From the IMG/VR virus record IMGVR_UViG_3300045117_000169, positions 1 to 22,768 of that record: a DNA stretch of 22,768 nucleotides. The stretch is one strand, 5' to 3'. Shown here piece after piece: positions 1 through 22,768 of the stretch (within the stretch, counting starts at the first letter, position 1; each line of letters starts with the position of its first letter). The notes beneath the pieces are model-generated. The model was not told the origin of the DNA. It saw nothing but the letters and a program-made list of their open reading frames with translations, and ran no database searches. A program made the translations under genes and the position numbers. The DNA is from a virus.

Positions 1-1653
1 ATGTCTGCCACATGCTGTAATAGCCTCGGCAATATCAACATTGGCATATCGCGAATATGGAGTGGCCATGATACCATATATAGAATTTAATATAGTTTTT
101 TGTGCATTTTGCAATCTATCCAGTTGGGCAACCAAGTCTTTATTTTGTCCATCTTTTTCTAATGACAACATTTCTTTTTTAGTTTGTTGTCTTTGGATAA
201 ACAAGTTATATTCAATTTCAGATATGATACCGGTTTTATTAGTAGTAAATATTGCGCCGTTTGGTGCAATAGTAAATTTACCCAATTTAAGTGCTTTATT
301 AAATATTGCCACTTTATCACTATCATAAAATATATCATCATTATTTCTTTTTATTTTAAATGGCGGAAAGTTTTTATTGGCAGTGTGCTCTATGATTTCA
401 TCTTCTTTTAAACCCAATATTTTACCAAAGTAGGTTTCGGTGCTCATATTAAGAGCAATAATAGCAGTTGGGTATTCACTCATTACATCCATATCCAATA
501 CCCAATTATATATTCCTACTTGTGGTTCTTTTACATAAGCGGCATCATAACCCATTTGGTAACCCTGTAGCAATGGTGGAGCACACATATTTTTCTTTCT
601 TAGATGTGACAGGATATGTCCCTCTATTTGAGAGGTTTGGGTTTGGTAGCATATCATTGGGGTTTTGGTTAGTAAAGATAGTGACTGAATCATTTTGATA
701 TAGCCTAGTTTATTTTCCAACTGGGCTACACGTTTGGCGTCAATAACATTATACTCTACCATTTTATTCCAATTAGTAGAATATAACTCTTTCAAACTAT
801 AAGCATTTTCACTATAATCAAGTTTGCCTTTTTCTAGTTCGGCAAATGACACAAAATTTAGAGAATATGACTCGAGTTTCTTGCCATATTTTTTGTAAAT
901 ATCCATATAGTCAAGTATAGATACACCACCTATATCAATTTTAAATTCTGTTCCGGCAAATGTCCTACCAGAACTATCTGTTATTCTTGATCCGCGCCAA
1001 GTATTTACATGTTTGATTGGCGATAATCTGTGGTATAATTTTGTATCTTCACCAAATAGCTTTTTTGTTCTATTGACAATATAAGGTATGTCAAAAAAAT
1101 AACAATTCCATCCAGTGATTACATCACAAGGATTGCATTTCATAAAAGTTAAGAATTCGCTTAATAATATTTCCTCTGTTTTACATTCCACATATTCTAT
1201 ATTTTCCATATTACCAGTATAGGGTTTTTCACCAAAGACATATGTTTTCCATTGATTCATATCATGAACAGATATGAGAAAAATTTTATCATTAGCAGCT
1301 TGTGGGTCTGGAAATATATCAGAATCAATTTCGATGTCAATACTATATATTTTCATTTCCGGCACTTCTGTAATATCATGAAATCCTTCGGCTAAAAATT
1401 GGATTTCCGGCTTAACTTTATTTTCATGAATATTTTTATTATCTGTATGTTGTTCAAGGTACTCCTTATATTCATAATAAGTTTTAAACCACTTTTTTAT
1501 CATAGGTTTTCCATAGATTGATGTTACATTACCATTACCTGGAACAAAAACATAGGGCACCCAATGGTAATTGGCATAAAAATGCTCACCCCTAACAGTG
1601 TACCATAAGTGCATAATACTTTGCCGATAATCATAGAAAACATTTTTAAACAT
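1..1653 (-). CDS. Family B DNA polymerase, T4 gp43-like (C-terminal part outside window)
   Basis: Replicative DNA polymerase with 3'-5' proofreading exonuclease. The 551 visible codons run open from ATG at 1653 to the window edge. Exonuclease motifs are intact: Exo I SIDIEID (D106, E108), Exo II TGWNCYFFDIPYI (D188), Exo III YNVIDAKRV (Y301, D305). Polymerase motif A is DVMSEYPTAI (D389) and motif B is KTILNSIYG (K519, N523, Y526, G527). Motif C and the thumb lie beyond the window; T4 gp43 is about 900 aa, so roughly 350 residues are missing. The layout and wording (for example GVSILDYMDIYKKY and the SPI segment after Exo II) follow T4/RB69 gp43 as I remember them. Motif A is odd: the usual SLYP is SEYP. 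It is the last visible gene of the minus-strand run that starts at the promoter near 4050-4078. Only a weak AAGG precedes the start. Confidence 0.95.
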   Translation of the reverse strand, partial: MFKNVFYDYRQSIMHLWYTVRGEHFYANYHWVPYVFVPGNGNVTSIYGKPMIKKWFKTYYEYKEYLEQHTDNKNIHENKVKPEIQFLAEGFHDITEVPEMKIYSIDIEIDSDIFPDPQAANDKIFLISVHDMNQWKTYVFGEKPYTGNMENIEYVECKTEEILLSEFLTFMKCNPCDVITGWNCYFFDIPYIVNRTKKLFGEDTKLYHRLSPIKHVNTWRGSRITDSSGRTFAGTEFKIDIGGVSILDYMDIYKKYGKKLESYSLNFVSFAELEKGKLDYSENAYSLKELYSTNWNKMVEYNVIDAKRVAQLENKLGYIKMIQSLSLLTKTPMICYQTQTSQIEGHILSHLRKKNMCAPPLLQGYQMGYDAAYVKEPQVGIYNWVLDMDVMSEYPTAIIALNMSTETYFGKILGLKEDEIIEHTANKNFPPFKIKRNNDDIFYDSDKVAIFNKALKLGKFTIAPNGAIFTTNKTGIISEIEYNLFIQRQQTKKEMLSLEKDGQNKDLVAQLDRLQNAQKTILNSIYGIMATPYSRYANVDIAEAITACGRH

Positions 1654-1686
1654 ATATTATTATACCTTGAAATGAAAGAATGTAAA

Positions 1687-1971
1687 TTACTTTATATGTG
1701 AAAAGTGTTTACAGAAAGAACTGCCACAAAGGACACCATATTTTGAACAAAGAGCATCATTAAGACTACCAGAATGTAATTTACAATCAAAATTGTAATG
1801 CCCTATTAGTGTTGGAGTAAAATCAAGTTTTTTAACATATCCCTCTTTAAGTAATAAATTTATAAAATTTTCGGGATTTTTTTCAAAGGCTAATAGACAA
1901 AATTTCTCTGGGTTATCAATTTCGGGAATATCAAACACAATTTCCAGATTAAGAATCATTTTTTTAGACAT
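1687..1971 (-). CDS. Small Cys/His-rich protein, function unknown
   Basis: Protein of 94 aa. I start it at the ATG at 1971, two bases after the TAA of the preceding gene (TAATATG), which suggests translational coupling; an in-frame ATG at 2004 would overlap the upstream gene and has no ribosome binding site. The C-terminal third carries a Cys/His cluster (C, H, then LCSKYGVLCGSSFCKHF) that could bind a metal. The N-terminal part alternates hydrophobic strands and a helix (NPEKFCLLAFEKNPENFINLL). I do not recognise the family. It sits between the DNA polymerase gene and other small Cys-rich genes in the same orientation. Confidence 0.65.
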   Translation of the reverse strand: MSKKMILNLEIVFDIPEIDNPEKFCLLAFEKNPENFINLLLKEGYVKKLDFTPTLIGHYNFDCKLHSGSLNDALCSKYGVLCGSSFCKHFSHIK

Positions 1972-1972
1972 A

Positions 1973-2113
1973 TTATTTTTTTCTGTATTTTGATTCAAAA
2001 TCATTACATTTAACTATTTCGATAGCTGGTTCTGGTTTGTAACTCACAGAACAAATAACTACCTCTTTGTTATCTAATAATTTTATTGCCTTAATACACT
2101 CACAGCAACGCAT
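1973..2113 (-). CDS. 46-aa small protein with CxxC motif, function unknown
   Basis: The start is ATG at 2113 because AGGAG lies seven bases upstream (ggagaataaaATG); the longer frame from 2155 overlaps the preceding gene and lacks such a site. The protein begins MRCCECIKAIKLL and has four cysteines in its first 25 residues plus one near the end, so metal binding is possible but not shown. The ATG lies one base after the TAA of the preceding gene, and its own stop precedes the next ATG by one base, so three genes in a row appear translationally coupled. No family recognised. Confidence 0.6.
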   Translation of the reverse strand: MRCCECIKAIKLLDNKEVVICSVSYKPEPAIEIVKCNDFESKYRKK

Positions 2114-2114
2114 T

Positions 2115-2321
2115 TTATTCTCCTTTTGGTTCCCAAAAACGTCCTTTGTGACCACACGACCATGGCCACCAGGAAAATAAACTCAAATGGCGAATTGCGA
2201 AACATGACTTATGTCCATTTCCAGTAGATAAATTAATATAATATGGATGCAAACAAACCAATTCGGGAAAACCGAAAATATATTCCCCTTTACTATATTT
2301 ACAATCTTTACATAATTTCAC
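2115..2321 (-). CDS. 68-aa zinc-ribbon-like phage protein
   Basis: Starts with GTG at 2321, preceded by a strong ribosome binding site (GAAGGAGactaaaGTG). The pattern is CxDC near the N-terminus, then CLHP, then SCFAIR, then CGHKGRFWEPKG at the C-terminus. This layout of paired cysteines ending in CG-x-x-G-x-x-W/F-E-P recurs, from memory, in small uncharacterised phage and prophage proteins. The cysteines probably hold one zinc. Function unknown. It is part of the co-directional cluster of small Cys-rich genes at 1687-2896. Confidence 0.75.
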   Translation of the reverse strand: MKLCKDCKYSKGEYIFGFPELVCLHPYYINLSTGNGHKSCFAIRHLSLFSWWPWSCGHKGRFWEPKGE

Positions 2322-2356
2322 TTTAGTCTCCTTCCATATTATTTTACCCGATAATT

Positions 2357-2722
2357 TTATAAATATGATTCAATATCTTTGTTACTCCACAGAGACTTTT
2401 TTACTATATTTCCATTAGAATCTTTCAAAGCCGTGAAAATACACGGCCCACTACTCCATATTGTCTCTTGATGAAATTCATAATATATTCTACCATCTGG
2501 AAAAATATGTTTATATAATTGATATTTATTATCAAACATACCACTGACATATTCACTGGAAGGTTCGCTTTTTATTAAACAGATTGTAATCGTTCTTTTT
2601 GGTGTTTCCTCTATTCTACCATCTTGATATATTCTAGTAGTAAATTCGGTACATACTTCTCGTAATGAATTTACAAAATCTGATGCCCAAGTATTAAGGC
2701 CGATAAATTGGTCACATCTCAT
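2357..2722 (-). CDS. Hypothetical protein, 121 aa
   Basis: I take the ATG at 2722 as the start: GGTG lies six bases upstream, whereas the frame-extending TTG at 2734 has no ribosome binding site. The protein (MRCDQFIGLNTWASDF...) is rich in predicted beta strand and has no signal peptide, membrane segment or recognisable catalytic motif. It contains the paired phrases IYQDGRIEE and IFPDGRIYYEF about 40 residues apart, which may be two related hairpins. A TATAAATA box on the minus strand lies about 15 bases upstream of the ATG; in such AT-rich DNA I do not count it as a promoter. No family recognised. Confidence 0.7.
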   Translation of the reverse strand: MRCDQFIGLNTWASDFVNSLREVCTEFTTRIYQDGRIEETPKRTITICLIKSEPSSEYVSGMFDNKYQLYKHIFPDGRIYYEFHQETIWSSGPCIFTALKDSNGNIVKKSLWSNKDIESYL

Positions 2723-2746
2723 AACAATCACCAATAATATTTATAA

Positions 2747-2896
2747 TTAAGCTATATTTTTTATATCTGTATCATAAAATTTATCAAAAAGAACTTTGGC
2801 ACAATCATAACAAAATGCTAAAAAGTTTATATATACTACAGTTTTATCTTTATTACAAAAATTGCATTTTCCAAAAACAGGATTTGATAATTTCAT
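2747..2896 (-). CDS. 49-aa zinc-ribbon protein
   Basis: ATG at 2896 follows directly on the TAA of the upstream gene (TAAATG spacing one codon or less), with GAGA a few bases upstream. The translation begins MKLSNPVFGKCNFCNKDKT and continues to FCYDCAKVLFDKFYD: two CxxC knuckles about 18 residues apart, the standard spacing for a small zinc ribbon. It may be a nucleic-acid or protein-binding accessory factor; nothing more specific can be said. Its tight join to the 375-aa zinc-finger gene suggests co-translation. Confidence 0.7.
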   Translation of the reverse strand: MKLSNPVFGKCNFCNKDKTVVYINFLAFCYDCAKVLFDKFYDTDIKNIA

Positions 2897-4024
2897 TTAA
2901 ATCTCATTTACTTTACAACGAGTTAATACAGTCTGTCTGATTTTGTTGTATTCTTTGTGTTCTTTAATTTTACCAGATACATTATACTTTACATCTTCTT
3001 TTAGATCGATTGGGTTAGATGTTTTCCAGATAACCATGTTGCCATTACTATCCTGAAATTTGTAAATATATACCATACCCCAATATGAGTTAAATTCATG
3101 TTTCCTTATAAAAGTCAATGTTAGATTAACCACTTCATTTACATCACCAATATAATTAGATTCAACATTGATGTTTTTTGCTTCAACATTACGGCGATAA
3201 GATTCAACCATAGAGGCTGCGATTTTCTGGGTACGTTTTACTACATACTTTTGCTTGGCTATGGTATTGATGTTATGTTCATAATCATTTTTGGGGCCAA
3301 GATTTGCGGCCCAGTCAATTACTTTCTGGGCATATTTCAGATCATCATTGGCAATATTATAATTTTTCATTTTTGTGGGGTTACTGATAATATCAACTAC
3401 ACGATCAACTGTCGTGTAGACAGGACCTAAACCAGCTTGTGATACACCCACCCAGCCATTATCCCTGATAGTGGCTTTAGTAATTGCCAAAAAGGCATCC
3501 AATGAATAATTTTCCAAAGTGTCGTTAACTATGCTGCCCATTTCTTCCAACTTACCTAATATGTCAACCCAATTTGCCACATGAAGAAACTTTTCAGGGC
3601 TATGTCCAAGAAAGTCGGCAACACACTGTCTGCCAACTTGTTTGGTTGTGCCATCATCATGTTGTACTACAAAGGTATCCTTACGATACCGATTGTGACC
3701 ACAGTGGTCACATACTCCTTTCCGATTACGATATTCTGGGGACATTGTTTCGCCCGGAACATTACGAACAATATTGGCTTCTAAGTTGTTATCATGTTGC
3801 AATGTGGCCAATAGACGCCAACCATTTAATTTGGGGGTTTCCCCATATATGGTGACTTTCCTATATAATTTAATATAGGGATAATCACACTCATCCCTTT
3901 CGACGTCCCCAATTTCAAGAAACATGTGAGCACAACCAAGCTTATCCGCTTTTCGATTCAGCCCGTTGATTTTCTCCTCAAGTTGGGAAATATTTTCATC
4001 CCTAATTTTGGCTGTCCACTTCAT
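2897..4024 (-). CDS. Zinc-finger phage/plasmid protein, 375 aa, unknown function
   Basis: After an N-terminal helix-strand region, residues 105-141 hold a zinc-binding module: CDHCG (C105, C108), N-x-R-x-R-K-D-T-F-V-V, then KQVGRQCVADFLGHSPE (C134). This combination, CxxCG-x-R-x-R-K-x-T-F-V followed by VGRxC-x-x-DFLG, recurs in uncharacterised proteins of phages and plasmids (from memory). The C-terminal part (about residues 285-375) looks beta-rich and ends in a strand pattern (KYNVSGKIKEHKEY) reminiscent of OB-fold proteins, so nucleic-acid binding is plausible but inferred. First gene downstream of the promoter at 4050-4078, so probably early. The start ATG at 4024 is preceded by AGGG at nine bases. 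Confidence 0.85.
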   Translation of the reverse strand: MKWTAKIRDENISQLEEKINGLNRKADKLGCAHMFLEIGDVERDECDYPYIKLYRKVTIYGETPKLNGWRLLATLQHDNNLEANIVRNVPGETMSPEYRNRKGVCDHCGHNRYRKDTFVVQHDDGTTKQVGRQCVADFLGHSPEKFLHVANWVDILGKLEEMGSIVNDTLENYSLDAFLAITKATIRDNGWVGVSQAGLGPVYTTVDRVVDIISNPTKMKNYNIANDDLKYAQKVIDWAANLGPKNDYEHNINTIAKQKYVVKRTQKIAASMVESYRRNVEAKNINVESNYIGDVNEVVNLTLTFIRKHEFNSYWGMVYIYKFQDSNGNMVIWKTSNPIDLKEDVKYNVSGKIKEHKEYNKIRQTVLTRCKVNEI

Positions 4025-4049
4025 GATGATACCCTATATTTTTTCCTTT

Positions 4050-4078
4050 ATTATAACATATAAGGTATCAAAAGACAA
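4050..4078 (-). promoter_or_regulatory. Sigma70-type promoter, phage motif copy 1
   Basis: Read on the minus strand: -35 TTGTCT (4078-4073), 17-bp spacer, -10 TATAAT (4055-4050), with TG one base upstream of the -10 (TGTTATAAT, an extended -10). The -35 is followed by TTTG. It matches the copies at 7571-7599 and 10610-10638 in all these elements. It would drive the zinc-finger gene at 4024 and the genes downstream to the DNA polymerase. The TSS is inferred, near 4043. Confidence 0.75.
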
Positions 4079-4156
4079 CAAACTATACATCCAAAATTTT
4101 CCATAATTCATCTAGTTGATGTCTTAATATACAAACTAACTGTTTTATTTTTTGAA

Positions 4157-4207
4157 TGGATTATAATATGTTAAATTTGGTATCATTATTTAACATATTA
4201 TAATCCA
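4157..4207. repeat. 20-bp perfect inverted repeat, likely 3'-end hairpin of the upstream operon
   Basis: Arms 4157-4176 and 4188-4207 are perfect 20-bp reverse complements with an 11-nt loop. The stop codon of the HAD-like gene (4200-4198) lies inside the stem, and the next promoter follows at 4078. On the minus-strand transcript the stem is followed by UUCAAAAAA, not a U-run, so a classic intrinsic terminator is doubtful. It may be a 3'-end stabiliser, a processing site or a weak terminator separating two operons. Confidence 0.6.
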
Positions 4208-4791
4208 TTTTTACATGTTATCAGATGGTATATATCTTCCCACGAATTTACTATTTGTATTAATTGTCTCAAAATACTACCACTTTTGAGTATATTTATA
4301 TTCCAACTTCTTGAGAATAGTATTGGTATAATACCGGCATTTGCAACATTTACTATATTATTCATATAATCATCAATAAAATGAGTTACGCCAAGCGATC
4401 TACAAAGCTTTCCTTTATCTTTAGTATAATAAAGGTTTACCTTTTCGTATGTCTGTTTATCCAAATTATGTTGTAGATAGAAATCTACAGGTTCCAATAC
4501 TTTTCTATTTGTTATTATATATATATAGTTTGTTTTCGCGTACCATTTAAGGAAATCTAGTGCGCCATCAATAGTTGGTGTTGCTATAGTATTGTCATGA
4601 TTTAAGCATAAATTTAGAATTTTTTCTGCGTCTTTTTTTGTCATTCCCGGATAATTTAGCTCTATAGTATAATGTTTTATAGTCTCAAGCCCTACGGGGT
4701 AACCAAGATGTTCGGTTATTAGGCCGCATAATGTTATTGCAGTATCAACAATAACAGAATCGAAATCAAATCCCAATAAATTTATTTTCAT
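4198..4791 (-). CDS. HAD-superfamily phosphatase / 5'-nucleotidase-like protein
   Basis: Protein of 197 aa with the four HAD motifs in order: motif I GFDFDSVIVDT (nucleophile D9, acid/base D11), motif II IITNRK (T94), motif III lysine in YTKDKGKL (K125 or K128), and motif IV THFIDDYMNN (D140, D141). The size and the motif spacing fit small phosphatases of the 5'(3')-deoxyribonucleotidase type, which hydrolyse (d)NMPs; the substrate is inferred. A role in phage nucleotide metabolism is reasonable. No signal peptide. The gene starts 19 bases after the DHH phosphoesterase gene; no clear ribosome binding site is seen. Its stop lies inside a 20-bp hairpin. Confidence 0.8.
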   Translation of the reverse strand: MKINLLGFDFDSVIVDTAITLCGLITEHLGYPVGLETIKHYTIELNYPGMTKKDAEKILNLCLNHDNTIATPTIDGALDFLKWYAKTNYIYIITNRKVLEPVDFYLQHNLDKQTYEKVNLYYTKDKGKLCRSLGVTHFIDDYMNNIVNVANAGIIPILFSRSWNINILKSGSILRQLIQIVNSWEDIYHLITCKNGL

Positions 4792-4810
4792 TACAAATTA
4801 AATCCATTGG

Positions 4811-5641
4811 TCATATAATTAATTCTCCAATAGTAAACCCGGCAGCCCCTTTATGTCCACCACCACCAAATTTTTTGGCAATTTCTCCACAATGAACATT
4901 ATCTTTTGTTGAATATAGCCCATATTGCCAAGTTTTTTGGGAAGTATGAATATATGTAACCATTATATCATGTAAATCGGGGTTGTAAACCGAATCAAAT
5001 AAAGGCGAGCCGCCAACATTATTACATATAACCGCCCTTAGTCCTTCAAAACAACCTTCTCTATTGTAAATTTTTACATGTTTTTCGTTGGTAATGTCAA
5101 CCCAGGATTTTATAATTCTGCCCGTGTTGATAATATGTTCTGTGAGGCGGTCATTTTCAAATAGCATTTCCCATATGTGTGAATTAACAGGGAGGTCTTG
5201 CTCTCTCATGCCATATTGAAAATAAACTATCTCATTATTATGTTGCCATACATCATATCTACCAAGATATTTAACTACTTTTGGTATTTTTGTATTAGGG
5301 AACAAATATTCCCAAGTTAGTTCGCAGCTGGCCTTGGAAATATCCAATTTACCATAGTGATAAAATCCCGCCTCTTTAATGGCATCAATGGCGGTGATGT
5401 GATGGTCTAAGATAATCACATCATTAATACCCGACAACTCCCTCATGATATCAATTGGTGCTATGATATCACAAAAGAATATTATTTCGTTAACAAATTT
5501 TCTATCCAATATTTTGGCTTTGAAATTATCATTGTAGTTAAGTGGTATAAGTTCGGCTTTGTTTTCCCAATAATGAACAATGGCGGCAGAACATTTACCA
5601 TCCAAGTCGGCAGAATGATAATAACAAACAATATTATTCAT
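4811..5641 (-). CDS. DHH/DHHA1-family phosphoesterase
   Basis: Mn-dependent phosphoesterase of the DHH superfamily (NrnA-like nano-RNases, cyclic dinucleotide and pAp phosphatases, RecJ). Motif I is HSADLDG (H9, D12, D14), motif II FFCDI (D58), motif III LDHH (D79, H80, H81), and the DHHA1 substrate-binding signature GGGGHKGAAGF is at residues 259-269. At 276 aa it has the NrnA-like domain pair without RecJ extensions. I start at ATG 5641, not ATG 5653, because GGAG sits six bases upstream of the former. A 20-codon frame at 5696-5634 overlaps the start and could be a leader, but I see no ribosome binding site for it. Likely role: turnover of short oligonucleotides or signalling nucleotides during infection. 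Confidence 0.9.
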   Translation of the reverse strand: MNNIVCYYHSADLDGKCSAAIVHYWENKAELIPLNYNDNFKAKILDRKFVNEIIFFCDIIAPIDIMRELSGINDVIILDHHITAIDAIKEAGFYHYGKLDISKASCELTWEYLFPNTKIPKVVKYLGRYDVWQHNNEIVYFQYGMREQDLPVNSHIWEMLFENDRLTEHIINTGRIIKSWVDITNEKHVKIYNREGCFEGLRAVICNNVGGSPLFDSVYNPDLHDIMVTYIHTSQKTWQYGLYSTKDNVHCGEIAKKFGGGGHKGAAGFTIGELII

Positions 5642-5706
5642 TGAATACTCCATATTCTTTATCTGTTATCCTATCAAATCTTACAAAATTCAACATAATA
5701 TTCTTT

Positions 5707-6126
5707 TCATTTAGTATATATCCAAAAACAGGGTTTTTGGTAATCGTCAAAATCACCACATATCACGTTAGTAACAATTCCCGTTTTATCAAAGTATATA
5801 TCTGTGCTGATATATTTATTATATCCAGGATAACCACTACCAGTTAAATTAGGTATAAGATTGATTGTACTACCAAATATACCATGAAAAGCATATCTGT
5901 ATTGCCAAATTTCTGTCCAATAGTCATAACAAGACCTGTTAAGAATGGTTGTAGGTGTAATACTTATAATTCTTTTTACGTCTTCTTTGGTGGATTTACC
6001 AACAACAATTTCTTTCCAGGGATTAAAGTCCCTCGGAACCGGCCCCGAAATACAGGCACTAATTAGTAAAATTATTACACCGACTGTTGTTGCTGTTGTT
6101 ACTCTTCTTGTTCTTCCGAGTACCAT
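5707..6126 (-). CDS. Lipoprotein with BamE/SmpA-like domain
   Basis: Protein of 139 aa. A basic N-terminus (MVLGRTRRVTT), a hydrophobic stretch and a lipobox LISAC predict lipidation at Cys25 and export. The mature part contains PWKEIVVGKSTKEDVKRI, the strand-then-helix signature of SmpA/OmlA/BamE-like lipoproteins (xxVGxSTKxDVxxxxG), followed by YFDKTGIVTNV, which fits the closing strands of that fold. BamE itself works in the outer-membrane assembly complex; a phage copy might act in envelope modification or superinfection exclusion, which is inference. The gene overlaps the phosphatase gene upstream by 28 bases; AGAGG lies 8-9 bases before the ATG. Confidence 0.75.
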   Translation of the reverse strand: MVLGRTRRVTTATTVGVIILLISACISGPVPRDFNPWKEIVVGKSTKEDVKRIISITPTTILNRSCYDYWTEIWQYRYAFHGIFGSTINLIPNLTGSGYPGYNKYISTDIYFDKTGIVTNVICGDFDDYQKPCFWIYTK

Positions 6127-6536
6127 TCTATGTGCCTCTTCAGTATTGTATTAAGTATTTTATTATATACAAATACATTTGGTATGTATTTACGAAAATA
6201 CATATCATCATCTTCATTCCAAATTTTACTCAGTGCGGCAGCGACTGCCGGTGACCTGGAAATACCAGCATTACAATGAACAATGACTTCATCTATATCA
6301 TTTTCCCAAATATCAACAACATCAAGGATTTTGCCAGCTTGTGTTTCGGTAAAAAGCACAAGACCAGCTTTGGGGGATGATATATCATCAAACTTAAGAT
6401 GAAGTGTTGCCATTCTGTTCTCATTAATAGGAAGTTTTACTTCCTTTTCATCAGTACCAGTTATACTTATCAGAATATGTTTGTTGGTAAACAATTCTGA
6501 TTCTATAATTATACGCGGTAATGGAGTAAATTTCAT
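6099..6536 (-). CDS. Dual-specificity / tyrosine phosphatase-like protein
   Basis: Cysteine phosphatase of 145 aa. The active-site P-loop is VIVHCNAGISRSPAVAAA (C88, R94), the HCxxGxxRS signature of dual-specificity phosphatases. The start is ATG 6536 rather than ATG 6548 because GAGGA lies a few bases upstream of the former; it overlaps the end of the RNA ligase gene. The fold also includes RNA 5'-triphosphatases (for example baculovirus BVP). Given the neighbouring RNA ligase, an RNA 5'-end or protein substrate are both possible; the sequence does not decide. Confidence 0.85.
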   Translation of the reverse strand: MKFTPLPRIIIESELFTNKHILISITGTDEKEVKLPINENRMATLHLKFDDISSPKAGLVLFTETQAGKILDVVDIWENDIDEVIVHCNAGISRSPAVAAALSKIWNEDDDMYFRKYIPNVFVYNKILNTILKRHIEWYSEEQEE

Positions 6537-6537
6537 C

Positions 6538-7536
6538 TTATTCCTCATACTTTAATAGATATTGTGGATTAATAACTTTGAAAGAGAATCTACCAAAACC
6601 ATCAATCCACATCTCGTTTAATGGTCTCAAAACAATTCCTTCTCTGTGAACTTTAGGATTAATCTTGCTTCTATCAAAAGACATGTCAACCAAATTATGA
6701 ACACTGTGATTTAATAGAATATTATCCAAGATGGGCACGGTTTTTAGACCAAGTGATCTTATGGTATTTACAAAATCATTTTTATCCAGATATCTTTTTG
6801 TATCAATATCAAATACATTATAAAAATAAATATCATGTTCTTTTAGTGCAAGAACATTTTTTTGGATACCAGGGCCAACTAATTCACCTTGTAATACAAC
6901 ATTAAATCCTAATTGTTTTATCTTATTTTCCAAATCAAGCCTAATTGCTGTTTGGAAAAAAGTATTTCTAAAGTTGTCAGGATCATCTATTTTTAATTCT
7001 AGATTATGAGAACATACACCAAATTTCCCATCTTTAATATAAACAGTTATGCTCGAACCATCAAGCTTTTCTGTTATGTATAAAATAGTGCCCGCATATT
7101 CCTCTATAATATGGGGAATATTCTGCACTCTTTCTTCATCTGTTCTGGGTATGAAGCCAGGAAAATATCCTTTTATTTTGCCAGCTAATTGTGCTGGTAA
7201 AGGTGTCTCGTATTTTTCAATTCCTAAAATTTCGGAAACATCTTGACCCACTTCATAACAACCACCAGGTAAAATAGTCATAGGAAAACAAATTCCCTGA
7301 CTAATTTGACCTTTTAGTTTTATAGTTTTGATTTTCTTGCTTTTAAGAAAAGCAAAACTTGGATTATCCTTTGGAAGTTTAGAATCTATTTCACAATAAA
7401 CACATAAATCACCCTCGTTAAATTCGTTTTTACGAATTACAACTTCCCATCCATCTACACGAGCACAGACAATATTATCTGCGCCCATGATTGGGGAGAT
7501 TTTGTTTATTGTTCTGATAGATGCCATTTTTCTCAT
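6538..7536 (-). CDS. RNA ligase, DRB0094 (Rnl5-like) family
   Basis: ATP-dependent RNA ligase, 332 aa, close to the 342 aa of the Deinococcus radiodurans enzyme. The N-terminal OB-like module carries the family phrase MRKMASIRTINKISPIMGADNI and VDGWEVVI, then NEGDLCVYCEIDSKLP. The nucleotidyltransferase domain has motif I EKLDGSS (lysine 157, the AMP acceptor), motif III-like FYNVFDI, motif IV EGIVLRP (E299) and motif V FKVIN (K320). The family repairs RNA nicks with a 3'-OH/5'-phosphate. The start at 7536 is supported by family-like MRK at the N-terminus; an internal ATG at 7527 is possible. First gene behind the promoter at 7571-7599, heading an operon with the phosphatases. Confidence 0.92.
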   Translation of the reverse strand: MRKMASIRTINKISPIMGADNIVCARVDGWEVVIRKNEFNEGDLCVYCEIDSKLPKDNPSFAFLKSKKIKTIKLKGQISQGICFPMTILPGGCYEVGQDVSEILGIEKYETPLPAQLAGKIKGYFPGFIPRTDEERVQNIPHIIEEYAGTILYITEKLDGSSITVYIKDGKFGVCSHNLELKIDDPDNFRNTFFQTAIRLDLENKIKQLGFNVVLQGELVGPGIQKNVLALKEHDIYFYNVFDIDTKRYLDKNDFVNTIRSLGLKTVPILDNILLNHSVHNLVDMSFDRSKINPKVHREGIVLRPLNEMWIDGFGRFSFKVINPQYLLKYEE

Positions 7537-7570
7537 TATATTATAATTCCATTCTTCATATTTTCCTATT

Positions 7571-7599
7571 ATTATATCATATCAGGCCCCAAAAGACAA
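7571..7599 (-). promoter_or_regulatory. Sigma70-type promoter, phage motif copy 2
   Basis: On the minus strand: -35 TTGTCT (7599-7594) followed by TTTG, 17-bp spacer, extended -10 TGATATAAT with the hexamer at 7576-7571. It has the same elements and spacing as the copies at 4050-4078 and 10610-10638. It drives the RNA ligase operon. Between it and the 3' end of tRNA-Gln there is a T7 run on the minus strand (7607-7601), which may help end the upstream tRNA transcript. Confidence 0.8.
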
Positions 7600-7608
7600 T
7601 AAAAAAAT

Positions 7609-7683
7609 TGGCAGGAGAGTCTGGAATTGAACCAGAATAACATGGGTCAAAGCCATGCACCTATACCGCTCGGTCACTCTCCT
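7609..7683 (-). tRNA. tRNA-Gln (anticodon UUG)
   Basis: Acceptor AGGAGAG pairs with CTCTCCT. D arm ACC/GGT, anticodon stem CATGG/CCATG with loop CTTTGAC giving anticodon TTG, T stem TCTGG/CCAGA with loop TTCAATT. The discriminator base is G, as usual for tRNA-Gln, and the CCA end is encoded. Phage-encoded; reads CAA, which suits AT-rich codon usage. Confidence 0.95.
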
Positions 7684-7702
7684 TTATTATTAATTTTATG
7701 GT

Positions 7703-7843
7703 TTAGTATGCCATTTCGATATATTTAATCATCTGACTAGTTGTAAATCCCATTTGAGATGAAACAAAATATAATGTATAACTAGATACTGTGTTAACAG
7801 GTGTATCCATTAACCATGACCAAAAACTCAATTTTGTTGTCAT
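7703..7843 (-). CDS. 46-aa protein between tRNA genes, unknown
   Basis: ATG at 7843 is preceded by a strong ribosome binding site (AAAGGGGTaaattATG), which itself begins within a few bases of the end of tRNA-Gly. The protein starts MTTKLSFWSWLMDTP and ends QMIKYIEMAY. It has no long hydrophobic segment and no known motif. The good initiation site in a gap between two tRNA genes is the main evidence that it is real; it would be translated from the tRNA precursor transcript. Confidence 0.65.
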   Translation of the reverse strand: MTTKLSFWSWLMDTPVNTVSSYTLYFVSSQMGFTTSQMIKYIEMAY

Positions 7844-7857
7844 AATTTACCCCTTTA

Positions 7858-7933
7858 TGGAGCGGCCAGGGGGATTTGAACCCACCAACTCCCAGTTTGG
7901 AAGACTGGAACTCTACCATTGAGTTATGGCCGC
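7858..7933 (-). tRNA. tRNA-Gly (anticodon UCC)
   Basis: Acceptor GCGGCCA pairs with TGGCCGC. D arm ACTC/GAGT, anticodon stem CCAGT/ACTGG with loop CTTCCAA giving anticodon TCC. T arm GTGGG/CCCCC with loop TTCAAAT has one T-C mismatch. The discriminator is T, as in tRNA-Gly, and CCA is encoded. Reads GGA. Confidence 0.94.
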
Positions 7934-7964
7934 CTATTTTTTGTTATCTATAGAAATATTTTAA

Positions 7965-8060
7965 TCATAAGTTGTTTTCTATAGCATATTTCATTTTATC
8001 ACAACATATTTTTTCTATTGATATAATATGAAACTTCTTTTTAATAATATTATACTTCAT
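7965..8060 (-). CDS. 31-aa small ORF, doubtful
   Basis: A short frame starting at ATG 8060, twelve bases after the macro-domain stop codon, with GAGA at a short distance upstream. The product is Lys/Ile-rich (MKYNIIKKKFHIISIEKICC...) and ends before tRNA-Gly. No family recognised. Its position and the weak ribosome binding site make it possible, not secure; otherwise this 138-base stretch holds nothing I can name. Confidence 0.35.
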   Translation of the reverse strand: MKYNIIKKKFHIISIEKICCDKMKYAIENNL

Positions 8061-8071
8061 AACGTCTCATT

Positions 8072-8506
8072 TTATAAAGATATTACCGAAAATCTATCAT
8101 CAAATAGATTTTCAATAGCTGGTTTTATAGTTTTATTCCAACTTAGTTGACCAAATCCACAGCCCGGTCTAGGTAATATAATTTTAGGAATTTGCATTAT
8201 ATTGACTAGTTCTATTAATTGTTTACATGATCTTAGTATTAATTGTAAATCTGATTTTTCCCACCAATTATGTTTAGTGGGAAAATTGAATACACCAATA
8301 AATTTGTCAAATTGGCCAAGATAGTAAACATTGTTACCATCAAGTAATTTATCACCTAAAATTTTAGGTAATGTTGGTATTAATTTGGCCGCTTTAAGTG
8401 CGAGCCCTTTACCCATAACGGCCTCTCCATTTTTCTTTATATTACCATTAGTGGTAATAACTATATTTTCGGAGACATTAAATATATTGCCGGATATTTC
8501 TATCAT
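8072..8506 (-). CDS. Macro-domain protein, ADP-ribose 1''-phosphate phosphatase-like
   Basis: Macro domain over the whole 144 aa. Signatures: ITTNGNIKKNGEAVMGKGLALKAA (Asn-rich loop then GxGxA; binds the distal ribose) and the C-terminal PRPGCGFGQLSW phosphate-binding loop. This combination, NxxGxxVMGxGxAxxA and P-x-x-GxGxGxLxW, is that of the Poa1p-like Appr-1''-phosphate phosphatase branch. Such enzymes process the ADP-ribose phosphate left by tRNA 2'-phosphotransfer, or remove ADP-ribose. Nearby RNA ligase, nucleotidyltransferase and tRNA genes make an RNA-repair role attractive, but removing host ADP-ribosylation is an alternative. The ATG follows the previous stop by three bases, with no ribosome binding site, suggesting coupling. 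Confidence 0.88.
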   Translation of the reverse strand: MIEISGNIFNVSENIVITTNGNIKKNGEAVMGKGLALKAAKLIPTLPKILGDKLLDGNNVYYLGQFDKFIGVFNFPTKHNWWEKSDLQLILRSCKQLIELVNIMQIPKIILPRPGCGFGQLSWNKTIKPAIENLFDDRFSVISL

Positions 8507-8509
8507 TTT

Positions 8510-8740
8510 TTATTTTTGTTGTAATGTAGTTTTTTTGTATTTAGTAGCCCTTCTATTACGGGGCCAACCAGAGACATCGTTGCGGTCGCCGCAGCCGCAC
8601 GTTGTTATATAGGCTTTACAGTCCAAACACCGCATTTCCGCACCCTCACAATACGGAGTTGAACAATCAAGACTAACATAGTAGGAAGTGCTCAAATTCT
8701 TATGTTTACACTTCACAACTTTTTTCCAAAATTTATCCAT
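8510..8740 (-). CDS. Cys-rich zinc-binding phage protein, 76 aa
   Basis: The pattern is CKHKN, then DCSTPYCEGAEMRCLDCKAYITTCGCG, then SGWPRNRR. The string C-S-T-P-Y-C-x-G-x-E-x-x-C-x-x-C and the CGCG-x-x-x-x-x-SGWP tail recur in small uncharacterised phage proteins (from memory). About eight cysteines and one histidine could bind two zinc ions. AAGGA lies about seven bases before ATG 8740. Function unknown; the basic C-terminus (KYKKTTLQQK) is compatible with nucleic-acid binding. Confidence 0.75.
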   Translation of the reverse strand: MDKFWKKVVKCKHKNLSTSYYVSLDCSTPYCEGAEMRCLDCKAYITTCGCGDRNDVSGWPRNRRATKYKKTTLQQK

Positions 8741-8878
8741 AAGACATCCTTAATGAATCAAAACTTTTATATATTCGGTTAATTTTAGCTATGTTCTATT
8801 TTTCCCATTTTAATTTGTGTCAATTTGTGATGTAAGCCTGTTAACCTTGTGGGTGTTTTTATCTCATTTTTCGTATCT

Positions 8879-8966
8879 TGGCGGCACGAGTAGGATTTGA
8901 ACCTACGGACGTTTTACCGTCAATGGTTTAGCAAACCATCGCCTTGAGCCCCTCGGCCATCGTGCC
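8879..8966 (-). tRNA. tRNA-Ser (anticodon GCU)
   Basis: Class II tRNA. Acceptor GGCACGA pairs with TCGTGCC, anticodon stem ATGGT/ACCAT with loop TTGCTAA giving anticodon GCT, a long variable arm GACGGTAAAACGTC, T arm GTAGG/CCTAC with loop TTCAAAT, discriminator G and encoded CCA. Reads AGC/AGU. Its first nucleotide (8966) is also the last base of the TAG stop codon of the gene upstream. Confidence 0.95.
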
Positions 8967-9184
8967 TATTTATTTATGATCATCTTTATGTAATCATCTG
9001 GTAATAAACCATAGATAAATGGTACTATATGATTACCATATTTACTCTCTATATATAGCCAATATAGTCCTTTATTGTCTATATATAGAGAGTAGTTGGC
9101 TAATTTGGCCGTTATATTATTTATTAACTTGCCATATATTCTTATTACACCCTTGACGGTATCAAAAGGTATAATCTTATACAC
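8966..9184 (-). CDS. 72-aa protein, unknown
   Basis: Starts with GTG at 9184, overlapping the stop of the preceding gene (GTGTATAA), so translation is likely coupled. The protein begins MYKIIPFDTVKGVIRIYGK and is rich in Tyr and Ile, with no cysteines and no clear membrane helix. It contains a 16-bp perfect inverted repeat (9043-9058/9079-9094) that encodes two similar phrases, YSLYI and LYIES. The TAG stop shares its last base with tRNA-Ser. No ribosome binding site is visible; function unknown. Confidence 0.6.
   Translation of the reverse strand: MYKIIPFDTVKGVIRIYGKLINNITAKLANYSLYIDNKGLYWLYIESKYGNHIVPFIYGLLPDDYIKMIINK
9043..9094. repeat. 16-bp perfect inverted repeat inside a coding sequence
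   Basis: Arms TACTCTCTATATATAG (9043-9058) and CTATATATAGAGAGTA (9079-9094), 20-nt loop. In the minus-strand mRNA it forms a hairpin about 80 bases upstream of tRNA-Ser. It could be an RNase III-type processing site or incidental. Confidence 0.6.
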
Positions 9185-9536
9185 GGCTTAACAATTCTCT
9201 TGCCCAACCAACTAACGTTGCCTGCTTAAAATAAGCCTGGCAGCGTTTAATGAACTTTACCAAGGTTTCAAACTCCAACCCGGCATATCCATTGTAGAAC
9301 CACGAAGGTGGAAATTTTATATCATCCAGAGACTTTTCTTTCTCTGCCCACCTTGCTGCTCTGGCATAGGCAACATCTTTACCCATTTCGGGGTTATAGT
9401 CTTCATACAGATTCCACTGTGCATAACCTATAATAATCTCATTAGTGTATGGATTAACAAACCCCACAAATGTAGTTTTTTTCAGGTTAGGCGTACGACC
9501 TACATTGCCTTTCACATACTGAAAAATCGTTTGCAT
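9177..9536 (-). CDS. Conserved-looking phage protein, 119 aa, unknown
   Basis: Strong initiation site AAAGGAGtttttATG at 9536, behind the promoter at 9556-9584. The sequence has a basic N-terminus with GNVGRTPNLKK, strands FVGFVNPYTNEIIIGYAQWNLYEDYNP, then a charged helix GKDVAYARAARWAEKEKSLDDI and a C-terminal helix FETLVKFIKRCQAYF. The sequence IGxxxWN...D.NPxxGxxxAxxRAxRWA is typical of small phage proteins of unknown role. No transmembrane segment or catalytic motif is recognised. Confidence 0.8.
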   Translation of the reverse strand: MQTIFQYVKGNVGRTPNLKKTTFVGFVNPYTNEIIIGYAQWNLYEDYNPEMGKDVAYARAARWAEKEKSLDDIKFPPSWFYNGYAGLEFETLVKFIKRCQAYFKQATLVGWARELLSRV

Positions 9537-9555
9537 AAAAACTCCTTTTTATTTT

Positions 9556-9584
9556 AGTATATCACAAAGAATTAACTTTGTAAA
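9556..9584 (-). promoter_or_regulatory. Sigma70-type promoter, extended -10
   Basis: Minus strand: -35 TTTACA (9584-9579), 17-bp spacer, -10 TATACT (9561-9556) preceded by TGA (extended -10). It lies 20 bases upstream of the start of the 119-aa gene, with its -35 inside the last codons of the nucleotidyltransferase gene. It probably also transcribes the tRNA genes further down. Confidence 0.6.
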
Positions 9585-10591
9585 CCATAGGTTTTAAGTA
9601 TCAGATTATCCACAAAATTTTGGTTCCAGTTGCTTATGAACTCACTGGATATATTAGAAATTTCATCTAAACCCGATACAATCAGGTTTTCAACTTCTGA
9701 CCAAGGATATTCCCCCTGTTTAATTTTAATGAGAATATCTGCTTCTGTTAATGGGAAAATAATTTTCCCATTAGTTAAAAGCTGTTTTGTCTGATAAATG
9801 GCCCGTATAGCATGAGAAATTGCTTTCCAATCAATACCTTTGTTTTGTTCTGCCAATTTGGCCCTATGTCCATATTCATTATAGGCTTTATCAATTCTTT
9901 GGTAAAATTCTCTCATCGAAATATTACCCTGATGAACTTTACCACAAACTATCAAACACCGATTATTACCAATTTCTTTGACAAAGCAATATGATTCATC
10001 GCCGAATATATCAACTATTGTATCAATCCAAAGAGAAAGTTTATTATTATCCCTTTTCTTGGATTTTAGGTAGTCTTCTTCAAAGTTATCACAAAACCAT
10101 TTGTGAATTTTTTTAAGAACTCCTAAACGACTTCCTTTGATACCATATTTTTTAGCTTGACCAATAGCATATTTTGTATATGCTAATTCCGATGTGGTAA
10201 TAAGTTTATCTGTATTATCAAAAAACAAGTCCATAGGATAATGTTTTTCGATAATACAGTTTTCGTTTGTATAAGAAAAGAGAACATCAAGAGCAATAGT
10301 TTCGCCCTTTCTTACCAATTCTATCCAGTATTGCAATGAATATAACTCAATATCAATGTCACTGGCATTGTTTTTTGTTACATTATCACTAGTTTGGTGA
10401 TTAATGGTTATAATTTTCCTACCAAGAACAAGATTTTCTAGACTTGGTAGAAAAATACCTTTATAGTCCAAATCACTATTTTCAGTGTTGGTACCGTAAA
10501 GATGTGAACCAAACTTCACCAAATAGATTAGTTTGCTTTTGTGTTTTTCACAAAGCTCGTAGACAATCTTCATGTTATTTTTTTTAGTCAC
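9572..10591 (-). CDS. Nucleotidyltransferase, RlaP-like (DNA polymerase beta superfamily)
   Basis: Protein of 339 aa (333 if ATG 10573 is used). The catalytic signature is VKFGSHLYGTNTENSDLDYKGIF: GS-x-x-YGT-x-x-x-x-SDxDxxG, with the two metal-binding aspartates of the pol-beta fold, and a third candidate Asp in SDIDIELYSL. This is the predicted nucleotidyltransferase family PF10127, whose member RlaP is tied to RNA repair. The substrate is not known from the sequence. A long helical C-terminal domain follows (HAIRAIYQTKQLL, ADILIKIKQGEYPWSEVENLI), as in that family. GTG 10591 and ATG 10573 both lack a strong ribosome binding site. Transcribed from the promoter at 10610-10638. Confidence 0.88.
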   Translation of the reverse strand: MTKKNNMKIVYELCEKHKSKLIYLVKFGSHLYGTNTENSDLDYKGIFLPSLENLVLGRKIITINHQTSDNVTKNNASDIDIELYSLQYWIELVRKGETIALDVLFSYTNENCIIEKHYPMDLFFDNTDKLITTSELAYTKYAIGQAKKYGIKGSRLGVLKKIHKWFCDNFEEDYLKSKKRDNNKLSLWIDTIVDIFGDESYCFVKEIGNNRCLIVCGKVHQGNISMREFYQRIDKAYNEYGHRAKLAEQNKGIDWKAISHAIRAIYQTKQLLTNGKIIFPLTEADILIKIKQGEYPWSEVENLIVSGLDEISNISSEFISNWNQNFVDNLILKTYGLQS

Positions 10592-10609
10592 ATATTTCTG
10601 TTTTTCTTC

Positions 10610-10638
10610 ATTATATCATAGTGGTTTTTGAAAGACAA
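10610..10638 (-). promoter_or_regulatory. Sigma70-type promoter, phage motif copy 3
   Basis: Minus strand: -35 TTGTCT (10638-10633) followed by TTT, 17-bp spacer, extended -10 TGATATAAT (hexamer 10615-10610). Third copy of the motif at 4050-4078 and 7571-7599. Drives the nucleotidyltransferase gene, divergent from the plus-strand block. Confidence 0.8.
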
Positions 10639-10647
10639 CAAACTAGG

Positions 10648-10683
10648 TTGACAATTTTTTGACGCGTGGTATAAATATAAATA
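10648..10683 (+). promoter_or_regulatory. Plus-strand promoter: TTGACA plus tandem TATAAATA late boxes
   Basis: TTGACA at 10648-10653, then after 16 bp TATAAA (10670-10675) with TGG before it. The same place holds two overlapping T4-type late boxes, TATAAATA at 10670-10677 and 10676-10683. The second runs into the ATG of the small terminase candidate at 10683. It can be read as a sigma70 promoter, as a late promoter, or both. Confidence 0.6.
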
Positions 10684-11057
10684 TGGAAAACGAAAATAAA
10701 AAAACTAGTGAAGATTTTATTAGAGAAAATATAGATAAGGCCAACTATATGCTGGATATGGCCATTGAAGCTTTTAGTGAAGGACAGCTAAAACCATCTA
10801 TGGTGGAAGCCGTAGCTAGATTAATAGATTCAGTCACAACTGCCGCAAATGCTTTAATTACCGCCGAAACTGACTCTTTTGGTTTACAAATTAAAGCTGA
10901 TATGTTAAAATTAAAAGAAAGGGAGCTAGATTTAAAAACTAGCATTGGCGGAAAACCAACCAACCAACAAAATATTTTTGTTGGGACGTTTAATGACCTA
11001 TTAAAACAAATCAACCAAAAAGAACCAAAACAGGTTGAAATTGTTGAAATAGAATAG
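10683..11057 (+). CDS. Small terminase subunit candidate, T4 gp16-like
   Basis: Protein of 124 aa. The pattern follows T4 gp16 as I recall it: an aromatic/acidic opening (EDFIRENIDKANYMLDMAIEAF), a central helical coil (PSMVEAVARLIDSVTTAANALI, then DMLKLKERELDLK), and a C-terminal NQQNIFVGTFNDLLKQI that parallels gp16's IQNATVFMGSPTELMDEI. TerS rings recognise DNA and activate the large terminase for packaging. No large terminase gene follows here. I use ATG 10683; the in-frame TTG at 10659 lies upstream of the predicted transcription start. ATG 10749 with AAGG upstream is an alternative but would cut the conserved opening. No ribosome binding site precedes 10683. Confidence 0.6.
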   Translation: MENENKKTSEDFIRENIDKANYMLDMAIEAFSEGQLKPSMVEAVARLIDSVTTAANALITAETDSFGLQIKADMLKLKERELDLKTSIGGKPTNQQNIFVGTFNDLLKQINQKEPKQVEIVEIE

Positions 11058-11092
11058 TTAATCTATATTAATTCTTTGAAAAATGAGGGGAT

Positions 11093-13063
11093 ATGTTGAA
11101 CACAACAGACTTTAAAGAAATCATTTTGAAAATGAGAGAAGAAAAACCATCTATTAATTGGGAAGGAACTTTACTTGACTATTTACAGATGGTAAAGGAT
11201 AATCCTCAAATATCACAACTAGCAACTGCGCGAATGTTTAATGCTATTATGAAATATGGCACTTCGCCAATAGATAAAGATTATAAAGTTATGGGCTATG
11301 ATGACCTTGTATCTTATAACTACTTTAATGATAAGATATTTGGTACTTTGGAACCAATTCATGATTTAATGAAATTTCTGAAAGCTGGGGCACATAGAAC
11401 AGAAACTGGTAAAAGAATTTTATTGTTGGTTGGGCCGCCTAGTTCCGGTAAAAGCACCTCTGTGTACTGGTTAAAAAGGTGTTTAGAGAACGATACAACA
11501 CCAAAATATGTTATAAAAGGCTGTCCTATACACGAGGAGCCGTTAAACCTGATTCCAATAGAAGACAGGGCATATTGGGAAGAAGTTTTGGATGTGAAAA
11601 TAGAAGGCAAACCCTGCCCTGTTTGTCAATATAATTTGGACAATTTATATACCGACATTTCTGGCCATACAAAATGGGAAGAGGTGCCAGTAATCCAATT
11701 TAAGTTCTCAGAACATAGACGTAAGGGAATCGGGGTTTTCCAGCCTTCTGATCCGACTAGTCAGGACGAATCAGAATTGATCGGAAGGTTGAATTTATCT
11801 AAAGTGGCGCGATATGGTGATGGCGACCCAAATTCATATTTATTTGATGGTGCCTTGGAAGTCGCTAATGGTGGTATGCTTGACTTTATTGAATTGCTAA
11901 AATCAAACGAAAGATTGTTATATCTTCTTATAACAGTAGCACAAGAAAAACTTATCAAGTCACCTAGTGGTACATTTCCACAGATTTATATTGATAGTTT
12001 TTTGGTTGGTCATACAAATTTAACTGAGTACGAAAAATTCATTTCTCGTAAAGAAAACGAGGCACTACACGATAGAATCTATGTGGTAAAATGGCCCTGG
12101 AATCTCAAAGTCAGTAACGAAGTTCAAATTTACAATAAACTCATTAAGGAGTCTGAGTTTAAGAATATCCATATTGCTCCACATACACTAGAAATAGCAG
12201 CAAAGTTTGCTGTTGTAACTAGACTTGTTCCACATGCTCGTTGTTCATCATTGATGGAAAAGGTTAAAATTTACAATGATGAGTCTATATCAGAATTTAA
12301 AAAAGAAGAAATTGATATTAAAGATATAAAAAAGGATGGTCGCGAAAGAGGTGAGGGTATGTTTGGTATATCACCTAGATATATCATAAATTCACTTAAT
12401 ATCGCACTTGCACAAAAAGAGGATAAGAAATGTATATGTCCGGTTGACATTATCAATACACTTATATATGCTTTTGATAATCATATTGGTTATACACCAG
12501 AGGAGAAGGATAGGTTTTTATCCCTATTGAAAGGTGACAAAGAAAGTATTGTTAAAGAGTACGTTGATATAGCAAAACGTGAGGTTCAGCTTAGTTTTCT
12601 ACATGCTTATGATGAGCAGGCACAGGCACTATTCGAGAATTATATGCGGAATGCAGAGGCTTTTTGTAAAGGGGATAAGATTTATCACGAGCCTACAGGC
12701 GAGTATTCTGTGCCAGATGAAAAACTAATGCGGGGCATCGAAGAACTTTGTAACGTGCCCATCAATTCCAAAAAAGAATTTAGAAATGGTATTTTTGTCC
12801 ATAAATCTGCAGCATTAGAACGCGGGGAGCCTTTCACATTTGAAACCTTTAAGGTTATCAAGGAAGGTATTGAAAAAAAACTAATGCAGTCCCTCAAAGA
12901 TATAGTCAAGTTGACTTTGATCGATCCTATTAAACAACTTAATGAAAAAACAAAAAGACGTAGAAATGATGTAATTGAAAATCTTAAACAACGTGGCTAT
13001 TGTGATTCCTGTGCTAAGGTAATACTTACTTTTGTAGGAGAAATCCTTGCCAAAACAGAATAG
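11093..13063 (+). CDS. prkA: PrkA-family serine protein kinase (YeaG-like)
   Basis: Protein of 656 aa, close to E. coli YeaG (644). An AAA+-type N-terminal domain carries Walker A GPPSSGKST (114-122), a zinc-type CPVC insertion (175-178), the family signature VFQPSDPTSQDESELIG (215-231), and GGMLDFIELLK as the Walker B region. The C-terminal PrkA kinase domain shows the conserved ending GEYSVPDEKLMRGIEEL, then a basic-to-acidic helix EKKLMQSLKDIVKLT. In bacteria PrkA is a stress and stationary-phase Ser kinase encoded with yeaH and ycgB/spoVR. GAGG lies a few bases upstream of ATG 11093. The gene is intact and followed by yeaH 20 bases later. Confidence 0.95.
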   Translation: MLNTTDFKEIILKMREEKPSINWEGTLLDYLQMVKDNPQISQLATARMFNAIMKYGTSPIDKDYKVMGYDDLVSYNYFNDKIFGTLEPIHDLMKFLKAGAHRTETGKRILLLVGPPSSGKSTSVYWLKRCLENDTTPKYVIKGCPIHEEPLNLIPIEDRAYWEEVLDVKIEGKPCPVCQYNLDNLYTDISGHTKWEEVPVIQFKFSEHRRKGIGVFQPSDPTSQDESELIGRLNLSKVARYGDGDPNSYLFDGALEVANGGMLDFIELLKSNERLLYLLITVAQEKLIKSPSGTFPQIYIDSFLVGHTNLTEYEKFISRKENEALHDRIYVVKWPWNLKVSNEVQIYNKLIKESEFKNIHIAPHTLEIAAKFAVVTRLVPHARCSSLMEKVKIYNDESISEFKKEEIDIKDIKKDGRERGEGMFGISPRYIINSLNIALAQKEDKKCICPVDIINTLIYAFDNHIGYTPEEKDRFLSLLKGDKESIVKEYVDIAKREVQLSFLHAYDEQAQALFENYMRNAEAFCKGDKIYHEPTGEYSVPDEKLMRGIEELCNVPINSKKEFRNGIFVHKSAALERGEPFTFETFKVIKEGIEKKLMQSLKDIVKLTLIDPIKQLNEKTKRRRNDVIENLKQRGYCDSCAKVILTFVGEILAKTE

Positions 13064-13083
13064 TTGTTTGTGGAGTAAATTAA

Positions 13084-14376
13084 ATGCCAATTATTAATCA
13101 TGACCAGTGGAACATTTCCCAAAAAGGTCATAAAGATGTTGAAAGACACAGACAAAAAATAGATAAGGCCATTAGGGGATCTGTTGAAGATATTGTGGCC
13201 GAAGAATCTATTATTACCAAAAAACGCGAAGGTACAGTAAGGGTATCTGTACGTGGTATGCGCGATTATAGATTTATTCATAGCAATAATAATAGGAATA
13301 TGGGGGGTGTGGGCACAGGCAAGAGCAATCCTGGTGATATTATTGCCCGTAAATCTAAAAGGAATACCAGTAAACCTGGTGACCAAAAAGGTGAAGACTA
13401 CATGGAAGTGGAAATCGATATTGATTATCTACTTCGGATTATGTTTGATGATTTGGAACTACCATTCATCGAACAAAAAAATAAAGTTATCAAATTGGTA
13501 ACTACTAATTATAAAACAGAATTTATTGCTAAAACTGGTAAATATTCCCTTATTCATAAAAAAATGACACTGGTCGAAACAATCAAAAGAACGATGTGTG
13601 ATATTCACGAAATCATAAACACAACTAAATGTGATGAAAATGACGCCCATAGGGCATACATACAAAGTGATTATGATATAAAAAAGGCCATACAAATAAT
13701 TTTAGATGGACAAATTGATAAAACTATTTGTCCAGACATATTACCCAACATTGAAGATGATGATATTAGATTCAGACAAATACATAAAGAAGAGGAACCA
13801 ATCAGTAACGCGGTCATATTTTTTATGTGTGATACTTCTGGATCTATGGACACAAAAAAGAAGTACATTGCCAGAAGCTTGGCCTTTTGGATGTATGAAT
13901 TTATAAAATCCAAGTATAATTATGTAGATGTGAGATTTATTGTTCATACCACAGAAGCTAAACTTGTAAATGAAGATGAATTTTTTAAGCGTGGGGAAAG
14001 CGGCGGAACTTTATGTCATACAGCATTTGATCTACTGGAACATTTAATAGACACGGAATACCCTATTTCTGAGTATAATATCTATATTCAGTATTTTTCC
14101 GATGGTGAAGATTTTAACCCCGATGCTACTGTAAACAGCATCAAGAGATTACTTAATAGGGGAATAAATCTTATAGGTTATGCCGAAATAGTTCTGCAAA
14201 ACAGCGGGTGGAGTTCGCCGGAACTTCTAGGAAAGATGATAAAACAATTTGGTATGAAGGAAAAAAACAACGGCATCAAATTTTATCGTAGTGATTGGCG
14301 AATAATGGCTGGTATCATAGAAAATAAAACAAAAATTTATCCATATTTGAAAAATTTATTTAAGGTAGACAAATAA
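13084..14376 (+). CDS. yeaH: YeaH/YhbH-family protein (DUF444) with vWA domain
   Basis: Protein of 430 aa, about the length of E. coli YeaH. The N-terminus has the family pattern with a basic helix (NISQKGHKDVERHRQKIDKAI) and glycine-rich loop (NMGGVGTGKSNPGD). The C-terminal von Willebrand A domain has a MIDAS: DTSGSMD (D250, S252, S254), a glycine-Thr loop SGGTLCHTA, and YFSDGEDF. In bacteria YeaH is the partner of PrkA; its biochemical role is unknown, though vWA proteins often pair with AAA+ ATPases. GGAG lies eight bases before ATG 13084. The stop overlaps the next ATG (TAATG). Confidence 0.95.
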   Translation: MPIINHDQWNISQKGHKDVERHRQKIDKAIRGSVEDIVAEESIITKKREGTVRVSVRGMRDYRFIHSNNNRNMGGVGTGKSNPGDIIARKSKRNTSKPGDQKGEDYMEVEIDIDYLLRIMFDDLELPFIEQKNKVIKLVTTNYKTEFIAKTGKYSLIHKKMTLVETIKRTMCDIHEIINTTKCDENDAHRAYIQSDYDIKKAIQIILDGQIDKTICPDILPNIEDDDIRFRQIHKEEEPISNAVIFFMCDTSGSMDTKKKYIARSLAFWMYEFIKSKYNYVDVRFIVHTTEAKLVNEDEFFKRGESGGTLCHTAFDLLEHLIDTEYPISEYNIYIQYFSDGEDFNPDATVNSIKRLLNRGINLIGYAEIVLQNSGWSSPELLGKMIKQFGMKEKNNGIKFYRSDWRIMAGIIENKTKIYPYLKNLFKVDK

Positions 14377-14603
14377 TGAACGATGATGAAAAAAAGTTAC
14401 ACCATAAAATATTTAGTAGGTGTTGTAGTTTTTGTGGAACAGAAGCACTTACTAAATTATATTTTGATGAGTATTTGTGTGAATTTTGTGAGAATATTCC
14501 TCAAGGACTTATAACAGAAAAAAATCGGCTTGCAAAAGCAATGATGATTGGATTTAATATAATAATGAAAAAATTAAACTATAGTAATGATTCTATTAAG
14601 TAA
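14376..14603 (+). CDS. 75-aa zinc-ribbon protein coupled to yeaH
   Basis: The start overlaps the yeaH stop (TAATG). Two knuckles, CCSFCGTE and LCEFCEN, about 20 residues apart, make a zinc ribbon at residues 16-40; a Lys-rich helix follows (LAKAMMIGFNIIMKKL). The N-terminal part resembles ClpX-type zinc-binding domains in its CSFCG opening, but the match is weak and could be chance. The coupling suggests it works with PrkA/YeaH. SpoVR/YcgB, the usual third member of the bacterial operon, is not found here. Last gene of the plus block; the next gene is convergent with about 30 bases between. Confidence 0.8.
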   Translation: MNDDEKKLHHKIFSRCCSFCGTEALTKLYFDEYLCEFCENIPQGLITEKNRLAKAMMIGFNIIMKKLNYSNDSIK

Positions 14604-14633
14604 TTTATAATTACAGGATAAAATTAAATATTC

Positions 14634-16259
14634 TCATCTTATCACTATCTTGTACTTATTCTCGTATTTTTTAAATGCTTCGTATTGGTTTTTAGTAATA
14701 TACAAATCGCCACCAATACTAACATTATCTGGCAGTTCTTCTATTGGTGTATCAGATAAATGACAATTGCCCTTTACTACTAAATTCTTACCTATTTTTC
14801 TTATTTTACTATAAGATAAATTCAAATCGCTACCAATACTAACATCATCTGGTAGTTCCTCTATTGGTGTATAAGATAAATCACAATAACTTTTTACTAT
14901 TAAATTCTTACCTATTTTTCTTATTTTACTATAAGATAAATCCAAATTACTACCAATACTAACATCATCTTGTATTTCTTCTATTGGCGCATAAGATAAA
15001 TCACAATTACCTTTTATTATTAAATTCTTACCTATTTTCTTTATGCCACTTCCATATAAATACAAATTGCCACCAATATTAACATTATCTAGTAGTTCTT
15101 CTATTGGTGTATAAGATAAATAACAATTACCTTTTACTACTAAATTCTTACCTATTTTTCTTATTTTACTAAAATATAAATTCAAATCACCACCAATACT
15201 AACATTATCTGGTAGTTCTTCTATTGGTGTATAGCGTAAATCACAATAACCATTTACTACCAAATTCTTACCTATTTTCTTAATTTTACTATAAGATAAA
15301 TTCAAATCACCACCAATACTAACATTATCTGGTAGTTCTTCTATTGGTGTATAGCGTAAATCACAATAACCATTTACTACCAAATTCTTACCTATTTTCT
15401 TAATTTTACTATAAAATAAATTCAAATCACCACCAATACTAACATTATCTGGTAGTTCTTTTATTGGTGCATAAGATAAATCCAAATCACCTTTTACTAC
15501 TTTGGGTAAATTATCATAAGTATATAGTTTACTATCTATAAATATCATGTTTATATTAAGAGTATCTCGTACTTCATCATAATTACCACTATTAATAAAA
15601 TCTATTACATACTTATGGTACTTGGGAACTACTTCCTTATTACTATGTCCTTTTATTTGATATATAGTATTTTCTCTTTGTTCTATAGTTACATGTGGGT
15701 TGTTACTTGTATCTCGTAAACTATAAATAATTATTTGTTCACTAATTACATAATCACAGTATCCACCAACACAGTGTCCCATTAGTTTACCTTCACGTTC
15801 CAGGGCTTGTTTAGTTAATAGTCTTACCCAGAACATACCATTGGGATATTTTTTAATTAGTTTAACGTCACTACTATCTTCATCACTACTAGCTTTCTTA
15901 ATTAGTTGTCTAGTCCATTCTTCACTCTTACTAATAGCATCCAGTACTGATATTCTAGATATATCACCAGGCAATGTTCTTAAGTAATCTACTACATGAT
16001 GTATTTTGTCTTTGAATTCTCTAGTAATAGTTATTTGGTACAATTCTGTTGATTTCTTAGCCCATAGTGGTGCATTTTTAGGCAACTGTGTTACTAGTTG
16101 TACATTATCATACTTGTTTATTAAGTAGTTCTTAAGATTGGATTTTAACCATTTTACTACATTGGGATTATTAACTGTCTGGGACAAATCTACTATAAAT
16201 TGGTCTATAGTATCTAAATTATAGATATTACGTTCTAGTAGGTAGTTTAGTAGTCTCAT
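14634..16259 (-). CDS. Tagged protein with PcfJ-like domain and 20-residue beta-repeat solenoid, 541 aa
   Basis: Begins with the tag MRLLNYLLE (residues 1-9) seen on other proteins here. Residues 150-225 hold a PcfJ-like segment: LEREGKLMGHCVGGYCD, IIIYSLRD, NPHVTIEQ, QIKG, KYHKYVIDFI. Residues 251 to about 521 are 13-14 units of 20 aa alternating between ELPDNVSIGGDLNLSYSKI and KKIGKNLVVNGYCDLRYTPI types (40-aa period), probably a beta-solenoid. The last part is YENKYKIVIR. Starts over the stop of the 497-aa gene (CTATGA), with no ribosome binding site. The first 127 bp recur inverted at 22642-22768. Function unknown; I infer an internal head protein from the tag. Confidence 0.85.
   Translation of the reverse strand: MRLLNYLLERNIYNLDTIDQFIVDLSQTVNNPNVVKWLKSNLKNYLINKYDNVQLVTQLPKNAPLWAKKSTELYQITITREFKDKIHHVVDYLRTLPGDISRISVLDAISKSEEWTRQLIKKASSDEDSSDVKLIKKYPNGMFWVRLLTKQALEREGKLMGHCVGGYCDYVISEQIIIYSLRDTSNNPHVTIEQRENTIYQIKGHSNKEVVPKYHKYVIDFINSGNYDEVRDTLNINMIFIDSKLYTYDNLPKVVKGDLDLSYAPIKELPDNVSIGGDLNLFYSKIKKIGKNLVVNGYCDLRYTPIEELPDNVSIGGDLNLSYSKIKKIGKNLVVNGYCDLRYTPIEELPDNVSIGGDLNLYFSKIRKIGKNLVVKGNCYLSYTPIEELLDNVNIGGNLYLYGSGIKKIGKNLIIKGNCDLSYAPIEEIQDDVSIGSNLDLSYSKIRKIGKNLIVKSYCDLSYTPIEELPDDVSIGSDLNLSYSKIRKIGKNLVVKGNCHLSDTPIEELPDNVSIGGDLYITKNQYEAFKKYENKYKIVIR
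14697..15509 (-). repeat. Tandem 120-bp repeats encoding the beta-solenoid of the 541-aa protein
   Basis: About seven 120-bp units. Two neighbours, 15181-15300 and 15301-15420, differ at one base, so expansion is recent or the units are being homogenised. Confidence 0.9.
16133..16259 (-). repeat. Inverted copy of the sequence at 22642-22768 (125 of 127 bases identical)
   Basis: The 5' end of the 541-aa gene matches the start of the plus-strand gene at the window edge, in opposite orientation. Identity starts exactly at the ATG; the two differences (at 16167 and 16140) are third-codon and synonymous. The true end of the repeat lies outside the window. Confidence 0.95.
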
Positions 16260-17749
16260 AGTATTACTATCTTGTACTTATTCTCGTATTTTTTAAATGT
16301 TTTGTATTGGTTTTTACTAATGATTAAATTACCACCAATATTAACATTATCTGGTAGTTCTTCTATTGGTGTACGACGTAAATTGCAATTGCCCTTTACT
16401 ACTAAATTCTTACCTATTTTTCTTATTTTACTATAAAATAAATCCAAATTGCCACCAATACTAACATTATCTAGTATTTCTTCTATTGGTGTACTAGATA
16501 AACTACAATTACCATTTACTACTAAATTCTTACCTATTTTCTTGATATTGCTATAAGATAAATACAAATTGCCGACAACATTAACATTATCTGGTAGTTC
16601 TTCTATTGGTGTATGAGATAAATCACAACTACTTTTTACTACTAAATTCTTACCTATTTTCTTAATATTACTAAAAGATAAATCCAAATTACCACCAATA
16701 CTAACATTATCTGGTAGTTCTTCTATTGGTGTATAGCGTAAATCACAATAACCATTTACTACCAAATTCTTACCTATTTTTCTTATTTTACTATAAGATA
16801 AATTCAAACTACCACCAATACTAACATTATCTGGTAGTTCTTCTATTGGTAATTGAGATAAATCACAATTACCTTTTACTACTAAATTCTTACCTATTTT
16901 TCTTATTTTACTATTATATAAATCCAAATTACCATTAATAGTTATATTATCTGGGACTTCAGTTATATCACTAAAAGATAAATCCAAATCATCATTTATT
17001 ACCATACTACTTACTAATTTGATATTAGTAATAGTTCTACGTTCAAATCCAGTTGTATCAACGTCTCTATGTATTTTAAATACACCTTGTTTATTACTTT
17101 GAATACCATCTAACCACTTTTGTACTGTTTTACTAAAACCGGGTATATTACCCACATAACATCTATCACTAGCCACTAGATATACTTCACTAGTATTAGT
17201 ATCTACATATGGTTTAATAGCTATTCTAGCTATTGGCTCGTTTATGTTTTTATCGTTATCCCTAATAAGATATGCTACAATGGTACCGGCTTCTATTTCT
17301 AGTGGTATTTTGTTTTTACCTGCGTCTTTTTTGATTAAGTCCATACAACTAGTCCATCCTCTATTAGTACTCATACTAGCTATATCATAGGGATGTCTGG
17401 ATATTACTACCAGTACATTATCTGTGTTTAGTTCTTTAGTATTATTATATAGTTTTAGCATATCTGTATTACCACTTTTTTGTAGTACTTTACCTATTCT
17501 TATTTCATTGTTGCTATTTGATTTCTTACATAATCCTTTTTTGTAGTTGGTTATTGTGTAACCAAGTGATAGTAAATAGTCTCTAATACCCTTAGGTGGT
17601 TCTATTTCTATTTCGCCCTCAAATGGTAGGTATAGCCTGTACTTATTACCAAATATTGAATCATATCTAGATTTGTCCCAATTTTTAGAATATTTTCTAG
17701 CTATTGATACTGGTAATGCTTCTATTAGGTAGTTTAGTAGTCTACTCAT
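16256..17749 (-). CDS. Tagged protein with beta-repeat solenoid, 497 aa
   Basis: Tag MSRLLNYLIE at residues 1-10. The N-terminal domain (to about 240) has RHPYDIASMSTNRGWTSCMDL, then GTIVAYLIRDND, then EPIARIAIKPY, then WLDGI. This order (Cys motif, YLIRD strand, PIARIAI strand) parallels the PcfJ-like segment of the 541-aa protein, so the two domains may share a fold. From about residue 246 there are 12 repeats of 20 aa of the same two types as in the next gene, and the same end, YENKYKIVI. It overlaps the stop of the gp14-like gene upstream and the start of the 541-aa gene downstream. No signal peptide. Function unknown. Confidence 0.85.
   Translation of the reverse strand: MSRLLNYLIEALPVSIARKYSKNWDKSRYDSIFGNKYRLYLPFEGEIEIEPPKGIRDYLLSLGYTITNYKKGLCKKSNSNNEIRIGKVLQKSGNTDMLKLYNNTKELNTDNVLVVISRHPYDIASMSTNRGWTSCMDLIKKDAGKNKIPLEIEAGTIVAYLIRDNDKNINEPIARIAIKPYVDTNTSEVYLVASDRCYVGNIPGFSKTVQKWLDGIQSNKQGVFKIHRDVDTTGFERRTITNIKLVSSMVINDDLDLSFSDITEVPDNITINGNLDLYNSKIRKIGKNLVVKGNCDLSQLPIEELPDNVSIGGSLNLSYSKIRKIGKNLVVNGYCDLRYTPIEELPDNVSIGGNLDLSFSNIKKIGKNLVVKSSCDLSHTPIEELPDNVNVVGNLYLSYSNIKKIGKNLVVNGNCSLSSTPIEEILDNVSIGGNLDLFYSKIRKIGKNLVVKGNCNLRRTPIEELPDNVNIGGNLIISKNQYKTFKKYENKYKIVIL
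16319..17014 (-). repeat. Tandem 120-bp repeats encoding the beta-solenoid of the 497-aa protein
   Basis: About six 120-bp units related to those at 14697-15509. A stretch near 16692-16780 matches the 15181-15400 units of the neighbouring gene almost exactly over about 90 bp, pointing to recombination or gene conversion between the two genes. Confidence 0.88.
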
Positions 17750-18440
17750 ATCCGTAAATATCTCTTATATTCGGCAATATATCAGTATAATCATCTATTA
17801 TGTTTGATTGTTCTTCTATCCAGGCATTATCACCATAAGCTGATATAGGAACACTATCAATATATTCACTGGTATCAACAATACTGCCATCCTCACTTGT
17901 TCTAGATGGCCTAAGAATAAGATCCCAAGAAAATTTTTTAGTCTGAAATATATTATCTTCAGCATCAATTTCTACCACTTCATAAAATAAATTATCATTC
18001 CAGGGAACTCTAATAATATCACCAATAACAGGTGCAGATGCACTAGTATCACGGGTAAAAGTGTATTTTGGTAATCTCATCTTTTCTATAATTTCATCAG
18101 AATACATACCAAAAGTATTAAATATTGCCGGCTCTTCACTGGGCTGATATATAACTTTAGTTGCATATGGCCCAAGATATTGTTTGTTCTGGTCTTCTCC
18201 ATATAAAGAATCAAAATCGGGTGATAGAATATAATAATATATTAATATGCCATATATATCACATAGTTCTACTATACTACTTTCAAATAATATATGTTCC
18301 TGATTAGTATATTCTATATCATAAACTGACCATTCTGGTACTGTATCAGTCAATAAGCTCATTTTTTCTATATATCTTCCATTCTTTTTTAAGAAACTCA
18401 ATAAATGATTCTTTATAAGAATCATAAAACTACTGGTCAA
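17742..18440 (-). CDS. Neck / head-completion protein, T4 gp14-like
   Basis: Protein of 232 aa (TTG 18440) or 227 aa (ATG 18425, starting MILIKNHLL). The layout follows T4 gp14 as I remember it: ESSIVELCDIYGILIYYY, DFDSLYGED, an FNTFGMYSDE segment, PVIGDIIRVPWNDNLFYEVVEID, IFQTKKFSWDLIL. gp14 joins gp13 in closing the packaged T4 head and connecting the tail. Context agrees: the gp13-like gene lies two genes upstream on the same strand. The start is unclear and no ribosome binding site is seen. A short frame beginning MLKYDWMKLDM ends a few bases upstream in another frame, so a frameshift near 18440 is possible. The 3' end overlaps the tagged 497-aa gene. Confidence 0.65.
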   Translation of the reverse strand: MTSSFMILIKNHLLSFLKKNGRYIEKMSLLTDTVPEWSVYDIEYTNQEHILFESSIVELCDIYGILIYYYILSPDFDSLYGEDQNKQYLGPYATKVIYQPSEEPAIFNTFGMYSDEIIEKMRLPKYTFTRDTSASAPVIGDIIRVPWNDNLFYEVVEIDAEDNIFQTKKFSWDLILRPSRTSEDGSIVDTSEYIDSVPISAYGDNAWIEEQSNIIDDYTDILPNIRDIYGYE

Positions 18441-18465
18441 GTCAAGACATGTCTAATTTCATCCA

Positions 18466-18534
18466 GTCATATTTTAACATTATAATTATCAGTGGTAGTC
18501 ACATATATTTCTTTTAGATATTGTAATAATCTCA
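18466..18534 (-). pseudogene. Remnant of a tagged gene (22 codons)
   Basis: ATG 18534 overlaps the stop of the 403-aa gene (AAAATGA). The frame reads MRLLQYLKEIYVTTTDNYN, then ends at TGA at 18468-18466. The first 13 residues match the start of the 403-aa gene (MRLLQYLNEKYVT) with two changes. It looks like the stump of a deleted duplicate, or a minimal tag peptide. Confidence 0.6.
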
Positions 18535-19743
18535 TTTTACATAGTTTCTTATTTCTTCGTATAAATCGTTATTAAACCATGTAAGTAACCACTTACCATT
18601 TGCCTTATCTATACCATGATAATCAACATACTTCTTAGATATAGGGTCATAATCCAAATCTACAGACAATTTGCTACCTTTTTTAAAGGCGACACCCCAC
18701 AAAAATCCCTTTCCGTCTGGATAAGAATCTTGAGGTATAAGGTTTTCATCTTCAAGGGCAATAGAAGCTTCGCCATGTGTTACTGTATATTTCCATATAT
18801 ATAATTTTTGTTTTTTGACATCTATAAGATATCTAACAGAATCATCACCATCCAAAGATTCTATTAATTCTTTTCTAGTTGGATTGACAAATATAGTACA
18901 TCTAAACGTACTTGTCGTGTATTCTTCATTTATATATTGTAAAATATCTGGATAATCTTTTATATTTACATTATCTTCTTGTCTACCTATAGATATCCAC
19001 TGTATTTTTAATTTATTATTTTTAAGTAATAATCCACCTTTAAGAAAATTATTACCAGCATAATCTATATGTGGTGATATCTTATAATGTAAATAATTAG
19101 AATCCCACACATACATTTCTTTTTTATCTATAAGATAAAAAAATCTTAGTTTTTGTTCATATGCTTGTCTAATAAGTTTATATATTTCGCTTCTTGTGGG
19201 GTTTTTAAATATTTCGGCATATTCTGTTTTATTATATCTGATATTTTTAAAATATTCTTCAGATAAATTATATCTCTTTTTGGTATATTCCATTACTGTT
19301 TTTATATATGGTTTGGTAAAATATATATTAAGCCACGAATCATTTTCCTTAGTCCATTTACAATAAACAACGCTACGGTCATCACCAGATACCCTAATAG
19401 CACTGACATCACTATCAATAAATTCTAGTTTTCCACCTACAACATCTGCCTCACCATAGGAAAATCTATCTTTAGCATCATCATCATACATATTACTAAC
19501 ATCTATGATATTCTCTTTATATAATTTATCCATTACACTAGTATGAATATTGGCATAAGCGTGCCATATGTATAAATTTTTCTTTTTAAAGTCAACAATA
19601 TATCTAATATTGCCTTTGCATTTACTGATTTCTTTTTTATCGGGATTGACAAACACCGGAGCATAATCATCATATAATGTTTCTTTGTGATAATTATATA
19701 TATCTGTTACATATTTTTCATTAAGATATTGTAGCAATCTCAT
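18532..19743 (-). CDS. Tagged triple-repeat protein, 403 aa
   Basis: Tag MRLLQYLNE (residues 1-9), then three copies of a module of the type FVNPxxKEL...VRYLIDxKKxxLYIW...H: VFVNPDKKEISKCKGNIRY and IVDFKKKNLYIWHA; then IFKNPTRSEIYKL and FYLIDKKEMYVWDS; then IFVNPTRKELIESLDGDDS and RYLIDVKKQKLYIWKY. Module 3 is preceded by ILQYINEEYTT, which looks like a second, internal copy of the tag region, so the protein may be a fusion of two tagged genes. Such FVNP/YIW modules occur in other large phages, from memory; function unknown. The start overlaps the gp13-like stop (ATGA). Confidence 0.85.
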   Translation of the reverse strand: MRLLQYLNEKYVTDIYNYHKETLYDDYAPVFVNPDKKEISKCKGNIRYIVDFKKKNLYIWHAYANIHTSVMDKLYKENIIDVSNMYDDDAKDRFSYGEADVVGGKLEFIDSDVSAIRVSGDDRSVVYCKWTKENDSWLNIYFTKPYIKTVMEYTKKRYNLSEEYFKNIRYNKTEYAEIFKNPTRSEIYKLIRQAYEQKLRFFYLIDKKEMYVWDSNYLHYKISPHIDYAGNNFLKGGLLLKNNKLKIQWISIGRQEDNVNIKDYPDILQYINEEYTTSTFRCTIFVNPTRKELIESLDGDDSVRYLIDVKKQKLYIWKYTVTHGEASIALEDENLIPQDSYPDGKGFLWGVAFKKGSKLSVDLDYDPISKKYVDYHGIDKANGKWLLTWFNNDLYEEIRNYVK

Positions 19744-20555
19744 CCCATGTATATTCCATAGCCCTTATATGTTTCTTTTTTATCTAGATCATCAGAAAGC
19801 TTCTCCATTTCTTCCCTAGCTTCACTTACTAAACTATCACCATCAAGACTTGTACCCTGATTACCAAGAGCAGAAAAATTGGCAAATTTTCTTCTTATGA
19901 GACCCAAAGTATGTTTGGTCATTGCTAACGCATAATCTTCTACCCATTGTGACTCATATAGTTCATTATCAACACTATCTAAATCTTCCCAATCATCTTC
20001 TAAAGTAGAACCGGAAATCATTACCGCTTTAATAAGAACAAATCCGGGCGAATCATAAGTATAATCGCCTATTACAAGAGCATTGCCTGATGGTGGAGGT
20101 GGTTGGATCTCAAGCTTATTTGCCTTTTTGTGATATTTAAAGTTGTAGGCATCGGGAGTATATCTATCCAGAGTTTCTAAGAAATCTCGTGCTATATGAT
20201 AACCAATCAAGGTGTACCCATTATTTGACGCTGGATTAAGCAAACTAAACATGCCCTGAGAATAAAAATAATTTTCTAATGTAAAAAGAGTATTTATTCC
20301 GCCTGTATTTACTGCATCAGCAGTATAAGATATTACTTCAACAACTCCACCTGGCATATCGTAAAGATGTTGACCAGCAGATAACATCTGAGTAAAAAAC
20401 ACTTCTTGTGTCGCATTACCAAAAGCGTACTTAATAAATTTAGTTCTGGCATATTCTATATTATCTTCTATCTGGTCATCATTAATTTCCAGTTTTATCA
20501 TTGGATAACCCAAACGTCTTTTTATTCTGATTACCAGTTCACTCTTTTCAGACAT
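19740..20555 (-). CDS. Neck protein, T4 gp13-like
   Basis: Protein of 271 aa. The start LVIRIKRRLGYPMIKLEINDDQIEDNI matches the opening of T4 gp13 as I recall it ([23 protein letters not shown]). The C-terminal helix bundle, QWVEDYALAMTKHTLGLIRRKF, then GTSLDGDSLVSEAREEMEKL, follows gp13's [21 protein letters not shown] and TIDGQRLIEEARLEKEAL. gp13 with gp14 completes the head after packaging and connects it to the tail. CGGAG lies six bases before ATG 20555. The 3' end overlaps the tagged 403-aa gene, which separates it from the gp14-like gene; in T4 the two are adjacent. Confidence 0.78.
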   Translation of the reverse strand: MSEKSELVIRIKRRLGYPMIKLEINDDQIEDNIEYARTKFIKYAFGNATQEVFFTQMLSAGQHLYDMPGGVVEVISYTADAVNTGGINTLFTLENYFYSQGMFSLLNPASNNGYTLIGYHIARDFLETLDRYTPDAYNFKYHKKANKLEIQPPPPSGNALVIGDYTYDSPGFVLIKAVMISGSTLEDDWEDLDSVDNELYESQWVEDYALAMTKHTLGLIRRKFANFSALGNQGTSLDGDSLVSEAREEMEKLSDDLDKKETYKGYGIYMG

Positions 20556-20558
20556 AAT

Positions 20559-20990
20559 TTACTCCGATATGTAAAATTCTTCAGTCTCATAAGTATATGG
20601 CACTTCTCTAATTCCAAACAACTTATATACAGCTATTATTCTAATCTTTCCATAAGATTTTGATACATTTTGTGGTAATGAAAGTGTACCTATAACGTTT
20701 GTTTCTTTAATACACAAATTGTCATATTGAGCATCATAATTATATATTCGTTTATTTCTTAACACTAATTGTTTGCTTACTATAGCTGGTATATCATAGT
20801 GCTTTTTATAATTTACATTATATTCAACTATACCATTAGGACTAACAGTTTTTTGTGGATTTATAATAGTAATAGGTAATTGCACATCAATAATGTTAAA
20901 TGGATATAAAAAAATAAATAATGCAATTATAGCAAATAACACAAACAATATACTACTAGTTGTAAGTATAGTTGTAATTATTCTTTTCAT
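20559..20990 (-). CDS. Membrane-anchored protein with beta-rich domain, 143 aa
   Basis: One N-terminal transmembrane helix (about residues 10-30, LFVLFAIIALFIFLYPF) after a short basic start (MKR), with no lipobox or clear signal-peptidase site, so a type II anchor is likely. The rest is beta-rich: PNGIVEYNVNYKKHYDIPAIVSKQLVLRN..., VSKSYGKIRIIAVYKL, VPYTYETEEFYI. The fold suggests an Ig-like or beta-sandwich domain outside the cytoplasm. Phage proteins with YPF after the helix are familiar to me but unnamed. It lies just upstream of the gp13-like gene (three bases between stop and start). No clear ribosome binding site. Confidence 0.75.
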   Translation of the reverse strand: MKRIITTILTTSSILFVLFAIIALFIFLYPFNIIDVQLPITIINPQKTVSPNGIVEYNVNYKKHYDIPAIVSKQLVLRNKRIYNYDAQYDNLCIKETNVIGTLSLPQNVSKSYGKIRIIAVYKLFGIREVPYTYETEEFYISE

Positions 20991-21037
20991 ATTATATTGT
21001 ATTTTTTAAAATATGCATATAATTTTTTCATGCACTT

Positions 21038-21139
21038 TCAATAATTTTTATAAAATAAATCAAATTGGGCAGATATTTTTTTAAATGAGTCTGATTTTGG
21101 GGCTTTTATTCTACGTATAGTTAATATCATATTTGCCAT
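21038..21139 (-). CDS. 33-aa small ORF, doubtful
   Basis: Frame from ATG 21139 (MANMILTIRRIKAPKSDS...) to TGA 21040-21038. The frame is open further upstream to about 21190 (NRIYVTNLDRYIK before the ATG) with no standard start, so it may be the end of a frameshifted gene. No ribosome binding site. The stretch 20991-21037 holds nothing I can name. Confidence 0.3.
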   Translation of the reverse strand: MANMILTIRRIKAPKSDSFKKISAQFDLFYKNY

Positions 21140-21141
21140 TT

Positions 21142-21306
21142 TTATATATCTATCAAGATTTGTAACATATATTCTATTAATTGTGTTGTTTTTTCATCCC
21201 CTTTCACATATCTCTTAAAATCTATAGTTTTGGTTTTTTCTTCTCGTGACATCTTTTTCATTTTAGTTGGTACTTTTATACATAATTTATTATTCTTTAC
21301 TACCAT
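21142..21306 (-). CDS. 54-aa small basic ORF, possible
   Basis: ATG 21306 overlaps the end of the 67-aa gene in another frame. The product is Lys-rich and charged (MVVKNNKLCIKVPTKMKKMSREE...) and ends EYMLQILIDI. An internal ATG at 21261 is possible. No ribosome binding site is seen for either. It is the only long frame in the interval, but support is weak. Confidence 0.4.
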   Translation of the reverse strand: MVVKNNKLCIKVPTKMKKMSREEKTKTIDFKRYVKGDEKTTQLIEYMLQILIDI

Positions 21307-21493
21307 GTTTGAAAGATATAATAGTTTCTAATTTTACCAACCTTTCAGAATTCTCTTGAGATTGTTTTTTTACATCTTTCATATCAGAATCCATAACTTC
21401 AAATTTTTTATAAACCCCTCTTAATACAAATAGAGATAATCCTGCAAGCACACTGGTAATAGCCGTAAAAATAACTTGAAATTCAGTACTCAT
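21290..21493 (-). CDS. Small membrane protein with coiled coil, 67 aa
   Basis: Transmembrane helix at about residues 8-26 (IFTAITSVLAGLSLFVLRGVY), then a charged amphipathic helix (KKFEVMDSDMKDVKKQ, then ENSERLVKLETII). Size and layout resemble small phage membrane proteins near lysis genes, such as inner-membrane accessory or XhlA-like factors, but with reversed order (membrane helix first). The ATG overlaps the stop of the 53-aa gene (ATGA). Function unknown. Confidence 0.7.
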   Translation of the reverse strand: MSTEFQVIFTAITSVLAGLSLFVLRGVYKKFEVMDSDMKDVKKQSQENSERLVKLETIISFKHGSKE

Positions 21494-21651
21494 TTTTTTT
21501 CTTTTTCTTCTGATGGTTCCAGTTGACCATTCTTAAGATTTTCCTCTAGTTGTAATACTTTATTATATAATTGTATGGATTTACCAAGATATATACTATA
21601 CATTATGCCACTGGCATAAGATAAAAGTTGAATACAAACATTAAAATCCAT
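21490..21651 (-). CDS. 53-aa small membrane-associated protein
   Basis: ATG 21651 has GAGGA about five bases upstream, and TATAAATA on the minus strand lies about 16 bases upstream (21674-21667). The protein starts MDFNVCIQLLSYASGIMYSIYLGKSIQLY (quoted in part: hydrophobic residues 5-22) and turns into a charged tail ending EEKEKK. One weak membrane segment then a short coil. It is the first gene of the leftward small-protein group, coupled to the 67-aa gene by ATGA. Function unknown. Confidence 0.65.
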   Translation of the reverse strand: MDFNVCIQLLSYASGIMYSIYLGKSIQLYNKVLQLEENLKNGQLEPSEEKEKK

Positions 21652-21666
21652 TACATTCCTCATGTA

Positions 21667-21678
21667 TATTTATAAATA
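21667..21678. promoter_or_regulatory. Divergent overlapping late promoters (TATTTATAAATA palindrome)
   Basis: A 12-bp palindrome carries TATAAATA on the plus strand (21671-21678) and on the minus strand (21674-21667), in the 67-bp gap between divergent gene groups. Each is at a sensible distance from the first gene: 21719 on plus, 21651 on minus. T4 late promoters consist of just this box. Confidence 0.6.
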
Positions 21679-21718
21679 TATTAAGATTATCTATATTTAT
21701 AAAAAATAGGAGTGTTAC

Positions 21719-22024
21719 ATGAAAAAATTATTAGAATTTATAACAGATCCTAGTAGTAAAGAATTAAGTGCAAGTAGATTATGTTTACTATTAGTTATAG
21801 TTATTCTTGTACCAACAATGGTATATCTGGTAGGTAAAAATATCTGGCCCGCTAAAGAAGCAGTAAGTCTACTCACATCGGCTCTAGCATCATTAGCTGG
21901 TATTTATGGTCTAAATAGTGCTGCGGGAGCATGGTCTAAAAGAAAATTTGAAATTAAAGAAGAAGTTGATGTATATGAGAAAAAAAGTAAACATTTACAG
22001 GAGTTAAATGACGAGGTGAAATGA
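21719..22024 (+). CDS. Holin-like protein with two membrane segments, 101 aa
   Basis: GGAG lies seven bases before ATG 21719. Two hydrophobic helices, about residues 20-39 (RLCLLLVIVILVPTMVYLVG) and 49-66 (VSLLTSALASLAGIYGLNSA), are followed by a charged coiled tail (KRKFEIKEEVDVYEKKSKH). Size, topology and position immediately before a spanin pair fit a holin or holin-like pore protein; T4 holin (T) is different, so this is by context. Holins form inner-membrane lesions at the end of infection. No endolysin gene is in the window. Confidence 0.65.
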   Translation: MKKLLEFITDPSSKELSASRLCLLLVIVILVPTMVYLVGKNIWPAKEAVSLLTSALASLAGIYGLNSAAGAWSKRKFEIKEEVDVYEKKSKHLQELNDEVK

Positions 22025-22025
22025 C

Positions 22026-22346
22026 ATGTTAGAAATAATATCATTCCTAAAAAGCACTGGTACACTTATTATTATGGGCGCAATAGCATTATCAGCATTC
22101 TTTTTTAAATTTTATTCATGGTGGAAAAATAGAAAAATAGAACATCTAGAAAAAACTGTAGAGAGGCAAAATAATGCTATAGAAATATATGAAGCTAAAG
22201 ATAAAATACATAGAAAGGATAATGAAATAGATAATAAAGTAGATAGTAAAATAGATGCTACAGAGGATAAATTAGGCAGAGGAGAACAAAGTGATGCAGA
22301 AGTTGTTAGTAATGCTCTGAATGATTTTTTTGGGGAAAAAAAATGA
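22026..22346 (+). CDS. Inner-membrane spanin-like protein (Rz-type), 106 aa
   Basis: N-terminal transmembrane helix (about residues 12-30, TLIIMGAIALSAFFFKFYSWW) then a long charged coiled coil (KIEHLEKTVERQNNAIEIYEAK, then KDNEIDNKVDSKIDATEDK). This is the i-spanin layout: inner-membrane anchor plus periplasmic coil that joins an outer-membrane lipoprotein to fuse the membranes. GAGG precedes the ATG by about ten bases; it starts just after the holin stop. The 3' end overlaps the next gene (ATGA). The pair with the following lipoprotein makes the spanin call stronger than sequence alone. Confidence 0.7.
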   Translation: MLEIISFLKSTGTLIIMGAIALSAFFFKFYSWWKNRKIEHLEKTVERQNNAIEIYEAKDKIHRKDNEIDNKVDSKIDATEDKLGRGEQSDAEVVSNALNDFFGEKK

Positions 22347-22645
22347 AAAAAATAATATCCATATTGTGTATGATTGTCATATTATCCAGCTGTTCAACTT
22401 TTAAATCTTATTTTTGGGGCGAAAAGAAAGTTATTATGCCAACTATAGAACTTCCCAAAAAACCAGATAAACCAAACATTAAATCTAAAGTTTTTAAAGA
22501 AGAACATGAGTTTTATGTGGGATATTTAATGAGTGATAGTATGAAATTATATAAATATTTAGTGGAATCGGAAGGGTATGCCGATAAATTAGAATTTCGG
22601 ATACAGGTTCAAAATGAGATAATTAAACACTGGGGAGAGAAATGA
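22343..22645 (+). CDS. Outer-membrane lipoprotein spanin-like protein (Rz1-type), 100 aa
   Basis: A signal peptide MKKIISILCMIVILSSC with lipobox LSSC predicts lipidation at Cys17. The mature part starts STFKSYFWGEKK, then a proline-rich stretch ELPKKPDKPNIKSKVFKEE, as in Rz1-like o-spanins, then a C-terminal helix. Follows the i-spanin with ATGA overlap. It would anchor in the outer membrane and bind the i-spanin, so the host is Gram-negative. The stop overlaps the ATG of the tagged gene at 22642. Confidence 0.75.
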   Translation: MKKIISILCMIVILSSCSTFKSYFWGEKKVIMPTIELPKKPDKPNIKSKVFKEEHEFYVGYLMSDSMKLYKYLVESEGYADKLEFRIQVQNEIIKHWGEK

Positions 22646-22768
22646 GACTACTAAACTACCTACTAGAACGTAATATCTATAATTTAGATACTATAGACCA
22701 ATTTATAGTAGATTTGTCCCAGACAGTTAATAACCCCAATGTAGTAAAATGGTTAAAATCTAATCTTA
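22642..22768 (+). CDS. Second copy of the tagged 541-aa-type gene (5' end only)
   Basis: Starts ATGAGACTACTAAACTACC over the spanin stop (AAATGA) and runs to the window edge. The 42 visible residues (MRLLNYLLERNIYNLDTI ... KWLKSNL) are identical to the start of the 541-aa protein at 14634-16259. The nucleotide identity is 125/127 with two synonymous changes. It could be a full duplicate or diverge beyond the window; the sequence here cannot tell. Expression with the lysis genes (late) is likely. Confidence 0.85.
   Translation, partial: MRLLNYLLERNIYNLDTIDQFIVDLSQTVNNPNVVKWLKSNL
22642..22768 (+). repeat. Inverted partner of 16133-16259
   Basis: 125/127 identical to the reverse complement of 16259-16133, and extends to at least the window edge. 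The pair encloses about 6.4 kb holding the neck genes, small membrane genes and lysis genes. Confidence 0.95.

Follow-up and report, generated by a model that had tools for sequence, protein, structure and literature searches.

The DNA analysed here (the window) is a 22.8-kb fragment of a phage genome, IMG/VR record IMGVR_UViG_3300045117_000169, positions 1-22,768. Between positions 6099 and 10591 it carries, on the minus strand throughout, genes for a Cys-type phosphatase, an RNA ligase, a macro domain protein and an RlaP-family nucleotidyltransferase, together with tRNA-Gln, -Gly and -Ser; the four enzymes span 4.5 kb. All the genes that the original prediction had placed in this interval were recovered on that strand by profile searches, ARAGORN and Rfam, and the layout is identical in two near-identical IMG/VR records, which shows that the cluster is no one-off assembly error. 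Family membership, the integrity of the catalytic motifs and of the tRNAs, and gene order were observed directly.

Between the phosphatase gene and a DHH gene lies a small lipoprotein-like ORF (5707..6126, minus strand) with a signal-peptide-like N terminus and a lipobox-like LISAC, for which Pfam-type and PHROG profile searches returned no family match; it is probably unrelated to the repair set. It is packed against the phosphatase gene as tightly as the ligase gene is. The DHH-DHHA1 phosphoesterase itself (4811..5653, minus strand; phrog_4771, 6e-42), outside the interval, is a possible accessory gene of the set; a relative of it is found 2.1 kb from the ligase in contig L092, and another overlaps a Pnkp gene in phage csAssE-Sib. 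The gene at 4198..4791 (minus strand; phrog_420, 5e-12) encodes a HAD-type phosphatase of the T4 gp30.2/NT5C group, the members of phrog_420 including gp30.2 in Aes012 and gp30.2/NT5C in phiM12; on account of this grouping it was rejected as a stand-alone 3'-phosphatase, and it probably lies outside the repair set. No kinase was found among the family matches of the window, and the 22.8-kb fragment shows no known type of enzyme for healing 3' ends.

The RNA ligase and the tRNA genes

The ligase (332 aa; 6538..7536, minus strand) belongs to the DRB0094/Rnl5 type of ATP-dependent RNA ligases: it scores 184.4 bits against TIGR02306 (RNA_lig_DRB0094), above the curated cut-off of 151.15, with the OB fold of PF21189 at residues 4-86 (103 bits) and PF09414 at residues 152-322 (97 bits). 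Motifs I, IV and V (KLDGSS, EGIV and FSFKVI) are intact, and the match to the Naegleria gruberi RNA ligase 5cot reaches an E value of 1e-69. Domain layout over the whole length and motifs are common to DraRnl (DRB0094), to the Naegleria gruberi enzyme NgrRnl and to the phage ligase, which differs from the other two in being viral and in that its RNA-sealing activity is predicted from sequence.

In a neighbourhood survey of 87 DRB0094 ligase loci, mostly on viral contigs and some of them mutually related, the genes that recur within 5 kb are Rnl1-type ligases (21), cREC (21) and calcineurin phosphoesterases (20), followed by a kinase-like P-loop family (9) and the CCA-adding enzyme (4); a tRNA gene is found within 5 kb at 20 of 78 ligase loci. 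Neither RlaP nor the phosphatase was seen as a neighbour at bacterial ligase loci (n=80).

The three tRNA genes, all on the minus strand and all encoding CCA, are tRNA-Gln (UUG; 7609..7683; Rfam 58 bits), tRNA-Gly (UCC; 7858..7933; 59.7 bits) and tRNA-Ser (GCU; 8879..8966; 57.5 bits); ARAGORN and Rfam agree on each of them, and none is interrupted. Two weak plastid RNA matches were returned by Rfam on the opposite strand. A task of the ligase in tRNA maturation, for instance to seal or process the transcripts of the phage tRNA genes, instead of damage repair, would agree with a published survey in which phages with tRNA-linked theta ribozymes showed a 140-fold enrichment of DRB0094 ligases, present in 54.5% of these phages, and whose authors propose a tRNA-related role (PMC10879173). 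We consider it very unlikely here, however, as Rfam found no theta ribozyme or other RNA family besides the tRNAs on the strand that carries them in the window, and the tRNAs are uninterrupted, with their CCA encoded.

RlaP and its co-occurrence with the ligase

The RlaP-family protein (339 aa, GTG start; 9572..10591, minus strand) is a Pol-beta nucleotidyltransferase like T4 NrdC.11, with which it shares 33% identity over 317 columns; it scores 55.2 bits against PF10127, whose gathering score is 23, and matches phrog_388 with an E value of 6e-67. The active site (GSxxYGT...SDxD and a further conserved Asp) is intact, and G28, S29, D40, D42 and D69 are invariant in six relatives, D69 being less sure owing to a gap nearby in two of the six. 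In the literature searched no RlaP activity was found, and its role is a prediction. An involvement of RlaP in CCA repair of the phage's own tRNAs was considered and rejected, as it is unneeded for the first CCA, which the genes encode.

Among the end-restoring nucleotidyltransferases of jumbo phages RlaP is described as the commonest, its distribution following that of RNA ligases, and the combination of ligase, RlaP and tRNA genes matches the phage tRNA-repair theme (PMC7824862); the ligase-RlaP pairing is already published for phage repair. With the jumbo-phage sets of RlaP and ATP-grasp RNA ligase (PMC7824862, citing Burroughs and Aravind 2016) the present cluster shares RlaP, phage tRNA genes and an ATP-dependent RNA ligase; in comparison with them, the ligase is here of the DRB0094/Rnl5 type, a DUSP-type phosphatase gene overlaps the ligase gene, and no recognised end-healing kinase or phosphatase is found in the fragment. 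A further counterpart of the gene content is offered by Sinorhizobium phage phiM12 (NC_027204), where a DRB0094 ligase, an NrdC.11 nucleotidyltransferase and a macro protein, the last annotated as Poa1-like, lie within about 10 kb (120.2-130.3 kb), a stretch in which neither a DUSP-type phosphatase nor a tRNA is annotated. The contrast with Escherichia phage T4 drawn in the original prediction is overdrawn for RlaP and the macro protein, since T4 likewise carries both, NrdC.11 and Tk.4, 5 kb apart in the nrdC.11 - tk.4 neighbourhood; Tk.4 is 25% identical to the macro protein described here and is devoid of the DarG-type NFPTK motif, and Rnl1 and Pnkp are encoded elsewhere in the T4 genome.

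Contrary to what would have refuted the original prediction, ligase and RlaP do occur together in relatives (7 of 50 ligase records, in addition to phiM12 and Aes012), though neither more often nor closer than expected. A comparison set, which was drawn from phosphatase-bearing phages and is hence not neutral, gave 4 of 33 (p 1.0); the distance between the two genes is what chance would produce (p 0.24, falling to 0.09 when phiM12 is added), these p-values being approximate, as the distances were read manually off the positions of the matches and several records are related. RlaP and the macro protein, on the other hand, associate beyond chance (5/7 vs 4/43, p about 0.001; distance p 0.002-0.015, with the same approximation), and of the seven RlaP relatives closest to this one, five have 3-22 tRNA genes within 10 kb, compared with 15 of 70 others (p 0.011).

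These figures bear on the possibility that ligase, RlaP, macro protein, phosphatase and tRNAs are chance neighbours, gathered separately in a variable accessory region and not belonging to one pathway. Besides the lack of ligase-RlaP linkage above the comparison set or chance, such a reading, which we regard as a lesser but real possibility, is favoured by the bacterial ligase loci and by the lipoprotein-like gene, as closely packed as the ligase gene; moreover, a related contig that has PrkA and two of the structural genes shows no trace of the cluster in its 19.7 kb. When viral contigs were searched with PrkA as the sole protein, one relative only was found. The chance-neighbour reading is at odds with the RlaP-macro association, with the other RNA-repair genes that recur in DRB0094 neighbourhoods, and with the repeated adjacency of phosphatase and ligase (see below).

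The macro domain protein and the phosphatase

The macro protein (144 aa; 8072..8506, minus strand) consists of the macro domain alone. It falls just under the cut-off of PF01661 and is recognised by the DarG models of NCBIfam (1.7e-14) and PADLOC (3.6e-15), its 53.9 bits remaining below the NCBIfam full-length DarG cut-off of 250; among solved structures its best matches are DarG (8e-19) and TARG1 (3e-14), Poa1 reaching only 1.5e-4. Its NFPTK motif, the Lys of which we take to be the catalytic-loop residue, aligns with the DarG structures 5m31/5m3i. The macrodomain of the DarG antitoxin is thus its best family match and the catalytic-loop motif is retained, whereas the C-terminal DarT-binding part of the antitoxin is missing. 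The earlier description of this protein as Appr-1''-phosphatase-like was wrong, and an Appr-1''-phosphatase route was rejected, given that macro profiles rank DarG far above Poa1 and that KptA is absent in relatives. Tpt1/KptA was found in none of the 40 ligase-bearing records searched, the window itself being a 22.8-kb fragment, and this argues against a 2'-phosphate route.

For the same reasons we judge highly improbable the view, put forward initially, of a Pnkp-free alternative route for 2',3'-cyclic or 2'-phosphate ends, in which the macro protein would act as Appr-1''-phosphatase and the Cys-type phosphatase as end-healer. The presence of four enzymes in 4.5 kb, followed by a DHH phosphoesterase of a kind that can act on 2',3'-cyclic linkages (PMC7824862), is in its favour; the macro protein, however, is of DarG type, Tpt1/KptA is missing from those 40 records, and T4-type Pnkp, whole or in part, occurs in six of them. 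In Aeromonas phage Aes012, which has both systems, the DRB0094 ligase adjoins rnlA and pseT, and it need not, therefore, replace them. What survives of the repair-island proposal is the theme of ligase, RlaP and tRNA repair (PMC7824862, PMC10879173), and the part that concerned 2'-phosphate and Appr-1''-P finds no support.

The phosphatase (149 aa; 6099..6548, minus strand) is a Cys-based enzyme of the dual-specificity type with the P-loop HCNAGISRS, matching phrog_5614 and, below the curated cut-off, DSPc (2.7e-6); its gene overlaps that of the ligase by 11 bases. The fold is confirmed by an AlphaFold model (pLDDT 95.5) that matches DUSP structures at Z 12.5, the top matches being STYX, DUSP28 and MKPs, with no RNA triphosphatase among the 50 matches listed, an absence that by itself carries no weight. 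The hint of an RNA 5'-triphosphatase in the original prediction was not borne out. Cys-type RNA 5'-triphosphatases (Mce1/BVP/DUSP11) carry the P-loop HCTHGxNRTG, unlike the ordinary DUSP signature found here, and this identity was rejected on the P-loop. The invariants of the phosphatase family are H-C-x-A-G-x-x-R-S.

Members of this family adjoin DRB0094 ligases, in either order, in eight freshwater contigs (L053, L079, L095, L134, L139, L141, L142 and L167), and in phage PhiPA3 the phosphatase-family gene is two small genes away from the ligase; most of the freshwater pairs form one related group, so that the independent cases are two or three. That phosphatases of this family are encoded beside DRB0094 ligases in two or three distinct lineages of phages is the one fresh observation. 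Together with the gene overlap and with the ligase lying nearer than chance to the phosphatase in those phosphatase-bearing records that have a ligase (approximate p 0.0005), it would suit a two-gene module in which RNA ends are healed by the phosphatase or, alternatively, dephosphorylation by this enzyme controls the ligase or the translation machinery. Such a module, compatible with the explanation that we prefer, appears unlikely to us in view of the small number of independent cases, of the 25 of 33 phosphatase-bearing records in which a DRB0094 ligase was not seen, and of a P-loop and fold typical of protein- or lipid-type DUSPs; we know of no RNA substrate for a DUSP-type phosphatase of this kind. 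That the pair should represent a conserved phage RNA-repair module, the cysteine phosphatase and not Pnkp preparing the RNA ends or switching the ligase, a new role for this type of phosphatase, is decidedly unlikely.

Proposed role of the cluster

On balance, we are inclined to see in the minus-strand cluster a phage accessory set of an ordinary kind, which would shield translation and nucleic acids while the host is being infected. The ligase, RlaP and the tRNA genes most likely form a tRNA-repair kit of a type already known from large phages, beside which the macro protein is most likely an independent ADP-ribose eraser; phosphatase and macro protein, kit-like at first sight, are probably something else or of uncertain role.

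The substrates, the cooperation of ligase and RlaP and every biochemical step of the scheme are what we infer. The DRB0094 ligase would reseal RNA breaks with 3'-OH and 5'-phosphate ends, cut tRNAs being the most plausible, and RlaP would restore nucleotides lost at the break; the 5'-phosphates might be supplied by a kinase encoded outside the fragment, or the breaks might already carry them. The three phage tRNAs would replace or supplement those of the host, and the DarG-type macro protein would work apart, most likely by stripping ADP-ribose from DNA or other molecules.

The DarG-type macro domain suggests that DNA ADP-ribosylation, a separate defence, may be encountered by such phages, and the recurrent pairing of DUSP-type phosphatase and DRB0094 ligase is a concrete, testable lead. 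If ligase and RlaP act jointly on cut tRNA, an Rnl5-type branch would be added to phage tRNA repair, and the cluster would offer a compact set on which to test the function of RlaP, so far only predicted in the literature searched.

The cluster and its RNA ligase

The window (22,768 bases) is an entire IMG/VR virus record, part of a larger genome, and the cluster region recurs near-unchanged in two other IMG/VR records; all of the features named in the original prediction, namely the phosphatase, the RNA ligase, the macro protein, RlaP and tRNA-Gln, -Gly and -Ser, are indeed present on a single strand (6099-10591, minus). The ligase (6538-7536, minus; 332 aa) scores above the cut-off of the curated DRB0094 model and is composed of an N-terminal OB module and a C-terminal nucleotidyltransferase domain; its top solved relative is the Naegleria gruberi RNA ligase (E 1e-69), and motifs I, IV and V are kept intact in an alignment of ten relatives. 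The nearest sequences found are chromosomal, from Chlorobiota and Bacteroidota (53-55%), the nearest viral ligases standing at 48-50%; these relatives, and the weak Shine-Dalgarno signal upstream of several window genes, are hints, neither of them proof, of a Bacteroidota-like host.

Rnl1-type ligase, cREC, calcineurin phosphoesterase, kinase-like and CCA-adding genes recur in ligase neighbourhoods. Among 40 ligase-bearing records, a T4-type Pnkp match is found in six and KptA in none; in Aes012, the DRB0094 ligase occurs alongside rnlA and pseT. In one virus record, about 59 bases separate a macro gene (G005:C1:15513-16046) from a DRB0094 ligase gene (L026 9998-11008). Beyond the cluster, the DHH phosphoesterase encoded at 4811-5653 (minus) has relatives near ligase or Pnkp genes elsewhere: one lies 2.1 kb away from the ligase of L092, which among distinct IMG/VR ligase relatives is the closest; the other, in phage csAssE-Sib (L109 4136-5930), overlaps a Pnkp (polynucleotide kinase) gene beside a four-tRNA array. 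A HAD protein of the gp30.2/NT5C group is encoded at 4198-4791 (minus).

Elsewhere in the window, PrkA kinase and YeaH/DUF444 genes stand together (11093-14376, plus), and the related contig L100 carries both (56% and 46% identity, respectively) plus two of the window's structural genes. Two adjoining large ORFs of 541 and 497 aa (14634-17749, minus), about 65% identical over 287 residues, look like a duplication; one has a PcfJ-like and leucine-rich-repeat match.

The phosphatase and its pairing with the ligase

The phosphatase (149 aa) was modelled from an alignment of 30 viral relatives (pLDDT 95.5), and the predicted fold best matches STYX, DUSP28 and MAP-kinase phosphatases (Z up to 12.5). 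RNA 5'-triphosphatases of the same superfamily carry the P-loop HCTHGxNRTG; the window protein has HCNAGISRS, and on this motif that identity was rejected.

The phosphatase and ligase genes overlap by 11 bases; since a lipoprotein-like ORF (5707-6126, minus), between the phosphatase and DHH genes, also overlaps the phosphatase gene, tight packing alone shows little. It is the recurrence of the pairing that speaks for the candidate link. A relative adjoins the DRB0094 ligase, in both orders, in eight metagenomic phage contigs (L053, L079, L095, L134, L139, L141, L142 and L167; sample groups suggest, as a guess, freshwater origin), and in Pseudomonas phage PhiPA3 (L103 4953-7419) two small genes separate a DUSP-type phosphatase from the ligase; because most such contigs are related, the independent pairings number two or three, window included. 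Where phosphatase-bearing records have the ligase, it lies nearer than chance (p 0.0005); 25 of the 33 are without it. In Sinorhizobium phage Phosso (L101 913-8420), 8 kb hold an RNA ligase, an ATP-grasp protein, a relative of the phosphatase, Cys- and Ser-tRNA synthetase-like genes and a tRNA with a CUA anticodon.

The macro protein, RlaP and the comparison with T4

The macro protein had been read as an Appr-1''-phosphatase; its best matches in NCBIfam and PADLOC are instead DarG models, and against solved structures a profile built from seven phage relatives scores DarG best (8e-19), then TARG1 (3e-14), with Poa1 far weaker (1.5e-4). The NFPTK loop, lacking in T4 Tk.4 and the phiM12 macro protein, is retained. 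Relatives occur in N4-like, Listeria and Moorella phages, none adjoining annotated RNA-repair genes. This macro-only, DarG-like protein is probably an ADP-ribose eraser separate from the proposed tRNA-repair set, and may counter DarT; phages need answers to DarT, and the characterised counters AdfA and AdfB are not macrodomains (PMC11481870).

RlaP (9572-10591, minus) passes PF10127, keeps its catalytic residues and belongs to the family of T4 NrdC.11, with which it shares 33% identity across 317 aligned columns; 1,466 phage records match this family, many of them T4-like. The original prediction had contrasted the gene set with T4; that contrast fails for RlaP and the macro protein, since T4 encodes both, nrdC.11 and, 5 kb away, Tk.4. 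Among 50 ligase-bearing records, RlaP occurs in seven and a macro protein in nine. RlaP is no more frequent there than in phosphatase-bearing records (4/33; p 1.0), a weak test because that comparison set is not neutral, and its distance from the ligase is no shorter than expected by chance (p 0.24). RlaP and macro genes do co-occur (5/7 RlaP-bearing versus 4/43 other ligase records, p 0.001) at short distance (p 0.002 to 0.015), and a macro gene lies within 7 kb at 15 of 77 RlaP loci, mostly in T4-like phages. tRNA arrays accompany five of the seven closest RlaP relatives, against 15 of 70 others (p 0.011).

As an observation the cluster is sound, but its interpretation as an alternative 2'-phosphate route goes too far; the ligase, RlaP and tRNAs, for which we infer every biochemical step, most likely serve together to repair and replace tRNAs for the phage, as a set of an already described kind (PMC7824862; PMC10879173).

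What the first reader, a model, noticed from the sequence alone, without database searches (positions are those of the whole stretch)
16256..22768. A family of otherwise unrelated late proteins sharing a 9-10 residue N-terminal tag, M(S)RLLxYLxE: candidate capsid-targeting peptides on injected proteins
Seen: MRLLNYLLE (541 aa, and the copy at 22642), MSRLLNYLIE (497 aa), MRLLQYLNE (403 aa), MRLLQYLKE (remnant). The bodies differ: PcfJ-like plus solenoid, a different N-domain plus solenoid, and an FVNP triple repeat. All tags end in LxE at residue 9-10. Known: T4 internal head proteins (IPI-III, Alt) carry a short N-terminal capsid-targeting sequence such as MKTYQEFIAE, cut by prohead protease gp21 after (L/I)xE. 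Inferred: the tag sends these proteins into the prohead, is removed, and the bodies are delivered with the DNA. If right, the solenoid proteins are new host-takeover or anti-defence effectors, and the tag would be a search key across the genome.
Basis: partly seen in the sequence, partly recalled or inferred. Interest (0 to 1): 0.85.

Follow-up and report, generated by a model that had tools for sequence, protein, structure and literature searches.

The report
Address tag on phage head cargo
Several unrelated proteins of this bacterial virus start with the same nine-letter label, which very probably sends them into the virus head so that they are injected into the host with the DNA; the same kind of label marks dozens of other candidate injected proteins in related viruses.

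Summary
Three full genes (541, 497, 403 aa), a 22-codon remnant and a copy cut by the contig end start with M(S)RLL[NQ]YLxE. Bodies differ: PcfJ domain plus leucine-rich repeats (LRR), another domain plus LRR, triple FVNP repeat. The genes sit among T4-type neck genes.

The reading as a T4-type capsid-targeting sequence is strongly indicated by sequence, not shown by experiment. A second contig, very probably of the same phage, carries an S77 (gp21-type) protease, scaffold and Gp23 capsid gene beside more tagged genes, one ADP-ribosyltransferase-like (as T4 Alt is). On nine tag-bearing contigs 91 of 1,997 gene models are tagged (about 2 expected), with 63 unrelated bodies and up to 25 per contig. 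Spacing equals that of the T4 IPIII tag; codons drift while residues hold; several capsid propeptides end in the same site type. Cultured Agrobacterium phage Atu_ph07 has ten ART-like genes with its own shared start, inside a block that yielded 29 virion proteins by mass spectrometry (which ones I could not see).

Not shown: packaging, cleavage, injection, cargo function. The mechanism is known from T4; the dialects, arrays and cargo set appear new.

The parts
14634..16259 (-). 541-aa tagged protein: tag MRLLNYLLE (codons at 16233-16259), PcfJ domain (residues 137-217), then leucine-rich repeats
   Evidence: ORF; PF14284 4e-11 and LRR_3 4.4e-6; AlphaFold2 model mean pLDDT 84.8, residues 1-13 below 50; start overlaps the stop of the 497-aa gene by 4 bases
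16256..17749 (-). 497-aa tagged protein: tag MSRLLNYLIE (codons at 17720-17749), N-domain of unknown kind, leucine-rich repeats akin to those of the 541-aa protein
   Evidence: ORF; phrog_17056 3.1e-5, unknown function; repeats 75-83% identical to the 541-aa protein; start overlaps the gp14-like stop by 8 bases
17742..18440 (-). gp14-like neck protein (head closure Hc2), untagged
   Evidence: phrog_679 6.1e-5
18467..18535 (-). 22-codon remnant that starts with MRLLQYLKE (tag codons 18509-18535)
18532..19743 (-). 403-aa tagged protein: tag MRLLQYLNE (codons at 19717-19743), three FVNP-type units
   Evidence: ORF; FVNP unit aligned with four other tagged proteins; AlphaFold2 model poor, mean pLDDT 39
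19740..20555 (-). gp13-like neck protein (head-tail adaptor Ad2), untagged; its stop overlaps the start of the 403-aa gene by 4 bases
   Evidence: phrog_211 1.8e-22; 721 phage records match by tblastn at E <= 0.01
21719..22645 (+). small membrane protein, Rz-like spanin and lipoprotein-type genes; in relative G003 a run of small membrane/lipoprotein genes also precedes the tagged array
   Evidence: phrog_812 2e-6 and phrog_739 0.0069; G003 layout by eye
22642..22768 (+). first 127 bases of another tagged copy (MRLLNYLLE, codons 22642-22668), cut by the contig end
   Evidence: the same 127 bases follow a different upstream sequence on the partner contig

Best explanation
The nine to ten residue start M(S)RLLxYLxE is a capsid-targeting sequence of the T4 type. 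SHOWN by sequence: a near-fixed tag (R/K, hydrophobic, two free residues, Y/F, L/I, any, E) on unrelated bodies, on contigs of a T4-like phage with an S77 prohead protease, a T4-type scaffold match and a Gp23 capsid protein, and as arrays in relatives. INFERRED: late in infection the tagged proteins bind the scaffold core of the growing prohead through the hydrophobic/aromatic residues; the S77 protease cuts after the E when it processes core and shell; the freed bodies stay in the head and enter the next host with the DNA. FURTHER INFERRED: the bodies act in the first minutes on host proteins, RNA or defence systems.
For: Tag scan: 91 of 1,997 gene models on nine contigs versus about 2.0 with shuffled N-termini and 6 of 14,202 internal start codons; the contigs were chosen because they carry a tag, so at least one hit on each is not independent. 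Controls: 0 of 315 gene models around PcfJ genes of other viruses, 2 of 260 in G018; T4 0 of 228 and G005 0 of 150. 63 body clusters among the 91. Spacing: a hydrophobic residue stands at -6 from the E in 91 of 91 tags, although the pattern allowed 1-3 residues before Y/F; T4 IPIII has the same spacing, and there residues 4 and 7 matter for targeting, 8 and 10 for processing (PMC9026906 passages). Same-residue tag positions differ in codon in 879 of 2,191 within-record pairs (40%; 50% expected from codon usage; eight records, homologous bodies not left out). Tags on unrelated bodies are more alike within than between genomes (0.548 vs 0.475; 0 of 1,000 label shuffles). Partner contig G007: S77 2.8e-21, scaffold 2.6e-6, Gp23 4.7e-99, ART-PolyVal 1e-6 on a tagged protein. 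S77 in G003, G009, G010, G012, G019, T4 and Atu_ph07. Protease N-termini carry LITE or LIE in six of eight; capsid propeptides of relatives show WLQE/A, YLVE/T, VLNE/T, LLE/A, ISE/A (cut places inferred), T4 FLTE/A. Atu_ph07 gp053-gp062 start M[KR]W[NEQHD][QD]L[TNI]E, inside CDS 31-76, which gave 29 virion proteins (PMC6102473 section 29).
Against: No proteomics for this phage; nothing shows packaging, cleavage or injection. G020 (189 kb, 9 tagged genes) has no S77 or Gp23 hit; it has terminase, neck and sheath relatives, so a missing head region is likelier than a phage without it. G005 has S77 but none of these tags, and T4's internal proteins are not found with this pattern; a looser one finds ipII and ipIII plus several chance hits: so S77 does not imply this dialect. 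This phage's own capsid protein shows V-D-E at the expected place, not L-x-E, and the G005 and G010 protease starts fit less well. The residue after E varies. G009 has only 3 of 411 tagged genes. The ten Atu_ph07 proteins look alike in their bodies (YRG region by eye), so their shared start may be ancestry; which of them are among the 29 virion proteins could not be read.
Confidence: 0.85

Rival explanations
1. The tag targets proteins into the head but is not removed, or is removed only on some cargoes.
For: In giant phage SPN3US processing of ejection proteins was found not to be a fixed feature (PMC5694885 passages). The residue after E is not constrained.
Against: The L/I-x-E end is kept, and inferred capsid-protein cut sites of several relatives have the same form.
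Confidence: 0.07
2. The tag binds another virion or assembly part (portal, neck or tail), and the proteins are tail- or neck-associated or delivered by another route than the head core.
For: In the window the tagged genes sit among gp13- and gp14-like neck genes.
Against: Elsewhere tagged genes lie beside the protease (G007) or in arrays away from neck genes (G003 18-36 kb, neck at 182-190 kb); the tag form matches the T4 head signal.
Confidence: 0.04
3. The shared start is a recombination anchor: a piece of DNA kept alike so that bodies can be swapped, without a role as peptide.
For: Some copies are near-identical as DNA: window 16259 and 22642 differ at 2 of 127 bases; 541- and 497-aa tags share most codons.
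Against: Over eight records, same-residue codons differ in 40% of pairs against 50% expected, so most tags are alike as protein, not as DNA.
Confidence: 0.02
4. The tag is an intracellular signal of another kind, for example for import into a phage nucleus, for a chaperone or for a protease of the host.
For: Short N-terminal signals of such kinds exist (recalled, no call).
Against: The phage has T4-type head genes and the tag has the T4 head-signal form. No search for phage-nucleus genes was made.
Confidence: 0.02

Closest known systems
T4 capsid-targeting sequence of internal proteins (IPI, IPII, IPIII; Alt propeptide) with protease gp21
   Same: About 10 residues at the N-terminus, hydrophobic/aromatic residues at the same spacing, L/I-x-E end, on unrelated bodies, in a phage with S77 protease; an ART-like protein among the cargoes.
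   Different: Other consensus (M[RK][LF]xxYLxE against MKTYQEFIAE); many more tagged genes (up to 25 on one contig); other bodies; packaging and cutting untested.
Giant-phage head proteins of SPN3US and phiKZ with propeptides cut by gp21-like proteases (PMC5694885 passages)
   Same: Ejected head proteins, cut after E by a gp21 relative; two diverged SPN3US paralogues share an identical 15-residue start.
   Different: There mostly long propeptides (over 100 residues) and A-x-E sites; here a 9-10 residue tag on unrelated bodies.
Polyvalent proteins of phages and conjugative elements (PMC5512222 passages)
   Same: ART and metallopeptidase-type domains predicted to travel with the DNA; ART-PolyVal matches one tagged protein.
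   Different: Those are single large multidomain proteins; here many separate small proteins with one shared tag.

Membership tests
T4-type capsid-targeting sequence / internal head protein | Short N-terminal sequence shared by otherwise unrelated proteins of one phage | tested here: met
   91 tagged gene models, 63 body clusters
T4-type capsid-targeting sequence / internal head protein | Hydrophobic/aromatic residues at the two targeting places and L/I-x-E at the end, spaced as in IPIII | tested here: met
   hydrophobic at -6, Y/F at -3, L/I at -2, E at 0 in 91 of 91; the residue classes at -3, -2 and 0 were set by the pattern, the spacing was not; T4 data from PMC9026906 passages
T4-type capsid-targeting sequence / internal head protein | gp21-type (S77) protease, gp22-type scaffold and Gp23 capsid protein in the same phage | tested here: met
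   all three on partner contig G007, whose link to the window is inferred from a shared 127-base repeat; S77 in 5 of 6 large tag-bearing relatives
T4-type capsid-targeting sequence / internal head protein | Protein is found in the virion | not testable with these tools
   indirect only: Atu_ph07 CDS 31-76 gave 29 virion proteins; the list was not readable
T4-type capsid-targeting sequence / internal head protein | Tag is cut off after L/I-x-E by the prohead protease | not testable with these tools
   only the site form and similar inferred capsid-protein sites
T4-type capsid-targeting sequence / internal head protein | Body is injected into the host with the DNA | not testable with these tools
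   none here
PcfJ family (PF14284) | Match above Pfam's cut-off | tested here: met
   541-aa protein, 43.4 bits against cut-off 25; no call here establishes what PcfJ does
ART-PolyVal (PF18760), for the 393-aa tagged protein of G007 | Match above Pfam's cut-off | tested here: not met
   30.0 bits against cut-off 31.2, E 1e-6: called ART-like, not a member

The most novel reading that the evidence does not exclude
Large T4-like phages use phage-specific dialects of one short address tag (M[RK]LLxYLxE, MKFKQYLxE, MRLKRYLTE, perhaps Atu_ph07's M[KR]WxxLxE and the KWKQYLQEA type on other PcfJ proteins) to load separately encoded sets of effectors, up to about 25 per genome, into their heads. Bodies such as tRNA nucleotidyltransferase, zeta-like kinase, DnaJ, cREC receiver, HAD nucleotidase, zincin, ART, PcfJ-LRR and FVNP proteins were captured by acquiring the tag, so that much of the injected protein set of uncultured phages can be predicted from sequence.
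Probability: 0.7. Interest if true: 0.82.

Novelty: new variant of a known kind. Interest (0 to 1): 0.72.

Why it matters
If true, one short N-terminal pattern turns unannotated genes of uncultured T4-like phages into a list of proteins injected at the start of infection, the class that holds T4 Alt (alters host RNA polymerase) and IPI (blocks a restriction enzyme). It gives dozens of unstudied domains a place and time of action, and it can be tested with one virion proteome or one tagged reporter.

Tried and rejected
(1) The 22642 copy as a short gene of its own: rejected, a repeat cut at 127 bases by the contig end. (2) Recombination relic: weakened by codon drift. (3) Common descent of the bodies: rejected for most, 63 clusters among 91. 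(4) G020 as a phage with tags but no protease: left open; it lacks a Gp23 hit too but holds terminase, neck and sheath relatives. The extra search with phrog_207 found 0 of 6 records but rang in no control, so it says nothing. (5) G018: its DNA-pattern hit is not at the start of a gene model; 2 of 260 models fit the loose form. (6) Not every DNA-pattern hit is a tagged gene: of 27 loci, 25 showed tagged starts of 50 codons or more (L066, L074 did not); of the ten new loci, L077, L081, L082 and L083 did, L079 only in a loose form, L080 only deep inside a long frame, L075, L076, L078 and L084 not. (7) Defence-library scan of 81 of the 91 tagged proteins: five families, one member each, E 1.5e-5 to 8.8e-4, not used. 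(8) Model of the 403-aa protein: poor (pLDDT 39), no fold claim made. (9) Related-locus scans with the 403-aa protein and the 497-aa N-domain found only near-identical contigs. (10) The 393-aa ART-like protein: no match in the phage records or in PDB sequences; the G003 ART-like protein has only a chance-level PDB match. (11) Paper searches; none of the listings shows a paper on these tags; open-access PMC only. (12) A weak hit of one tagged zincin-type protein to a toxin-named Pfam family (0.0015) was not followed.
Full report
OBSERVATION. The window is a whole virus record of 22,768 bases. Tags are present at 16259-, 17749-, 19743-, 18535- and 22642+. Read along the minus strand the order is: gp13-like neck gene (phrog_211, 1.8e-22), tagged 403-aa gene, tagged remnant, gp14-like neck gene (phrog_679, 6.1e-5), tagged 497-aa gene, tagged 541-aa gene. 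Starts and stops overlap by 4, 8 and 4 bases, so the tagged genes probably share the late transcript of virion genes (inference). The 541-aa protein has a PcfJ domain (4e-11) and leucine-rich repeats. Its AlphaFold2 model has mean pLDDT 84.8, residues 1-13 below 50, which suits a detachable start. The repeats match an LRR protein of a flagellar motor (PDB 8z5u) by sequence (6.3e-21) and by fold (E 3.4e-4), with weaker fold matches to other LRR proteins.

THE CONTIG-END COPY AND THE PARTNER CONTIG. A 60-base probe from the start of the 541-aa gene found five stretches on four records. One record, IMGVR_UViG_3300024333_000010 (39,795 bases, G007), matches the window's last 127 bases at 100% behind a different upstream sequence, so there are at least three loci with this gene start: window 16259, window 22642, G007 586. 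Another record (3300045146, G008) is 100% identical to G007 460-22,995 and begins at the same repeat; its number lies close to those of two near-twins of the window (3300045118, 3300045016). I infer that window and G007 are parts of one phage genome that the assembler broke at the repeat.

WHAT THE PARTNER HOLDS. On G007, along the minus strand: end of an LRR gene; tagged 415-aa gene (HEIAH motif seen by eye, FVNP unit); tagged 393-aa gene (ART-PolyVal, 1e-6, just under Pfam's cut-off; FVNP unit); tagged 95-aa gene; S77 protease (2.8e-21; phrog_207, 5.8e-47); a 129-aa protein; scaffold (PF25623, 2.6e-6); Gp23 capsid protein (4.7e-99). Three more tagged genes lie further on: a 172-aa protein with a sub-threshold match to an 'internal head protein' family (phrog_2667, 0.073), a repeat-only protein akin to the window's LRR part, and the copy of the 541-aa gene that the contig end cuts.

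RELATIVES. The gp13-like protein led to a 204-kb relative, G003, at 47% identity. It has S77 pieces at two places in one frame, and 12 of its 14 tagged genes lie at 18.5-36 kb. Two DNA patterns for the tag found 27 and 15 stretches in viral contigs; many hold several tagged genes, some none (counts in Tried and rejected). On nine contigs 91 of 1,997 gene models are tagged: G012 12 of 457, G009 3 of 411, G020 9 of 254, G015 10 of 83, G019 25 of 230, G010 9 of 224, G003 14 of 269, G007 6 of 42, window 3 of 27. Expected from shuffled N-termini: about 2.0 in all; internal start codons: 6 of 14,202. These contigs were chosen for carrying a tag, which adds at least one each. Left out of the sum: T4 (0 of 228), G005 (0 of 150, although it has S77) and one small G018 locus (2 of 9). 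Further controls: 0 of 315 gene models around PcfJ genes of other viruses, 2 of 260 in the whole of G018.

NATURE OF THE TAG. The 91 tags show R/K at -7 (90 of 91), L/F/I/V/Y at -6 (91), Y/F at -3, L/I at -2, E at 0; the E is residue 9 in 70 of 91. The classes at -3, -2 and 0 were set by the pattern; the spacing was not (1-3 residues allowed). It equals that of T4 IPIII: per PMC9026906 (passages) residues 4 and 7 of the IPIII tag serve targeting, 8 and 10 processing, and gp21 cuts after L/I-x-E. The T4 record gives MKTYQEFIAE for ipII and ipIII. Codons at same-residue positions differ in 879 of 2,191 pairs (40%) against 50% expected (eight records, homologous bodies not left out). Tags on unrelated bodies are more alike within a genome than between genomes (0.548 vs 0.475; 0 of 1,000 shuffles). 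Bodies form 63 clusters by BLASTP.

PROTEASE AND CUT SITES. S77 is found in 5 of 6 tag-bearing records above 160 kb (G003, G009, G010, G012, G019; not G020). Of the 31 records searched, most of them short fragments, 6 have S77; 7 of the same 31 have Gp23. Protease N-termini have LITE (G003, G007, G019) or LIE (G009, G012, T4); G010 has IITE only at residue 22 and G005 nothing close. Capsid proteins show WLQE/AT (G019), YLVE/TA (G012), VLNE/TA (G009), LLE/AS (G010), ISE/AV (G003), FLTE/AE (T4); that of this phage has only VDE/SG. Except for T4 these cut places are my inference.

CARGO. Of the 91 tagged proteins 81 were scanned; the ten left out are nine paralogues of one G012 family and the cut copy on G007. 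Pfam gave 34 families at E <= 0.01, 25 shown: tRNA nucleotidyltransferase/poly(A) polymerase in 3 members, zeta-toxin/AAA_33 kinase 2, DUF5661 2, and one each of cREC receiver, PcfJ, DnaJ, ART-PolyVal, HAD/5'-nucleotidase types, zincin-type M78 and others. The tRNA nucleotidyltransferase body matches 350 phage records; in the 25 listed the match begins at query residue 15-47, behind the tag, as expected if the tag is an addition. PcfJ homologues in other viral contigs: of 65 loci that I examined (80 were kept), 57 have a complete N-terminus; 6 of these have a tag-like start of another form (KWKQYLQEA type) and none has LRR-like repeats.

CULTURED RELATIVE. A tagged ART-like protein of G003 matches, among 50,697 phage records, only the two entries of Agrobacterium phage Atu_ph07, from residue 1 and over 62% of its length. 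There gp053-gp062 each start M[KR]W[NEQHD][QD]L[TNI]E; their bodies look alike, so common descent may explain part of this. S77 is present. The paper reports 131 virion proteins by mass spectrometry, 29 of them in CDS 31-76 (PMC6102473 section 29); gene numbers in the record agree with the paper (tail sheath gp132 and gp140). Which of the ten are among the 29 I could not see.

KNOWN AND NEW. That T-even phages carry diverse internal proteins with a conserved targeting sequence is known (PMC3012670 and PMC9026906 passages); injected ARTs and other effectors are known or predicted (PMC5512222 and PMC7824862 passages); IPIII expressed in the host without its tag still counters a block in one E. 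coli strain (PMC9391042 passages). In the listings I found no paper on the dialects, arrays or cargo families described here; only open-access PMC papers were searched. Verdict: a new variant of a known kind, strongly indicated by sequence and untested at the bench.

Noticed in passing
window 11093-14376: PrkA-type serine kinase (PF08298 9.6e-103, PF06798 8.1e-63) followed by a DUF444 protein (6.5e-79): a pair known from bacteria (recalled), here on a phage.
   Followed up: no
window 4811-10591: RNA-repair and nucleotide-signal genes: RNA ligase (2e-27), RlaP-type polymerase (1.1e-14), macro domain (3.2e-4, just under cut-off), dual-specificity phosphatase and DHH phosphoesterase (both under cut-off); three tRNA genes.
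   Followed up: partly
window 1-1653: A gene that reads by eye as a family-B DNA polymerase is cut by the contig start; near-twin records have similar lengths (22,743 and 22,556), so the break may be systematic.
   Followed up: no
L007 3-902; G003 198919-200508: The S77 protease gene of the relative is one 576-aa frame with the two protease parts about 310 codons apart, with an intein-like insert by eye. Pfam named only the protease on the part that I scanned (299 aa).
   Followed up: partly
G012 280556-298251 and 347019-347627 (L102, L105): Eleven homologous tagged proteins of about 200 aa on a 360-kb contig: an expanded cargo family of unknown function.
   Followed up: partly
window 18532-19743; L034 16938-19423; L144 2262-2678; L082 105-587: FVNP unit (FVNP..kE...RFIvD.k.k.lYVW....H) shared by five tagged proteins that differ elsewhere; the 403-aa protein has no Pfam match above cut-off and no PHROG match.
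   Followed up: partly
L159, L160, L163, L180, L183, L189: PcfJ-domain proteins of other viruses start with a KW[KR]x[YF][LV]xEA form, possibly a further tag dialect.
   Followed up: partly
L022-L023 (G003 16753-22057): Between small membrane/lipoprotein genes and the tagged array of G003 lies an M15-like endolysin by eye, and inside the array an ATP-grasp-like protein with a variant start (MKIIQEHRYTLKE) that the pattern misses.
   Followed up: no
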